From the NCBI RefSeq assembly GCF_001424345.1, contig NZ_LMPF01000022.1, positions 54,122 through 118,121 of the forward strand: a DNA stretch of 64,000 nt, written 5' to 3'. This document shows positions 1 through 64,000 of the stretch, in pieces. The position numbers were made by a program, and so were the translations under genes. The stretch comes from Burkholderia sp. Leaf177 (lineage in GTDB: Bacteria; Pseudomonadota; Gammaproteobacteria; Burkholderiales; Burkholderiaceae). How positions within the stretch are numbered: the first letter of the stretch is position 1; each line of letters opens with the position of its first letter. Below the pieces are notes generated by a model that saw only the letters and a list, made by a program, of their open reading frames with translations, was not told the origin of the DNA and ran no database searches.

Positions 1-1114
1 AGTTGCCGTTGGCATCGATGAAATTGTTGGCCTCAAGCAGCGCGGTAACGGTGTCGCCGTTTTTTACGAGCTTCGTGTGATCGGTTGGTGACTGGCCGTG
101 TTTCGCAGTCACTATGATCATGGTCGACGAATACAGGTTTCGCTGCTTGAGCTCGTTGACAACGCGCCCGAGCGAGTCGTCAACGTATCCGATCGCGGCC
201 GCAACCTGCGGGCCCGGCGTGAAGCTCGCGTCGAGATAACCGCCACCGGTCGCAACCGTCGCTTTCTGGGCGACGCTCAAAGTCTGAAAATTGGTGCCGA
301 ACAGCGTCGGGACTTTTTCGCGGGTTGTCCCCGTTGAATCCCTGCCGTCGATTTGATTGATCAACGCCGTCACATGAAAGTCGTCAAACTTTTCTGTGTG
401 CGAATAAATATCGGTGTAGTTAGTTTTTGTTGCCGGATCGATGGAATTGATTTCGGTCCGAGCAAGATCATCCACGCCCAATCCCGACGGACCATTGAGC
501 CAGTCGTAACCCCATGCATGTTTATCCGCCCATGCTGTCCGTGCGTCGCGTTTATGTTCCTTGATGACTTCGAATACGGTGTTCGTCTTGATGTAATCGT
601 GCGGATAAACCGGCGTGCACACGCCCTTGACCATCGCGTGTGGGATTGCTTGCGGATTGAACGCTCCGCCTCCATCCAGATGAACCAGAGCGCCGCCATT
701 TTCTCCGTCTATACCCGTGGTTTCGTCGAAGACCACATTCCATCCTTGCTTGCCCGAGCAGGTCGGATCGCCTGGCGCGTAGAGCGTGCGATCGTAGGAC
801 ACGTCATAAAATAGCCCGGCAGTCTTGGGCGAGCCGCCCGTTACGAGAGCGGCCAAGCCTGGGAATGAATCGGACAATCCCGGCGTATGCGCGTTCGTAT
901 AAGTCACGCCCGACTTGGCGAGGAGAGCCAGGTTCGGACAAGTGTTCGCGCCCACGCAACGCGCGACATCCTGCTCATGCATTCCATCCACGCTGATCAA
1001 TAAAACGCGTTTGGGAGAATCGTTGTCGCGAGCGTTTGCATTCATGCTTGCCACTGCCATGAGCATGGTGGCGAGAAGGGTTCGTGTGCTGGACTTTCTT
1101 GCGGCGCGTTTCAT
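1..1114 (-). CDS. Secreted alkaline phosphatase / nucleotide pyrophosphatase-phosphodiesterase family protein (C-terminus outside window)
   Basis: The minus-strand frame is open from the ATG at 1114 to the window edge (371 codons seen). The start follows AAGGAGACGATCC, a strong ribosome binding site. The N-terminus is basic, then hydrophobic, ending in ANA, which reads as a Sec signal peptide, so the enzyme is probably periplasmic or exported. Mature residues VLLISVDGMHEQD supply the first metal-binding Asp, the HTPGLSDSFPG segment carries the likely Ser/Thr nucleophile region, and TAKHGQSPTDH near the edge matches the late metal-binding His/Asp of the alkaline phosphatase superfamily (type I phosphodiesterase PF01663). 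Members hydrolyse phosphate mono- or diesters; the substrate cannot be told. It is transcribed away from the efflux operon at 1547. Missing C-terminal residues prevent a check of the last metal ligands. Confidence 0.85.
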   Translation of the reverse strand, partial: MKRAARKSSTRTLLATMLMAVASMNANARDNDSPKRVLLISVDGMHEQDVARCVGANTCPNLALLAKSGVTYTNAHTPGLSDSFPGLAALVTGGSPKTAGLFYDVSYDRTLYAPGDPTCSGKQGWNVVFDETTGIDGENGGALVHLDGGGAFNPQAIPHAMVKGVCTPVYPHDYIKTNTVFEVIKEHKRDARTAWADKHAWGYDWLNGPSGLGVDDLARTEINSIDPATKTNYTDIYSHTEKFDDFHVTALINQIDGRDSTGTTREKVPTLFGTNFQTLSVAQKATVATGGGYLDASFTPGPQVAAAIGYVDDSLGRVVNELKQRNLYSSTMIIVTAKHGQSPTDHTKLVKNGDTVTALLEANNFIDANGN

Positions 1115-1546
1115 GGATCGTCTCCTTGAATGTGATATTCGGGTTGGATGAACCCTCGAATAATTCTTACCGGAACTTTCACCGGCCGCGCCAAGGTAAC
1201 AGTCACTCATGAAGGATTGGTTACATATTCCCTCGTATTCCTAATGTTTACGTTTAGGTTTTTCGTCGACGAATAAAACGAGTTTATTTGTAATCCAATG
1301 AAAGCCGTGGCTAAGTTGAAATGCTAGGCGCTTGGAGTAAGCAACTCGGCACTCATGTTGTCGTCCTCAACCAGTAGAGAACGCATCAAGCTTCTTCTTT
1401 TAAGGCACGCATTGTCCAAACTTTTAAGTTAAGCGTTCCTTAAGCACGCGATTCGTAGACTCGGTCCGTTGACTCGTCGACGCGCCGTCGCGCCGTCACG
1501 GCCCGTTGTTCTTCTGTATCCAGATCTAACTTGGCAATCTATTTTC
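1115..1546. other. Intergenic region between divergent phosphodiesterase and efflux operon
   Basis: No gene is seen. It must carry the promoters of two divergent units. It is AT-richer than its flanks around 1235-1330. The frame of the efflux gene stays open upstream to a TTG at 1469, but that extension (many Arg/Pro) does not look like a signal peptide. Confidence 0.5.
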
Positions 1547-2920
1547 ATGTTTGTGCTTCGATTGTTGTGCCTGTGCGGATCTGCCGTGGTCGTGGCGTCA
1601 TTCGCGGCTTGTACGTGGTATCACGCGGATCCTCTAAAACCTGTCAACACCTCGACTAGTCAAGACAACGTCGAGCGGATCCGTATTGATCCCGCCAGTA
1701 TGCCGCTCCCGGAGCTTGCTACGCATACCTTCGATCCATCTGACGGTCTTGACATCGGCGAAGTCGCAATGCTTGCAGTCGCCAACAACCCCGATCTGAA
1801 GCTTGCACGCGACGACTTGGGAATTGTCCGAGCGCAAGCATTCGCGGCAGGCTTGCTGCCCGACCCGCAACTGGCTGTTTCCAGCGATTATCCGGGCGCG
1901 GCAGGTGCAACACGCGCATTCAACTATGGGCTGAGCATGGATGTGCTTGCAATCCTCACGCGCAGCGCCAACAAGCAGTCCGCCGATGCCACCGTGGCGA
2001 AGACGGATCTTGGCCTGCTATGGCAAGAGTGGCAGGTCGTGGCGCAAGCACGCCAATTATTTGTCAAAGCACGTTTTGCACAGAGCACGCTGCCCCTTCT
2101 CCGGCAGCAACGCGACCTGTCCCGCATGCGTTATGAACGCATGGCTGCCGCACAGCGCGAAGCAAACCTGACCGAGGACACGCTGACGGCAGCGCTTACC
2201 TCTTACTCCGATGCAAGAAAAATTTTTACGGACGCTGAACGTGCAGCCGAACAGATCCACCACGACCTGAACGCGCTGCTGGGGTTGTCGCAGACGGTGC
2301 ATCTGCACCTCGTGGGAGACTATAACGACACCACCCTCACCGTCTCGACCCTCGACGAGGCGCTGGAGGCTTTGCCACAACGCCGGCCCGACCTGCTCGC
2401 GCTGCGCGCGGGCTACGACGCGCAGGAACAAAAGTACCGCGCGGCAATCATGAGCCAGTTTCCGACGCTAACGGTCGGCTTCAACCGGGCGCGCGACACC
2501 TCGAACATCTACACAACCGGCTTCCAGATCAACCTGAGCCTGCCCATCTTCAATCGCAATCGCGGCAATGTGGCGATCGAGCAAAGCACCCGGCAACGGA
2601 TGAAGGACGAATATCAGGTGCGCCTTAACCAGGCGTTCGCAGACGCGGACCACCTCCGCGCCGATGGCGAGATCCTTTCCCGCCAGCTCGCAGAGGCCGA
2701 AGCTGCATTGCCGGATGTCGAGCACATAGCGCGTAACGCAAGCGCGGCCTTCGCCGAACACAACTTAGCGCTCAGCGCTTACACCGACGCGCAAGCCGCT
2801 GCCATAACGAAGCAAGTCGATATCGCCACATTGCGCGAATCCCTGACCGAGCAGCGCATTGGCCTCCAGGCGCTGCTGGGCGGCGCCATTCCCGACGCAT
2901 TCTCAAACGATCATTCGTGA
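1547..2920 (+). CDS. TolC/OprM-family outer membrane efflux lipoprotein
   Basis: A 457-residue outer membrane factor, the exit duct of a tripartite efflux pump. The ATG at 1547 is chosen because it gives a lipoprotein signal (MFVLRLLCLCGSAVVVASFAAC) with the lipobox FAAC; the longer TTG start at 1469 would put about 26 Arg/Pro-rich residues before it. Two outer-membrane-efflux repeats can be followed: the first begins near AMLAVANNPDLKLARDDL, the second near LDEALEALPQRRPDLLALRAGYDAQ, each leading into long Ala/Gln-rich helices and a SQFPTLTVGF-type beta segment. The usual length of the family is 450-490. The stop overlaps the next gene by four bases, so all three pump parts are probably one operon. 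No clear Shine-Dalgarno precedes the ATG. Confidence 0.9.
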   Translation: MFVLRLLCLCGSAVVVASFAACTWYHADPLKPVNTSTSQDNVERIRIDPASMPLPELATHTFDPSDGLDIGEVAMLAVANNPDLKLARDDLGIVRAQAFAAGLLPDPQLAVSSDYPGAAGATRAFNYGLSMDVLAILTRSANKQSADATVAKTDLGLLWQEWQVVAQARQLFVKARFAQSTLPLLRQQRDLSRMRYERMAAAQREANLTEDTLTAALTSYSDARKIFTDAERAAEQIHHDLNALLGLSQTVHLHLVGDYNDTTLTVSTLDEALEALPQRRPDLLALRAGYDAQEQKYRAAIMSQFPTLTVGFNRARDTSNIYTTGFQINLSLPIFNRNRGNVAIEQSTRQRMKDEYQVRLNQAFADADHLRADGEILSRQLAEAEAALPDVEHIARNASAAFAEHNLALSAYTDAQAAAITKQVDIATLRESLTEQRIGLQALLGGAIPDAFSNDHS

Positions 2921-3996
2921 GCGCTCTCATGCAGACAATTTCTTTCGCCATCCGGCGGGCTCTGATTTGCGCGCTCGGCGTGTCACTCGGTGCGCACGCT
3001 GATGACGTTACCGTACAGGTGCAGACCGTCCCGGTGCAGCGAGGCCCGATTGCCCAGCCAGTTCGCGGCTACGGCGTCGTTGCCGCCACGACAGCGAATC
3101 TAACGTCAGTCAGCGTTTCTTACGTCGCGCGGATCGTGCAGCTTCGCGTCCAGGCAGGAGAAAAAGTGACGCGCGGCGATCCGCTTTTCGTGGTGCAGGC
3201 CGATCCTGCTGCCACACTTGCGGCCACGCAGGCGAAAAGCGCCGCGACACTCGCCCAGGGTGAACTCGCGCGCACGCAAGCGTTGTACGACCAATCGCTT
3301 GCCACCACCTCGCAACTGGCCATTGCAAGAAAAGCACTAGACGACGCCCGGCAAGCGCTCGCCGCGCAGATGGGCACGGGCATTGGCAATGGCAATGCGA
3401 CCGTGAAGTCACCGGTGGACGGTGTTGTCATCCAGGTCACCGCCGGGCAAGGCGAGCAGGTTGCAGCGGGCGCGCCCGTTTTGCAACTGGCGGCATCGAA
3501 TAGCCGGGACGCAATGCGTTCGAACGTCACACTCGGCGTAGAGCCATCCGGCGCCACGTGGGTCCGTGCCGGCGACGCCGTGACGCTGCATCCCCTGTCA
3601 GCTTCCCTCGCGGACACCGCCGTGACCGGCCGCGTGGTGCTGGTTGGCGCGGCCATCGATACCCAGACGCAGTTGCTCGATATCGGCGCGGCCGTGCCGG
3701 TCAACGGTACGCCGCTGATCCCGGGAACGAAGGTTTCCGCCGATATCGCGACCCGCACGGGCGTCCACTGGATCGTTCCGCGCGCTGCCGTGCTGAAGGA
3801 CGACAAACACACGTACGTCTACCAACTCGCGAGAAACAACAAGGCGCACCGGATCAACGTCGCGACGGTGATTGAAAACGGCGATCGATACGGCGTTGAC
3901 GGCGCACTCGACGCCACAATGCCGCTCGTTGTGAGCGGCAATTATGAGTTGAAGGACGGCATGAACGTCCACATTGCCGGGGGCGCCGCCCAATGA
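2917..3996 (+). CDS. RND efflux periplasmic adaptor (HlyD/MFP family)
   Basis: A 359-residue membrane-fusion protein linking the inner membrane RND pump to the outer membrane duct. GTG at 2917 overlaps the upstream stop as GTGA, implying coupled translation; an ATG at 2929 is an alternative. A signal peptide ends at GAHA-DD. A split lipoyl domain is visible: the first half around SVSYVARIVQLRVQAGEKVTRGDPLF, the second at VKSPVDGVVIQVTAGQGEQV, separated by a short alpha-hairpin rich in Ala/Gln. A beta-barrel and membrane-proximal domain follow (VPRAAVLKDD). There is no His/Met-rich metal-binding segment, which argues against a Cus/Czc metal pump, but the cargo is not deducible. Confidence 0.9.
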   Translation: MSALMQTISFAIRRALICALGVSLGAHADDVTVQVQTVPVQRGPIAQPVRGYGVVAATTANLTSVSVSYVARIVQLRVQAGEKVTRGDPLFVVQADPAATLAATQAKSAATLAQGELARTQALYDQSLATTSQLAIARKALDDARQALAAQMGTGIGNGNATVKSPVDGVVIQVTAGQGEQVAAGAPVLQLAASNSRDAMRSNVTLGVEPSGATWVRAGDAVTLHPLSASLADTAVTGRVVLVGAAIDTQTQLLDIGAAVPVNGTPLIPGTKVSADIATRTGVHWIVPRAAVLKDDKHTYVYQLARNNKAHRINVATVIENGDRYGVDGALDATMPLVVSGNYELKDGMNVHIAGGAAQ

Positions 3997-6900
3997 CGTT
4001 TGGCTCCTGGATGCAAGCTCACAGGCGTTCGCTGCTGTTCGTGATCGCCCTCGTGGCTATTGCGGGCACGTTGACGGGGTTGCAGTTGCCCACCTCGCTC
4101 TTTCCCAACGTTGCGTTTCCGCGCGCGGTGGTTTCACTCGATGCCGGCGACCGTCCCGCCGAACAGATGACCACGCTAGTCACCACGCCAGTAGAAGAAG
4201 CATTGCGACGCGTGCCCAACGTGCGCGATGTCACATCGAAAACGAGTCGCGGCGCAGCCGAAATCTCAATCAACTTCGACTGGGGGACGGATATGGCCCA
4301 GGCAACCCTGCAGGCGCAATCGGCGATCAGTGAAATCCTTGCGACGCTGCCCCCGGGCACCTCGATGCAGGTTCGCAGGATGGACCCAACCGTGTTCCCG
4401 GTGCTGGCATACAGCCTGACCTCGCCCCAGCAGTCGCTGACCGTGTTGCACGACCTGGCGCAATTCCAGATGCGTCCGATGTTGTCGTCGATTGAGGGCG
4501 TCGCGCGCGTGGAAGTCACAGGTGGTGCGCAAGACGAACTCGAAGTCGCCATCGATCCGGCGCGGCTGGCAGTCTACAAGTTATCCGCGGCGGACGTCGC
4601 CCGGGCGATAGGCGCGAGCAACGTGCTGATGGCGACCGGCCGTATCGAGGACCACGACAAGCTATATCTCGTCATTGCAACCTCGACCGTCGCAAGTGTG
4701 GACGCGTTGCGCAATGTGGTCGTGTCGAGCCCCGGCGCCAGCCAGATCCGTCTCGGTGAGATTGCATCCGTCACGCAGGGCACGTTGCCGCAATGGTTGC
4801 GCGTGACCGCGGACGGCCATGATGCAGTTCTGCTAAACATCTATCAGCAGCCCGGGGCGAACAGCGTTGCGATGGCCGCCGCAGTCCGCGCCCGTCTTCG
4901 GTCATTTCGGCAACAGATGCCGTCCGGTGTCAAGCTGGCAAACTGGTACGACCAGAGTGAACTCGTAGTGGCCTCGGCAACCAGCGTGCGCGATGCAATC
5001 CTGATCGGCGTGGTGCTGGCAGCGCTCACGCTGTTCGCCTCCCTGCGCAACTGGAAGATCACGGTCATCGCGGTGGCCCTCGTACCGGTCGTGATGGCGT
5101 CGACCATCCTGTTGCTCGACGTTTTCGGCATGGGCTTCAACATCATGACGCTCGGTGGAATGGCGGCGGCGGTTGGGCTCGTGATCGACGACGCGATTGT
5201 GATGATCGAGCATATCGTGCGGCGGATGCGCGAAGGCGGCGGACGGCCGTTCCAGGGCCGCGTGATGGCCGCCGCGACGGAGTTCACGCGCCCGCTCGCC
5301 GGATCGTCGTCGGCTACGCTGATCATTTTTGTTCCGCTCGCGTTTTTGTCGGGCGTAACCGGAGCATTTTTCAAGGCGCTCTCGGTCACCATGGCAAGCG
5401 CCCTGTTCATTTCTTTCCTCGTCACTTGGCTTGCCGTGCCGATACTATGCGATCACTGGCTCACGGCAAAAGACGCGGAAGAACATCGCGAAACCCTTTT
5501 TTCACGGTGGATAAAGCTGCGATACGACAAGCTCGTGAAACGCGTGACGACGCGCCCTTTGTTTGTTCTCGCCGGATTGATCCCGCTTGTGGTTGTGGCT
5601 GCATTGGCCTTTACGCGGGTCGGCAGCGGTTTTATGCCGTCCATGGATGAAGGCGGATTCGTGCTGGACTATCACACTGAACCCGGAACCTCGATCACCG
5701 AGTCGGACCGGCTGATAAAACAGGTCGAGACAATCATCAGCGCGAACCCCAACGTTGCAACTTACTCGCGACGGACCGGCGCCGGGCTTGGCGGCGACCT
5801 GCAGGAACCCAACAAGGGCGATTTCTTCGTAAAGCTGAAGCCGGGCAAGCGGGAGCCTATTGATACGGTCATGGAAGAGATTCGTACGTCCATCGAATCA
5901 CACGTTCCCGGCGTTTCGTTTGAACTGGCGCAACTCATGGACGACCTGATCGGCGATCTCACCGCCGTGCCTCAGCCAGTGCAGATCAAGATCTTTTCCG
6001 ATGACCAGACTACGCTTGACGCCACGGCCAGGAAGGTCTCCACGGCCATCGGCAAAGTACAGGGGATCGTGGACGTCAACGACGGCATCAATCCGGCTGG
6101 GGACGCGCTGGAATTGCATATCCTGCCCGAAGCTGCGGCCGCCGAGGGCATGGACATCCAGAGCATTGCGCAGGCTGTGTCGGACATGGTGGAAGGAAAC
6201 CTGGCAACGCAATACCAGGTTGGACCGAAGACCATTGGTATCCGCGTGCGCGTGGCGGGTGCTCTGCACATGACCGATACCGCGCTCGGCCAGCTACAGA
6301 TCCGTGCGCCCGATGGTCATCTCTTCGCGCTGTCGCGCGTGGCCAAGCAAGTGGTGGTCACAGGTCAGCCCGAGATCAGCCGCGACAACCTCAAGCGCAT
6401 GGTCGCGGTGACGGCTCGTATCGATGGACGTGATCTGGGCTCGACCGTCGCCGACGTGCAAAAGCTGCTCGATGGCAAACAACTATTGCCCGCTGGCGTG
6501 TATTACGAACTGGGCGGGCTTTATCAGCAGCAACAGACCGCGTTCAAGGGTCTGATGACCGTGTTCAGCGCTGCCGTGGCGCTGGTGTTCGCCCTGCTTC
6601 TATTTCTCTACGAGCGTTTCGTGATTGCGCTCTGCGTGCTCGCCATGCCTCTGCTTGCGGCGGGCGCGGTGTTCATCGGCTTGTGGCTGACAGGCATCGA
6701 TTTGAATATCTCGGCCATGATGGGGATGACGATGATCATCGGCATCGTGACCGAGGTTGCGATTTTTTATGTCTCGGAGCTGCAGGGATTACTCAAGGAA
6801 GGTATGTCCCTGAGTTACGCCATCGTGACGGCAGGCGGAAACCGTTTGCGCCCGATCGCCATGACAACGATCGCAGCAATCCTTGCGCTGCTGCCGCTTG

Positions 6901-7043
6901 CGTTTGCACTCGGCCAGGGCTCGGCCATGCAACAGCCGCTCGCGATTGCGATCATCTCGGGGCTGATCATCCAGATGCCGCTTGTGCTGTTGCTGCTACC
7001 GGCGTTGCTGAAGCTGTTTTTAAAAGAGAAGACTGCCTTCTGA
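3993..7043 (+). CDS. RND efflux transporter, inner membrane pump
   Basis: A 1016-residue proton-driven RND permease. The start ATG overlaps the adaptor stop as ATGA. The layout is standard: one N-terminal transmembrane helix, a large periplasmic loop (to about residue 330), helices 2-6, a segment with the TM4 motif GLVIDDAIVMIE, a second large loop from about residue 555, and helices 8-12 ending LLPALLKLFLKEK. The adjacent Asp pair is that of the AcrB/MexB-like HAE branch rather than the single Asp plus Gly of CzcA-type metal pumps; overall length and short loops resemble the shorter HAE-like pumps common in Burkholderiaceae. Export of an organic compound is likely; the substrate is unknown. 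No local regulator gene is adjacent. Confidence 0.92.
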   Translation: MTFGSWMQAHRRSLLFVIALVAIAGTLTGLQLPTSLFPNVAFPRAVVSLDAGDRPAEQMTTLVTTPVEEALRRVPNVRDVTSKTSRGAAEISINFDWGTDMAQATLQAQSAISEILATLPPGTSMQVRRMDPTVFPVLAYSLTSPQQSLTVLHDLAQFQMRPMLSSIEGVARVEVTGGAQDELEVAIDPARLAVYKLSAADVARAIGASNVLMATGRIEDHDKLYLVIATSTVASVDALRNVVVSSPGASQIRLGEIASVTQGTLPQWLRVTADGHDAVLLNIYQQPGANSVAMAAAVRARLRSFRQQMPSGVKLANWYDQSELVVASATSVRDAILIGVVLAALTLFASLRNWKITVIAVALVPVVMASTILLLDVFGMGFNIMTLGGMAAAVGLVIDDAIVMIEHIVRRMREGGGRPFQGRVMAAATEFTRPLAGSSSATLIIFVPLAFLSGVTGAFFKALSVTMASALFISFLVTWLAVPILCDHWLTAKDAEEHRETLFSRWIKLRYDKLVKRVTTRPLFVLAGLIPLVVVAALAFTRVGSGFMPSMDEGGFVLDYHTEPGTSITESDRLIKQVETIISANPNVATYSRRTGAGLGGDLQEPNKGDFFVKLKPGKREPIDTVMEEIRTSIESHVPGVSFELAQLMDDLIGDLTAVPQPVQIKIFSDDQTTLDATARKVSTAIGKVQGIVDVNDGINPAGDALELHILPEAAAAEGMDIQSIAQAVSDMVEGNLATQYQVGPKTIGIRVRVAGALHMTDTALGQLQIRAPDGHLFALSRVAKQVVVTGQPEISRDNLKRMVAVTARIDGRDLGSTVADVQKLLDGKQLLPAGVYYELGGLYQQQQTAFKGLMTVFSAAVALVFALLLFLYERFVIALCVLAMPLLAAGAVFIGLWLTGIDLNISAMMGMTMIIGIVTEVAIFYVSELQGLLKEGMSLSYAIVTAGGNRLRPIAMTTIAAILALLPLAFALGQGSAMQQPLAIAIISGLIIQMPLVLLLLPALLKLFLKEKTAF

Positions 7044-7286
7044 GTTGAATCCGCAATATCAAACGGACTGTTCAAAACTCGAAGAAGCCGAGTCGTTCAG
7101 CCGCAGGATTCACCGACACTCGGTTTGGAAATAAGACCGTGGGCTGCAAGCCGCTGTGCTCATCGGGCCAGCGCGATCCGACCGCTAACAATTAGATGCG
7201 GATCGCATCAAGGACAAAGCTATTTCAGCAAGATCGCTAATCACGCTCGCCTGCCGGTACTTGCGTGACGGATCGGGTCAGGTCAA

Positions 7287-7320
7287 GTGCGTCGCCCACA
7301 TACAGCGCGAGGCGACGCAC
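7287..7320. terminator. Perfect 10-bp inverted repeat between convergent genes
   Basis: Arms GTGCGTCGCC (7287-7296) and GGCGACGCAC (7311-7320) are perfect complements around a 14-base spacer. They lie between the stops of the convergent RND pump gene and the beta-propeller gene. There is no T-tract on either side, so a classical intrinsic terminator is not shown; mRNA 3' end protection or Rho-dependent termination is possible. Confidence 0.45.
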
Positions 7321-7331
7321 CCACGTTACAT

Positions 7332-8420
7332 TCAATGCACAGAGAACACTGAGATACCGCCGTTCGGGAACGCCGCGCTGCCCGCTTGGAACGGCACATA
7401 GACCTGTCCTGACGGACCATCGACCGCGACCGAATGTGCACCTGTGCCAACAGCGACCTGAGCGACGATCGTCCGACTCGTGCCATCTACAATTGCCATC
7501 TCCGGGGTAAATCCCGATGCCGCCGCCGTGCCGTTCGTCACCCAATGTCGCGCGGGCAAGAAATAGCGGTTCAATGTTTTGTCATAGGCGATCTGGTCCA
7601 CGCCGCCGAACGGTAATTTGGCCAGCACGGCGCCACTCGTGCGGTCGAGGATCAGTGTTATCAGCGGATCGCCGGCGCCAGGATCGCAGCCCACCATGAC
7701 ATCCTGATTCGGTCCGAATGCAAGTCCGGATGGTGCGCACGCGCCGAGGGGAAAAGCTTTGGTCACAGCTGGTTGTCCCGCGGTCACCGAGCTCAAGGGA
7801 ATGACGTCAAGCTCGCCGTCCGGATTGACTGCGGTACCATCGTTGTTGATCAGGAAGCTCTTCGTACCGGCGTCGTACTCGCACGCCTCGAGGCCCGACG
7901 AACCGTTGAAGTTCAGCTTCGACACGACAGCCTGCGTATCCGTGTTGATGAACGTAAGGAATGGTGGCGTGTCTGCCGGATTCGCTACTGCAACGAGGTG
8001 GTCGTCCGGATCCAAGCACCCTTCATCGGTGCGATTACCCGTGATCGCGATCGGGATGGACTTAGTAAGAGTCTGACTAGAAGTATTGAAAACCTTTACG
8101 CCATTGACGTCACCCGCATACAGCGTGCTTGTCCCAGGCAAGCCAATCAGGCCATCCGGCCCGGAATCCGTGGTTGTTGCGCCATTGCCAGCGAAACCGC
8201 CCGGTATCTGTGCGATGAGCTTGTTCGTGGTCGTATCCACAACATCTATGGCCTTGTTGTTCCGGTCGGCCAAGAAGTATTTGCCTTGGTCTGCGTAGCT
8301 GATGTCGAAACTGAACGCAGGGCTTGCTGAATTGGGCACCGCAATGTTGGTTATCAGATGGGGCGTCGAACCGTCGCCGTTGTCCGAGCCACCGCACGCG
8401 GCGAGCAGCAGAGCGACCAT
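7332..8420 (-). CDS. YVTN/NHL-type beta-propeller lipoprotein, start region interrupted by a stop codon
   Basis: A 362-residue open frame with repeated blades (FDISYADQGKYFLADRNNKAIDVVDTT is the first; later ones contain PSGLAFGPNQDVMVGC, GAHSVAVDGPSGQVYVPF), typical of secreted beta-propeller proteins of the YVTN/lactonase-like group, probably lipid-anchored through the lipobox LAAC near the N-terminus. The true start appears to be ATG at 8468, after a strong AGGAGACAAAA ribosome binding site, reading MKRRIK and then TAA at 8450-8448 before YGALVAAGSMVALLLAAC in the same frame. From ATG 8420 alone the signal peptide lacks its basic n-region. So this is either a fresh nonsense mutation, a sequencing error, or a gene surviving by reinitiation. 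Ligand and role are unknown. Confidence 0.75.
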   Translation of the reverse strand: MVALLLAACGGSDNGDGSTPHLITNIAVPNSASPAFSFDISYADQGKYFLADRNNKAIDVVDTTTNKLIAQIPGGFAGNGATTTDSGPDGLIGLPGTSTLYAGDVNGVKVFNTSSQTLTKSIPIAITGNRTDEGCLDPDDHLVAVANPADTPPFLTFINTDTQAVVSKLNFNGSSGLEACEYDAGTKSFLINNDGTAVNPDGELDVIPLSSVTAGQPAVTKAFPLGACAPSGLAFGPNQDVMVGCDPGAGDPLITLILDRTSGAVLAKLPFGGVDQIAYDKTLNRYFLPARHWVTNGTAAASGFTPEMAIVDGTSRTIVAQVAVGTGAHSVAVDGPSGQVYVPFQAGSAAFPNGGISVFSVH

Positions 8421-8468
8421 CGATCCGGCGGCGACTAATGCGCCGTATTACTTTATCCGTCTTTTCAT

Positions 8469-9306
8469 TTTTGTCTCCTGAAATGGCAATTGGGTATTCT
8501 CAGCTGACCGGCATGCGCGCCTGCCGTCAAATCGATTAACTGGAAGCATTGGATCAACACTCAGAAAAAATGCTCATGGTTATTTAAAAACTTCGTGACG
8601 TTAATGCGTTTGATACATCAATCGCTTATCGCCGATCAGACCCGACAATTAAAAATCCGGGACAATCCTCTGGTTGTCCGGAAAAAGACCATCTGATAGA
8701 CGTCACGCAAGTTGATCGGATCAGGGATGTTGAAGCAGCGCAATAGACAGTGCGCCGACGTACGATGCTTGAGGCTCCCTTAAGGAATGCTTAGCTCAAT
8801 ACGGGGGCGTTAATGTTGCGATAATCAAGCTGAAAGAACACGACACGCGCACGTAACCGGACGTCCCTGATTCCCGGTAAACAGACGACGTCGACGCTCG
8901 CATCATCGATGCCCGTCACGGCCTTTCGCAAGTAGGATATGCAGTCAAAAGCTCTCTTGTTGTAACGCTACACACACCACCTTGGATGCAGCGCCATGAC
9001 TCGAGTCTAAAGATGCGCCTACGGATCATCCCCGTAGTCCATAATGCCGACGGTCCGTTTGAAGTGATTCACCGGCTTCTGAGTTGCTCATGGCCTCTTC
9101 GACTCGCCCAAGCAAGATTCGACGACGAAGCACACTCGACTTAGTGAATGCTAAGGGCCGGGGAATATACCCACCGGCAGCAAAAGGACCACAGAAAAAC
9201 GGCGTGCATTTTCCACAACGAAACGTGTTAGCCGAACTGAGAGGCGCGGACAACTGAGAGAAAACAAGTCTAGAGATTTTGTTAGGGTTGCGATCGCGCT
9301 TCTCGC
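8469..9306. other. Non-coding region
   Basis: About 840 bases in which short frames exist but none has a credible ribosome binding site or family resemblance. It should contain the promoter of the beta-propeller gene just above 8468. Confidence 0.45.
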
Positions 9307-10461
9307 CTAAGTGGCAACCCTCATTGAAGAATCAACGCGTCGGGATTTCAACAGTTTCAGCAAGCGAATAAATTGAAGCTGGATATCTGCACCATCGTTG
9401 GCTTCGACTACGATCTCACCTTGTATTATTCGGGATACTTCCAGTTGCTTGGCCCGACTCATCACAGACAGCAGGCGGTCCGAAACTGCACGGTGCCTGG
9501 ATGAGACCAACATCTTTGCGAGGTCATAGGCGTCAGTCGCCCTTACAGTATCAAAAAGGGTAAGGTCGTCAATCAGCAATAGATCGGCAACGGATTCGAT
9601 CTGGTCTGCGCGCTGCCCCGTTATTCTTGGTGCGGTCAAACCAGGGATGTCGCCTTGCAACAGCTTTTCGCTCAGCAGTACCCTTTCAAGGTTGATCAAC
9701 GTGTCAGCAGCGGTCAACTCCGCACAGTTTGTTTCTTTCGGAGTGTGGCCATTCAGGTAGTACTCAACCCAACGTCGTGCGTGCTCAACGATATGCAAAT
9801 GACTGAACACGAGCGCTTGCCGCACGCCAGCGTCGCTCGTTAGAGTAGGCGCATCCTGATAGATTAAATCGTTTCCGGATTTAACATGCACAAGCCCGAG
9901 CGTTTGCATGCATCTCAGCATAGCCATAATTCGCATTTCTGCGTGCCCGGTGATGCCCTGACATTGCCGCAGGAAGTCCTCAATACTAACGCTTACGTTC
10001 TGAACGTCTTCGACATCATGTTGTTCAGGCTGCGCCATCAAGCTTAAGATGTGCGAATACGAAACAATGTCGGATTGAGCACCACCCCGACCGTCCATCG
10101 AGTAATGGTGTTCGGTGCGGTTATTTTTGCGAATTAAATACCGCGTTAGATAACGAAGCACCGGCGATACGCGATCAAGCTCGTCATTAAGCGTTTGGGG
10201 ATCGATGACCAACAGCCGACAAAAAGACAAGGCTCGAGCCGTCGACCCGCGCGCCTTCGACACGAGAAGCGCACCTTCGCCGAAGTAATCGTCTTTTCCC
10301 AGGACGTCGACTACGACTGCTCCCATCCCATCGCGCTTGGTTGTGATCTTAACTCTACCTTCAGCGATGACATAGATGCATGCGTTTCCCACGTACCCCT
10401 CTTGGTAAATCACCTCGCCCGCTTCTACGTTCTGAAACGTCGGCGTACCCTCGTTGATCAA
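9307..10461 (-). CDS. Cyclic-nucleotide-binding-domain protein (CRP-like sensor domain plus unknown C-terminal region)
   Basis: A 384-residue protein. Residues 1 to about 115 form a CRP-type cyclic nucleotide-binding jelly roll: GEVIYQEGYVGNACIYVIAEGRVKI, then the phosphate-binding-cassette region FGEGALLVSKARGSTARAL with the FGE-ALL-R-A pattern. The remainder is helical and not recognised; residues about 125-185 may hold a degenerate winged helix, but no clear HTH is visible. The start is a TTG, picked because AGAGGA lies five bases before it and the frame closes upstream with no ATG. It could be a regulator or a cyclic-nucleotide-gated scaffold; it lies next to a VpsR-like activator, a family known in vibrios to answer to cyclic di-GMP. 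Confidence 0.8.
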   Translation of the reverse strand: MINEGTPTFQNVEAGEVIYQEGYVGNACIYVIAEGRVKITTKRDGMGAVVVDVLGKDDYFGEGALLVSKARGSTARALSFCRLLVIDPQTLNDELDRVSPVLRYLTRYLIRKNNRTEHHYSMDGRGGAQSDIVSYSHILSLMAQPEQHDVEDVQNVSVSIEDFLRQCQGITGHAEMRIMAMLRCMQTLGLVHVKSGNDLIYQDAPTLTSDAGVRQALVFSHLHIVEHARRWVEYYLNGHTPKETNCAELTAADTLINLERVLLSEKLLQGDIPGLTAPRITGQRADQIESVADLLLIDDLTLFDTVRATDAYDLAKMLVSSRHRAVSDRLLSVMSRAKQLEVSRIIQGEIVVEANDGADIQLQFIRLLKLLKSRRVDSSMRVAT

Positions 10462-10818
10462 TTTGATCCTCTCATTATCGTTGTGCCGCGCGGCTTAATT
10501 TTTTTTAACTCGCTGCAAGGCCTGACCCACACGATCTCTCCCACGATATAACGGCGATTTCCAACCTTCCTTTAACGGACCGAGATAGAAAAACGCCCCC
10601 GCTATGATTCGCGAGTGCTTCAGTACGCTTGACTATATTGTTCCGGCTGCGGTCGCCGCCGGTTGTTCAGCTAAACGCCGCTAAGAGGGGATCGCACAAA
10701 TGCCAAGTAGAGCCCTTTTGGTTTAAAGCGTGACGCTACAAAAGCAGCGTTATACCCACCTAGAACCACCTCAAGGGACGGCAGACGCCCATGCGCCCAA
10801 TTTTCAAAGCAAAATAAT
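10462..10818. other. Intergenic region between two minus-strand regulators
   Basis: About 360 bases without a gene. It holds the upstream region of the TTG-started regulator, including its Shine-Dalgarno AGAGGA. No intrinsic terminator with a T-tract was found after the sigma-54 activator gene. Confidence 0.4.
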
Positions 10819-12204
10819 TTAATGCGAAGTGTTAGCAGTTGGCCGCGCACCGGTCAGCGGCGCGTCGCTTACGTCCGCGCGCAAACCGTGTGCTGTCAGC
10901 AAACGATACAGCGTCACCCGTGAGATGCCCAGCTCCTGCGCAGCATCCCCGAGACGTCCACGATGACGCAAAAGGGCCAGTTCGATCGCCTGCCGTTCCG
11001 CAGATTCGCGCGCCTGCGCGAGCGAGACTGGCGCAACTTTCACATAATCGGCGAGTTCGAGATCGCTTGCGCTGATCTGCTGTCCTTCGGACATCACGAT
11101 CGCGCGACGAATCCGGTTGATCAGCTCGCGCACATTGCCAGGCCAGCCATAGTTATGGAACGCGGCGATCGCGTCAGGCGCAAAACCGCGCACTTTCCGA
11201 CTTGCGTCCTTCTTGAAGCGATGGAGCATGTGCTTCGCTAGCAATTCAATGTCCTTACCGCGCGCACGCAGCGGCGGTTCATCGAGTTGCAGCACGCACA
11301 AGCGGTGGTAAAGGTCGGCACGAAAGCGTCCTTCGATCATCGCCGTCTGCATGTCGACGTGCGTGGCCGAAATGATGCGCACGTCCACGGGCGTTGACGC
11401 ATGTCCGCCAAGCCGCTCGACCTTGCGTTCCTGCAGGAAACGCAGCAGGCTCGCCTGGCTTTCGAGCGGCAGGTCGCCGATTTCATCAAGGAAAAGCGTG
11501 CCACCGTTCGCCGCTTCCACGCGTCCAATCTTGCGTTGATTCGCGCCGGTGAAAGCACCGCGCTCGTAGCCGAACAATTCCGATTGCAAGAGATGTGCGG
11601 GAATCGCGCCGCAGTTGATCGCAACAAAAGGCTGGTCTCGACGCGTCGAACGTTCATGAATGGCAACGGCCGTCAGTTCCTTGCCCGTGCCCGATTCGCC
11701 CGAGATGAAAACCGGGGCGTCGGTCATTGCAACCTTTCGGATCGAGCGGAACAGGCCAAGCATGGCATCGCACGATCCGACCATTTCGCCTTCCAGATGT
11801 CCGTCGCGCGCATCGTCTGCCGTGTTCACCTGCAACGCCACCATGCCGAACGCACAGCCGACGGCATCGACCACGCGGTCATCCGATGTTGGCAGCGTGA
11901 TGTAGTCGAAACAATAGTCGCGAATCAACCCGCGCGCGGTAGCGTCTTCGAGGTCTTCCCGATAGCCCACCGCAACCCATCCCGTGAGCGAGCTTGCCAG
12001 AAGTTCGTGAAGGTAACGAAGATCCGCCGAAAACTCAAGCGATGAGAAGTCGAGGATTCCCGCCGAGAGTTGCCCCCGCCTCCTTCTTGGCACCGCGCCT
12101 GGTTCGAGCACCTCGACTTGCCACGAACGCTCGCTAAGGCTCGCCTGCAATGACAACAGCAGCGCTCGTCCGACGTAGTAGAGCGACCTTTTGTCTTGGT
12201 GCAT
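10819..12204 (-). CDS. Sigma-54-dependent transcriptional activator with VpsR-like N-terminal domain
   Basis: A 461-residue bacterial enhancer-binding protein. Residues 1 to about 130 resemble the VpsR receiver-like domain but without a clear phospho-acceptor setting. The AAA+ core follows: Walker A GESGTGKE, the sigma-54 contact loop GAFTGA, Walker B GGTLFLDEIGDLP, and the R-finger region GRFRADLYHRL. A Fis-type helix-turn-helix closes the protein (LGDAAQELGISRVTLYRLLTAHG). VpsR relatives control biofilm and exopolysaccharide genes and some bind cyclic di-GMP. No exopolysaccharide gene is in the window, so its targets lie elsewhere. The start follows GAGAGACGAAA. Confidence 0.92.
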   Translation of the reverse strand: MHQDKRSLYYVGRALLLSLQASLSERSWQVEVLEPGAVPRRRRGQLSAGILDFSSLEFSADLRYLHELLASSLTGWVAVGYREDLEDATARGLIRDYCFDYITLPTSDDRVVDAVGCAFGMVALQVNTADDARDGHLEGEMVGSCDAMLGLFRSIRKVAMTDAPVFISGESGTGKELTAVAIHERSTRRDQPFVAINCGAIPAHLLQSELFGYERGAFTGANQRKIGRVEAANGGTLFLDEIGDLPLESQASLLRFLQERKVERLGGHASTPVDVRIISATHVDMQTAMIEGRFRADLYHRLCVLQLDEPPLRARGKDIELLAKHMLHRFKKDASRKVRGFAPDAIAAFHNYGWPGNVRELINRIRRAIVMSEGQQISASDLELADYVKVAPVSLAQARESAERQAIELALLRHRGRLGDAAQELGISRVTLYRLLTAHGLRADVSDAPLTGARPTANTSH

Positions 12205-12736
12205 TTTCGTCTCTCAATGCCTTATTTAGAATATCAAGTATGCATTTGACCGGTTGCTGCGGGTATCGTGGGCAAACGTTTCATGACGCAATTCTTTAGA
12301 TGATTAACCAGATCTAAAAGAAATAGAAGTGGCACGTATTACGCACTGAAAGAATCCTCAATGAACAACAGGTAATTGCTGCGCTATGCCCGCTTTCAGA
12401 CATCTGGTCGCTTAAATCGCACCTTATGTTGCATCGACAAAAACGTGACGTACTGCGAAGTCCTTTCGATTAACGGAGTATGGCCACACGCAGCGTCCGT
12501 CACAGGAAAAAAACGAATGTCAGGTTCACTCATTAGTTATCGGCAGTAAAACATCAAACTTGAAATTGTTGAACACTGCGCGGGTGTACAGGCGCGGTCA
12601 TGTTTCGAATTCTCGACATCACTTTATTGCCTTGCAAGTCGATACACAACCTAAAAAAGGGAAGGATCAACATCAATAAGCATTTTCTCGGTCCATGAAG
12701 CATGGTTCGCTGAATGCAGTAACTATCGAACAGTAA
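12205..12736. other. Non-coding region with a possible sigma-54 promoter
   Basis: No gene is seen. TGGCACGTATTACGC at 12331-12345 (plus strand) has GG and GC ten bases apart, as in -24/-12 promoters, although the -12 box is ACGC rather than TTGC. It faces only an IS66 remnant. Its position upstream of the sigma-54 activator gene may be chance. Confidence 0.3.
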
Positions 12737-13128
12737 CTGCGTCAGACGATCGCTGCCCTCCAGCAGAGCTTGAGCATTCGTACTTTTGAGATCGAACATC
12801 TGAAGCTGCAAATTGCCAAGCTCAACCGCGTACAATTCGGCCGTAAGTCGGAGAATCTGGACTGGCAAATCGGACGGCTCGAAGCGCGCCTCGAGGATTT
12901 AGTGGCGGAAGAAGGTATAGCGGATGCCAACGTTCGCAGTGATCCACCTAGCGCTTCAACAGAACAACAAGGTCGACTCACCAGCCTTTGTTGGAACACC
13001 TGCCGCGTGAGGACTATGTGCTCGATTCCGTCGAGGAGAAGTGTCCTGCGTGCAATCGCCATCTCGAGCCGTTGGGCGAAGATGACTCGGAGCATCTGGA
13101 TACATTGCGACAGCATATGCTCCCATAA
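12737..13128 (+). pseudogene. Broken IS66-family transposase (TnpC) fragment
   Basis: From 12737 one frame reads LRQTIAALQQSLSIRTFEI then LKLQIAKLNRVQFGRKSEN, the typical N-terminal leucine-zipper and QFGRKSE start of IS66 TnpC. A frameshift then moves the match to another frame from 12982: LEHLPREDYVLDSVEEKCPACN and HLEPLGEDDSEHLD, the Cys-containing IS66 zinc-binding region, ending in a stop at 13126-13128. The DDE catalytic core is missing, and no tnpA or tnpB is next to it. It is a dead IS66 relic. Confidence 0.85.
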
Positions 13129-13564
13129 ACCGATCGTGATCCGCAGGAAGCGCATCCGTGACTATGTCGGTCATACCACTATCTTTTTTGCTGGTCTTCA
13201 CCTACTACCCCTGCCTCTGAAGGCTCTTGATGACAGTGCTTGCGCTCCGTCAACTTCGGCCAAGACCGAGAAAACGCTAGTCTTTAGTAACCCAAAATCA
13301 TTCGGAGCTAATGGCGAGCACAGGCGTTGCGATGAACTGCCTTGCCCCCTTTTTCCGCGACACGTACGCTTCGATCAATAAGACTTGAATATTGATACGC
13401 TCTAAAGTCAGCACAAGCAAGAATCCGCAATTGAGACTTGAGACGACGAATCCTCAACGAACATGGTAACGCTCATTTCTAGTCCGTAAGAAGCAAATGA
13501 GCAGCGGATGCAAAATGATCGGAGTGACTGCTACAGTGAGATTGGTTTAAACCGATAGTGGTGT
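13129..13564. other. Decayed region after the IS66 relic
   Basis: No gene is seen. Short frames show no family resemblance and probably include further eroded transposon sequence. Confidence 0.4.
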
Positions 13565-13735
13565 TCACTGATTGCCGTAAAGCTTTTCCAGACGAGCACG
13601 CAATTGCGTGCAGGAAACCTGACGTAAGATGCCAATATGCTCTCTACTAGCTTTGCAAGCATTTTCACAACAATCCAAGAAACAGCTGGAGCAGACGCGC
13701 GTAATCAGAATCCCTTGCATCGAACTCCCATTCAT
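13565..13735 (-). CDS. Small Cys-rich protein overlapping the SET gene stop
   Basis: A 56-residue frame starts at the ATG whose ATGA overlaps the SET-gene TGA, a common sign of translational coupling. It holds seven Cys, six of them clustered between residues 15 and 42 (VCSSCFLDCCENAC, then SC), which could bind metal or form disulfides. No signal peptide is visible. Similarity to a known family is not recognised. The overlap and Cys pattern favour a real gene, but a chance extension cannot be excluded at this length. Confidence 0.4.
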   Translation of the reverse strand: MNGSSMQGILITRVCSSCFLDCCENACKASREHIGILRQVSCTQLRARLEKLYGNQ

Positions 13736-14172
13736 TTTACATACAGCATTGTGGACCGGCAATTCTTCGCACCGCACCGGCATGCGTAGGTTGCTTTCAG
13801 TGCTTTGCTGGGTCGGCTTCCAGCATCCAGACGATAATCAATGAAAATTTCGTCGCCAACTTTGATCTTTTTGATCGCACGGATATAGACGCGGTCGTTG
13901 TCCTGCTCGGCCTCGCAGTTCGGTGCGCAGCTGTGATTAATCCAGCGCGCGGAGTTGCCGGCAACAGCACCGTCGATCACGCGGCCATCGCCGATCCCGA
14001 AAAAGAAAGTGTGCCCCGCTTCCGCTTCTGATCGCGCAAACCGTCGATTTGCTTCGCGTTCAGACAGTACCTCGCCCTTGTATTCAAGCAAATAGTCGCC
14101 ACGCGTCATGACCGCCGAGGCGAATACCCCGCGCCCGTGAATAGCTGACCGTCGTACGTAGAACCTGCGCAT
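13732..14172 (-). CDS. SET-domain protein-lysine N-methyltransferase
   Basis: A 146-residue compact SET enzyme that would transfer methyl groups from S-adenosylmethionine to lysine side chains. All signature motifs are present: HGRGVFA (SAM-binding turn), NSARWINHSCAPNCEA (pseudoknot NHSC), GDEIFIDYRL (catalytic Tyr), and a post-SET zinc motif CRCGAKNC. The start follows CGGAGCAGGGC. Bacterial SET proteins of this size are known; chlamydial NUE modifies histones. The substrate here is unknown, but lysine-rich H-NS and HU proteins are encoded nearby. A decayed second copy of this gene lies near 23 kb. Confidence 0.9.
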   Translation of the reverse strand: MRRFYVRRSAIHGRGVFASAVMTRGDYLLEYKGEVLSEREANRRFARSEAEAGHTFFFGIGDGRVIDGAVAGNSARWINHSCAPNCEAEQDNDRVYIRAIKKIKVGDEIFIDYRLDAGSRPSKALKATYACRCGAKNCRSTMLYVK

Positions 14173-14247
14173 GCCCTGCTCCGAAAAATGATGCTTGACG
14201 AATGTCCCTCCGATGCAAAATCATACCGTTCCAGACGAGATCACAGC

Positions 14248-14571
14248 ATGCGGCTCATGCGAAAGCGCACCTATTATTTGAAACGCCAGCCCGCTCGAGG
14301 TACGCTGGTTCGTTACGACGACCGTGTGGCTGAGGTATTGGGTGGTGCCAGGGGCAATCGGGTCATGATTAGATCCGTGCACGGGGACGGGACGACGCGG
14401 ATCACCGCGGTGAAGTGGCGAAATCTTGCAGCGCTGGGCGCATCCCTTTTGAGTGACCCGGGATTGACGCATTGTTCTCGCAAGTTCGCAAAGGCTCGTT
14501 CATCATGCACAAGCTCCCATCCGAAGCATCGATTAGGGCGTTATTTCGGAACATACGTCGACTCTGGTTAG
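14248..14571 (+). CDS. Small basic hypothetical protein
   Basis: Divergent from the SET gene. The frame begins MRLMRKRTYYLKRQPARGTLVRYDDRVAEVLG and continues with a basic, beta-rich sequence (RGNRVMIRSVHGDGTTRITAVKW) that reads like a small SH3-like or nucleic-acid-binding barrel; the last 30 residues look less protein-like. The frame could also start at 14188, only 15 bases from the SET start. It overlaps the next gene by about 67 bases, so the real stop may be affected by a frameshift. Function unknown. Confidence 0.45.
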   Translation: MRLMRKRTYYLKRQPARGTLVRYDDRVAEVLGGARGNRVMIRSVHGDGTTRITAVKWRNLAALGASLLSDPGLTHCSRKFAKARSSCTSSHPKHRLGRYFGTYVDSG

Positions 14572-15674
14572 GTAAGTCACTCAGCCGTTGTCAGCTCTCA
14601 CCTGCTCCCCAAATCGTGCCACATCTAAAGTTCACCTATGGTCTCAGGGTCAGCACGCGTCGGCTAGATAATCCGCGTTTTTGGGAAATTAATCCGGAGG
14701 GTATGCGCTCACCAACGAGGTACGCTGCGACGCGCGGACTCGCTTATCGCATGCTCGATTCAGGGAGGCAAAACGGTATGTTGGAAGCGAAGACAGCAGC
14801 GCTAGAGCAGATCGGCACGCCTCAGTGGACAGACAGCGAGGTTGAACGATATTTGCGGACAGGCGAATACGACAGTTTTTTCATAGGATGGCCGGGGTCT
14901 AACTTGGCTGATATAGCGACACGTGCGTCCCAGCGCCTTCGAAGCGCCCTTTTAACAGAGACGTTGCGCCGCTCAAGAGGCTCCGAGTCTGTCTCGCGTC
15001 TCCCTGTCGACCTCCACGCATGGAGGAGTGAAAAACTGAAACCTATGGTGGATGGTATTTTCGACCCGAGTGAACGCGCAACCGTCATTCGCCTGCTTTC
15101 AGATAACGTTGTATTCGTCACCCGATCAAACCTACAAAAAATTCTGCTGACTGAACGGTGGCTCTCTACAGCTTGGGATGTGGCCAACATATTTTTGGAG
15201 AGCGTTAAGGCCCCAACGCTATCTGGACAGCCCTGCAATATAGTCGGCTTGAGCCAAGAAACGAGGTGCTACGTGTCAATGGTTTACTTCGACGAAACCG
15301 ACCCATTTGCCGATTTCGTCGTTCACGAGGCCGCGCATGTCTTTCACAACTCCAGACGCGTGGCTTGTGGGCTAGCCGCAAGCGCTCGCACCGATTACAT
15401 TCTCAACATTGACTATCGTATGCGGGAGACGTTTGCATACGCCTGCGAAGCGTGGAGCCGGATCAGTTCGGCCGCCCATCGTCGTGATGATAGAAAGGCG
15501 TTGATTTTGCAGCATGCCGATAGGGGGTTGCCGAGCGACGACCGAGTGAACCATGACGAATACCTCGATGTCCTTTTTGACGCCGCTCGCGCTCATAACG
15601 GTTGGCAACGGATCGCCAAGCGGTGCGAACCAAGACAGCGAGCTTCCAAATCGTTTCAATCCGCTGTCGACTGA
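14505..15674 (+). CDS. Hypothetical protein with HExxH zincin motif
   Basis: A 389-residue protein of unknown family. ATG 14505 is preferred over TTG 14472 because AAGG precedes it. Near residue 274 the sequence FVVHEAAHVFHN carries HExxH, the zinc-binding and catalytic motif of zincin metallopeptidases, and about 40 residues later RMRETFAYACEAW offers a third-ligand Glu. No signal peptide or transmembrane helix is visible, so it would act in the cytoplasm. A role as a toxin, a stress peptidase or a ssDNA-bound protease of SprT type is possible but unproven. It follows the small basic gene and may share its transcript. Confidence 0.7.
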   Translation: MHKLPSEASIRALFRNIRRLWLGKSLSRCQLSPAPQIVPHLKFTYGLRVSTRRLDNPRFWEINPEGMRSPTRYAATRGLAYRMLDSGRQNGMLEAKTAALEQIGTPQWTDSEVERYLRTGEYDSFFIGWPGSNLADIATRASQRLRSALLTETLRRSRGSESVSRLPVDLHAWRSEKLKPMVDGIFDPSERATVIRLLSDNVVFVTRSNLQKILLTERWLSTAWDVANIFLESVKAPTLSGQPCNIVGLSQETRCYVSMVYFDETDPFADFVVHEAAHVFHNSRRVACGLAASARTDYILNIDYRMRETFAYACEAWSRISSAAHRRDDRKALILQHADRGLPSDDRVNHDEYLDVLFDAARAHNGWQRIAKRCEPRQRASKSFQSAVD

Positions 15675-15743
15675 CTTGGCAAGCTTCTCGGACGTCGGCA
15701 GCGCCTAGCAACCTAGAGCCACCCGGCTTAGGAGAAAAACGTA

Positions 15744-15989
15744 GTGGCTGCTCCAGCATATGTTTATACGATTGCGTGCGTTGCCGTGATGCTGGGCGAA
15801 CCGGAGGCCTGGTTGGAGGAAATCGCGCTCATGAATCTGGAACCAGAAGACGGGTGTCTACAGATCGTTGATAAACTCGGTCCAGATCGCGAGGAATCGA
15901 ACACGGTAACCGCTCTTACAGAAGCGGGTATCGAAGCTTTGAGAGAGGCGATCGCAGAGGTGAAGCATGGTCAACGCCGCACGCTTTAG
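15744..15989 (+). CDS. Small conserved hypothetical protein
   Basis: An 81-residue acidic protein starting at GTG 15744 after an excellent AGGAGAAAAACGTA ribosome binding site. It begins AAPAYVYTIACVAVMLGEPEAWLEEIA and ends with a helical TALTEAGIEALREAIAEV. I recognise the style from small genes on Burkholderiaceae replicons, but no function is known. It overlaps the convergent minus-strand ORF by 74 bases. Confidence 0.65.
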   Translation: MAAPAYVYTIACVAVMLGEPEAWLEEIALMNLEPEDGCLQIVDKLGPDREESNTVTALTEAGIEALREAIAEVKHGQRRTL

Positions 15990-16344
15990 TCGCGCTTGGG
16001 ATGTTAGCTGACGGGGACGTTACTGGCGTTTCAAAGCGACCTTCGTCCCGCTTTCTAGCTAAAGATCGCGATCCCGACGGTCGTATTGCTTGACAATGCT
16101 GAGCTTCGCTTTCCCGTCGCGCCGCGTTTGCTGCGTCGATGACAACCGCTAAAGTTCTCCGCGCATCTTCAAGCTCTTGAACAGCGGCGGTCAACCGGGC
16201 AAGCTCAAGCGCAGAGGCTTGTCGTTCACCCGCTTTAGCGAAATGCGCTTCTATGGCAGCAGACGCCGCCTGTACCTCGCGTGCAGCTTCCGCCATCCTT
16301 TTGAGCGCCTCCGCTTCACGTTCATTAAAACTCTTGTTTGCCAC
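15916..16344 (-). CDS. Hypothetical coiled-coil protein
   Basis: GTG-started 142-residue frame. Residues 5 to about 80 are a convincing amphipathic helix rich in Ala, Glu and Arg (EREAEALKRMAEAAREVQAA and on), suggesting a coiled coil. The last 55 residues are of different, Ser/Pro-rich composition and overlap the plus-strand gene at 15744-15989, so the true C-terminus may have been lost by frameshift. The ribosome binding site is poor. Function unknown. Confidence 0.4.
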   Translation of the reverse strand: MANKSFNEREAEALKRMAEAAREVQAASAAIEAHFAKAGERQASALELARLTAAVQELEDARRTLAVVIDAANAARRESEAQHCQAIRPSGSRSLARKRDEGRFETPVTSPSANIPSATKACGVDHASPLRSPLSKLRYPLL

Positions 16345-16860
16345 GGGTTATCAGCCTTAAGACGTGTAAGAGGCTAGCGGGTGCTGTCCTGCATGATCAG
16401 CTCGACAGGTGTCAGAGCGATATGTATCGGTACATGCTACTTTTGGTTATTCTATCTGCTGGAAGCGTTCATGGAGGCCAACGCGACACGTCATTATGCC
16501 GCTGCGGCCGTTATCTTGGCACCAGGGCGCGACCAAATGGCAGTCGTGCCAAGGCTCTCCGAGACGGTTCTAACTAGCGGACGCCAGCACGGTGACGCTG
16601 TCCCTAAACCAACGTACGAGTGATCATAACGAACGACAGGCCGGAATATATTGGCCCGCTTACGACTCGACTTGACTCGCCGCGCCTGCCTGCCTGCCGG
16701 CGACCAGCGTCAGATACGCATGACCACGACGGTACGAAGCTTAGTCAATCGCTTCCGCAGTCACACAGTTCCAATCGCTGTTCCGCAATTCGACAAAATT
16801 TCGTGATTTGCGTGTCTGTAGAAGCTGCCGCATCTCTCCCAAACCTTGTCGATCCGAAAT
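16345..16860. other. Non-coding region
   Basis: About 515 bases where no frame looks like a protein with a usable start. It precedes the gene at 16861. Confidence 0.4.
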
Positions 16861-17328
16861 ATGGCCGGAACAAAACGTAAGTCCACCCGCCTGAGTGTTA
16901 TTCGTAAGCCACTGAGCAAGTCCGCGCTTTTGCCGATGTCGGCACAATCAGCACGGGAGTTGTCGCTCGCTCACCATCTTGCGTTGGTTGCCTGCCGCGG
17001 CGACCATGCGAATCGGCATCAAATCAACGAATTGGTCCGTTCGGTCTATATGGCCTACTACCTTCAACGCATGGGGTTCGGTGAGGTGCCGTTTGAGTGC
17101 TATGAACACGCAGAAGCGGCGTTCGAAAATGCACTAGCAATTGCTGAAAAAAGTGCCAAGTGGACAATTAGCGAGCAGGACGCGCCCGTCATCGAACGCG
17201 TGCTCGCGCTTCACGACAAGCAATTGAGTGAGGCGCCGATGCACCGGGTGGTGGAAGCTGAAAAACAACTGCGCCAGTTCTTGGCCGGCGAGAGCGCTTC
17301 GCCGCTGGTTCGCCCGAGCCCGAAATAG
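16861..17328 (+). CDS. Conserved hypothetical plasmid-type protein
   Basis: A 155-residue, mostly helical protein starting MAGTKRKSTRLSVIRKPLSK, a very basic N-terminus that may contact nucleic acid, followed by SARELSLAHHLALVACRGDHA and a long helix region (INELVRSVYMAYYLQRMGF, then YEHAEAAFENALAIAEKS). ATG 16861 is chosen over TTG 16846. No enzyme motif is visible. It belongs to the group of small genes of unknown role around the replication core. Confidence 0.65.
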   Translation: MAGTKRKSTRLSVIRKPLSKSALLPMSAQSARELSLAHHLALVACRGDHANRHQINELVRSVYMAYYLQRMGFGEVPFECYEHAEAAFENALAIAEKSAKWTISEQDAPVIERVLALHDKQLSEAPMHRVVEAEKQLRQFLAGESASPLVRPSPK

Positions 17329-17730
17329 CAGCTGGTTTCCTTTTTGATGCGCGTTGAGAACTCAGACACGCCGAACACTAACGTCTTGGTTGCAGTAGAC
17401 GAAAGTTAAAGCCGTTACTCCTACAGGAATGGATTTGACACTCGAAACCATTTTTTGTGGGCTGTTCTGGCTGACTTCTAAACCCTTCATCCAACGGAAC
17501 CAATCGATACCTTTGCTGTCAAGAGGAAAGAGAGATCGCAGAGATTGGGCCTTCAGCTGCACAGGGTGTGTTTCCGTCCATCTACGGATTGGTAATGTCC
17601 TCGTTCGACCTCGAAGGTACAAGAACGGCAACTATTGACGACGCCTGGTCGACGGGAGCTCTTTACGGGCAATGTTGCGCTCTGCATCGGGGACGAGCGG
17701 CCAAGAGGCCGCCCTACTACTCTAGCGCGA
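17329..17730. other. Intergenic region
   Basis: About 400 bases between convergent genes; no gene and no clear terminator hairpin found. Confidence 0.4.
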
Positions 17731-18612
17731 TTAAACTGCGGGCGCTTCAATGGCTGCTTGGTTAATGCCATTGTCGTTGGCTACAGTCGCTGCCTTCGCA
17801 GCATTGCCTGAAGCACTCACCTTCTTTGCAACTCTCTTTTTCGCAGCTGGTCCTGTCTTCTTCGCAGCAACCTTCTTGCTAACAGCAGCGGATTGTATTG
17901 GCGTTGATTCCTTCGCCTCATTTTTTGTGGCGGCGGCCTTTTTCACGGTGATTTTCTTCGCTGCAACTTTCTGCGTCACCTTCTTTGCCGCATTCGCCTT
18001 CTTGGCTACAGCAGACGCTTTACTCGCCGCTTTGGTCGCGACTTCAGCAACGGGCGATGCACCCTCTTCCTCAATCAGGAATTTGGTGCGATCTCTGACG
18101 TTCGCAAGCCATGTTGGCGCGCGTCCTTTGCCGCTCCACGTTGCACCTGACTTGCGGTCGCGATACTTAGCCGGCTGCGGTCCCGTTCTGTACCCACGCG
18201 GTTTCGCTGTTGTCGTTGCATCCGCGTTCTCAATTTCGGGAGATGCGGCGTGAGCCACCACCGCATTACCTTGAATCAGGAACCGAGTGCGGTCTTTCGC
18301 TTTAGCGATCCAAGCCGGTGCGCTTCCACGCCCGGTCCACGTGGCACCGCTCTTTGGGTCTTGGAACTTGGGCGCGACTTTGGTGCCAAGGGCTTTGGAT
18401 GCTTTGCGCTTTGTCGCAATACCCAAACCGCTGTCCCCTTTTGCTTCCGGCCTTGCTTTCGCTTTTTCTTCGATATCTTCTGTCGTCAATCCGTGTTCCA
18501 CCATCAGGCGACGGATTAGATCCAACGCGGACTGCGCTTTCTTTGCTATGAGCACGTCGGCTTGCGCCTGCAACTTCTTAAGCTTTTCTTGAATGACTTC
18601 GAGTGTGGGCAT
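17731..18612 (-). CDS. H-NS family nucleoid protein with two DNA-binding domains and a histone H1-like tail
   Basis: A 293-residue protein, over twice the length of classic H-NS (about 137). ATG 18612 follows GGAGGCCACT. Residues 1-50 form the oligomerisation coiled coil (VIQEKLKKLQAQADVLIAKK). Two H-NS C-terminal DNA-binding domains follow: residues about 82-113 (DPKSGATWTGRGSAPAWI) and 148-181 (DRKSGATWSGKGRAPTWL), both with the GxGxxPxW minor-groove hook. From about 190 to the end is a Lys/Ala-rich repeat tail (AKK, VAKK units) like eukaryotic H1 or bacterial AlgP/H1-like tails. It would bind AT-rich DNA and silence acquired genes. A nearby SET enzyme could in principle act on the tail. 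Confidence 0.9.
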   Translation of the reverse strand: MPTLEVIQEKLKKLQAQADVLIAKKAQSALDLIRRLMVEHGLTTEDIEEKAKARPEAKGDSGLGIATKRKASKALGTKVAPKFQDPKSGATWTGRGSAPAWIAKAKDRTRFLIQGNAVVAHAASPEIENADATTTAKPRGYRTGPQPAKYRDRKSGATWSGKGRAPTWLANVRDRTKFLIEEEGASPVAEVATKAASKASAVAKKANAAKKVTQKVAAKKITVKKAAATKNEAKESTPIQSAAVSKKVAAKKTGPAAKKRVAKKVSASGNAAKAATVANDNGINQAAIEAPAV

Positions 18613-18732
18613 AGTGGCCTCCAATAGTGAATGCTTGCACTATGCCACGACGCTTGATTTACGCAAACAAACTTGTCAATTCAAAGCATTACATCTGCGT
18701 TCAGCACTACTTTCGGTCCGCAGAGACACCAA

Positions 18733-19044
18733 TCATTTGCCAAGCTCTAATACTTGGGCACGAAGTTGATATTGATTGTCAGTCAAAAAAACAGCGGCAC
18801 CGTGTCCACTATTCGACACCTTATTTAGACTTTGTGGTTCATTCCTTTGTAGACGCGAGATACGTTGCGCAATCTCAAGGCTTCTTCTTACGTCTATCCT
18901 GAATCGAGGATGCGCACATTCGCTGCTGTCCTTCGGATAATATAGGCAAAAGAAGCCTGCCCTGGAGCTTTTGCCGCCGTAAGACCAGACGTTTTTGGGA
19001 AGGGTCATCCGGTGAATTAGGTAAGTCGTAACAGAGACCATCAT
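18733..19044 (-). CDS. Hypothetical small protein
   Basis: A 103-residue frame upstream of the H-NS gene on the same strand. It reads YLIHRMTLPKNVWSYGG, then GFFCLYYPKDSSEC and RIDVRRSLEIAQRISRLQRN, a plausible mixed alpha/beta composition. It starts with two adjacent ATGs (19044, 19041) behind a weak GAGTGA. No family is recognised. An opposing plus-strand frame at 18627-18902 looks less protein-like. Confidence 0.35.
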   Translation of the reverse strand: MMVSVTTYLIHRMTLPKNVWSYGGKSSRAGFFCLYYPKDSSECAHPRFRIDVRRSLEIAQRISRLQRNEPQSLNKVSNSGHGAAVFLTDNQYQLRAQVLELGK

Positions 19045-19106
19045 TCACTCAAGCACCGCTTAATCGAGAGTAATATATCGCGCATCTGTTACGCGGGGAA
19101 ATTCAT

Positions 19107-19736
19107 ATGGCTGAATTGAGTTGGTTTAACCAGATCCATCGGGAGTGGCAAGCGCTTAAGGGTCACGATGCTACGCTCGACATCGAACAGTTCTATCGAC
19201 ATGTTGTATCCGCGTACAAATCGGGCTTTGCCCCGCTTGAGTCAATTGCCACGACCGCCAACGCCCTGCTCCTATCTCCAATCCCCGGCGCTCCGTATTT
19301 GGGCCGTAAGCTCCTCATGCAGATCGGCATCGACAAGCATCCCGCATTGCGCGTCACCTATGCGCTATCGCTCTTTGCAGGCACGGGCGGAAACAGCGAC
19401 CCGGAATTGGCCAATCGCATCCTCGTCGATGTATTGAAGGATGAAAACGCGCAAGACAAACTAAAGGGACTTTCAGCAGCGGCGCTGGGCGATAGTGCCC
19501 GGCTCGGGCGGGGCGAAGCACTTGATGTCGAGCTCGCGAAGGCAAGATACGAGATGGCATTCGGTTTTGGCCATCGCGACGCTGCGCAGACACTTGCTCT
19601 CTACTGGGAGAATCGCTGGGGATGTACGGCGTCAGGGGACTCGGTTCCTAATCGCGCCATTGCCCAGAAGTGGTACAAGCGCTGCGGTGAAAACAATCAA
19701 AAGATCTTGCAAACAGCGAGCCCCGTCGGTTCATAG
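19107..19736 (+). CDS. Sel1/TPR-like repeat protein
   Basis: A 209-residue cytoplasmic protein starting after GGGGAAATTCAT. The C-terminal half carries Sel1-like repeats: KLKGLSAAALGDSARLGRG, then KARYEMAFGFGHRDAAQTLALYW and RAIAQKWYKRCGE, with the A-x-x-x-Y pattern of helical pairs. Such scaffolds mediate protein contacts. The partner is unknown; neighbours are nucleoid and hypothetical genes. Confidence 0.65.
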   Translation: MAELSWFNQIHREWQALKGHDATLDIEQFYRHVVSAYKSGFAPLESIATTANALLLSPIPGAPYLGRKLLMQIGIDKHPALRVTYALSLFAGTGGNSDPELANRILVDVLKDENAQDKLKGLSAAALGDSARLGRGEALDVELAKARYEMAFGFGHRDAAQTLALYWENRWGCTASGDSVPNRAIAQKWYKRCGENNQKILQTASPVGS

Positions 19737-19990
19737 TTGGTGAGCTGAGGTAGAATTTCGGCTCCGCATACTTCGTCGCGCGATGCTGGGTTTGAATGCC
19801 ATACCGCGAGCCGACTATATCGCTGCTGGTCTTCAATTAGCCCTGGATGCGACGCATCAATCAATAACGGCGTCTGATCCGGCGCAGATTTGCATCAATC
19901 TATTTGTGCCGCCCCACACCGCATCCGGTCCATCTAAACGAACCTCATGTCATGATCAATCGAACAGTTGGTCCTTGACCAAAGATTCAA

Positions 19991-21316
19991 TCAGAGCAAA
20001 ATTATTTGTTGCAAGAGCTCCAACGCCTTGCTTTCGTTCAGAAGCCCAGTGCGCGCCTTCGCAGCAATTGTCTTCAGCAATGCTTCAGCGATGGGTGGAA
20101 TCCCACGCAAATGCGCAAGGTCGCTCGCCACTGAAATCGAAAGCGCTTTATCGGCCAAGTCTTTCCCGATATTCGACGATTGGCTGTTCTGGTTGGCACC
20201 ATCAACCGCATCAACAGGTTTGTCGGGTAAGTTTGCAGCGTTCACTACAGTGCTGACATTTTCCATTGGCTTACTTGTAACGTCTTGCTCTGGGACGCTG
20301 ACGGTTTGCGGTTGAGGCACCGCGCTTGTTTCGTCCACAACATTTTTCGCTACCGCCGCTTGTGGTTTATAACTAGTTGCTGTGGGCGTCGCAGTCTTGC
20401 GCTTTCTTGCGGTCGGTGCGAGGAGCTCGTTCACGTGGTCAGGCACATCGTCCGTCTGTCGTGGCGTGTCGAGCCACCCCACCGGGAGCTCCAGTACATC
20501 GGTAAAGCGTTTTGCCTCGACGTCGTCCAAACGCTTTTTCCCGTGCAACCGATGCGCCATGTTTGACTGGCTTAGGTTCAACATTCGGCTTAGCAGCGCT
20601 TTCGATCCATTGCGGGCAGTCAAGATATGAAGGTTCGCCTGCCGAACCTCAGGAATTGAAGGTGTGCTTGCCAGTTCAAGCGACTGTTGATGCGCTGCCT
20701 TGGCCGCTCTCGAAACGCCCTTTGACTGATCGGTCTTCGCCATTGCGCCGGTACCTTTCGGCTCGATCACCTTGCCCTTCTTGCTGGCTGGTGCGGGTGC
20801 AGTGCTGGTCTTTCTCGGCATATCGACATCCTTGGCTGTTACAGCTCCGCTCAAAACGGGGTGTTTTGTTGGATCGGCCGACTTATGAGTTGGCGAAGGG
20901 TCCGCTGGGTCATCAAATACGCTGTCCGTCGGCCTATTTTCCAGCGGAGAGCGCAGTCGTGCGATCACTTCTGGTGGCAACATGGGGTTTGGATGATCGA
21001 AGAAACCATCGGGAAGACCAAGCGTCGTTTCCATGTGAAACGCTGTCTCGGGTGTAAAACGCTCTCCGCTGACCAATTCTGCGATGCGGGCCAGATTCGA
21101 GTCGAGACCCAACGCTACATTTTCTGCACCAACAGCGTCGACCAGTACTTTGAACGCTCGAGTCTTGAATATAGATGCCGTCTGGGCGGGATCCTTTGAC
21201 TGAACGGGTTTCCGGTAATGCTTCTTTTGCGTCTGCGATGCGCTGGTTGGCGGGTGCTGGCGCGCTGGACGTGGACCGCTGCCTCGCGAATCTGGACGTC
21301 CAAATGTACGACTCAT
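19991..21316 (-). CDS. Two-module XRE/lambda-repressor-like DNA-binding protein
   Basis: A 441-residue basic protein, starting at ATG 21316 behind CGGAG. Two copies of a Cro/XRE-like helical domain can be seen: first near residue 80 (ARIAELVSGERFTPETAFHM then LGLPDGFFDHP), second near residue 245 (LSRMLNLSQSNMAHRLHGKK then FTDVLELPVGWLDTP). Both end in the LGLP-GW/FLD signature seen at the end of many XRE domains. Between and after them are long low-complexity Lys/Ala/Pro/Thr linkers. The last 50 residues form a helical ALLKTIAAKARTGLLNESKAL region. It might bridge DNA sites like a nucleoid protein. No known family name is assigned. Confidence 0.7.
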   Translation of the reverse strand: MSRTFGRPDSRGSGPRPARQHPPTSASQTQKKHYRKPVQSKDPAQTASIFKTRAFKVLVDAVGAENVALGLDSNLARIAELVSGERFTPETAFHMETTLGLPDGFFDHPNPMLPPEVIARLRSPLENRPTDSVFDDPADPSPTHKSADPTKHPVLSGAVTAKDVDMPRKTSTAPAPASKKGKVIEPKGTGAMAKTDQSKGVSRAAKAAHQQSLELASTPSIPEVRQANLHILTARNGSKALLSRMLNLSQSNMAHRLHGKKRLDDVEAKRFTDVLELPVGWLDTPRQTDDVPDHVNELLAPTARKRKTATPTATSYKPQAAVAKNVVDETSAVPQPQTVSVPEQDVTSKPMENVSTVVNAANLPDKPVDAVDGANQNSQSSNIGKDLADKALSISVASDLAHLRGIPPIAEALLKTIAAKARTGLLNESKALELLQQIILL

Positions 21317-21512
21317 AGAATTAAACTCCGAATGTTGCGCTCGCAATTGCAGCAGGAGCGAGAGTCCAGTAAGCAGTCAGACTGCTGCCAGGAATCTAGA
21401 GATGGCTACAGCAATAAATCGCATCTAAAATTCGCCGAGCCTAAGCATCACAGCTCAACGATTAAACACTCAAACTTATAAAAATTTGGGCGGATTGGAA
21501 AATGTAAGCGCC

Positions 21513-21785
21513 CTACGACGCAAACTCCTCTGCATCAAGGCGGACTTCGGTCGCGCCGCTGCGTAAAGCCACGCGCTGCGTGACGGCCGTTATACGCTGG
21601 CGGCCGTCAGCAAATATACGCAGCACGCGGCCTTCGCTTGCATCAGGACCCAACCAGAAGTACTGCTCTAGCGCCGTCCTCGTAATTAGGGCCTTCACCT
21701 CGCGACCAGCGGTCACTACCGTGAACATAACGGCTTGGCCATTTTCCACGAGGGATGGTTCATGTGCGTGTTGCGCGCCGTCCAT
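21513..21785 (-). CDS. DUF1488 family protein
   Basis: A 90-residue protein with the layout of DUF1488: beta strands VMFTVVTAGREVKALITRTALEQYF, a central acidic loop, then RVLRIFADGRQRITAVTQRVAL. Family members are small, of unknown function, and common on proteobacterial secondary replicons. It sits between HU and the XRE-like gene on the same strand. Confidence 0.65.
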   Translation of the reverse strand: MDGAQHAHEPSLVENGQAVMFTVVTAGREVKALITRTALEQYFWLGPDASEGRVLRIFADGRQRITAVTQRVALRSGATEVRLDAEEFAS

Positions 21786-21922
21786 TTCTTCGTCACTTGT
21801 CAGATCTAACCCGAATCAACCGAATTATAGGTGCAAATGTATCAAGCTCCGAGTAGCACTCTAGACTGCGAAATGAGCACACACGGAGTGACCAGCAATG
21901 ATGAACAGTCGAATACGGAGCG

Positions 21923-22198
21923 TTACTGATTGACGCTGTCCTTGAACGCTTTTCCTGCAGTGAACTTTACCGTCGTAGCGGCCGCAATCTGGAGCGCTTC
22001 GCCGGTTTTCGGATTGCGCCCCGCACGAGCGGCACGTGCTCCCGTACCGAACGAACCAAAGCCAACTAATTGAACCGTATCGCCGGACACCACCGCTTGC
22101 GTGATCGCTGCCAGCACCTCATCGATGATTTCGCTGGTCAGGCCCTTGCTCGCGCCGGTTTGTGCTGCGACTGCATCAACAAGTTCTTGCTTGTTCAT
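21923..22198 (-). CDS. HU-family nucleoid protein (copy 1)
   Basis: A 91-residue HU/IHF-fold protein starting at ATG 22198 ([21 protein letters not shown]); the frame also contains an in-frame start 15 bases earlier. The DNA-bending arm is present: [28 protein letters not shown], with the intercalating Pro in RNPKTG. HU bends DNA and aids replication, partition and recombination. This is one of three HU genes in the window and the only one not following a recombinase gene. Confidence 0.95.
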
Positions 22199-22929
22199 CA
22201 GAGGTCCTCTCAACAGTTAAGTTACGTTGATCAAACTTTACCATCATGTATTCGGTGGGCACCACAAGCAGCCTTAAACTCGTCCTTTTTCCTGCGCAGC
22301 ATTGTCGCCTCGAGTCCTCGCCACCCGTGACATTACAAATTTCATTAGGAATACTATCAATAGCGCTGCAGTCATCAGATAAGGGACCGAGCACTACTTT
22401 TAGTCCCCGCTGACACGGCTTAGAAGCTGGCGGAATCTGCTCAATCAGGACAATATTAGAACCCTTAACTTCTCAACGTAATCATTGCGATTGCCGGAAT
22501 GTGGACAACGACGCTGCAGCGTTCCAACAGATGTAGCAAGCAATGATTCAAAAGTGAAGTCGATGAATTTTTGCCCTCCGTTCCCAGCGACTACAGGATC
22601 TATTGGAAGAGAGTGTAAGACCGTAGACTGCAACGGGTCGGGTCAATTATCTGCTTGCCTGGTCGATGGTCGCTTGTTTCAGCGTTCCAATAACGACATT
22701 GGTCAGGACTACCGAGGCATGCTGTGGCGCGCGTTTAATTTTGTGGAGGCGTTGAACTCGCATACTCGCCCCTTCGCTCAAATTTTCTGCGACCCGTTGC
22801 ACATGGAGCATTTTCAGCCAACGACTTTTAGCACGAACGACACCTACACGTCGCTTCAACTCCTTGGTCGGACCGCTACCGGTCGATCGGCTAATCTATT
22901 ATTTTTTTCTTCATCTGGTCTCATTTTCG
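22199..22929. other. Gene-poor decayed region
   Basis: No intact gene is seen. Frames such as the one at 22485-22979 lack a ribosome binding site and have unlikely composition. Confidence 0.4.
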
Positions 22930-23240
22930 CAATGGCCCAGATATATTTGATCACGGTCGTGTTCGGATCTACTGCTTGATGCACAACTGTGATCGATCGA
23001 GCTCGGTGCATCCAACCACGGTGCCATCAATCATTCAACCCACACTTAAGCCAAAACGGAACCTGTCGCCCTCCACTGCTTTCATACACGCAAACCGACG
23101 ATTTACCTCGCGTTTAGAAAGCACTCGCGCTTGTATTCCAGCAAATAGTCAACATACGGTACAACAACGGCAGCGGCCGTTATTCAGCGTCCGGGAAATC
23201 GAGGATTGCCATACGCAAGATCTGTTTACGGGTTTGATTC
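22930..23240 (-). pseudogene. Fossil of a SET-domain methyltransferase gene
   Basis: On the plus strand, 23088-23151 aligns without a gap with 14036-14099 of the intact SET gene: shared words include CGCAAACCG, CGATTT, CTCGCGTT/TTCGCGTT, CTTGTATTC and AGCAAATAGTC. A weaker match continues to the left: GCACAACTGTGAT at 22980 against GCGCAGCTGTGAT at 13925 (the NHSC codons), and GATATAT near 22930 against GGATATAG at 13880. Indels and stops destroy any frame. It is a decayed duplicate in the same orientation as the living copy; outer limits are approximate. Confidence 0.65.
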
Positions 23241-26126
23241 TTAAAACCTCACTGACCCGCATTACTCAAACGCACAACCACGCAAACGGACACGCGTGGC
23301 TTTTGACCGAAAGTACAACACCTTCCTGGTTAAGCGACAGCTGCGTTGTTAGATGCTAGTGCGTTCTGACGATCGCATTGCCGGGGCGCGAATTGGTCAA
23401 TACAGATTAGTGCAGTCGAATACCAAATCCTGGAATCGCCTCGCGGAACGCTTTTTACTGGTGTAATTCAATCGTTCGACCGTCACTGTTTGCTTTTGCA
23501 CCATTACCCAGTCAGCCAGCCTCGAAACACGGCGGTACGATTCATCAAGACGTTGATGCCACACGTGCTCGATCTGCGATTTTCGTCGTCGAAACAGGGG
23601 TTCACAGATGTACGACTCAGTCTCTGTTCGGAAATCGGCGGTACACGCTTTAAAGCCTTCCTCTGTTTCGGCAACTGAGCGGCAGCGGTTAGATTAGTTG
23701 AATGGCATCTAGTATGCGGGAAGAGTAGGAACAACAAACCCTACTGTTCCAAGAGCGTGGGTAAATGCTCCGCCATGCTTTGAGCTCGCGACGACGTGGA
23801 CACATTCTCCCTTGCTGGATCCCACTGGCTCCCGATAGCCAAGATAGGCGACCAATCTTATTGCTCGCTGAGATTAGGCTGATGAATTGAGACAATCGAT
23901 CAGGCGAAGTCATCAGAGTAATGATATCGATTTGTACACATTGCCTAAAAAATGTATCTTTTGATACGAATTGGGCTTCTTGGCACGGTTAGTAAAATTA
24001 ACATCTTTATATTTGCTTTTAAAACCGCTTTGCTGGAATCTCGATTTATATTTGCGTGAAACAAACTCAAAATTTTCCGATAACTAATTGATTATTATAG
24101 ATTTAATTATATTTTTGTCCTCTCGTGTATGTTCCACGGATTTGCCAAGGCTTTCTCTGACCCAGCGCGGCGCCATGTTCAGTCGCTGAGCAGCGTGTTC
24201 TTCTCTACCGCATTCCTTAGGTTTTCCAAAATGCGCATTGGTACTTTTGCGGATCTCTAGAGGATGCGATCAAAAAATACCAGCGTGCCAAGGCATTCTT
24301 TACTTAGAATGCGGCGCAGGCTACGCAGGCGTCGTGTTTCATCTATATGCGTCATCGAAGCGGTGTGTTTGAGGTAACTTTACCTCGATACTCACGTCGT
24401 TTCTGGGACTGATTTGTTTGTCGGTGGTAGCTGAGCTCAGTCACCGGGAGTCTGCGATAACACCGGCTTTTTCGCAGCAAGTTGCGTTATCGTTCTTATC
24501 GGCTATTCATTGACGCGCTGAGTCATACCTTCGACTTTTCCTACGTATTAGCTTAGTTATGAGAAGCAGAGCTAGCAACATCCTCGTGACACCAAACCTA
24601 TAGTCCAATTTGGCACCAATACTTCGTCAAGGTGGTATCGATTGCGGGTCGAAGGACCGGGCAGGCGCGCGTTGGTCGTTGTTGACAGACACTACCTGCG
24701 CAGGTTGGCGCCGAGCTGCCCACTCCAGCTTTTACACGAACGTAATCTTTCTGGAATGTACTTGGCAATTACACGATTGAGTGCACATTACAGGTAGTGC
24801 CCTTCTCCGAAATGCGTGCTTCTGGTGTGGCTAAACGATCCATTGGTTTGCCTCAGGAGGCGCCAAATTTCTCTGTAACAACTTTTCGCATGCACCGATT
24901 CCCCGCATTTAATCTCGGGCTCTTGAGTGCAATGTAATTTGCTCTTCGCCGTCTAATTGCCACCACACAACCGGGCTGCATTACTTCGATCAGTCTTGAT
25001 ATTTTTGTCAGAATCGGTGGGAGACGGATACAAACATCCTGCACAACCGGATTGCCGCATGAGGAAGTGCGCGAGCACGTCTGACTTAAACGCTGTACCT
25101 GACCGCCCTCATGGCGTGTCGTCGCCCTTGAGCGATGATAACAAGTCCTGCAATTGTCGTTGCCGCGAGTTACAGAAGTCAGAGTTGGAAAAGCTATACA
25201 GAAGGGATCTAGCCGCTCATCGCTGATAAGCGCTGAACAAGATTGGCGGCCACGAACGGTCTGCCCTACGCCGCTGCAGTGGAGCATGCCCCTCCTTTCG
25301 ATGTCAACTGCATGCCGGCCACGCCTAACGCGAGGCGGCAACTGTTTTGATTTTTGCATCCGTCGGCCTGAACGATGTGCTGTTTTGATACTGATTTACC
25401 GCCTTGCCCCAAATTAACGGGACTGGACCGGCCCATTGCCCCTGGTGGGACATTGCCGATTGACACTGTTCAGAAAAATCACGGCGCCAGGAGCACCTTT
25501 TGGCGTTCTAAAGGGATCGAGCGGAGTCTGTCTATTGGTTTGCTGTCTGTTTAACGCGGCCGGCTCGGATTAAAAGAGTCGATGGATGGCTTGCGGCAGA
25601 TGATCTGATTTTCCTGCGCAAGCGCGCAGGCTGCCTTACGAGTCACGCGTCCTACCTGTCGTGCTTCTGCCGAGCACAATAACGGCACTGGTCGCTCATA
25701 TAGCTGCGACAGACCATTCTACGCGATTCAAGAATTCAGCATCGCGGTCCGGCTTGTACAGGCAACCTCTATTACCGCCTGGGTGGCTGCACTGGGGTGC
25801 CGTCGATGCCAAGAGTTGCGCGACAGCTATCTAATTATTGATTGCCCGTGTGCCCCGTCGAAATTCGACTGCGGGAATCTGAGCACGAAATACTAAGCAA
25901 TCGTAGGGGGTCTGAATAAAAACAGGTTCGCCGGCCTGCAATTGGTTACTCATCGGCAACCGTTGTACCAGCAAACCGGAACCGATCAACTGTGATGCTC
26001 ATCAAGTGATTGTGCTTTGGCGGGGCGCGTATTCATATTTCTAAGGATTGTTCTAGCTGCAAACCGCGAATCATACATTGGTTTTTGCACCCTAATTGTG
26101 AGTTGCCTGATCAAGTCCCAGAAAGA
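23241..26126. other. 2.9-kb gene desert beside the partition operon
   Basis: No convincing gene. AT content rises strongly at 23930-24130. Frames at 24853-25417 on both strands overlap each other and show no family. The stretch probably holds eroded mobile DNA, and may also serve as spacing or regulatory DNA downstream of parB. Confidence 0.45.
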
Positions 26127-26142
26127 GTTCACCCGGGTGAAC
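26127..26142. promoter_or_regulatory. Candidate parS centromere site 1
   Basis: GTTCACCCGGGTGAAC, a perfect 16-bp palindrome, overlaps the parB stop codon. An identical copy lies 137 bp away inside parB. Burkholderia ParB proteins are known to use 16-bp palindromic parS sites beginning GTT and ending AAC that differ between replicons, and this fits that form. Confidence 0.7.
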
Positions 26143-27091
26143 CTGCATTCGAAAGCGACCCTATAAATTGTCGAAGAGCTTTTATCTCGGCATCAGACAA
26201 CGACGTCTTCGCTATCTCGATAGTTATACGTTGAGTGGATTCCGTCCACACGGCCGCTGGAAAGTTCACCCGGGTGAACTCTTCAGCCTGGCGGTTTATC
26301 AGCGATTCGAATACCGCCCGAGCCGACATCTTCTTTCCTTTGAGGCTCTTAGCAGCCTCAAGCACGGCCGCCGCGTCAGCTTCAATTACTCTTCGCAATT
26401 GCTCCGCCCATTTCGGCTGAATGTCGTTAGGCGATTCAAAAGAATCCACCACGGCTTTAGGCAATTCCGCCAACGCGCTATATCGACTAACAAGGCTTTT
26501 GGTCTTGCCCAAAACGGCAGCGATTTCAGACCAGTTTTTGTACAGCTTCAGATCGATCCCGCGCTTGTAGTGCAACGCTAATTCATAAGCCGAGAGATCC
26601 TTGCGCAGCTCATTTTCGCGGCTCATTTCTTCGAACAACGCCTTGTCCGTCATTCCGTCTTGAATAAGCGCAAGCACCTCGATCCCAAGCTCAAGGCAAG
26701 CACGATGACGCCGATGACCAAACACTATCTCAAATAATCCATCGGCTGCAGGCCGGACCTTTATTGGCTGAACGTTCGTTCCTGCGCTCGCAATCTCTTG
26801 CTTGAAAGCAACGAAGGAAGCGTCATCAAACGAACGTTCCGTGCGATTCGCAAACCTAGAAGGTCTAATTAATTCAGGCCGGATTTTTCGCGTAGGAAGA
26901 GAACCTTCGTACAGTGCCAATTTTTGTTGTGTATCCGCAAGGTTCTTTTCAACCTTCCCAAGCTCGCCAGTAAAGTCGGTGACTGCATTCATCGCAACGC
27001 GAGGTGCCCTTCGTCCAATGCGCGGCAACATATCCGGATCCAACGCGGCCGCGGCCAACTGCATCGCCTCTTCCTTTTTGCTTGTCATCAT
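26129..27091 (-). CDS. parB: ParB-family partition protein
   Basis: A 320-residue centromere-binding protein for replicon segregation. Residues about 70-150 form the ParB/Srx N-domain with the CTP-binding motif FGHRRHRACLELG (GxRRxxA type) and LRKDLSAYELALHYKRGID. The HTH follows: NWSEIAAVLGKTKSLVSRYSALAELP. The C-terminal part should dimerise. The start is the ATG at 27091, six bases after AAGGA; a second ATG is adjacent. It lies 10 bases after the parA stop, so they form one operon. Its own 3' end carries two candidate parS palindromes, one encoding the EFTRVN residues. Confidence 0.95.
   Translation of the reverse strand: MMTSKKEEAMQLAAAALDPDMLPRIGRRAPRVAMNAVTDFTGELGKVEKNLADTQQKLALYEGSLPTRKIRPELIRPSRFANRTERSFDDASFVAFKQEIASAGTNVQPIKVRPAADGLFEIVFGHRRHRACLELGIEVLALIQDGMTDKALFEEMSRENELRKDLSAYELALHYKRGIDLKLYKNWSEIAAVLGKTKSLVSRYSALAELPKAVVDSFESPNDIQPKWAEQLRRVIEADAAAVLEAAKSLKGKKMSARAVFESLINRQAEEFTRVNFPAAVWTESTQRITIEIAKTSLSDAEIKALRQFIGSLSNAGSPG
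26264..26279. promoter_or_regulatory. Candidate parS centromere site 2
   Basis: Second exact copy of GTTCACCCGGGTGAAC, here extended to an 18-bp palindrome by flanking A and T. It lies within the coding region of parB near its end. Confidence 0.7.
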
Positions 27092-27101
27092 TTCGTGTCC
27101 T

Positions 27102-28271
27102 TTATCCTAACGCCCAAACGCGACGGATCTGAGCTTCAACCTGGTCAATTGCGGCGTCATACGCGACGCGCGCCGTCTGGTAAGTTTTTGCGCTTCCCGT
27201 GTATTTTGTTATGTCGTAAACAGTCGAAAATTTCGTTCCTGAGGAACTAGAAACAACAGTTTTAGGGATCTCGCCCGTCATTAATTTGTCGCCGTAAGCG
27301 ACCTTGATCCACTCACGCACCACGCTTTCATTGACGTTGCCTTGGCCTTCAGTCATGCACAACAAAACGTTTATAAACTTCCAAATTTTTTCTCCACCCG
27401 CTTGCTCCGCGATCGAAGTTGCCAGCCCCGAGAATAGCGTCCAAAATTGACTCGAACTCGCGAAATCCATTCCCCGTGGTGGAATAGGCATAATTAATCC
27501 GTCAGCCGCGAAAAATGCGTTTAGCGACAGATACGACAAAGTAGGGGAGGTGTCGATCAGAACAACATCGTATTCAGCCCGGAGGTCTTCAAGTCCCTTG
27601 TTTAGCACGTCGTAAAAGCGGAATCCAGATTCTCGTTTTGATTGCCGACTCGGGATGTGAAATTCCGCGGCAAAGGCTACAGGACTGCAGCCGACCACAT
27701 CCAATCCGTCCCAGTAGGTCGGCTTGATTGCGTACCGAAGTGAAGTCTCGTCGCCAGCACAAAGAGGCAACACGGTATCCTCCTCCTGCACCTGCGTATC
27801 TGGAAGATAGCCGCACAAACTAGTCAAAGACCCCTGCGGGTCTAAGTCAATACACAGCACCTGGTATCCCAATAACGACAAACCTTGGGCCATACACATC
27901 GTCGTGGTAGTTTTGCTAACACCACCCTTACTGTTGCCCGTAGTCACAACAACGGCACGGTCATCTGGCTTACGGCGATACGATCTGCCATACGCCCGCG
28001 CCCATAGACGGGCTTCCGCAAGCGTAAAATCACGTTTAGCCTTATTGATTTCTTTTCCTGCTGGAAGATCTCCTTTCGCGATGCGTCGCATCAACGCGCT
28101 TCGATCGATCCTGCATAGTGCAGAAAGTTGCGTTACAGAAAAAGTCGGCGCTTTCTTTAAGTAGTCAGGTGAAAATATACTGTTTCTGACCCGTTCAACG
28201 ACATCTGCAACCCGATTTGCCTGGTCCTCAATGTCGCTAATTGTGTAGCCGATGCGTAGAGGATCTATCAT
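27102..28271 (-). CDS. parA: ParA-family partition ATPase
   Basis: A 389-residue type Ia ParA. Residues 40-100 form a MerR-like helix-turn-helix (FSVTQLSALCRIDRSALMRRIAKGDLP) that normally autorepresses the operon. The ATPase shows the deviant Walker A TGNSKGGVSKTTTT, Walker A' IDLDPQGSL and Walker B-like VLIDTSPTLSYLSLNA. It drives movement of ParB-parS complexes over the nucleoid. It is divergent from the initiator gene with 86 bases between starts, so the shared region 28272-28357 should hold both promoters and the ParA operator. Confidence 0.95.
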   Translation of the reverse strand: MIDPLRIGYTISDIEDQANRVADVVERVRNSIFSPDYLKKAPTFSVTQLSALCRIDRSALMRRIAKGDLPAGKEINKAKRDFTLAEARLWARAYGRSYRRKPDDRAVVVTTGNSKGGVSKTTTTMCMAQGLSLLGYQVLCIDLDPQGSLTSLCGYLPDTQVQEEDTVLPLCAGDETSLRYAIKPTYWDGLDVVGCSPVAFAAEFHIPSRQSKRESGFRFYDVLNKGLEDLRAEYDVVLIDTSPTLSYLSLNAFFAADGLIMPIPPRGMDFASSSQFWTLFSGLATSIAEQAGGEKIWKFINVLLCMTEGQGNVNESVVREWIKVAYGDKLMTGEIPKTVVSSSSGTKFSTVYDITKYTGSAKTYQTARVAYDAAIDQVEAQIRRVWALG

Positions 28272-28357
28272 TAGTTAACCCGATCAAAAATTGTTGTTGT
28301 CGCTTTAAAAAGTAATCGCCACTAGAATACTCGATCACGAGCACCTATCAAAGCCAA

Positions 28358-29332
28358 ATGAGCCTAAAAAAGACTTCCAGCCTCATCTCAGCCGAGTTTT
28401 TCGGGGATGCTCAGGCGATCGAAACAAACTTGCCGAAGGAAACGGCATTGGATATCGTTGCGCGGCTGGAAAAGTCGATGGTTCAACGCAGAGCGATGCC
28501 GACCGAAACGCCGCGGGTCCATACGCGCGTACAAATTCCGTTGTGGTCCGAAGAGCATCGTCCAGTGCTTCATGACCTTGTACGGTCCGCGCTTTTTACA
28601 TGCGGACAAAAAGATGCACGCATGGACCTGAAGGCCAAGCCCATTTATGCCTTAGAGCACATTCGCATTACCTATACTGGCGAAGAACTTCGGCAGCGAG
28701 ACTATGACGTCTACCTGCAGATCCTTCACTTGTCGCGTGGCATAACGGTTGATAGCCGGCAGGAATGGGTTGAATTCGATGCTCGGGCGCTCATAAAACT
28801 GCTCAGATGGACGCAAAACTCCCGAAGTCTTCTCGAACTGCGGGAAACCATCCGGCGTCTAACAGCGTGCGCCCTTGAAGTTACGCGTGCCCGCACAAAA
28901 ACCAGTGTCCCCGTGGTGTACGGTGGCCCACTCTTGCTTAAGTACGCTGGAGCTCAGGAAGGCAGCTTCGACGAGGTAACATTTTGGAAGGTTCAAATCA
29001 ATACCGAGGTTGCTGCCCAACTTAAACCCGGTGACTACACTCGAATTGATTGGAAGATACGTTCTCAGTTGTCGCCACTCGAGAAATGGCTCCATGCCTT
29101 TTACTCAACAAATCAGAATCCTTATCCCATGAAAGTCGAAACGATCCACAAGCTCTGCGGATCGCGAATGGCCGAGATCAAATTCTTTCGACGCGCCATT
29201 AAAACAGCGCTTACGCACCTAACTGACGTCGGCTTCCTCAAATCTTGGCAAATAGACGACACCGACAAAGTGAAGGTTACTCGTAGTCAATTAGTCACCG
29301 CGGAAGGCATGAGCGCTGTCGACCCCGGCTAA
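28358..29332 (+). CDS. TrfA-type replication initiator (RepA)
   Basis: A 324-residue initiator with two winged-helix-like regions. The second half contains the TrfA hallmark WKIRSQLSPLEKWLHAFYST followed by NPYPMKVETIHKLCGS. The centre has LLRWTQNSRSLLELRETIRRL. TrfA-family proteins bind iterons and open oriV for DnaA/DnaB loading. The iteron origin lies immediately downstream, and parAB diverges upstream, the arrangement typical of burkholderial secondary replicons. No strong Shine-Dalgarno precedes the ATG, which fits low-level synthesis. Confidence 0.92.
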   Translation: MSLKKTSSLISAEFFGDAQAIETNLPKETALDIVARLEKSMVQRRAMPTETPRVHTRVQIPLWSEEHRPVLHDLVRSALFTCGQKDARMDLKAKPIYALEHIRITYTGEELRQRDYDVYLQILHLSRGITVDSRQEWVEFDARALIKLLRWTQNSRSLLELRETIRRLTACALEVTRARTKTSVPVVYGGPLLLKYAGAQEGSFDEVTFWKVQINTEVAAQLKPGDYTRIDWKIRSQLSPLEKWLHAFYSTNQNPYPMKVETIHKLCGSRMAEIKFFRRAIKTALTHLTDVGFLKSWQIDDTDKVKVTRSQLVTAEGMSAVDPG

Positions 29333-29370
29333 GTGAACAATTTCCCCCCGCGCTGTTCAAGTCAACTTCA

Positions 29371-29470
29371 AGTCGAATGGTCACTACAGATGTAATGGCA
29401 GGTGAGCATTTGACTCGGTGATCCCCTGAAAGTAGCGGACAAGCTGTATATTTCTAGTCAAATACTCACC
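29371..29470. repeat. Scattered iterons, left group (three copies)
   Basis: AGTCGAATGGTCACT at 29371-29385 (plus), GGTGAGCATTTGACT at 29401-29415 (an inverted copy) and AGTCAAATACTCACC at 29456-29470 (plus). They match the consensus AGTCRRATGNNCACC of the main array. The inverted pair may help handcuffing or copy control. Confidence 0.75.
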
Positions 29471-29571
29471 AAAACCCACACCTTGACGTTCAAATGGAAA
29501 AATTTCGTGCAGATCCACGTGGCACGTCGCAAATGGCGGGCGCTAACAGCAGCTACGAATCGAAACTTATG

Positions 29572-29580
29572 TTATCCACA
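29572..29580 (+). other. DnaA box
   Basis: TTATCCACA, identical to the strict E. coli DnaA consensus, nine bases before the main iteron array. Confidence 0.85.
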
Positions 29581-29588
29581 AGCTAATT

Positions 29589-29687
29589 AGTCGGATGGTC
29601 ACCTGATTAAGTCAGATGAACACCTAAGCCAGTCAAATGGACACCCGGGCCAGTCAAATAGACACCCACGCGAGTCAAATACACACT
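29589..29687 (+). repeat. Main iteron array, five direct repeats with 21-bp period
   Basis: Fifteen-base units start at 29589, 29610, 29631, 29652 and 29673. Examples are AGTCAGATGAACACC, AGTCAAATGGACACC and AGTCAAATAGACACC. The exact 21-bp spacing (two helical turns) puts all bound initiators on one DNA face. Confidence 0.92.
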
Positions 29688-29800
29688 GAATAATATTCTA
29701 ACCAATTGATTATTAAGTATAAAACAAGCAGTTTCTACGCAGCTAGAAGGTTTTAAGAAGGTTCTAGAAACTCTTAAGTTCGCTACGCGATTTTTTAAAG

Positions 29801-30476
29801 ATATACGAACATGCTCCAACCCATGGTGCATGGCTGCACTATTGCTGTGTCCTGCAGTAGCCTGCTGCACAGTCTCGCTACCGTACTCATTTTGCGCAGG
29901 TTATCTTGCTATTTGCCGTCGCACTTGATCGACGCTGCCGGACGGTACCAACACTCTGTACAACAGCCGCTTAGTGTGATTGCTGTACATGAAAGGAAAG
30001 CCGCAGCTTATGCAGATCTTGCGACCACTTGGCGGCGCGTTCGTTGCTGGCTGCCGGTAGCCACAACCCGATGAACACCGACGATAATCTGAATAAGCGT
30101 TCACTTCGTGCGATCGTTTCAAGACGGATCGCCGCAGGACTGCAACGTGACGACTTGACGATTGCGCGTCGAGAAGGGCTCAATGGGCCTAGGAATACCC
30201 ATAGGCCTCAAGCCGGTAGGCAAGGGCAAAGACAGACTTCGAATGGCCCCGCTATAAGGGTATTGCGGAGTCACATCACACGGGTGCTCACCGGCATAGT
30301 CAGTGTCGAAACGCAAGGGTAGATAATCTGCAACTAACGGTCTGACGCACCTTTCGCTGACTAACAGCGTTTCAGAACGACTAACGGGGCGGCCTGCTAA
30401 ATTAAACAGCAACATCTGCCCCATTGCTGATCCCGTTAACGCACGGCTCTAATTTGTCGAGATCCAAGGGCAGACG
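29801..30476. other. Non-coding region after the origin
   Basis: No convincing gene; opposing frames overlap at 29901-30322 without recognisable families. Confidence 0.4.
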
Positions 30477-30581
30477 ATGTCGAGCAAAAATAACGCCATC
30501 GAAGTCGATCGAAAAGATTTCTCGGGGGCCGCGTACGATTCAAATGAGGCCAACATGTACGTGAGATGGGTCGATGAATAA
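30477..30581 (+). CDS. Possible 34-residue small protein
   Basis: ATG 30477 follows AAGGGCAGACG, a good ribosome binding site at correct spacing. The frame (MSSKNNAIEVDRKDFSGAAY and on to YVRWVDE) has clean acidic, protein-like content and ends in TAA. It precedes the YhcG-type nuclease by about 115 bases on the same strand. It could be a leader peptide, a small partner or a truncated remnant. Confidence 0.4.
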   Translation: MSSKNNAIEVDRKDFSGAAYDSNEANMYVRWVDE

Positions 30582-30697
30582 GCAAATAGCGCCGTCAAAT
30601 CCAAGCAATGGTTACAGCCTCGGAACCGTTATGCTTAAGTTCAGGGGATTTCTAAGCCGGCTGCCGGACATTCTTTTACAACAGTATATGACCATCA

Positions 30698-31849
30698 ATG
30701 ACTGAGATCGTTTTAAGCGGCGCTGACTACAAAGGCATTCACAGCGATATCATCGCGATTCTGGAGAGTAGCCGCCGAGCCGCAGCACGCAGCGTGAACG
30801 CGGTGATAACCGCAACTTATTGGGAAGTTGGCCGACGCGTTGTCGAATTTGAACAAGGTGGAGAGAACAGGGCAGCGTATGGCCAAGCGCTACTTGTTCG
30901 ACTATCTGGCGATCTAACCAAGCGGTTCGGCCGCGGTTTCGGGGTAGACAACCTAGAACTGATGCGCCTGTTTTATTTGACCTATCCACCATTGGCAATT
31001 TCCGAATCTCTGATTCGGAAATCCAAAGATAAGGGTGTAGGCACAAATTCCGAGTTGATGATTCGGGAATTCGACCTTGAGCAATTGGCAACGGTCTTCC
31101 CTCTCTCGTGGACGCACTACGTGCACCTGATGCGACGCACTCGTTCGACTGACGAGCGCACGTTCTACGAAACCGAAGCGCTTCGAGGCGGGTGGAGCGT
31201 GCGTCAGCTCGACCGGCAAATCGCCTCCCAGTTTCACACCCGCGCCATGCTGTCGAAAAACAAGCGAACAATGTTAGAAAAAGGGAGCAAGGCACAACCG
31301 AGCGACTTCGTCACACCCGAAGAGGCGATTAAGGACCCCTATGTTCTGGAGTTCCTGGACCTAAAGGACGAATACTCGGAATCCCAATTGGAAGACGCGC
31401 TCGTCCATCGCCTCGAAGATTTCTTGCTCGAGTTGGGCGGCGACTTTACGTTCGTCGGACGTCAGCGTCGCTTGCGAATTGGCGAAAGTTGGTTTCGGGT
31501 CGATCTACTGTTCTTTCATAGACGCCTGAGATGCCTGGTCATCATCGATCTGAAACTAACAGAACTGAACCACGCCGACGTAGGGCAAATGCACATGTAC
31601 TGCAACTACGCCCGTGAGCACTGGACTTTACCTGGGGAAAATCCGCCGGTCGGATTGATCTTGTGCGCTCGCACCAATGCTGCAGTCGCACGGTACGCGC
31701 TAGAAGGGCTTCCAAATAAGGTTCTCGCCGCGGAATATCACACAGTGTTACCGGATGAAAAGCTCCTTGCAGAGGAACTTGCGAAGGCGCGCCTCGAATG
31801 GGAAGCGCGACGTGTGAACGAACTTGCGAACCTAAGAGCTGGAAATTAA
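30698..31849 (+). CDS. YhcG/DUF1016 family PDDEXK nuclease
   Basis: A 383-residue protein. The N-terminal DUF1016 helical domain is seen at ARSVNAVITATYWEVGRRVVEFEQGG then YGQALLVRLSGDLTKRFGRGF. The second part is a PD-(D/E)XK nuclease fold: FVGRQRRLRIGESWFRVDLLFFHRRLRCLVIIDLKL, with D in the RVDLLFFH strand and the DLK of IDLKL as the D-xK catalytic pair. Members are thought to act in DNA repair or defence and often sit in defence or restriction islands. It stands alone here between oriV and a recombinase; no methylase or specificity gene accompanies it. No Shine-Dalgarno is evident before the ATG. Confidence 0.9.
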   Translation: MTEIVLSGADYKGIHSDIIAILESSRRAAARSVNAVITATYWEVGRRVVEFEQGGENRAAYGQALLVRLSGDLTKRFGRGFGVDNLELMRLFYLTYPPLAISESLIRKSKDKGVGTNSELMIREFDLEQLATVFPLSWTHYVHLMRRTRSTDERTFYETEALRGGWSVRQLDRQIASQFHTRAMLSKNKRTMLEKGSKAQPSDFVTPEEAIKDPYVLEFLDLKDEYSESQLEDALVHRLEDFLLELGGDFTFVGRQRRLRIGESWFRVDLLFFHRRLRCLVIIDLKLTELNHADVGQMHMYCNYAREHWTLPGENPPVGLILCARTNAAVARYALEGLPNKVLAAEYHTVLPDEKLLAEELAKARLEWEARRVNELANLRAGN

Positions 31850-32214
31850 CCTTTTCATCATGATTTCTTGGTCCTGTCATACGGCAGTGACTACAAAAAG
31901 ACTTGGGTCACGCCGAGTAAACTCGCACGAGGTGCGATAGATGCTCGCCATAGATCGCGCGCGTCTTATTCAAGGACCCACGTCATCAAAACTGCAGGCT
32001 GTAGGTCTACTGCAGCGCTGGCAGAACGTGTGTCAGATTCGAACATAAACACGGTTGGCATTGGTGACGTAGGGTGCAAAGTAACTAGCTTTAATAGTTA
32101 TTGAGTGCTGAAGCGAATCTGCCTGTACAGGCCAACACATACAATCCTAGACGCGCGAAGTCACATCTCTTGATGCCGGGCCTCACGACAAAAAATATGG
32201 ACTGCTAATTGATA
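31850..32214. other. Intergenic region upstream of recombinase module 1
   Basis: No gene is seen. AT-rich from about 32050 on, towards the recombinase promoter. Confidence 0.45.
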
Positions 32215-32269
32215 TTAGCAGACAAGCGTTTAATGCGTAAAATTAAGGTAAATTCACTTCGCGCCTCTC
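32215..32269 (+). promoter_or_regulatory. Promoter and leader element shared by both recombinase modules (copy 1)
   Basis: TTAGCA (32215-32220), 17 bases, then TAAAAT (32238-32243) form a sigma-70-like promoter. A downstream stretch ending TTCGCGCCTCT at 32258-32268 is matched, allowing one gap, by the element before recombinase module 2 at 53691-53744. The conserved part beyond the -10 box suggests an operator or regulatory leader. Confidence 0.65.
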
Positions 32270-32342
32270 TCAGAGCTAATGATCTGCTTTAATTTGCGGG
32301 TTTTCCCGAATTCGTCGGCTGATGAGCAGACGGGGAGGGCGC

Positions 32343-34304
32343 GTGGCTAATCAGGCACAACAACTCCCGCTGCCGACGCCGCGGACCTATACGCGCACCG
32401 ATTTCGCCGCACTGCGCGCGTTTGTACAGCACATTGCGCCCTCGGTCATCGCGCACCGGTACTACGATCCGGATGATCGAGCGGTCTCGCCGCAAGCGGC
32501 GAGCGCCGATGCAATGGAGCGTTTTCTGCGCGCCATGCTTGACGACCTCGTGCACCTTGCACTGCGCAACGGCTCAGCTGCGCTCGCCGCGCACCTGAAA
32601 GCATCGATCAAGCAGCACGGCAGCGCGAAGCTCACTGCAGTTACGTTACGCATGGTCGAGCAGGCCTCGGTACTCGCGGCCGCGGCTCCCGCGGCGGATC
32701 ATCACGTTGGCCTCTGGCTGCGACCGCTGGTGACCAAACGACTGACGGCCGAGCGGATTACGACACTCGGCGAACTCGTTGCGTATTGCAATTCGCACGG
32801 CGGCAGTTGGTGGCGCTCGGTGCCGCGCATCGGCGCGCACCGAGCGAGCGTCCTGGTTGCCTGGCTGCGTCGTCACGAGCCGGCGCTCGGAATGCGAGTT
32901 GATGACGATGTAGATGCGGGTCCGCTTATGCCGGCGATAGGTCTCGGCAACGTCGTTGTGATCGGGGGATCGATCGACGCGCCACTTCTGGCACCGTTCG
33001 AACGCCTTGCCATTCCGACCGTCTTTTCGGGTGCACACGGGACCAATCGCGCGCGTGAGTTCGCGTTCATCCGGGCGGACCACGACCTCGCCGCAGTCCA
33101 TGCTTATTTGAATCGTTACCGCGATCGGCCGCCAACTTTGCGCGCGTACACGCGTGAACTGGAACGCCTGGTCCTGTGGCTCGTGATTGTGCGCGGCGTC
33201 GCGCTCTCGTCGATGACGGTCGAAGACTGTGAGGCGTACAAAGATTTTTTAAAGGCGCCGAGCGCGACCTTTGTTGGGCCAAAACGGCCGCGGTCGAGCG
33301 GGCGATGGCGACCGTTCGCATCGAGCAGCTTGTCGCCCGACAGTCAGGCGTACGCGGTGCGTGCGATCCGATCAGCGTTCGCGTGGCTGACGTCGGTCCG
33401 CTACCTGGGCGGCAACCCGTGGAGCGCAGTGACGGATCCGGCGACCCTCACGCGTGAGGTCGAAGTGCAGGTCGAGCGAGCGCTGCCCACCGATCTCTGG
33501 ACGCGGTTGCGCGCAGAGTTGGATGCTCGATGCAACGACGAGGAGCTGGGGGGTCTTACACCAACCAAGGAAGGAGCGCGCCAGTGGCGCATCGCGCGCG
33601 CGGCAATTTTATTAATGGGAAACTCGGGCGTGCGCCGTGACGAAGCAGCCAATGCCCGGCGTGAAAATCTGAGTGTTGCTATGGTTACGGCGACTGGCTC
33701 GTCGATCGACTCGTCAGCCAACTCAGCGAACGAGCAGCGCTCGGTGTGGGCTCTGACCGTCGCAGGCAAACGCCGCAAGCAACGCACGGTACCCGTGAGC
33801 GTGACAACCGTCGCAGCGCTACGCGCGCACTGGGCAGACCGGGGACTGGACTTTAACGAAGCGTGGGCCGAGGGTCCCTTGATCGCTCCGGTGGTGATCA
33901 ATGGGACTGATGCGTCGATAGCGAAGCATGGCGACGCATCGCATGGCAAGCGCGCGGTTGATCACGAAATTCATGTCCCCTACGCGGCAGACGCACTGGC
34001 GAGACTCGTGCGCGAAGCGATCCGACGCATCGCGGAAGCGTTGTTGCGAGAAGGTGCACTGTCACACGGTGCGCACGTCAAACTCATGGCCACCTCGGCT
34101 CACGCGTTTCGGCATACCTTTGGTACCCAGACGGTTGCTCGAGGTATGCCAATCGATGTAGCGCAACGGATTTTGGGACACGCGTCACTGCAGACAACGT
34201 CGATCTATGTGCGGGCCGAGCGCCAGCGGATGCTTGATGAAGCGGCGAAATATTATTCGGAAGACGAGGGCGAGTACGCTTTGGCGAATTTTGCGACGAA
34301 GTAA
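32343..34304 (+). CDS. Tyrosine recombinase with DUF3701-like N-terminal domain (module 1)
   Basis: A 653-residue site-specific recombinase, almost twice the size of XerC. GTG 32343 is chosen because a perfect GGGGAGG lies just before it and the paralogue also starts GTG-GC; ATG 32322 is in frame. Residues 1-180 match the Phage_integr_N (DUF3701) type with HGGSWWRSVPRIGAHRASVLVAWL, a helix-hairpin-helix-like element. A SAM-like core-binding domain follows (LRAYTRELERLVLWLVIVRG). The catalytic domain shows Arg in NSGVRRDEAANAR, HAFRHTFG (H-x-x-R), LGHASLQTTS and the Tyr nucleophile in SIYV. HU follows 115 bases later, possibly as architectural factor. Possible roles are island integration or multimer resolution. 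Confidence 0.9.
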   Translation: MANQAQQLPLPTPRTYTRTDFAALRAFVQHIAPSVIAHRYYDPDDRAVSPQAASADAMERFLRAMLDDLVHLALRNGSAALAAHLKASIKQHGSAKLTAVTLRMVEQASVLAAAAPAADHHVGLWLRPLVTKRLTAERITTLGELVAYCNSHGGSWWRSVPRIGAHRASVLVAWLRRHEPALGMRVDDDVDAGPLMPAIGLGNVVVIGGSIDAPLLAPFERLAIPTVFSGAHGTNRAREFAFIRADHDLAAVHAYLNRYRDRPPTLRAYTRELERLVLWLVIVRGVALSSMTVEDCEAYKDFLKAPSATFVGPKRPRSSGRWRPFASSSLSPDSQAYAVRAIRSAFAWLTSVRYLGGNPWSAVTDPATLTREVEVQVERALPTDLWTRLRAELDARCNDEELGGLTPTKEGARQWRIARAAILLMGNSGVRRDEAANARRENLSVAMVTATGSSIDSSANSANEQRSVWALTVAGKRRKQRTVPVSVTTVAALRAHWADRGLDFNEAWAEGPLIAPVVINGTDASIAKHGDASHGKRAVDHEIHVPYAADALARLVREAIRRIAEALLREGALSHGAHVKLMATSAHAFRHTFGTQTVARGMPIDVAQRILGHASLQTTSIYVRAERQRMLDEAAKYYSEDEGEYALANFATK

Positions 34305-34418
34305 ATACGCCGCGGCTTCCAAGAGCGGTGCCGCTGCGAACAACGCGGTTGTTTGGGTAATGTATCCTGGTGCTCGGCACGCATTGCGGCTCCCACTCAA
34401 TCAATGGAGAAGACGGAC

Positions 34419-34694
34419 ATGAACAAGCAGGAACTGATCGACGCAGTAGCAAATCAAGCGGGCATCGCGAAGTCAGCAGTAGAAGAAACGATCAACGCAT
34501 TCTTAGAGACCGTGACCAAAGCGGTGATCAAGGGTGATGCGGTCCAGCTAATCGGTTTCGGGTCGTTCGGCACGGGCTCACGCGCTGCGCGAGCCGGACG
34601 CAACCCAAAGACCGGCGAGCCTCTGCAAATCGCTGCGTCGAAGACCGTCAAGTTTACCGCCGGCAAAGCGTTCAAGGACGCGGTGAACAAGTAG
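34419..34694 (+). CDS. HU-family nucleoid protein (copy 2, recombinase-linked)
   Basis: A 91-residue [23 protein letters not shown] with the arm [31 protein letters not shown] 34419 follows TGGAGAAGACGGAC. It is downstream of recombinase 1 on the same strand, as copy 3 is downstream of recombinase 2, which suggests a functional link such as bending the recombination site. Confidence 0.95.
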
Positions 34695-34762
34695 GGCAAT
34701 GAGCAGGTGTTCTCCCTGCGCCGATGCGGACCACCCCATTAATTGAAGCCTTGGGTCTTCTC

Positions 34763-34912
34763 TCACTCGTGTTCGGTGAAATATAAAGAGACCAGGCATA
34801 CGGCCTGATCTCCTGAGTCGCAGTTGCTTAGTGACAGGAATTCCCAGTACTTGCTTGCTATTGCCATTTCGGACACTGCAACCAGCAGGACCATCAACCA
34901 GACTAACCTCAT
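34763..34912 (-). CDS. Possible 49-residue exported peptide
   Basis: ATG 34912 (or 34924) opens a frame reading MRLVWLMVLLVAVSEMAIA, which looks like a signal peptide, then SKYWEFLSLSNCDSGDQAVC and an acidic end. GGTGA stands six bases before the ATG. Against it, a longer frame on the same strand overlaps, and a hairpin with a T-rich tail lies inside its last codons. Confidence 0.25.
   Translation of the reverse strand: MRLVWLMVLLVAVSEMAIASKYWEFLSLSNCDSGDQAVCLVSLYFTEHE
34778..34812 (-). terminator. Possible intrinsic terminator or attenuator, minus strand
   Basis: On the minus strand GAGATCAGGC pairs with GCCTGGTCTC (one G-U pair, loop of five) and is followed by TTTATATTT. The same hairpin on the plus strand has a C-A mismatch and no T-tract, so it should act on a minus-strand transcript entering from the right, whose gene is uncertain. 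Confidence 0.4.
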
Positions 34913-35536
34913 ATTGTTCACCATTGGAACGAGTGGCTAGGTTAGCAACATAGCTGGCAAAAGGATTCGTTTTTTTAGCGAAGTCCTTGTGACTTGGTGG
35001 TGGCAGTACCCTTGTCTGAACGCGACTCTTCACCATTGGTGAGCGCACCGAGATCGATCTTTCTTGCCAACAGTTCGAGCGCTCGTGCTTGATGCAGACC
35101 GTCTCGACCCAAACAAATGCCCTCTCGACCAGTTACGCAATTGTAGTCACCCTAGAAGGGAGCGTGCTGTCATCATTTTCTTGGATCTTTTACGCCGTTT
35201 CCGCAGTCAGCTACCCCTGCCCATATCAGCTTGATGTTTGTCTTCGTCCACCAACTTGGTCTCGTCGTAGGGGTAGGTCGATACATCGATACATAAGTCG
35301 GTAGGCATGGGTCCAGAATTAGAGCGGCAAGGGCTGCATGGCGTCCTACGCGGTCCTTTAGGTCCTTTTCAATGCGTCATTGATAGTCGTGGCTTTCGGC
35401 ACAGAACATTGTGTGCTTGCAGTAATGAATCGGATATCCAGGATTCGTCCCTCTAGTTTTGAAAGCAAGAAAGGGGCTTTTAATCTTTTTATAGCCGTTT
35501 AGCAAATGCAATTCATAACGGTTCAGGTGCGCTCGC
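34913..35536. other. Intergenic region
   Basis: No gene recognised. It lies downstream of the chemosensory hybrid gene and of HU copy 2. Confidence 0.4.
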
Positions 35537-38500
35537 TTAACGACGCGCTTTATTCGACAAGAGCAATCCTATCGCCTTGATGAGAGCGGGAAGCGGGACA
35601 GGTTTGCCAATATGCGCATTGAATCCGGCCTGCAACGCTTTCGCCGCATCTTGCTCGCGTCCGAATCCAGTTAGCGCAATAGCGGGGACCGCGGCATTGC
35701 GTTCCGATTTACGAAGCGCGGCGATGAATTCGTAACCGTCCATCGTTGGCATGCCAATGTCTGACAATAAAAGGTCGAAATCCTGCACTGCAGCCTCGGC
35801 AAGCCCCTCTATTGCAGATGACGGTGCGCAGATGTGTGCGCCCTCGAGCTCGAGAAGTGCACGAAATGCTTCCAGAGCTTCAGTCGAGTCGTCAACTAGG
35901 AGTATGCGCAAACCCTGCAAGATGCGCGTATCCAATACCGTCGTCACGAAAGCAGAGATAGAACCTTTTGAATTTGTTGGAAGCACAAGCCGGAAAGAGG
36001 CACCTTTGCCAACGCCTGCCGAAGTCCCGTCGACTTGGCCGCCATGCATTTCAGCCAACTGCTTAACCAGGGAAAGGCCGATTCCCAGCCCGCCATTGTT
36101 TCGTCGGCCTCCGCCATCCGCCTGGCTGAACATGTCGAAAATATAAGGTAGAAAATCCGCTGAGATGCCTTGGCCGGTATCAGACACTTCGATGCACACT
36201 GCCTCAGGCAACAGACTCAATTCGACGTTGATCTGACCGCCGCGTGAGGTGAACTTAAGAGCATTTCTTAACAGATTCCATAGCATCTGTTCGAAGCGCA
36301 CGCCGTCAGCGTGTATGATCACTGGGTTAGCTATACCCACTACGTTCAATTTAATATCGCTTTCCAACGCATCACGCAAACTCGCCTCGATCACTGATTG
36401 TACGCAGGCAGAAACGTCTACCGGTCCCAACTGCAGGGCAAGCTTGCCCGTCCGTACTCGCGAAAGATCCAGTAAATCATCAATGATCTTTGCCTGACCA
36501 ACAACTGAGCGTTGGATTGCATCGGCAGCGTCTTGCACAACCGCGATTGAACGGACCTCAGGTGAGCGTGCAAGCAATTCCGCCTTCACGTGGATCAGAT
36601 TTAATGGGTTCTTAAGTTCGTGCGAAAGGACTGCAAAAAACTCATCTTTGATGCGTAACGATGCCTCCGCTTGTGCACGCACTTCCCGTTCCGATGTTAG
36701 AAGCCGGAGCTGTTTGCTATCGGCAATTTTTCGTTCGGTGAGGTCACGTAAAATTTTCGCATACCCTTCAAAGTTATTCGCCTTGAGCAAGGTACTGACA
36801 CCCGCACAGTAAATCTTCGTGCCGTCACGACGGACATGCCAGCGCTCGTCTTCTGCCCGCCCATGAAGCGCCGCATGGCGGCGTTCGGACGACGGCACAC
36901 CGTCAGTGACATCGCCAGGCAGAAAAATCAGATCAATGGGTCTTCCCACGACTTCAGCCTCTTCGTACCCGAACACGCGAGCGGCGCCTTTGTTCCAGCT
37001 GACGATCATCCCATCGAGCGACTGGACTATGATCGCGTAATCGTCGGTCGTCATGGCTGCGAGCTTTAAACGGTCTTCGGCCGAGCGGACATCTTGCTCC
37101 GCTGCTCTGCGCGCTGTTATATCAATCAGTGTAAGTACGGCCCCGTCGATGTGATCATCTGAAGTCCGGTACGGAAGAAGACGCGCAAGATACCAGCCTC
37201 CTGCTTTCGTACTGACTTCCCGCTCTATTACCATGAGGGTTTCGAAAGCAGCAGCGGCGTCAGTTGCAAGCTCCGGATAGTTGAGGCGATGAGTGAGATC
37301 GAGCAAGGGACGGCCAATGTCGGAATCGATTAGATTGAAGAGGCCAACAGCGGGCGCCGTGAATCGTTTAATACGCATTGACCGATCCACGAAGATCGTC
37401 GCAACACCGCTCGAAGCAATCAAATTACCAAGGTCATCGACGGCCTTAGCAGTTTCTACGACCTTGGCTTGTAGTTCGCCGTTCACGGTCAACAATTCTT
37501 CGTTTACCGATTGAAGCTCTTCTTTGCTAGTTTCCAGCTCCTCGGTCGCTGACCATAACTCTTCATTGATGGCCTGCAGTTCTTCGTTGGATGCCTTTAG
37601 CTCTTCAGTTGATACATTGGCATGTTCAAGCGTTGATTGTAATTGATCCCTAGCCTGTTGAAGTTCGCTTTCCAGATTGCTTACTGTTGCGTTCTCGGTC
37701 GCTGATAACACCGAGAGCTCCTCAAACTTTGGTTCAGTCTGCTCATCGAATGAAACAAGGATAACGTCAAGGGCCGACTTTGTGTCGCGATATGGGCGTG
37801 CCGACATAGTGACGAAAGTCCATTCTTCACGATATGAAAAGCGCACCTGCGGCGTGGTGACTGTCTTGCCTTCCTGCTGCGCCTGAAAAAGCGCCGTTCG
37901 CAGCTCCAGGCGCAACTGAGGGTTTATCAGTATCAACGCGTTTTGCGTCGGCTCTCCTGCCACGTGCGACAAAAATCGTCCTACGGCCTCAGATGTATGC
38001 AAAATTTTTGCATCGCGATCGACGAGCAAGCTTGGGGCTGCGTGTTCGCCGATCACGCGCAAATGGATCGCGGAGAATGGGTCGGATGACGCGGAAGGAA
38101 CATTTGGCAACGTAGCGTTGTTCTCAAAGGCGAATGGACCAAACGATCTAAGTCGTGGTGTCGGCCGCTGTCTAATGGCAAGCGCCTTCGCCTTAAAAAT
38201 TCGGTGCTTCTTGTCGATGGGCGTGAACAGATCGTTGGCGATCTCAGCGGATTCGGAACTTCCGAGAAACAAATATCCGTTTGGTCTTAGCGCAAAGTGG
38301 AAAGTTTCGAGAACTTCCCGTTGTACCGATCGGTCGAGATAGATGAGAAGGTTGCGGCAGGAGACCAAGTCAATCTGAGAAAACGGGGGGTCGCGCAATA
38401 CATTGTGCTTAGCGAACAAGATCTTTTCACGAAGCTCAGTGTTTGCAACGTAACGCGACTCACGGTGATTAAAGAACTTGTCCACGCGCGCCTGAGTAAC

Positions 38501-39688
38501 ATCCGTCAGGATCGAATCAGCATAGTTACCGGCGCGCGCAAACTGGATGGCGTTATCGTCAATGTCTGTAGCGAACATCTGGATCAACGGTCCATTGGAA
38601 GCCGCCGCCACGAGCTCGCCGAGCACCATTCCCAACGAATACACTTCCTCACCGGTCGAGCACCCCGCTACCCAAACCCGCAGACGATCATCAGCCGATT
38701 TTTCGGCAAGGATCTTGGGGAAGAGATTGTGCTCAAGCGCGTCGAAAGCAGCGCGATCTCGAAAAAAGTTGGTCACGCCGATAAGCATGTCCTTTAACAG
38801 CGCCGCCGTTTCGCCAGGATTTTGGTCAATGTAAGTTTTATATGCGGGCAGGTCAGTTAAGGAATTGACATGCAACCGCCGCTCAATCCGACGCAGAACC
38901 GTTGCACGTTTATAGTGATGAAAGTCGTGGCCCGTGCTGGTCCGAAGCTGCTCCAGCACTTGACGCAACGTGTGTTCATCTTCTGTCTTCGAGTAATTAG
39001 GCGCGAACCGCTGATCTGGGCCTTCATTCTCGATCGGCGGCAACTTCATCGCATGCGAATTTTCCTTAAGCTCGACAAGCTTTGCCGGAATACGGGCGAC
39101 AGGAAGAATAATATCGACGGAACCCGTAGCAATAGCGCTTAGCGGCATTTCGCTGTATTCCGCGTCCTCCGGTGCTTGTACAATAGTAATGCCGGCCTGC
39201 TCCTTGATGCGTGCGATGCCAAGAGCGCCATCGCTCCCGGTTCCCGACAGAATGATGCTAATCGCTCGTGACCCGTGGGACTCGGCAAGGCTACGGAAGA
39301 GAAGGTCAATCGCGACTGGACGCCCACGCGGACGATCATCTGCAGAAGCAACGAGAAATTCTCCGTCAATGGTCAAGTCACTTGCCGGCGAGATCAAATA
39401 CACGTGATTTGCCTGCACTCGCGTGCGAGCAACAACCTGCAGCACCGGCATAGCAGTCACACGCTGGAGAACCTCATCCGCTTTGCTGTCGTGTGTCGGC
39501 GAAAGATGGATAACTAATACGAAAGCGATGCCTGCATCCGCCGGCATGTGCTCAAAAAAACTCAGCAACGCTCCAAAACCTCCGGCTGACGCACCTATAC
39601 CTACTACGGGAAAATCGGGGTCTGGCTTCGCCAAAATTACAGAGCCTGGCTCGGGGGGATCAAGTGTCAGCGAAGACTGGGAGGTCAT
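35537..39688 (-). CDS. Hybrid CheB-CheR-PAS-histidine kinase-response regulator
   Basis: A 1383-residue cytoplasmic signalling protein. Order of domains: CheB methylesterase (about 25-215; GIGASAGGFGALL with Ser, HLSPTHDSKADEVL with His, LSGTGSDGALG with Asp), CheR methyltransferase (about 245-500; VAGCSTGEEVYSLGM), a PAS region, a long heptad coiled coil (about 655-745; SNEELQAINEELWSATEELE), two more PAS domains, HisKA with SHELKNPLNL near residue 1022, HATPase (LLRNALKFT, VSDTGQGI, GGLGIGLSLV), and a C-terminal receiver (LLVDDSTEAL, phospho-acceptor in LLLSDIGMPTMDGYEF). Start ATG 39688 gives MTSQSS; GTG 39739 and ATG 39727 are alternatives. No chemoreceptor, cheA or cheW gene is near. Known relatives act in biofilm or stress signalling rather than classical chemotaxis. 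Confidence 0.92.
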   Translation of the reverse strand: MTSQSSLTLDPPEPGSVILAKPDPDFPVVGIGASAGGFGALLSFFEHMPADAGIAFVLVIHLSPTHDSKADEVLQRVTAMPVLQVVARTRVQANHVYLISPASDLTIDGEFLVASADDRPRGRPVAIDLLFRSLAESHGSRAISIILSGTGSDGALGIARIKEQAGITIVQAPEDAEYSEMPLSAIATGSVDIILPVARIPAKLVELKENSHAMKLPPIENEGPDQRFAPNYSKTEDEHTLRQVLEQLRTSTGHDFHHYKRATVLRRIERRLHVNSLTDLPAYKTYIDQNPGETAALLKDMLIGVTNFFRDRAAFDALEHNLFPKILAEKSADDRLRVWVAGCSTGEEVYSLGMVLGELVAAASNGPLIQMFATDIDDNAIQFARAGNYADSILTDVTQARVDKFFNHRESRYVANTELREKILFAKHNVLRDPPFSQIDLVSCRNLLIYLDRSVQREVLETFHFALRPNGYLFLGSSESAEIANDLFTPIDKKHRIFKAKALAIRQRPTPRLRSFGPFAFENNATLPNVPSASSDPFSAIHLRVIGEHAAPSLLVDRDAKILHTSEAVGRFLSHVAGEPTQNALILINPQLRLELRTALFQAQQEGKTVTTPQVRFSYREEWTFVTMSARPYRDTKSALDVILVSFDEQTEPKFEELSVLSATENATVSNLESELQQARDQLQSTLEHANVSTEELKASNEELQAINEELWSATEELETSKEELQSVNEELLTVNGELQAKVVETAKAVDDLGNLIASSGVATIFVDRSMRIKRFTAPAVGLFNLIDSDIGRPLLDLTHRLNYPELATDAAAAFETLMVIEREVSTKAGGWYLARLLPYRTSDDHIDGAVLTLIDITARRAAEQDVRSAEDRLKLAAMTTDDYAIIVQSLDGMIVSWNKGAARVFGYEEAEVVGRPIDLIFLPGDVTDGVPSSERRHAALHGRAEDERWHVRRDGTKIYCAGVSTLLKANNFEGYAKILRDLTERKIADSKQLRLLTSEREVRAQAEASLRIKDEFFAVLSHELKNPLNLIHVKAELLARSPEVRSIAVVQDAADAIQRSVVGQAKIIDDLLDLSRVRTGKLALQLGPVDVSACVQSVIEASLRDALESDIKLNVVGIANPVIIHADGVRFEQMLWNLLRNALKFTSRGGQINVELSLLPEAVCIEVSDTGQGISADFLPYIFDMFSQADGGGRRNNGGLGIGLSLVKQLAEMHGGQVDGTSAGVGKGASFRLVLPTNSKGSISAFVTTVLDTRILQGLRILLVDDSTEALEAFRALLELEGAHICAPSSAIEGLAEAAVQDFDLLLSDIGMPTMDGYEFIAALRKSERNAAVPAIALTGFGREQDAAKALQAGFNAHIGKPVPLPALIKAIGLLLSNKARR

Positions 39689-41215
39689 CAAAATTTTCCC
39701 GCGGAACAAATGACGAATTTGCTTCATACGAACATTCACGGCACGTAGAGCAAAAACAGGTATCGCGACTCACGAAGATCGCGTCAATTAAAGCCTTTAG
39801 ACAAAAGGGTGCACATTCTCGCAGCCAGCATAGTCTGTTGGCGGGTCTTAAGGAACAGGAAGATGCATTCATTCGATGCGGCTCAAGTTAATCGGTCATT
39901 CATTCTTACTTAAGCCGCGCATGTTGGATTTAATATGGCGTTATCGGTCATTGTGATGCCATCCAAACTCAATCAAAGTCTGAGTGCGCGACCCAAGCAC
40001 TATGTCCGCGCTCACTGTCGAGTGTCGACTATCCTTGCCGGCCCTCGACCGTTCGGTGATAGTGAACAACGAGCTTCAAGTGGCTAACGTCCTTTGCACT
40101 CGCATTCCAGGAGTATTGAAGGTTTAAGAGAATTCGCTGCGCTCGCAACGGCTTATCGGTCAGCTCACCGAATTCGGCGACTCGGTCATACGCGAGTTTT
40201 GAGAATGGTGTTCGTGTGCGCATAAGACCAGCGGGGATTGTGGTCAACAGGTTTGGGTACCTCTATCCGTTGATTTTCTGGCTTTTCTAATCCGACGATG
40301 GGTAGAAAAAGCGCAATATGAAAAACGTCATGGTCTAGTGAAAACGAGCATAGCTAACGATGATCTGATTTGCCTGATTCTACGCCGCCCTCCGGTTAGT
40401 CGACCGCGAACGATGCAATTTTGCTTGACGAATAGGCGAACATCTCTTTTAAATTAAAGTTACTAAGTCGCATTGATCATCGAGAATTACCGATATGGAA
40501 AGTCGGGTAGCTGCAACGGCGTTTCGAGGCAATAGATCGAGCGCAGCTGTCGGACGTAGGCGGAACAAAATAGCTACTAGGCTCAGAAATAAAAAAATGT
40601 TTTAATGGAAAATCGATTTTCAGCAAGTAGCATGGATTGAAAAAATCAACAATGTTATTTTTGATGTTATAAGCTTAAAAAGCTTTTTAACCGACGAACA
40701 CCTACTCGAGCTAGGATGAAGATAAGTATTTGCTTATAAAACTATAATTACAACACTAACCACCGAATAAGCGCTAAAGTGCTTCTGGGGTGCGTATAGA
40801 GGAAGGCTAATTCATTGCTCGCTGACAAATCTTGGCCAAATCATGGCTATGATGTCTGGCCGCTTTTACGCGTCGATAGCAAATTTTCGTAAAGTACGGA
40901 TACGGCATGTCTACGATGGGTATAAGTTTAGTCCAAAGTTAGAAAACAAATTGGTAGATTAGATATAAAACTGTTTCTATAAACAATGAACATTTAAAAG
41001 TACTTACATGTTGGTTATATGGGGCCGTCCGTTCCTTAAGAGATTAAATGGTTACAAAGTATTTAAAATCTGACTTATTGGTGTTTCACTTATTATTCTT
41101 GTTTTTGGATTGATTTTTCAGTTTGTTGAGGTTTAGCGCTAATAGCTAAGATTCAATCTAGCTATCAAAAGGTGAAAGTCCACATAAGATTTCTGATAAA
41201 GAGGTCGACGAAACT
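39689..41215. other. 1.5-kb AT-rich gene-free region
   Basis: No convincing gene. Composition turns markedly AT-rich at about 40440-41200, unlike both flanks. It contains a perfect 14-bp palindrome TAAAAAGCTTTTTA at 40676-40689. Likely foreign or eroded DNA, and a natural target for H-NS binding. Confidence 0.5.
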
Positions 41216-41452
41216 ATGAGCCCTATTAAGCCTAAGATGACGGCGCTCAGTGCCGACGCCGCTCTCGATCATCTTGCACTGGCCCTACGACATTTGGAGC
41301 GCCGTGGGCTTAAGATAGAGCTGAACCAAGGGATGGACTTGAACTATTGGTCAAACAGGATCATCAGAGTGATTGATGAAACTTCGCATTTGTCGATGCA
41401 GCATGGACGTGCGCAAAACTTGTTAAAGCAGCTTACAGCCGCTAACAAATAG
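41216..41452 (+). CDS. Small hypothetical protein
   Basis: A 78-residue helical protein (LSADAALDHLALALRHLERRGLKI and VIDETSHLSMQHGRAQNLLK). AGAGG lies eleven bases before the ATG, a little far. It is the first protein-like frame after the AT-rich stretch and converges with the LysR gene. Family unknown. Confidence 0.5.
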   Translation: MSPIKPKMTALSADAALDHLALALRHLERRGLKIELNQGMDLNYWSNRIIRVIDETSHLSMQHGRAQNLLKQLTAANK

Positions 41453-41591
41453 GCTGCTTTCATCGCTCGTGGTCGAAGTTCCAACCTCACCATGTCCGAA
41501 GACCTTTAGCAGCGCCTTATTAGTGAATCAGTCATTCGGCATTCGCCTCCGCAGCGTCAGACGTGTTACAGACAAGCGCTCGCCTCTTTTG

Positions 41592-42509
41592 CTAGGACGG
41601 CTGGTCGGCGGAATCCAGTTCACCGAACATCTCCACGAGCCAATCGATGAAGATGCGCATACGCTGGCTGAGATGCCGGTTGCGCGGATATACCACATGG
41701 AATGGATATGGCGGCGGCTGCAACCCGTCGAGGAACGCTACGAGCTGACCGGTTGCAAGATAAGGCCGGACCTTGAACGAAAACAGGTGAATGACACCGA
41801 CTCCCGCCAGACCCGCTGCAAGATGCGCATTGCCTTCGTTCACACTCAAAAACGCGTTCGGCTGCACTTCAATGGCGTCCGTTCCCACGCCGAACGGAGA
41901 AGGAACAACACGCCCTGTTCGTGGCGAGATATACCTCACGAGTTTGTGGTTGCGTTTTAGATCGTCGATGCTGGATGGTATGCCGTAGCGGCGCACATAT
42001 TCCGGCGATGCACACGTCGTCCATCCTGCCCGGCCAACTTCTCTGGCCACGAGTGATTCGTCGAGCATTGGCCCCCCACGAATCGTGCAGTCGATGCCGT
42101 CCTGGATCATGTCGTTAAAGCTGTCGCGCACGCACAAGTCCACTTCAACATTCGGATATCGCGCGTGGAACCGGGGAAGGGCTGGAATGAGAAAGCTACT
42201 TGCCAGCGAGGCACTTATGCCGATTCTGATCGTTCCCGCAGGATTCGCGTTCTCGAACGCGAACGAACTGTTGACTTCATCCAGGGCCTGCATGATCGGT
42301 AACGTTCGATCGTAATAAGCGGCGCCTTCGTGCGTGACCGCGACTATGCGCGTCGTTCTCTGCAAGAGCTTGACGCGTAGCTCCGCTTCAAGGTCCTGTA
42401 TTAGCTTGCTGGCTGTGGCAAGAGGAATGCCCAGGGAATCTGCGGCTTTGGTGAAACCACCGGTCTCCACCACTCTTGCGAAGACCCGGATCGCCAACAG
42501 GTTATTCAT
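41592..42509 (-). CDS. LysR-type transcriptional regulator
   Basis: A 305-residue LTTR. ATG 42509 gives MNNLLAIRVFARVVETGGFTKAADSLGIPLATASKLIQDLEAEL, the standard winged HTH, with GGGG at proper spacing before it. The periplasmic-binding-like effector domain follows from about residue 90 (GTIRIGISASLASSFLIPALPRF). It is the last gene of a minus-strand row amidase, oxidoreductase, LysR with gaps of 22 and 52 bases, so it may be co-transcribed and control the row. The effector is unknown. Confidence 0.92.
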   Translation of the reverse strand: MNNLLAIRVFARVVETGGFTKAADSLGIPLATASKLIQDLEAELRVKLLQRTTRIVAVTHEGAAYYDRTLPIMQALDEVNSSFAFENANPAGTIRIGISASLASSFLIPALPRFHARYPNVEVDLCVRDSFNDMIQDGIDCTIRGGPMLDESLVAREVGRAGWTTCASPEYVRRYGIPSSIDDLKRNHKLVRYISPRTGRVVPSPFGVGTDAIEVQPNAFLSVNEGNAHLAAGLAGVGVIHLFSFKVRPYLATGQLVAFLDGLQPPPYPFHVVYPRNRHLSQRMRIFIDWLVEMFGELDSADQPS

Positions 42510-42561
42510 CGGTAGCCCCAAAATGAGGTGCATGCCAGTTCATCGAATCACCGGCGCGATT

Positions 42562-43524
42562 TTAAGGAATTAACGCCAGCTTGCCTTGTGTACTGCGGCT
42601 CTCGATTGCGCGATGAGCCGAGCTTGCATCATCAAGCGGAAACCGCGTGGTCGGCAGCGCACTGAGCCAACCCTCTTCGATGCCGCAGATCACTTCCGCC
42701 GCGCGTTGTTGCATTTCAGCAGGGTCCTGGATGTAGGTGAAAAGCGATCCGCCCGCCACGCGCGCGCCTTTGAGAATTAACGGATAGATCTGCACGTCGG
42801 GCGCGACGCCCGATGCCTGGCCATAAGCGATAGCTGTGCCGCGAGGAGCAAGCGCCTTTACCGTTGAAGAGAACGTCGTTGCTCCGACGGCGTCAAAAGC
42901 AACGTCTACTCCACGACCTTTGGTGATCTCGAGAACTGCATCGAGAAAATTACCATCGCTATAGTTCACCGCATGATCAACGCCCAGTGACCGAATCGTT
43001 TGCAGCTTGGCCTCGGCGGAGGCCGTCCCGATCAGGACCGCCCCTAGGCGCTTCAGCCACTGGACCAGGAACTGGCCTACTCCTCCAGCCGCCGCGTGCA
43101 CAAGTACGATGTCGCCCGGCTTGACCTGGTGATACTCGGCCAGCAAATACTGGGCAGTCACGCCCTGGAACAGCAATCCTTCGTCCGCCGTAAAGCTTGA
43201 TGGTATCCGGATTGCCCGATCAGCGGGCAAGACGAGTTGCTGCGCATAGGAACCCGGGACGTTAATCCATGCAACGCGGGTGCCTATTGGAAGTGCCGAC
43301 ACTCCGGGACCGGCCTCGCGCACCGTACCGACCCCCTCATACCCTGGCACGAACGGCACCGGTTGGTAGTCCACGGCGCCGTTGCGCTGATAAACGTCCA
43401 CATAGTTGACGCCTGCGGCCTCCACATCGACAAGCACCTCGCCGCGCCCGGGAGATGGCGGCGGCACTGAGACCATCTCGAGTACTTCAGGGCCTCCCGT
43501 TCTGCTGACCAGAATCTGCTTCAT
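42562..43524 (-). CDS. Zinc-free medium-chain NADPH:quinone oxidoreductase
   Basis: A 320-residue enzyme of the QOR/zeta-crystallin group. ATG 43524 follows AGAGGTGCGAG. GroES-like N-half contains YVDVYQRNGAVDYQPVPFVPGYEGVGTV; the Rossmann domain shows VHAAAGGVGQFLVQWLKRLGA and VAFDAVGATTF. Zinc-ligand Cys residues of alcohol dehydrogenases are absent. It would reduce quinones or alpha,beta-unsaturated carbonyls with NADPH. It follows the amidase by 22 bases, suggesting one operon. Confidence 0.93.
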   Translation of the reverse strand: MKQILVSRTGGPEVLEMVSVPPPSPGRGEVLVDVEAAGVNYVDVYQRNGAVDYQPVPFVPGYEGVGTVREAGPGVSALPIGTRVAWINVPGSYAQQLVLPADRAIRIPSSFTADEGLLFQGVTAQYLLAEYHQVKPGDIVLVHAAAGGVGQFLVQWLKRLGAVLIGTASAEAKLQTIRSLGVDHAVNYSDGNFLDAVLEITKGRGVDVAFDAVGATTFSSTVKALAPRGTAIAYGQASGVAPDVQIYPLILKGARVAGGSLFTYIQDPAEMQQRAAEVICGIEEGWLSALPTTRFPLDDASSAHRAIESRSTQGKLALIP

Positions 43525-43546
43525 CTCGCACCTCTGTTTGACGACA

Positions 43547-44965
43547 TCAAAGGGGAGGGCGTCGATCACCGAGGCCGCCAGTGCGTTCCAGGAGTGCACC
43601 CAGGCGAAGGATCGTTGCTTCGTCGAGCCACTTCGCGACCAGTTGGATTCCAATAGGAAGGCTTTCCGAGCTAAAGCCGTAAGGCACTGAAAGCGCCGGG
43701 AGTCCTGTCACGTTGAATGGCGAGGTCGCGCGCATCACGTGCATCCATGACACCGTTTCACCATTGACGACGAGCTCCTCCGCGCCATGAGGCGTGGCGG
43801 TCATCGGATTCACGGGACAAAGCAGGACGTCGTACTTCTGGAAAAATCCGGCGAATGCCGAGCGCAGCGCTTCGGCTCTTCCTTCTGCGGCCAGGTAATC
43901 ACGAAATGAAGGATCGGGAAACGAGACAATGCCTTTACCGATGTCGTGCAGCTCGCTCTCACGTCCTGCGGCAAGCTCTTTGATGTATGGCACGATTTCT
44001 CCATAGACCGTCGTCATCAACGTGGCAAGCGGGTCTCCAAGGAACGGCAGGGTCACTTCCTTGACATCGCATCCAAGCTTCGCAAGCTGTGTTGCAGCTG
44101 CCTTCACGGCGGCTGTGATCTCAGGATCGACGGGACCGAACGCGGCATCTGAGACCCAGCCGACGCGAATCGGCTGACCGGCCCGACTGACGTCGCCAGA
44201 GTCGGCGTTGCGTGTGTGTACCGCGTAACCGTCGACGCCGTCGGGTCCCTTGAGAATCGAATAACCTAACGAGACGTCGCGAATGGTGCGGGCCATCGGA
44301 CCGACATGCCACCACTTCGAGATCACCGCTGGATAGTGGCCGGTGTAGGGAATGCGGCCGTGCGTTGCCTTGAGTGCAGCGATCCCGGTGAACGCAGCTG
44401 GTCCGCGAACGGATATTGCCACATCGCTGCCAATGCCGATCGGCGACATACCCGCAGCGATTGCTGCCGATTCTCCTCCGGACGACCCACCCGGCGTGCG
44501 GTCGAGGTTCCATGGGTTGTTGCTGCGTCCTGTCACAAGGTTGTCGGTTTCCGTCCATGCGGAGAATTCCGGAAGGTTGGTTTTCATAAGCGGGATACCG
44601 CCGGCCGCCTTGAACCTTGCGACAGCCGTGGCGTCTTTCGCGGGGATGTTGCCGGCAAACAATTTCGAGCCACGCTGTGTGAGGACGCCTTCGGTATCGA
44701 GCGCGTCCTTGATTGAAAACGGCACACCGTGAAGCGGCCCCAGCACTGCGCCATTCAGTACTGCAGCCTCGGCGGTTTTAGCAGCTTTGATCGCATCATC
44801 GCGCATCAAGGTCACGACGGCATTGACCTTTGGATTGACCGCTTCTATGCGGTCAAGATGCGCCTTGACGACCTCGACTGGCGACAGCTCCTTCGTCCGG
44901 ATCAAGCGGGCGAGTTCGGTTGCATCGCGATAAAAAATCTGAATGTCACTGTTTGAAAAGCTCAT
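43547..44965 (-). CDS. Amidase signature family hydrolase
   Basis: A 472-residue amidase. ATG 44965 follows AGGTGGATACC. The Ser-cisSer-Lys triad can be placed: Lys in GVPFSIKDALDT, the cis-Ser in TPGGSSGGESAAIAAG, and the nucleophile Ser in GSDVAISVRGPAAF. The residue before the nucleophile is Ile rather than the usual Gly, a small departure. It hydrolyses a C-N bond; the family spans acylamidases, 6-aminohexanoate dimer hydrolase and GatA, and sequence alone does not fix the substrate. GatA itself is unlikely since gatB and gatC are absent. Confidence 0.92.
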   Translation of the reverse strand: MSFSNSDIQIFYRDATELARLIRTKELSPVEVVKAHLDRIEAVNPKVNAVVTLMRDDAIKAAKTAEAAVLNGAVLGPLHGVPFSIKDALDTEGVLTQRGSKLFAGNIPAKDATAVARFKAAGGIPLMKTNLPEFSAWTETDNLVTGRSNNPWNLDRTPGGSSGGESAAIAAGMSPIGIGSDVAISVRGPAAFTGIAALKATHGRIPYTGHYPAVISKWWHVGPMARTIRDVSLGYSILKGPDGVDGYAVHTRNADSGDVSRAGQPIRVGWVSDAAFGPVDPEITAAVKAAATQLAKLGCDVKEVTLPFLGDPLATLMTTVYGEIVPYIKELAAGRESELHDIGKGIVSFPDPSFRDYLAAEGRAEALRSAFAGFFQKYDVLLCPVNPMTATPHGAEELVVNGETVSWMHVMRATSPFNVTGLPALSVPYGFSSESLPIGIQLVAKWLDEATILRLGALLERTGGLGDRRPPL

Positions 44966-45882
44966 GGTATCCACCTGTCCGGTTCGTTCGTTCGAGGGAA
45001 ATATGCGCGTTGTCCGGCGTCGTCGTGCAACGCATGTTGCGTTTATCTTGTTGAGTCGGACGAAGTGTAGGAGCGCGGTGGACGAAGATAAACGCGATTT
45101 AGTGGAAACACTCTCCAGTCATCTGGATAGTCCGAACTAAGGCTTCTCGGCGGTGGGCGAAGTCCCCAAGGATTGTTGTAGGCGGCGGTATCGTTGCCTC
45201 GTGTCTGCACATGAAAGTACGGAGATTTATGTTTTTTTTGGAGAGTGGCGTACTTCGAGCCAATGAATTTGCCACCTCGTGGTAGTGACCACCCCTGGAG
45301 AGTTGCTGCTCAATCCATTCGTAGATCGACTAGCAGAGGAGACGATCTCTGGTGGGATGACTCGGAGCGGGCGCGGACCGACCGCCGGCCGGAAACATCA
45401 AGTTTTCGTTCGCCCGCTTCCGGCCATGAAGCGACATTCACTGGAAGACGCAGTTGGACATTCGAGCGTCGGTAGCACTCTGGAAGCGGCCGCTGAACCT
45501 GACAGAGTTGATGGCGGTTCATCGGCCTTAGCCGACGATCGTTGCTCGTGGCTGGGACGGCCGCTCAATGAACGGGACCGGTCTCCCAAAGGCGACCATG
45601 TCGGACCGTACCGACGCGGCGGCGACTTATAATCCTGCCACGCCGACGGTTCAGGCTCTAATCGAAGAAAGACTATTGGAGGGGATCATATCTGCACTTG
45701 CACCTCGCCTGCCCGACCTTCGTCTAAGGTCACGATTTGCGGTCGCACTGGTCGCTTTAAGATGCGAGTGTTCACGTCGGTCGTCGTCGAACGTGGTTAT
45801 TTACAGCGCAATGCCAGCGACCACAACGGGCGACACTCCGACCGTTGTGCGCGAACACATCAGACATGGCTCGAGTTGAAAA
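44966..45882. other. Intergenic region with possible regulator remnant
   Basis: No intact gene. A plus-strand frame from about 45598 (TVQALIEERLLEGIISALAP then LPDLRLRSRFAVALVAL) resembles the C-terminal part of a TetR-type regulator and seems frameshifted soon after; this is a weak reading. The rest shows nothing recognisable. Confidence 0.3.
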
Positions 45883-47418
45883 ATGAATAAGGCAGAAGCT
45901 AAGGGCTGGCTGAGAAGTCGCTACGGGTCAACGGAGTTGTACGCTCAGACTTCAGCCACAACGATCCCAACGTCCGAATTGCTCGACGTTCTCTCGCACA
46001 TTCCCTCGATAGTGTGTGGCTCGGAGGCCGACAAGCAGGCGCGTCAAGCTTTCCTCTTTGACTTCTGTGCACGTCAGGACAGGTGGCGGATACCGACGCC
46101 GTTCACCGTGAAACTGGAGCATCAGGCCAGCTTCCGCAGATGTGTCTCGATGTTTAGTGGATATGAATCCAAGTCCCCTATGAACTCGCCTGTCTTCGTC
46201 CTTCATGCGCTGCGCGACGAACTTTACGAGAAGTTCGCTGGTGTGCCTTTGCCCATGACCAGTGAGCGACTAGCGCTACTCGATGAACTTTCACTCCGCA
46301 TAGGTGCCATCGTTCGGCCTCATACCTCTATAAAAGCTGCGGAATTCGATTCTGAGATTGCGGTCGTCACGAGCATACTTGACGGATTACGCGACGGGAC
46401 ACTTCGCACGATTTTTCGCACGTCGCTACCTTACGCGATGTCCGCACAAACTATCGAACTCAGGACTATTCATCGCGGAATTCAGCTTACAGGCTCGCTC
46501 ATTCCAAAAATTTCTCAGCCTTCCAGCGTTTTCAATTCGGGCGGCACCGAAACGGTCGCTGCAGAGATGAACACCTCCAGGTGGCCAAGCGGGGCAACCT
46601 CTGTGGATCTCCACTTTGCCGCCCTTGTCGACCCGAGCGTTGAGGCACCCGCGCTTCGGATTCCATCTGCTGGCTCCATCCTAGGAGAATCGTGGCCAAA
46701 CGGCTTCAATGTGGTTTTCGACGTGATCTACGAAGTCTGTTGGCACGTCCGCTATCAGCAGGGCGAGGCCTTTGGATGGATTCCCTCACCTAGCGATATC
46801 GGCCAGCTTGAAAGTCGGATGTCCTGCGGTTCAACAAAGGATTTCGGGCTCATCTGGCGCAACAATCCCGCAAGCTTAATGAAGGCGTTCGTACCGCCGT
46901 CCGAGCCGTTGGTCGTCGAAGGTGAGATGCGCGCGATGCCGTGGCACCGCAAGTGCCGTGAACTTGCGCAACAACACGCGCGCGTCGGAGATACACGAGA
47001 AGCTCTCTTTTGGCTGAACGTCGGCACGGAGTCGCTGATTAACGATAGGATGAGAACCGAAGTCGCGAAATATGGCTCACCGATCGGCCTTGATAGCTTA
47101 GACAGCAGCGACGCATACTGGGACGACGCCCGACAATTGGTTGAGACAATCAACAAGGCAGTCGCTGATCAGATTGATTGGCCTACCGATACTCGAAAGC
47201 CAAGTCGCTTCAAGCAACTCAAGTACGTCTGCCGCAAGATCAAGGGGGCACCGTCGTTATCGAGTGTTCAGTCAAGCTACTCGAAGGTATCGAAGGACCG
47301 CAACGCGCTTTTCCACGGCGAGAACGAATCACCCGTATCCGTAGAAGCATTTCGCGAGGCGACTGCTGGCTACGACTGGCTCGATCAGCATTTCTTTCCT
47401 GACGCTGAAAGGCATTGA
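45883..47418 (+). CDS. HEPN-domain protein, possible Apea-like antiphage RNase
   Basis: A 511-residue protein. The last 150 residues are helical and include KVSKDRNALFHGEN near residue 473: the RNxxxH form of the HEPN catalytic motif, used by many toxin and abortive-infection RNases. The preceding 360 residues are a mixed alpha/beta region with no recognised domain, comparable in layout to ApeA-type proteins (unknown N-domain plus HEPN). It lies 310 bases upstream of the large nuclease-STAND gene on the same strand. An RNase that kills or stalls infected cells is a reasonable inference. No Shine-Dalgarno is clear. Confidence 0.65.
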   Translation: MNKAEAKGWLRSRYGSTELYAQTSATTIPTSELLDVLSHIPSIVCGSEADKQARQAFLFDFCARQDRWRIPTPFTVKLEHQASFRRCVSMFSGYESKSPMNSPVFVLHALRDELYEKFAGVPLPMTSERLALLDELSLRIGAIVRPHTSIKAAEFDSEIAVVTSILDGLRDGTLRTIFRTSLPYAMSAQTIELRTIHRGIQLTGSLIPKISQPSSVFNSGGTETVAAEMNTSRWPSGATSVDLHFAALVDPSVEAPALRIPSAGSILGESWPNGFNVVFDVIYEVCWHVRYQQGEAFGWIPSPSDIGQLESRMSCGSTKDFGLIWRNNPASLMKAFVPPSEPLVVEGEMRAMPWHRKCRELAQQHARVGDTREALFWLNVGTESLINDRMRTEVAKYGSPIGLDSLDSSDAYWDDARQLVETINKAVADQIDWPTDTRKPSRFKQLKYVCRKIKGAPSLSSVQSSYSKVSKDRNALFHGENESPVSVEAFREATAGYDWLDQHFFPDAERH

Positions 47419-47727
47419 CGGATCGTATAGCTGTCCGCTTTTTACCTAGCTGGTCCACGCGAACTTTGAGAATCGTAGCGCCCATGGCTCGTTCGTGCCG
47501 GAGGAGCAATCATCAGGGCGATTTGTCCATCGCCGCGCGCGAGCGGATCTGCCCAGCTGCTTGTCAGCACGAGCGCATGGCCGGCGGCGGTCGTCATAAT
47601 TACGGGCAGTTGCGTGCAGTGCGGCGCAGACCGAGCGTCAAGCTCTTGTGTGGCACGACTTAGGCGCATAATCGCCCATGATCTGCCAATCGGCTGACGC
47701 CTACTCAACGAATTTTTCCAACTATCG
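47419..47727. other. Intergenic region
   Basis: About 310 bases between the HEPN and STAND genes; no gene or terminator recognised. Confidence 0.4.
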
Positions 47728-50700
47728 ATGGCGCAATCACCCGAACTCGCCGGGGGCGAGGGCTTTACCTTTGAGGGCGACGCGGCTGCGTTCTATCTCA
47801 CCGCGTTGCTAGCCGAGGCGTATGCACCGGGCATTAACGATCGAACTGTTGTCCGAGTGTCGGTTCAGCAGCGCGATTTCGGCGAACCCCTCGACGATGT
47901 GATTGTTGATTTTGAGGACTCCACGAAGGGTCCCGCTCGGCTAAGCCTCCAAGTGAAGCGATCGCTCACTGTCAGTAAGGCGAACACGAACACTGACTTT
48001 CGCGACATCATTCGCGACAGTTGGGCCACGCTCAAAAAGTCTGATTTCCGCATCAATACCGACCGCTACGGGGCAGCGGTGGGTACGGTTACCCCTGTCA
48101 AAGAACGGGCACTAAAGACGCTTTGTGATTGGGCACGCGAAAGCCTAACGGCTGAGCACTTTGAAGCACGTTTTGTGCCGGGTGGCAGCGCCGGCGTCGA
48201 CATTAAAGCGGTAAACGAAGATGTCGTTTTTCTGCTGGGAGAAGCGAAAGGGGCGCCGTGCACACGGGAAGAAGTGCATCAGTTCCTTGCACACTTCGTA
48301 CTCGTCCAATTTGACTTCCTTCGAGAAGGCGCTACCGATCCCCCTGACGCAATCAATCGCATCCGAGATTGCCTAGTGCCCGACGATGCGGGCAAAGCTC
48401 CTCTTGTCTGGTCGCGCGTCGTTCAACTCGCCCGTGCATCGGCAGGCAAGTCAGGTCAGTTTGATCGTGCACGGCTTGTACGCTCGATTGCATCTGTCGC
48501 GCGTTTGCTCGGCGCGACCTCATTGCGCCGCGACCTCGAGAAGTTGATGGAGGTCGCGAAGAGCTACGCGAGCCTCATTCCGGACGATGTTGGCGGAACA
48601 AAGCTTGATCGAATCTCGCTACTTGAGGATTTGGACGCAAAGCTCGCTGCAGCCCGAGTTGTCCAGATCCGCGGTCTTCCTGGCAGCGGCAAATCAGTAT
48701 TGGTGAAGCGAGCAGTACTCCGCGCGCTCGAGCGCGGGCCGATCCTCTTCCTCAAAGCTGAACAGCTCGAAGGCACCAACTGGATCAGCTACGCGGCCTC
48801 GCATGGTCTTTCGGATGTGCCATTAGAGCTACTTCTTGTGGACGTTGGAGCCGCCGGCATTCCCATTTTCTTCATTGATGCGATCGATCGCATTGAGAAA
48901 GAACACCAGGCAATCATCCTCGACGTCATTCGCACCATCGTAGAGTCGCCGCTGCTCGATCACTGGCGCATCGTCGTCTCTCTTCGGGATACCGGCATAG
49001 AGGTGTTGCGCAATTGGTTGGGCGACTTCCTTGATGAGTTGAAAGTCGAGACGCTCGGCGTTGGTCAACTAAGTGGCGAAGAAGCCGATACGCTTGCAAT
49101 CGCCAAGCCACATCTGAGGCCACTTCTGTTTGGGTCGGCCCAAGTGCAAGAGATCGTCCGACGCCCATTTTTTGCGAAGGTACTGAATCAAAGTTACATC
49201 GCTGCCCCGAGCGAGCCGACTTTCGCCCCACAATCGGAAGCCGATCTAATCGGGAATTGGTGGCGGCGAGGCGGTTACAACGAGACCGGGCAAAGCGCGA
49301 TTGAACGCCAACGCGCGCTGCTTGATTTGGCACGCGTTCGCGCCCGCCAGCTTAGCCAGCCGATCCGCTTTAGTCAGCTCACCTCGGTCGCACACATCGA
49401 CGACCTTCGATCGGACGGCATACTTCAGAATGCTCGCGAAGGTATCTCGGTTCGATTTGCGCACGATATCTTCTTTGAATGGGCCTTCTTCCATGTCCTG
49501 GCCGATCGCGGAGCACAATGGATGGAAGAGATCAGGGCGTGCGGCGAACCGCCGGCGGTCGCACGCGTAGTCGAACTCGTCTCGCAGTGGGAGTACGCCC
49601 ACGGAACAGACTGGCGGGCGTTCCTCACGCAAACTGAAGGTTCGGATCTGAGGTCACAATGGCTGCGAGCGTGGTTGGTCGGGCCGCTCGGCACTGGGAG
49701 GTTCGAAGTTGACGAAGACCAGTTCGCGACTGCCGTGCTTGCCGACGACTTCCGACTTTTCAGGAAAACGCTCGTCTGGTTTCAGGCTGAGAAGACCTCG
49801 TCGAATGCGAGCATCCTCGCTGGTACGCTCCCACTAGAGCAACGTCAACGGGTCGCTGATTTCCTCGGTTGGCCTTCGGACTTCGCCGCCTGGCGCCGCC
49901 TTATCGACTTTATCCTCCGGCGCATTTCAGACATTCCGCAGCGACTCTATCCCGAGATCGTCGCGATTTTTGAGGTTTGGCAGAACGCCCTAGCTGGCAT
50001 TAGCAACCCGACATCTCGCGCGCTACTACAACAATGTGCTGCCTGGCTCGCCGCTATCGATGCAATCAGCACCGCTGACGGGCCTGATGAAAACTCTGCA
50101 TACTGGAACAGGGTTCCCAGCTTGGGCGATTTCGGAAAATCGCTTGGCCGGCTCCTCTTGAGATCGTCCAAGGCCGAGCCGACCCTTGCGGCTGACTATT
50201 TGCAACGGATCACCAATTCTGAGCGCATCCGCGACGACGACTTTCATGACATCATCGCCTACTCACCCATCCTAGCCCAATCGCTTCCTCAGTCGGTTGT
50301 CGACCTATCGTTGATGTTCCTGCGAAAGGAGTTACCTGACGACGAAGTCGCCCGCGAAGAGAGCGAGCTTCACGACGCAGCCGAGTGGCGCAAATCTGTT
50401 TTGGCAAAACCGGAAGCCGAGCGCTCGCGTCAAGAGCAAAGGGCACTTTCGGTTGGGTTTTCCCTGCGAACCATCGGCGATTTCAGCTATCACGACTGGG
50501 ATAGACTCTCGATTCACGACGACTACCGAAGTTTCTCGCCACCTTCGCCGCTTCGAGAGCCCTTTCACTCACTATTCCAAGCATCGCCCGGCGAGGCACT
50601 GCGACTGCTTCGGGAACTCTGCAATCATGCGATGGCCGCATGGCTGCAGTTGCATCGTCACTCGCGTGAACGTGGCGGCAGCCCTATACCGCTCGAACTT

Positions 50701-53112
50701 ACGTTCCCCTGGGGTACCCAAAGATTCTGGGGCACCGACCGGGAGTACCTTTGGTTTCGGTCGACTAGGGCGCCGAAGGCCATCGGCTGCGGGTTTATGG
50801 CGCTAGAGGAATGGTGCTTCGCCGAGCTTGTACGCGATCGGTCCGTTGACGAGCTGATACAGCAAATAGTCGAGGGGAACGACTGCATCGCCATCCTAGG
50901 TATCGCTGCGATGGTCACGCTCCACTCTGAGACGGTGTCAGAGGCCACATTGCCGCTAATCACCTCGCAACGCCTATTAGCGGCAGACCACAACCGAATG
51001 GTGCAGGACCTCTCGCCGACCGCGAGCCTAATCGGGTTCACGGGGCGGACCGACGAGCCGCACGTTGTGGCAATTCAGTCAGCAAATACCCGGCCAGTCC
51101 GTAAAGCACAGCTTAGCTGGATGGTGCCAAGGTTCATCTTCACGACCGAGCCACTTCACGACCGAGCCCGCGAAGCGATCCTCAATTTCAAGAATAATTT
51201 GCCCTACCAGTACGAAGAGCATCGCAACATTTCGGAGGCTCGGGAGCATCTCACAGCTCAGGCTCTCGGGTATGCCGAGTTGGTGGAACCGGGGAACTAT
51301 CAGGCCTACCGCACGAACGAGCATTCAGACGAGATTGCGATCGTGCACGTCAGCCCTTCCGCCGCTAAGCCTGAATACGTCGCCCGAGCTGAGGAGGCCT
51401 CTAGGCACCTTAGAGAGGTGGCTCTCTGGACGTGGGCGTCCAAATACCTCGAAGAAAAGACGCTGGGCGAAACCTTCACAGTCGAGGCAGCCATCGCGTT
51501 GGCAAGCGAAACTGACGCCGGCAACTTGTTCGAGCATTCGGACAACGAGAACGACGACGGGAGGTTGGGTATGCGTCGAGGTGCGGTCGCCGCTACAGCC
51601 GCCGCCGTACTCAACTTCCGAGAAAGGCTCACCGAAGTAGACCTTGAGTGGGCTCGTGACGTTCTAGCGCGTGCAATCCGTCTGCCAGAAAAGCCCGGAT
51701 TAATGTGGTCGCCTGGCTCCATTATCCCGTGGCACCAAGCGATCTACGTGGCGCGTGGCCTCGCAGCAGATCTTCGCGAAGGCACATCGGTGGAAGGCAC
51801 GGATCACGACCTCCTTGGGTTGATTGCGCATCCGCTTGAAATCGTCTCGTTAGCCGCGCTCGAAGAAGCCTGCAAACTTTGGTCCAAGGACTCGAAGCTG
51901 ACCTGGGCGGCACTAATTTTGGCATTTTCGCTCTGCCACGTTTTACCGCGGCCGCAGGATCAGCTTCGTCAACACGACGAAGCTCTCCATTCAGTAAGCG
52001 AAGCGCAGGGGGCGATTGGCGCGGCACTTGCGTTCTATGAGAATGCCGATGGATGGTCGACCCTTCCATTGCCACCTCCAGCCTGGGTGAAGGTCGAACC
52101 CAGCAAGGACCGACAATGGCATCAGAGCCATGACGACTACAACGAAGATGATGCGGCGGATGCAGATGAGGTTTGGAATGAACCGGATGTTTTCTGGCAC
52201 TCAAAGCAAGCCGCGGAAATTCTAAAGCGCGTCCCGTTCGATGAGATCCTGAGTAGTAGCGCGAAGAATGCTCTGCTCGATTTCCTCGCCAGAGTCCTCG
52301 ACTGGACTAATCAGAAGAATGCGCCTCCCTGGGTAAAACCAGGACGTCGAGATCGTTCTTCGACACGTGTCTTTGAATGGACCCGCGCGCTAGGCTCTAG
52401 CCTCGGACGAGTGGCTGGGCTGCTCCCGCTCAGCGACTATCAGATCCGCTTCCTTCACCCGATATTGGGGCTCGAGGGCGAAAATTGCTGGGCTCTCCTC
52501 TCACCATTCGCGAGCACCTACGTCTGCACCTACGTGTACGATGCCCGGGTCGTTCCAGCTGATGCAGTCAAGATGCTCGATCTCTGTCTTGGTCGACTTC
52601 TCGACGACCCAACGTTCGATCGCGACGCCTACCGAAGCGGAGAATTCTCAGGCTTCGATCAGCCGGAACTTGTTCGCACATTGATGTTTGTCTCAGTCGA
52701 ACGCGCGGATTTAGCCGCTCGCTATGTCAATGGAGACTGGTCGGAAATTAGTCGCATCCTGTCCCTGATTGACCGATTCATTCGCGCCGGTGGATGGGCT
52801 GCCTCCGTGATGGCCCCGTTCTTGACGTTGTGTGAGCGAGCAAAGACCAACTACCCCGCCGAAGTCTTCGCGGACCAGATGCTCGCGATCATCAGCGACG
52901 GGCCAGACAGCCTGAAGGGGTGGCATGGAACATTTATTCCTGCGCGTATCGCTGAACTTGTGCAGCATTTCGCACATCGCGACGCACCGATGAAGCTTGG
53001 TCTTGCTCAGAAGTTTCTGCGAATTCTCGACATGTTGGTTGACATGGGTGACCGGCGAAGTGCCGCGCTTCAACTTGGAGAGGCCTTCCGCGAGATTCGT
53101 TTGGCTTCCTAG
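47728..53112 (+). CDS. Giant nuclease-STAND ATPase, candidate Avs/NLR-like antiphage sensor
   Basis: A 1794-residue protein. Residues 1 to about 200 resemble a Cap4/DUF4297-type dsDNA nuclease: GFTFEGDAAAFYLTALL, then Asp61 in VIVDFEDS and the QVK of LSLQVKRS (Gln75, Lys77), the D...QxK form of the PD-(D/E)XK core. A P-loop ATPase follows: Walker A RGLPGSGKSVLVKR near 316, Walker B IPIFFIDAIDRIE near 381, then WRIVVSLRDTG (sensor-1 like). From about 600 to the end is a long helical, TPR-like region without motif. This three-part plan matches Avs-type STAND sensors, in which a C-terminal sensor detects a phage protein and activates the nuclease. It sits with a HEPN gene, a recombinase module and a Druantia-like operon. 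No Shine-Dalgarno before ATG 47728. Confidence 0.8.
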   Translation: MAQSPELAGGEGFTFEGDAAAFYLTALLAEAYAPGINDRTVVRVSVQQRDFGEPLDDVIVDFEDSTKGPARLSLQVKRSLTVSKANTNTDFRDIIRDSWATLKKSDFRINTDRYGAAVGTVTPVKERALKTLCDWARESLTAEHFEARFVPGGSAGVDIKAVNEDVVFLLGEAKGAPCTREEVHQFLAHFVLVQFDFLREGATDPPDAINRIRDCLVPDDAGKAPLVWSRVVQLARASAGKSGQFDRARLVRSIASVARLLGATSLRRDLEKLMEVAKSYASLIPDDVGGTKLDRISLLEDLDAKLAAARVVQIRGLPGSGKSVLVKRAVLRALERGPILFLKAEQLEGTNWISYAASHGLSDVPLELLLVDVGAAGIPIFFIDAIDRIEKEHQAIILDVIRTIVESPLLDHWRIVVSLRDTGIEVLRNWLGDFLDELKVETLGVGQLSGEEADTLAIAKPHLRPLLFGSAQVQEIVRRPFFAKVLNQSYIAAPSEPTFAPQSEADLIGNWWRRGGYNETGQSAIERQRALLDLARVRARQLSQPIRFSQLTSVAHIDDLRSDGILQNAREGISVRFAHDIFFEWAFFHVLADRGAQWMEEIRACGEPPAVARVVELVSQWEYAHGTDWRAFLTQTEGSDLRSQWLRAWLVGPLGTGRFEVDEDQFATAVLADDFRLFRKTLVWFQAEKTSSNASILAGTLPLEQRQRVADFLGWPSDFAAWRRLIDFILRRISDIPQRLYPEIVAIFEVWQNALAGISNPTSRALLQQCAAWLAAIDAISTADGPDENSAYWNRVPSLGDFGKSLGRLLLRSSKAEPTLAADYLQRITNSERIRDDDFHDIIAYSPILAQSLPQSVVDLSLMFLRKELPDDEVAREESELHDAAEWRKSVLAKPEAERSRQEQRALSVGFSLRTIGDFSYHDWDRLSIHDDYRSFSPPSPLREPFHSLFQASPGEALRLLRELCNHAMAAWLQLHRHSRERGGSPIPLELTFPWGTQRFWGTDREYLWFRSTRAPKAIGCGFMALEEWCFAELVRDRSVDELIQQIVEGNDCIAILGIAAMVTLHSETVSEATLPLITSQRLLAADHNRMVQDLSPTASLIGFTGRTDEPHVVAIQSANTRPVRKAQLSWMVPRFIFTTEPLHDRAREAILNFKNNLPYQYEEHRNISEAREHLTAQALGYAELVEPGNYQAYRTNEHSDEIAIVHVSPSAAKPEYVARAEEASRHLREVALWTWASKYLEEKTLGETFTVEAAIALASETDAGNLFEHSDNENDDGRLGMRRGAVAATAAAVLNFRERLTEVDLEWARDVLARAIRLPEKPGLMWSPGSIIPWHQAIYVARGLAADLREGTSVEGTDHDLLGLIAHPLEIVSLAALEEACKLWSKDSKLTWAALILAFSLCHVLPRPQDQLRQHDEALHSVSEAQGAIGAALAFYENADGWSTLPLPPPAWVKVEPSKDRQWHQSHDDYNEDDAADADEVWNEPDVFWHSKQAAEILKRVPFDEILSSSAKNALLDFLARVLDWTNQKNAPPWVKPGRRDRSSTRVFEWTRALGSSLGRVAGLLPLSDYQIRFLHPILGLEGENCWALLSPFASTYVCTYVYDARVVPADAVKMLDLCLGRLLDDPTFDRDAYRSGEFSGFDQPELVRTLMFVSVERADLAARYVNGDWSEISRILSLIDRFIRAGGWAASVMAPFLTLCERAKTNYPAEVFADQMLAIISDGPDSLKGWHGTFIPARIAELVQHFAHRDAPMKLGLAQKFLRILDMLVDMGDRRSAALQLGEAFREIRLAS

Positions 53113-53690
53113 CGTAGCGGCGCCTAACTAAATGTAAATCCCTTGTGTTGTTGCAGTTGGGTGCAAAAGGTTGGTTCCAACTGAGTGAAAGAAAATGCTT
53201 CATGCCTCAGGGGCAGACGTATCGATCGCCGGGCAAAAGTTAGTGGACGCCCCCAGCGAGGAAGCAGACGTCGGGAGCAAGCGCAGCTGGTAATCGCTCA
53301 CGGTCGAGACTAGGAGTTCGCCCGCGCACAAAGCGGCCATCCTGCTGCTCGATGTTGGCGCCGTCGGCAATCTGCCAGATTGCCGACGTTGAAACTACAC
53401 TCCTCGACTGTCTGCTTTGGCCGAACTCCTGTCTTCCAATACGACTGACGAGCGTCCGTTGTACCTTGAAACCTGCCCTCTACGTCGCGCTGGGTCGACC
53501 GGCCGCAGCGGGTCGGCTACGGGCATTCGGCCCGCTTGGAAACGACCAGGCACAAATTTCTATAAGCCAATGCGATGTCGAATCACGCTGGTTTTCCGGA
53601 CACGGAAACCTGTCAAAGATCAAACCCGTTGATTCATAAAAAGCCTTTGCATTCAATCAACTAGAAGATAATCAAGCCTGCTCTCTCGTA
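53113..53690. other. Intergenic region upstream of recombinase module 2
   Basis: No gene recognised; short overlapping frames only. Confidence 0.4.
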
Positions 53691-53744
53691 TTATCAGGAT
53701 TGCATTTGAGAGGTAAAATACGGCATTTTCCCATCGCGCCTCTT
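53691..53744 (+). promoter_or_regulatory. Promoter and leader element shared by both recombinase modules (copy 2)
   Basis: TTATCA (53691-53696), 17 bases, TAAAAT (53714-53719), the same spacing as copy 1. The downstream stretch ends ATCGCGCCTCT, as in copy 1 (TTCGCGCCTCT). The start codon of the first gene lies 18 bases after the conserved block. Confidence 0.65.
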
Positions 53745-53762
53745 TGCAGGCCTTGAGTTTTC

Positions 53763-54308
53763 ATGACCCAGACACCGCCCGCAGCCCCGCCCGATAAGGA
53801 CGCACCTGTCGATCCGGTGACCGCTCGCATCGTCTTGCGCCTGGACGACGCAATTTCGGCGTTCCGTGCAGGGGAGGGGACGGGTCTGCACGCCTTAGAT
53901 TCGGCCAGTCGCCTCATGGGCGAGCTGACTGACGATGCAAGTACGACCGCGGCGGCTCGGCGGGGTGAGCGACCCCGCGTTCCTCGACGGCCCGACCGCG
54001 TAGAGCTGGCAATCCTTACGGCGCTCGCCGATACGTACGGCAACGAGATCCTGACCAACGCATCGCTCGGCTATGCACTGCGACTAGTCGCGCAACATGG
54101 AGGCGTGGCGCTAGTGCAGCGCGTCTTATGGGGCGAGTCCGCGTCCGATGTGCAACTGGCCACGATGCTCGGTGCGGCCCGCGCGGCATTCACCCAGATC
54201 GCCTTCGCGTTCAGTGACGATCTCCTCGCAGAAGCGAACGGCGTGCTGTCAGGATTCCGACCGCAGCCACCGGGCGGCCCAAAGTCGACCCGAGGCAAGC
54301 GTGGCTGA
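53763..54308 (+). CDS. Hypothetical helical protein, first gene of recombinase module 2
   Basis: A 181-residue protein with a Pro-rich N-terminus (TQTPPAAPPDKDAPVDPV) and a helical body (VELAILTALADTYGNEILTN, LATMLGAARAAFTQIAFAFS). It overlaps the recombinase gene by eight bases (GTGGCTGA), implying coupled translation and a joint role, perhaps as a directionality or accessory factor. No counterpart precedes recombinase 1. No HTH is evident. Confidence 0.65.
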   Translation: MTQTPPAAPPDKDAPVDPVTARIVLRLDDAISAFRAGEGTGLHALDSASRLMGELTDDASTTAAARRGERPRVPRRPDRVELAILTALADTYGNEILTNASLGYALRLVAQHGGVALVQRVLWGESASDVQLATMLGAARAAFTQIAFAFSDDLLAEANGVLSGFRPQPPGGPKSTRGKRG

Positions 54309-56211
54309 AAATCTCACGCTCACCTACGGCTACACCGCGAAGGATCTCGCGGCGGTGCGCGCGTATGTGCAACGGGTCACGCCGGCGATCATCGCGCGTA
54401 CTTACTACGACGTCGATGAGGATAGCTTCGCGGCCACGCCCTCGGCGATGGACCGGCACCTTCGCACCATGCTTGATGGCCTGGTGAAGGTGGCGATCGA
54501 GCACGGGTCGGCCGCGCTTGCGGAACATCTGCGCTCGTCGATCAAGAAACACGGGCAGCCAAAGCTCACCACGGTGACGTTTCGGATGGTCACTGAAGCA
54601 GCGGCACTGGCGACAGCTTCCCCCGCGGCGAACCACGCGATCGGACGATGGTTTCGCCCGCGCATCGCATCGCGCTTGAAAGGGGAGGGGATCACAACGA
54701 TTGGCGAATTGATCGCGTTCTGCAATCGGCGCGGCGGCAGCTGGTGGCGCTCGGTGCCGCGCATCGGAGCCGGGCGCGCGGCCGTCGTCGTGGCTTGGCT
54801 GCGCCGGCACGAATCGCACATCCAACTGCGCGTCGACGCCGACGTGGACACGCGCGATCCGCTGGTCGCCGATGAAGTCGTCCAGGTGTGGCCGGCCGAA
54901 CCGGTTCTGACTGATGGGGATGGGGTAGGGCAGTCGGAAAAACCTCAGAAGAGGTTGTCGGATCGGCTCACCCTAGCGCCGCTCGAACGGATGGCCGTGC
55001 CGCACACGCTGTCGGGCGCCGAAGGTGAAAACCGCTCGGTTGCCTTCTGTTATATCCAGGCGCGCCACGACCTTGAAGCCGTGCGCGCATACCTGAATAA
55101 ATACCGCGATCAGCCGAAAACGCTGCGGGCCTACACCAAGGAAGTCGAGCGCTTTCTCTTGTGGTCAGTGGTCGTGCGGGGCAAGGCGCTGAGCTCGCTG
55201 GTGGTTAATGACTGCGAGGCGTACAAGGATTTCTTGAAAAGTCCGGATCCGCGTTTTGTTGGCGAACGGTTCAGCCGCAACTCGCCACGTTGGCGCCCAT
55301 TCGCTTCTGACAATCTGTCGCCCGAGTCGCAGCGGTATGCCGTGCGCGCGCTGCGTGCGGCCTTCACTTGGCTGGTGGACGTCCGCTACCTCGCGGGCAA
55401 TCCCTGGAAAGCGGTCAACGATCCGAAGATCGTTCAGCGTGAGACGGCGATGCAAATCCATCGTGCGTTGCCGGCGGACCTGTGGCGGCGCCTTCGCAAT
55501 GAGCTCGATACACGCTCCGACATGGACGGCGATACCAAGCTTGCGGTGCAGTGGCGCGTGGTTCGCGCAGCTCTTTTGCTCATGGGTGACTCGGGCCTGC
55601 GCCGCGAAGAAGCCGCGGATGCGCAGCGCGGCAAATTGCGGGTGTCGATCTACGGTACGCTCGAACGGCCGGTGTGGGAGCTGACTGTCGTCGGCAAGCG
55701 CAACAAGGAGCGGACGGTGCCGGTGAGCGTCTCGACGCTCGAGGCGCTCAAAGCGCACTGGTCGGATAGGGGGCGCGACTTCATGGCGCGGACGGATCTG
55801 CTCAATCCGTCCGCGCCGTTGTTGTCGCCGGTCGCCATCCCCCAGACGCCCGCCTCACGCGTCAAACATCATCAGCGCAGCACCGAAGGCGAGCAGGGCT
55901 ATTCGGCCGACGGAATTAACCGCCTGATCTCACGCATGTTGACGATCATCGTCGAGACCATGGATGATCTGAGTTTGGATGAGCGCGTGATCCTGGGCTC
56001 CGTGAATGCCCACGCGATGCGTCACACCTTTGGTACCCAGTCGGTCGCCGACGAGGTGCCGGTCGATGTCGTCCAAAAAGTGTTGGGTCACGCGTCGCTG
56101 CAAACGACGTCGATCTACGTGCAGGCCGAAAAGAAGCGCGTGCTCGAGGAGGTCGCCGGCTACTACGCTCGGCGCTCGGAAGTGCGCGCTCCATCCGGAC
56201 GAAACGAGTAA
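54301..56211 (+). CDS. Tyrosine recombinase with DUF3701-like N-terminal domain (module 2)
   Basis: A 636-residue paralogue of the recombinase at 32343, visibly alike over its whole length. GTG 54301 (VAENLTLTYGYTAKDLAAV) is chosen over the longer ORF start at 54148 because the alignment with the paralogue begins here and GAGG precedes it. Shared blocks include RRGGSWWRSVPRIGAGRA and LRAYTKEVERFLLWSVVVRGKA. Catalytic residues: Arg in GDSGLRREEAADAQ, HAMRHTFG, LGHASLQTTS and Tyr in SIYV. An HU gene follows 215 bases downstream. It stands between two defence gene groups. Confidence 0.92.
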   Translation: MAENLTLTYGYTAKDLAAVRAYVQRVTPAIIARTYYDVDEDSFAATPSAMDRHLRTMLDGLVKVAIEHGSAALAEHLRSSIKKHGQPKLTTVTFRMVTEAAALATASPAANHAIGRWFRPRIASRLKGEGITTIGELIAFCNRRGGSWWRSVPRIGAGRAAVVVAWLRRHESHIQLRVDADVDTRDPLVADEVVQVWPAEPVLTDGDGVGQSEKPQKRLSDRLTLAPLERMAVPHTLSGAEGENRSVAFCYIQARHDLEAVRAYLNKYRDQPKTLRAYTKEVERFLLWSVVVRGKALSSLVVNDCEAYKDFLKSPDPRFVGERFSRNSPRWRPFASDNLSPESQRYAVRALRAAFTWLVDVRYLAGNPWKAVNDPKIVQRETAMQIHRALPADLWRRLRNELDTRSDMDGDTKLAVQWRVVRAALLLMGDSGLRREEAADAQRGKLRVSIYGTLERPVWELTVVGKRNKERTVPVSVSTLEALKAHWSDRGRDFMARTDLLNPSAPLLSPVAIPQTPASRVKHHQRSTEGEQGYSADGINRLISRMLTIIVETMDDLSLDERVILGSVNAHAMRHTFGTQSVADEVPVDVVQKVLGHASLQTTSIYVQAEKKRVLEEVAGYYARRSEVRAPSGRNE

Positions 56212-56426
56212 CCCGCTGTTTGCTTGTTCCCCACAAAGGAGACAGCAGTCGAATGAATGGTGGTTCAGATCCGGATGGCTAAGCTACGAGCAAGAAAATC
56301 CCCTCAAGAGGACAAACTCACGTTCGTCCCAACAGGTTGGTTTGCGTCGCAGCGAGTGTTCGGTAAGGTGGGGATCATGCATTTGCCGGATGTTTATGCC
56401 AGTTTGATTAATGTGAAGGGAATTAA

Positions 56427-56702
56427 ATGAACAAACAAGAACTTGTCGACGCCGTTGCAGCCAAAACCGGCGCGAGCAAGGCGTCCACTAATGAAGCAAT
56501 CGATAAAGTATTTGCGGCCATCATCCGCGCGGTCGTTGCCGGTGATACCGTTCAGTTGATCGGTTTCGGTTCGTTCGGCACTGGTGCACGTGCGGCTCGC
56601 ACCGGTCGGAATCCAAAAACCGGCGAGGCTCTGCAGATCGCGGCGGCCAAAACGGTGAAGTTCACTGCGGGGAAAGCCTTTAAGGACGTCGTCAACAGCT
56701 AA
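56427..56702 (+). CDS. HU-family nucleoid protein (copy 3, recombinase-linked)
   Basis: A 91-residue [22 protein letters not shown] with arm [31 protein letters not shown] follows GAAGGGAATTAA. By eye it is closer to copy 1 (22 kb) than to copy 2. It follows recombinase 2 as copy 2 follows recombinase 1. Confidence 0.95.
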
Positions 56703-56946
56703 TGCACAATGCGTTTGCCGTTCAGGATAAAGCGTCGCTGAATGAATTGGACGTGGCCTGTCGCTTCATCCGGAATGGGTGGCGTCAGAGTTAAAAAGCT
56801 CGCGGTCGAGCCCTGCGGTAGCGGTCCATTTCCGCGGGCCGATCGGCTCCAAATTATTTTACGAACAGAGCGAATCATGAGTCTAGGATCTAAATCCTCA
56901 CCGAGGAGCTCGACGACGCGTCATCCGTCTTATACTTGGCTCAATC

Positions 56947-57360
56947 TTAGAGGGGGCGTCCCTCTAAAAAATTTTCCACCTTAATGGATACCACGTCATA
57001 TCCGGTCTTGGTCAGCTCGCATTCCCACAAAATTAAGCATTCCCATCCCATCGCTTCGAGCGCAGTGACGGCTCTTTGGTCGCGAATTTGGTTTTTACTG
57101 ACCTTACGAGACCAATAGAGCGTGTTACTTTTTGGGATCCTTGCGCCTCGGCGGCAAGTGTGACTGTGCCAAAAGCAGCCATGCACGAAGATCACTTTTC
57201 GGCGGCCCGGGAAGACAATGTCCGGCGATCCAGGCAGGTCTTTACGATGCAGCCGAAACCGGTAGCCTCGCGCGTGCAAAAGACGCCGCACGAACAATTC
57301 CGGGGCGGTGTCCGTGGAACGAACCGCCTGCATGATCTTTCGGCGTGACTCGTCGGTCAT
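56947..57360 (-). CDS. vsr: Very short patch repair endonuclease Vsr
   Basis: A 137-residue mismatch endonuclease, full length. MTDESRRKIMQAVRSTDTAPE is the family start (ATG 57360, another ATG just before). Asp and Glu/His catalytic features are present: LPGSPDIVFPGRRKVIFVHGCFWH with the metal-binding Asp, and FWHSHTC ... C zinc-site residues. Vsr nicks beside T:G mismatches left by deamination of 5-methylcytosine, so a cytosine methylase is expected, but none is in the window. A hairpin (TTAGAGGG / CCCTCTAA, 56947-56967) overlaps its stop. It is divergent from the Druantia-like operon. Confidence 0.95.
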   Translation of the reverse strand: MTDESRRKIMQAVRSTDTAPELFVRRLLHARGYRFRLHRKDLPGSPDIVFPGRRKVIFVHGCFWHSHTCRRGARIPKSNTLYWSRKVSKNQIRDQRAVTALEAMGWECLILWECELTKTGYDVVSIKVENFLEGRPL

Positions 57361-58150
57361 CATCTTTGTAAAGGGGCTGCTGATCGAAGAGGTTTTTCGA
57401 TTCGGTGACGCGGCTAGTTGTCCGGCCAAACGCAAAAGTCAACAAGGCCATAAATTGCGCCAATGTTGCAAGGTATCGAATAACTGTAAACCCGAGGGGG
57501 CAACTACTCGACAGTCGCCGGGCGATTGGACCAAGAAGTCAAAATGCAAGGGTGCCGTTTGTTGTACGCCCGGGTGATTTTTTTGGCGCAACCGTAGATT
57601 GCCGCCTCACGGGCATCGCCTAGATCGACCATCTTGACCAAGGGCGCTCATAAGCCATTGCGGCTGCGAGCTTCTATCGGTTCGGCGGCGTCCAAGCCTC
57701 GATTTTGCAAAGTGCTTACCGCCTGAATAAATGAGCCTCTTGGCCGTCGAGGCGATCCTCACGCGCTGAGCTTATTTTAAGTTTCCGGCATGTCTGCCGA
57801 TAACTGGAATGGAGGTAGTCTTACGCTTCGTTTGAACATACGTGTCTCGTTGGTCGATCGGGATCCCAATATCCCGTTTCGTCCCTATTCGACATGGACG
57901 CATCGACAGCCCGCCGGCTTAGTCTTACACTAAATTCTGCGGAAGAAAATCGAGGAAAGTGACCGAGCTGGCTTTCGAGACGCGCGCGCGTGAGACGTGC
58001 GCGGGATTTGGACTAAACGTTTTATCTGGAAATGGATTGCCAGGTTGCATCGCAATTCACGAGAGTATTTGGGGCGATCGATGCCGGACTGAGAGCGGCG
58101 TCAGATGACGGAGTTAAAAGACAGCAGGACAACCGTGTGCTCTAAAAATA
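57361..58150. other. Intergenic region between vsr and the helicase operon
   Basis: About 790 bases, no gene recognised. It should carry promoters for both divergent units. Confidence 0.45.
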
Positions 58151-60685
58151 ATGACTTGGCAGCCACCAATCACGTTCGACGCGTGGGAAAAGCATTTAGT
58201 TGAGCGGTTTTTAAAGGTCGATGACAGCGGCGATTCGACTGACATTCGTTCCTTCGAAGTAACGGCGACGACTCTGGCGGATGCGCTAGGAGCGCCCCCG
58301 AATTCTGAAGCCGCTGTCGTTGACGCATTTCAAAAACTGCTTCACCGCGATCCACTTCTCGTAACATCGCTCTCGACGCAATCGCAGCGGGTTTCGAATG
58401 CAAACGTACCCTGTTGCTTCGTTTATCTTGCCGCGACGCTTTTCGTCGACAGCATGCTCGACGGCGAAGATCTCGGAGTAGGCGCATTTCGCGAAAAACT
58501 CGCTAAATGGCTCGACATCGACAATAGTTTTCCTCAACTCAAAGGTATTGCGAGCATGTGGGAGATGTTGCGCGACTGGATAAATCTCAGGTTGAGTCTC
58601 GGTGAGCCCTATAGACGGGTGGTCCTCCCCGATCCGGGCGCATGGACTCACATAGGGTATACGCGGCGGTTATCATTTCCAAATCGATCGGATGCTCGGG
58701 CGCTTAGACAGTTCATTGCAGACCACCCGACAGTTCGAGACAGGCCGCTCGCGACAATAAACTTATTCGACAATTATCGACTCAACAAGCATATATCGTG
58801 GGGATTGAACCGAGCGTTCGAGGACTTTAGGGACGCCTATTTCAAACAGCGGCGTGCGCTCGCCGACCATCGTTTTTGGCGGTTGATGTGCCGAGTATCT
58901 AACAACGGCGATGCTAAACAAGGGGTGGCGGTTGAAATTGACATGTTATTCGAGGAGGACGGAAGTCGTCTCTTCGTCAGCCCGGATCAAGGCGTTAAAG
59001 ATGGGCGAGCTTATCAAAATCTAACTGACGCTTTAGTCGGCGAAAAGGCAGCTCAGAGCATAAATCTCTCGACGGGCGTTAAAAAGGGAATCCTGTTTTT
59101 TAGAGCTTCGGGCCTTGGTCGTTGGTCTATCGAAACGGACCCTCGCGAATCGTATACCGGTATCTATGTCGCCTTAGCCTTGAGCCATGAAGCGAAGATC
59201 GGTACTCGATTGGGGCCGCTACGCTCAGAGAAGAAATGGCTTGTCACCTCCGACCCAATTTCGGTAAGGAAGGCCGTAGACGCGCTCATTTCAGCTCGCC
59301 TGCTTACCTCCTCAAACGACCACGTCTTTCGAACATCGGCATCTGACGGAATCCGGGTTGGAGGCGCTTGGCTCGGTAGACCTCGCTTCCTTCCCCGGCT
59401 CGACTCCGACACGGAACGCTTCGCTGTTACGTCGAATGATCGCGAATCGGAACTACGTGTATCTGCAGACGGGCAATTTTCGTCCGAAGGAAGCTTGAAC
59501 GGATCGTTCACCATTCGGCCGGCACTTGTACACGGTGAGTCTCAGCCCCAGTGGAGTCTTCGACTCGCCTTCACATCAAAAGCAACTCCACATGCAAAAG
59601 CGGATGGAGCTCGATATCGGCTTGATCTTTTGAAGGATTGGCCCTCTGAGTCCAAGGCGTTGCGCTCGATCGGAATCAATCATCCGCTCACTTGGGAAGA
59701 AGGTGAGATCGAGTGTGGGGATTTGATCGAAGCTTTGTATGCCGACGGCGCTAGTGGATGGGAAGAGGCGGCTCTGATCCAGCTACTAGTGCGAGCCTGC
59801 GACAGCCTCGACGGCTGGTCTTTGTTACGAATTTTGCACGATGCGGGGCTTGTCGAGCCTCGCTTGCGAGGCGGATGGCGAGGCCGGAATTGGACTCTGA
59901 TTGCACCGCATCTTCTTGTCGTTCCCTCGGATGCCGGAACCTTAATTGTTATCGAAGGCGCCGTGTGTGAAAGCCTCGTGGATAGCTTTCGCTCAATTGT
60001 TGATGCGGAGGGCGGGACATGCTTCCGACGCTTAGGCGTGGGACCATGGTCCCCACCCACGTTCGGCGCGGTTGATGTTTCGGCCGAGAGGATAGCGGAA
60101 CGCCTGGACTGGCCGATCGTCACGCGGCCCGCGTTTGCCTCGGCTTATCCCCTGGGATTTGAAAAGACGGAACGTCTGGCTTTAGCGTACGAGCCTGCCG
60201 ATTTCTGGGATTGGAGAGCGAAGCGATTTCTAAGTCGACCCATTGAACCTGGAACAACAACACTGTCTCGTCTCGTGCACGTTTCCCGACGAGACCACGA
60301 CTTGTTCAAGGTGGCGAGTGACAACCGGACTGTTCTATATCTATCTCGTACCGCGGCGATAGTGGCGGCGCATGCGGCGGCAGGCATTCCTCTATTTCGT
60401 CAACGAGGCGAAGTGCTTGTTCGTATTGCAAATGACGGAGGCCTTCCTGACGCACTTGCGAACGATTTAAGACGTCGACAGATGCGGACTGCCGGTATCG
60501 TAGAGGGCGTCTACGCTTACCCGTCAGCAAACGAAGATGTGCAACTATTAAGGCGGCTGCTTCCGAGGTGTATTGAAAGCATCGAAACGGTTAGTGAGAT
60601 ATCGGCAACGCGATTACTTGGGGCGTCTCGACGTTCTGAGGGGCGGACTCGGCCTGTTTGGCGCAATGGAAAAATAATTTTATGA
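58151..60685 (+). CDS. Large unknown protein, first gene of Druantia-like operon (DruF-like position)
   Basis: An 844-residue cytoplasmic protein with no motif I recognise: no P-loop, no clear nuclease core, no transmembrane helix. The N-terminus (FDAWEKHLVERFLKVDDSGDS) is acidic and helical; a middle portion is beta-rich (SLNGSFTIRPALVHGESQ). Its stop overlaps the next start as ATGA, and the third gene is a giant helicase. In type II Druantia, as I recall it, two large proteins of unknown function, DruF and DruG, precede the helicase DruE; this gene fits the DruF position. Assignment is by gene order and size only. No Shine-Dalgarno is apparent before ATG 58151. Confidence 0.6.
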   Translation: MTWQPPITFDAWEKHLVERFLKVDDSGDSTDIRSFEVTATTLADALGAPPNSEAAVVDAFQKLLHRDPLLVTSLSTQSQRVSNANVPCCFVYLAATLFVDSMLDGEDLGVGAFREKLAKWLDIDNSFPQLKGIASMWEMLRDWINLRLSLGEPYRRVVLPDPGAWTHIGYTRRLSFPNRSDARALRQFIADHPTVRDRPLATINLFDNYRLNKHISWGLNRAFEDFRDAYFKQRRALADHRFWRLMCRVSNNGDAKQGVAVEIDMLFEEDGSRLFVSPDQGVKDGRAYQNLTDALVGEKAAQSINLSTGVKKGILFFRASGLGRWSIETDPRESYTGIYVALALSHEAKIGTRLGPLRSEKKWLVTSDPISVRKAVDALISARLLTSSNDHVFRTSASDGIRVGGAWLGRPRFLPRLDSDTERFAVTSNDRESELRVSADGQFSSEGSLNGSFTIRPALVHGESQPQWSLRLAFTSKATPHAKADGARYRLDLLKDWPSESKALRSIGINHPLTWEEGEIECGDLIEALYADGASGWEEAALIQLLVRACDSLDGWSLLRILHDAGLVEPRLRGGWRGRNWTLIAPHLLVVPSDAGTLIVIEGAVCESLVDSFRSIVDAEGGTCFRRLGVGPWSPPTFGAVDVSAERIAERLDWPIVTRPAFASAYPLGFEKTERLALAYEPADFWDWRAKRFLSRPIEPGTTTLSRLVHVSRRDHDLFKVASDNRTVLYLSRTAAIVAAHAAAGIPLFRQRGEVLVRIANDGGLPDALANDLRRRQMRTAGIVEGVYAYPSANEDVQLLRRLLPRCIESIETVSEISATRLLGASRRSEGRTRPVWRNGKIIL

Positions 60686-62832
60686 TCGACAATAGGCTGA
60701 ACCGGCCCACGGACTCATCGTTACAGGTCTACGCCGGTCGGTGCACAAATCGACACGATATCATCGCGAATATCGCGATTACCGTCCGCCGCACAGATTC
60801 CGTATGGACCGCAATCGACAATCCGCAAAAGCTTTTTCCGAAATCGGGAGAGGTCGAGATACGTGGTGCCGAAACGAAATCAATTCGCTTGCATGATTGG
60901 GTCGCACTACAAGTTTCAAAGATAGGACTAGGTGGCCGCGCGCAATGGAGGGGCATTCATCATTGGCGCCTTTTCCCCATTGTTGACCTGTCACATCTAT
61001 CGTCCTTAGACGACGTTCGCCGGGTTTTAGTAGTTGACGGACTGCCTATTTCTGGAAACACAGGGTCCTGGATCGTTCGCACCCGAGAAGACGCGGTCAC
61101 GAAGGTAGAGCTGGTTCGCGCCGGAAACGTCATGCGGCTTGCGGCAAACACAGTCGCCTTAACCGTATTCGCATTTGATGCGGAGTGCCAGATTCAAATG
61201 CCCGACGTTGGGACAGAGGTGTCGCTGTACGGCATCGCCCCGGATGCGCCTTCGATCGCAGTCTACGACTGGACTCCGGACAATGGACATGTGTCACGCA
61301 TAGTCCAAGCGCTATCGGGAGCGAACGACGTACGTATTGACGAAATAATCAAGTGGCTCGAACTGTATTCCGATAGGCGAAACGGTCGCTTATCGGTGAA
61401 CGGGTCAGATTTGGCGGAAGCTCATGAAGCGCTACGGTCCGGAGAGCTCGCAAAGCAATTGTTAGCAAACAAACAGTTGCTCAGAGCTTACGCTAACGCG
61501 CTGCGAGCGACGCCTTCCGTTGCGTTTCTGATCGACGAAGAGATAGCTGCGATTGCCGACGAAGAACGTTCGTTAATTCGCGCACGCGCGGAGAAAGAGC
61601 TTGCCGCCGAGCTCACCAACGCGCGCAAAGCGCGACTCGTAGATCTAGGAAAAGAGTTGGCAACATATGAAGAAGAAGCGAAGGCGGCTCTTGAAGCCAA
61701 GCACGAAGCGGCGATCGGAGAAGTCGAAAAAGAAATTGCCGAAATGCGAGCCGCGAAAGAGAAGCTTATCGACAAAGATTTGCGAGCGGTTAAGAAATCC
61801 TTAGGCCAAGACATTGAAGCGATGTCACAGCAAAGTTCTCTTCTTAAAGAGGGTATTGATCGGCTTACGCTCGAAGAAAGGAACATTGAGGAACAGCTCA
61901 GGGCACTAACGGATCTGCACGCTATAGCATCGACCAGATTGCAGGAAGCGTTGATGGCGGAAGGCGCGATAAAGGCATTAACGAAAGTGGCGAAGCCAAC
62001 GGGATACGTTACGGCGAACCTTCCCCACCGTGCAAATCCAGTAGCAGGCTCGCAAATACGCGATGTCATTGACGCTTGCGTGCTCTTGACGGACGCGGGA
62101 AAAACTCTCATGGCTCACTTTGTGGCGCTGATCATGGCTGGAGATGTCCCAATTTTGACTGGTCCAGAGGCCAAAGATTTCATCCGTATAGCGGAAGCGC
62201 TGATTTCTTCGGGTAGGTCGGCAAGGTTGGTCGCTGACCCAACAATGATCTGTTTTGAAGATCTATGGACGCGCGCTGGATTACATGTGTCAACGACACT
62301 TGGTCAGGCGCTGGAGATGTCATCCGGAGAGAATCCGGTCACCGTATTGGCGGTCATTGAAAACGCGGAAGCATCCGGCGCGCGATTTTGGTACCCGGCT
62401 CTTGCGGATAACGCGCGCGGAGGCAAGTTGCCTCGACATTTTTTCGTCTGCATTACTGTCGGAGACAGCGCGTGCGAGGAAGCCAAAGTGATTGGTGACG
62501 AAGGCGTGCAGCTGGATATTCGGAAAGCTATAGTTCCGAATGCCGCCGCGATTTCGCCAGCGTTATTGGGACCGGCACTGTTTCGCGAGGTTCGGCCAGC
62601 GGAGTGGATAGTAGATATCGCCCCGGGGGTGGGTGCGATTGGCTCGATCACGGCACATCTCGATATCGACACTGCCATCCGAGCAGCTCGGGCCGCCCTA
62701 GAGGCAATGCGCCTAACTAGTTCAAGTGCCGCAGAGTCGGCCGCAAAATCCGTCGTAGCGTTGTTCGCACAAGAAGAGTCGCGCGGTAATTCATCGCTCT
62801 CGTTACTTTCCCGAGGAAATACAGGTGCTTGA
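60682..62832 (+). CDS. Coiled-coil protein with ATPase-like C-terminal region, second gene of Druantia-like operon (DruG-like position)
   Basis: A 716-residue protein; ATG 60682 overlaps the previous stop (ATGA). Residues 1 to about 190 are beta-rich (LHDWVALQVSKIGLGGRAQW, LPISGNTGSWIVRT). Residues about 285-415 form a strong coiled coil (EKELAAELTNARKARLVDLG and on). The C-terminal 280 residues have an AAA-like feel, VPILTGPEAKDFIRIAEAL standing where a P-loop would be, but the Gly-Lys-Ser/Thr is missing, so ATP hydrolysis is doubtful. It overlaps the helicase gene by eight bases. Its place matches DruG of type II Druantia; homology is not established here. Confidence 0.6.
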   Translation: MIDNRLNRPTDSSLQVYAGRCTNRHDIIANIAITVRRTDSVWTAIDNPQKLFPKSGEVEIRGAETKSIRLHDWVALQVSKIGLGGRAQWRGIHHWRLFPIVDLSHLSSLDDVRRVLVVDGLPISGNTGSWIVRTREDAVTKVELVRAGNVMRLAANTVALTVFAFDAECQIQMPDVGTEVSLYGIAPDAPSIAVYDWTPDNGHVSRIVQALSGANDVRIDEIIKWLELYSDRRNGRLSVNGSDLAEAHEALRSGELAKQLLANKQLLRAYANALRATPSVAFLIDEEIAAIADEERSLIRARAEKELAAELTNARKARLVDLGKELATYEEEAKAALEAKHEAAIGEVEKEIAEMRAAKEKLIDKDLRAVKKSLGQDIEAMSQQSSLLKEGIDRLTLEERNIEEQLRALTDLHAIASTRLQEALMAEGAIKALTKVAKPTGYVTANLPHRANPVAGSQIRDVIDACVLLTDAGKTLMAHFVALIMAGDVPILTGPEAKDFIRIAEALISSGRSARLVADPTMICFEDLWTRAGLHVSTTLGQALEMSSGENPVTVLAVIENAEASGARFWYPALADNARGGKLPRHFFVCITVGDSACEEAKVIGDEGVQLDIRKAIVPNAAAISPALLGPALFREVRPAEWIVDIAPGVGAIGSITAHLDIDTAIRAARAALEAMRLTSSSAAESAAKSVVALFAQEESRGNSSLSLLSRGNTGA

Positions 62833-64000
62833 TCCAATCGGCGGTTTCGCCCGCATTAAGAACTTTTTTATCTCCTACGTTGAGACGAACTTCCGCATCT
62901 CCGACGCCGACGCCGCCGATCATCGACGGACCCTCCTGGAAACGGTCAACGTTCTTGCTACTGAACCGTATCTAGAACCTGTCCTTCGATATGAATCGCA
63001 TGAAGAGAAGCTTGAGGAAATGGCGGCACGAGCAGACGGGCCGCTTGCCCCTCTTTCTGGCGAGGGCCGCTGCGCGTTTGCGGAACTAGCGCTTTCCGGG
63101 TTGTTCGAAGGAGAGGATCAAGACGGGCCGATCCGACGCCGGTCCAATTACGCACCCTACCGGCATCAAGTGGAGATGCTCGCGCGTGGACTGCAATCCG
63201 GTCGTCCCGGCATCGTCACATCAGGCACCGGTTCAGGAAAAACCGAAAGTTTCATGCTACCCGTGCTTGCTGCGCTTGCGAATGAAGCGGTTAATTGGAA
63301 AGCGCCCCACGATAAATACCTTCAAGATGACTGGTGGAAAAAGCCAGGCTCCAAATGGTCCGGGAGGCGAGCAGGCGAGACGCGTCCTGCGGCAATTCGA
63401 GCGCTGGTGTTATACCCCATGAATGCGCTAGTCGAGGACCAAATGGTTCGTCTACGAAGAACTTTGGATTCCGAAGACGCGCGACATGTAATGGCCGATC
63501 GGTTCTTGGGAAATAAGATATTTTTTGGTCAATACACCAGCGCAACGCCGGTGACGGGTCATGAGACCCATCCGCGACTCGCGTCTGATAAAAAAGAGAA
63601 GGAACGACGCTCCCGTCGGGGAACTAAGCTGCGTGCGGCCATGCATGAAATCGAGCGTAACCAGTCCGCGGCTCGAACGCATGACGAACGGCAAAGGATA
63701 CAGTCGCAAGAAAGCGGAGATCGAAGACCGGATCTCACACGATACATATTCCCGTCCGCGGACGGAGGTGAAATGTCCTCGCGCTGGGACATGCAAGAGG
63801 CACCTCCAGACATATTGGTAACGAATGCGTCGATGCTTGGGGCAATGCTCTCACGCGAGGTAGAAGATCCTATCTTCGCTAAAACGCGCGATTGGCTTCT
63901 CTCGGGCGACCAATCCTATTTCTACCTGGTGTTTGACGAACTGCATCTTGTAAGAGGCTCCTCGGGGACCGAGGTTGCATTCCTCATCAAGGCGCTTATT
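62825..64000 (+). CDS. DEAD/DEAH-type helicase, probable DruE-like giant helicase (C-terminus outside window)
   Basis: GTG 62825 follows GAGGAAATACA and overlaps the upstream stop as GTGCTTGA. The frame is open to the edge (392 codons). Motifs in order: a Q-motif-like YAPYRHQVEMLARGL, Walker A TSGTGSGKTES near residue 132, motif Ia LVLYPMNALVEDQMVRLRR, motif Ib-like PDILVTNASMLGAML, and motif II VFDELHLVRGSSGTE near 371. TGSGKTES with YPMNAL and DELH is the style of the DUF1998-associated helicases such as DruE and DrmA. DruE proteins run to about 2000 residues. The presence of DUF1998 cannot be seen here. Confidence 0.85.
   Translation, partial: MLDPIGGFARIKNFFISYVETNFRISDADAADHRRTLLETVNVLATEPYLEPVLRYESHEEKLEEMAARADGPLAPLSGEGRCAFAELALSGLFEGEDQDGPIRRRSNYAPYRHQVEMLARGLQSGRPGIVTSGTGSGKTESFMLPVLAALANEAVNWKAPHDKYLQDDWWKKPGSKWSGRRAGETRPAAIRALVLYPMNALVEDQMVRLRRTLDSEDARHVMADRFLGNKIFFGQYTSATPVTGHETHPRLASDKKEKERRSRRGTKLRAAMHEIERNQSAARTHDERQRIQSQESGDRRPDLTRYIFPSADGGEMSSRWDMQEAPPDILVTNASMLGAMLSREVEDPIFAKTRDWLLSGDQSYFYLVFDELHLVRGSSGTEVAFLIKALI

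Follow-up and report, generated by a model that had tools for sequence, protein, structure and literature searches.

A diverged Avs4-like STAND receptor with a predicted N-terminal nuclease, most likely of an unnamed sister clade of Avs4, in a mobile defence island of Burkholderia sp. Leaf177

The main finding of this study is that the window, the whole 64-kb stretch of Burkholderia sp. Leaf177 DNA that was analysed, encodes a 1794-aa protein in which a predicted PD-(D/E)xK nuclease, a STAND ATPase with a winged helix and a very long alpha-solenoid sensor follow one another, and that both the ATPase and the sensor of this protein are homologous to those of Avs4 (AVAST type 4; E. coli, PDB 8dgf). 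The protein most likely belongs to an unnamed deep sister clade of Avs4 and represents a new branch within an already known type of defence. We consider it probable that it works as a single-gene, NLR-like anti-phage receptor, in which sensing of a phage portal would lead to oligomerisation of the STAND domains and activation of the nuclease. The features discussed below are collected in Table 1.

Table 1. Features of the receptor gene, of its neighbourhood and of homologues with another N-terminus (window positions unless a locus is named).
Feature	Coordinates	Strand	Basis or remark
Whole gene, Avs4-like STAND receptor, 1794 aa	47728..53112	+	uninterrupted ORF, homologues, sole gene common to loci
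PD-(D/E)xK / Cap4-like nuclease domain (predicted), ~residues 1-215	47728..48372	+	motif, AF2 topology, fold matches, PADLOC
D56-D57, predicted metal-binding Asp pair	47893..47898	+	conservation
Q75-V76-K77, predicted catalytic QxK	47950..47958	+	conservation
STAND NTPase core, ~residues 291-500	48598..49227	+	profile matches, model, fold search
Walker A GLPGSGKS, residues 316-323	48673..48696	+	conservation
Walker B region, residues 380-384, ending at D384	48865..48879	+	conservation
Winged-helix region, ~residues 501-600	49228..49527	+	conservation, AF2 structure
HD motif H579-D580 in winged helix	49462-49467	+	conservation
Alpha-solenoid sensor, Avs4-type, residues 601-1794	49528..53109	+	Foldseek, hhalign, negative Avs2 control
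Druantia type II genes DruF, DruG, DruE	56947-62832 and on beyond (L086:947-6817)		Vsr just upstream, opposite strand
Alternative N-terminus of homologues	L014:9440-10080, L021:1470-2036, L016:9677-10246		

The open reading frame begins with ATG and runs uninterrupted, and that it is a genuine gene, as had been assumed, is confirmed by a scan of GTDB representative genomes, which yielded 36 loci in other genomes with relatives, mostly full length and with the same start; the N-terminal sequence MxQSPELAGGEGFT is common to most of them. Our alignment contains 26 full-length members sharing 40-87% identity with the 1794-aa protein. Their hosts include Burkholderiaceae (among them Caballeronia arationis, locus L002), Nitrosomonas, Halomonas, Aeromonas, Pseudomonas, Caulobacterales, Verrucomicrobiota and Campylobacterota, and the homologues from Pelagicoccus (Verrucomicrobiota) and Sulfuricurvum (Campylobacterota) are still 66% and 67% identical, respectively. 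The gene is patchily distributed and rare in its own genus, where only 2 of 37 genomes carry it at full length (G000 and G031) and one fragment occurs in G030. In a tree of the ATPase and sensor the hosts are freely intermixed, which indicates horizontal spread of the gene; some homologues are plasmid-borne and others lie on prophage-like contigs. The plasmid records of family members bear only the labels 'ATP-binding', 'NACHT domain-containing' or 'hypothetical'. No part of the protein attains the curated cut-off of a Pfam family, and the phage-genome collection searched holds no relative of it. A promoter scan found no sigma-70-like site and was uninformative. Several copies are split into several open frames (L025:10001-15389, L030:9971-15378 and L031:7295-10507); these are either pseudogene-like or sequencing frameshifts, and decay would be in keeping with a defence gene that is toxic and costly. 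One family member lies at the end of a phage tail module (L045:1049-13316) and another adjoins filamentous-phage-like Zot-type genes and an integrase (L044:2857-13364), suggesting that these two copies are phage- or prophage-borne.

A nuclease fold within the N-terminus, whose absence had been set beforehand as a refuting test of the original prediction, is predicted by the AF2 model of residues 1-640 (25 sequences, pLDDT 85). The modelled core has the order alpha-beta-beta-beta-alpha-beta (helix 14-29, strands 36-46, 58-63 and 69-80, helix 89-102, strand 113-121), with E16 in the first helix, D56-D57 opening the second strand and Q75-x-K77 within the third, so that in the model the conserved residues sit where a PD-(D/E)xK enzyme requires them. 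Across 25 sequences D56/D57, Q75 and K77 are invariant and E16 is nearly so. The D...QVK motif recognised earlier is present, as D-x(18)-QVK, but D61, which had been proposed for mutation, is not a conserved residue and gives way to E, H or L in remote members. When the model was compared with PDB folds, Avs4 ranked first and animal NLRs next, and Cap4 and the Lamassu nuclease LmuA were also significant; since Cap4 and LmuA share no STAND domain, we infer that these latter matches derive from the nuclease. The same ranking agrees with the earlier description of the protein as an Avs/NLR-like combination of a nuclease, a STAND ATPase and a long sensor. The PADLOC model DUF626_VIII, itself unexplained, matches the nuclease domain with an E-value of 2.9e-23, and searches of the domain against Pfam and PDB nucleases, including Cap4, gave no match at the sequence level. 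Weak PDB sequence matches of the domain are to designed or coiled helices and were dismissed as chance. The nuclease assignment is thus a prediction based on motif, predicted topology and fold matches. The same domain type also occurs, without a large sensor, in a 560-aa protein of the Agrobacterium tumefaciens Ach5 plasmid pAt (L084:3397-6683), which adjoins trypsin-like protease genes.

The nucleotide-binding motifs of the ATPase, pointed out in the original prediction, are well supported by conservation. In a comparison of 41 sequences, three of them Avs4 proteins, the Walker A positions G316, G319, G321 and K322 are invariant, and so are D384 in the Walker B segment FFIDAIDR, R420, and the pair H579 and D580 of the winged helix, an HD motif that can be compared with the MHD motif of NLRs. 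The family profile also matches PDB entries 9n00/9n01/9yix over the ATPase.

The C-terminal ~1200 residues are almost wholly helical in an AF2 model of residues 595-1794 (28 sequences, pLDDT 83) and form an alpha-solenoid, in keeping with the very long helical part noticed before. It had also been claimed that this region is unlike the described Avs types, and this claim is contradicted by our results, which reveal homology to the Avs4 sensor both by sequence profile and by fold over the whole length. In a Foldseek search against 350,542 PDB chains the top two matches are the Avs4 chains of 8dgf (E 1.2e-17 and 2.1e-17), with TMq 0.59 to this Avs4-portal complex over ~1264 alignment columns spanning the entire sensor, while the third is a generic HEAT-repeat exportin (E 1.6e-05), 12 orders of magnitude weaker. 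Profile comparisons point in the same direction. A search of PDB sequences with the family profile picks up 8dgf (E 2.2e-13), with the best segment in sensor residues 926-1324; the NCBIfam Avs4 model matches the protein in the ATPase (187-643) and the sensor (768-1168), and no protein surpasses its score with this model across 321 genomes of the class; and hhalign places residues 271-1398 in collinear alignment with three Avs4 proteins (E 9.3e-20), the sensor alone aligning with E 2e-9. As a control, one Avs2 protein aligned by hhalign gave no match in the sensor (0.1% probability) and only the P-loop with the whole protein. The sensor core shares W645, P716, S940, L949, D1087 and R1090 with Avs4, overall identity is ~19%, and for residues ~1400-1794 the alignment with Avs4 is by fold only, with no match at the sequence level. 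A plasmid-encoded protein of Hymenobacter (L076) reaches 382 bits with the Avs4 model and has the nuclease motif of the 1794-aa protein, and by these sequence comparisons it bridges Avs4 and our family. Taken together, the fold match, the profile matches and this bridge lead us to class the sensor as a diverged member of the Avs4 type. A new, unrelated sensor is ruled out by the profile and fold searches. The PADLOC, NCBIfam and PDB matches include no Avs1 or Avs3, and a search of a viral fold library returned generic helical matches only.

The protein is nevertheless not an Avs4 equivalog, because it scores 88.9 bits with NCBIfam NF041815 (Avs4) against a curated cut-off of 1500, its nuclease is of another subfamily, and the Avs4 proteins group separately with L076 and L077 in our tree, which was made by a quick method and has long branches. 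With Avs4 it shares the single-gene order of nuclease, STAND ATPase and sensor, the ATPase with Walker A/B motifs and winged helix, and a predicted N-terminal PD-(D/E)xK nuclease. It differs in length (1587 aa in Avs4), the profile alignment does not begin before residue 271, and the nuclease motif block is not alignable. The PD-(D/E)xK fold and the D...QxK motif are also found in the CBASS effector Cap4 and in LmuA, but in the 1794-aa protein the nuclease forms part of a STAND receptor, with neither a SAVED domain nor a Lamassu partner. Avs2 (AVAST type 2) has the same nuclease-STAND-solenoid architecture, but its sensor is not alignable by profile, as judged from the single Avs2 protein compared. 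The PADLOC candidate PDC-M54A, consisting of ~1620-aa proteins, can be aligned over nuclease and ATPase (residues 11-593), but the match is weak (E 1.2e-8) and PDC-M54A is uncharacterised, so that it offers no explanation on its own. Eukaryotic NLRs (NLRC4, NOD2, NLRP family) share the NOD/STAND core fold and the HD motif in the winged helix; their effectors and sensors are different and the relationship is remote.

No other gene family is common to more than 3 of the 36 homologous loci, and the protein therefore looks like a single-gene system, as far as comparison of the loci goes. Downstream of the gene lie a DUF3701 tyrosine recombinase, Vsr and then Druantia II DruF-DruG, with DruE just past the end of the window; no DruM methyltransferase was seen in the Druantia stretch examined. 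Homologues elsewhere directly adjoin Dsr2 (L005), Avs2 (L029), HmaC (L023) or the candidate PDC-M65B (L016), and integrases are among their neighbours. The defence context anticipated in the original prediction is borne out by these neighbours rather than replaced by consistent housekeeping surroundings; housekeeping genes are present as well, as expected at island edges. Two DUF3701-type tyrosine recombinases in the window (32322-34304 and 54148-56211) are 52% identical, share their orientation and are separated by ~22 kb; they may delimit modules of a single mobile island, and the former adjoins a DUF1016/YhcG nuclease-family gene (PDC-S02, 30698-31849). The upstream neighbour of the receptor gene (45883-47418) encodes a 511-aa protein of no known family, whose C-terminus contains an RNALFH (Rx4H) HEPN-like motif and matches CARF_HEPN weakly (E 0.013). 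It was ruled out as an obligate partner, as no homologue of it stands beside other family members. Further upstream, 35537-39739 (-) encodes a 1400-aa CheB-CheR-PAS-histidine kinase-receiver hybrid, an ordinary signalling protein.

How such a receptor might act can be proposed by analogy with Avs4. The 1794-aa protein would be inactive at rest. Upon infection, the helical sensor would bind a phage protein that is conserved and folded, the portal, as in Avs4, being the most likely candidate; the ligand of EcAvs4 is the phage portal, the passage for phage DNA during packaging. The ATP-bound STAND domains would then oligomerise, probably into tetramers as in Avs3/Avs4, and within the oligomer the N-terminal Cap4-type nuclease domains would meet and cut DNA, so that phage production would stop and the cell would probably be killed by abortive infection. 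The portal is the most likely ligand because the sensor shares the fold of Avs4 from end to end, and an Avs4-type trigger rather than a new one is the default expectation. It is possible, though clearly not the reading we favour, that the same architecture and nuclease effector are coupled to a sensor that has diverged to see another phage packaging or structural protein, which would make the protein a new AVAST type that responds to a new trigger. Such a shift of ligand is suggested by the ~19% identity and by the residues beyond ~1400 that align by fold alone, and the wide miss of the Avs4 cut-off and the somewhat lower conservation of the sensor within the family, as compared with the nuclease and the winged helix, are consistent with it. 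Against it stand the fold match across the whole sensor, with the Avs4-portal complex as clear best, and the shared sensor-core positions listed above; Avs proteins, moreover, reportedly recognise fold rather than sequence. If the portal is indeed the trigger, portal sensing by fold would survive ~80% sequence divergence. The finding probably extends Avs4-type recognition to a broad family in Pseudomonadota, Verrucomicrobiota and Campylobacterota that the curated Avs4 model leaves unnamed.

Two other explanations depart further from the proposed portal-sensing receptor. STAND ATPases have non-defence roles too, and the protein could in principle be a STAND regulator or nuclease serving host functions such as transcription, DNA repair or cell-death control; the patchy presence of the gene, its transfer across Pseudomonadota, Verrucomicrobiota and Campylobacterota at at least 66% identity, the adjoining defence systems and integrases and the copies on prophage-like contigs make this improbable. 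Still harder to sustain, and in our judgement very improbable, is a Cap4/CBASS-like effector switched on by a nucleotide signal. The nuclease domain is Cap4-like by fold, but a STAND ATPase and an Avs4-type solenoid occupy the place where a SAVED domain would be, and no gene accompanies the receptor gene across the loci, so that a partner cyclase is lacking. Identity as a Cap4/CBASS effector proper was ruled out, given neither a SAVED domain nor an adjacent CD-NTase/cyclase.

Another finding from this study is a natural exchange of the effector on a constant receptor. In homologues from Leptothrix (L014), a Burkholderiaceae MAG (L021) and Pseudomonas frederiksbergensis (L016), the ATPase and sensor are 68-79% identical to those of the 1794-aa protein, while an unrelated N-terminus of ~190 aa takes the place of the nuclease upstream of ~residue 269. 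This alternative N-terminus is conserved among the three, its junction is fixed, and it opens with an amphipathic-looking stretch, e.g. FFRVLSTIAGALLPKGKQLY. It has no match in Pfam, PADLOC or plasmids, and it is possibly an undescribed effector or membrane-acting domain. It seems unlikely that the family forms a separate AVAST type, in which the Avs4 fold would read a new phage ligand through the diverged ~1400-1794 region and the N-terminus of these three homologues would be an undescribed effector type. Effector swapping on a constant receptor is said to be a hallmark of Avs proteins, and a natural swap at a fixed junction provides a ready pair of proteins on which to ask whether phage specificity is set by the receptor half alone. 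L014 and L021 group together in the tree and L016 has an unresolved position nearby, so that either one or two swap events are possible.
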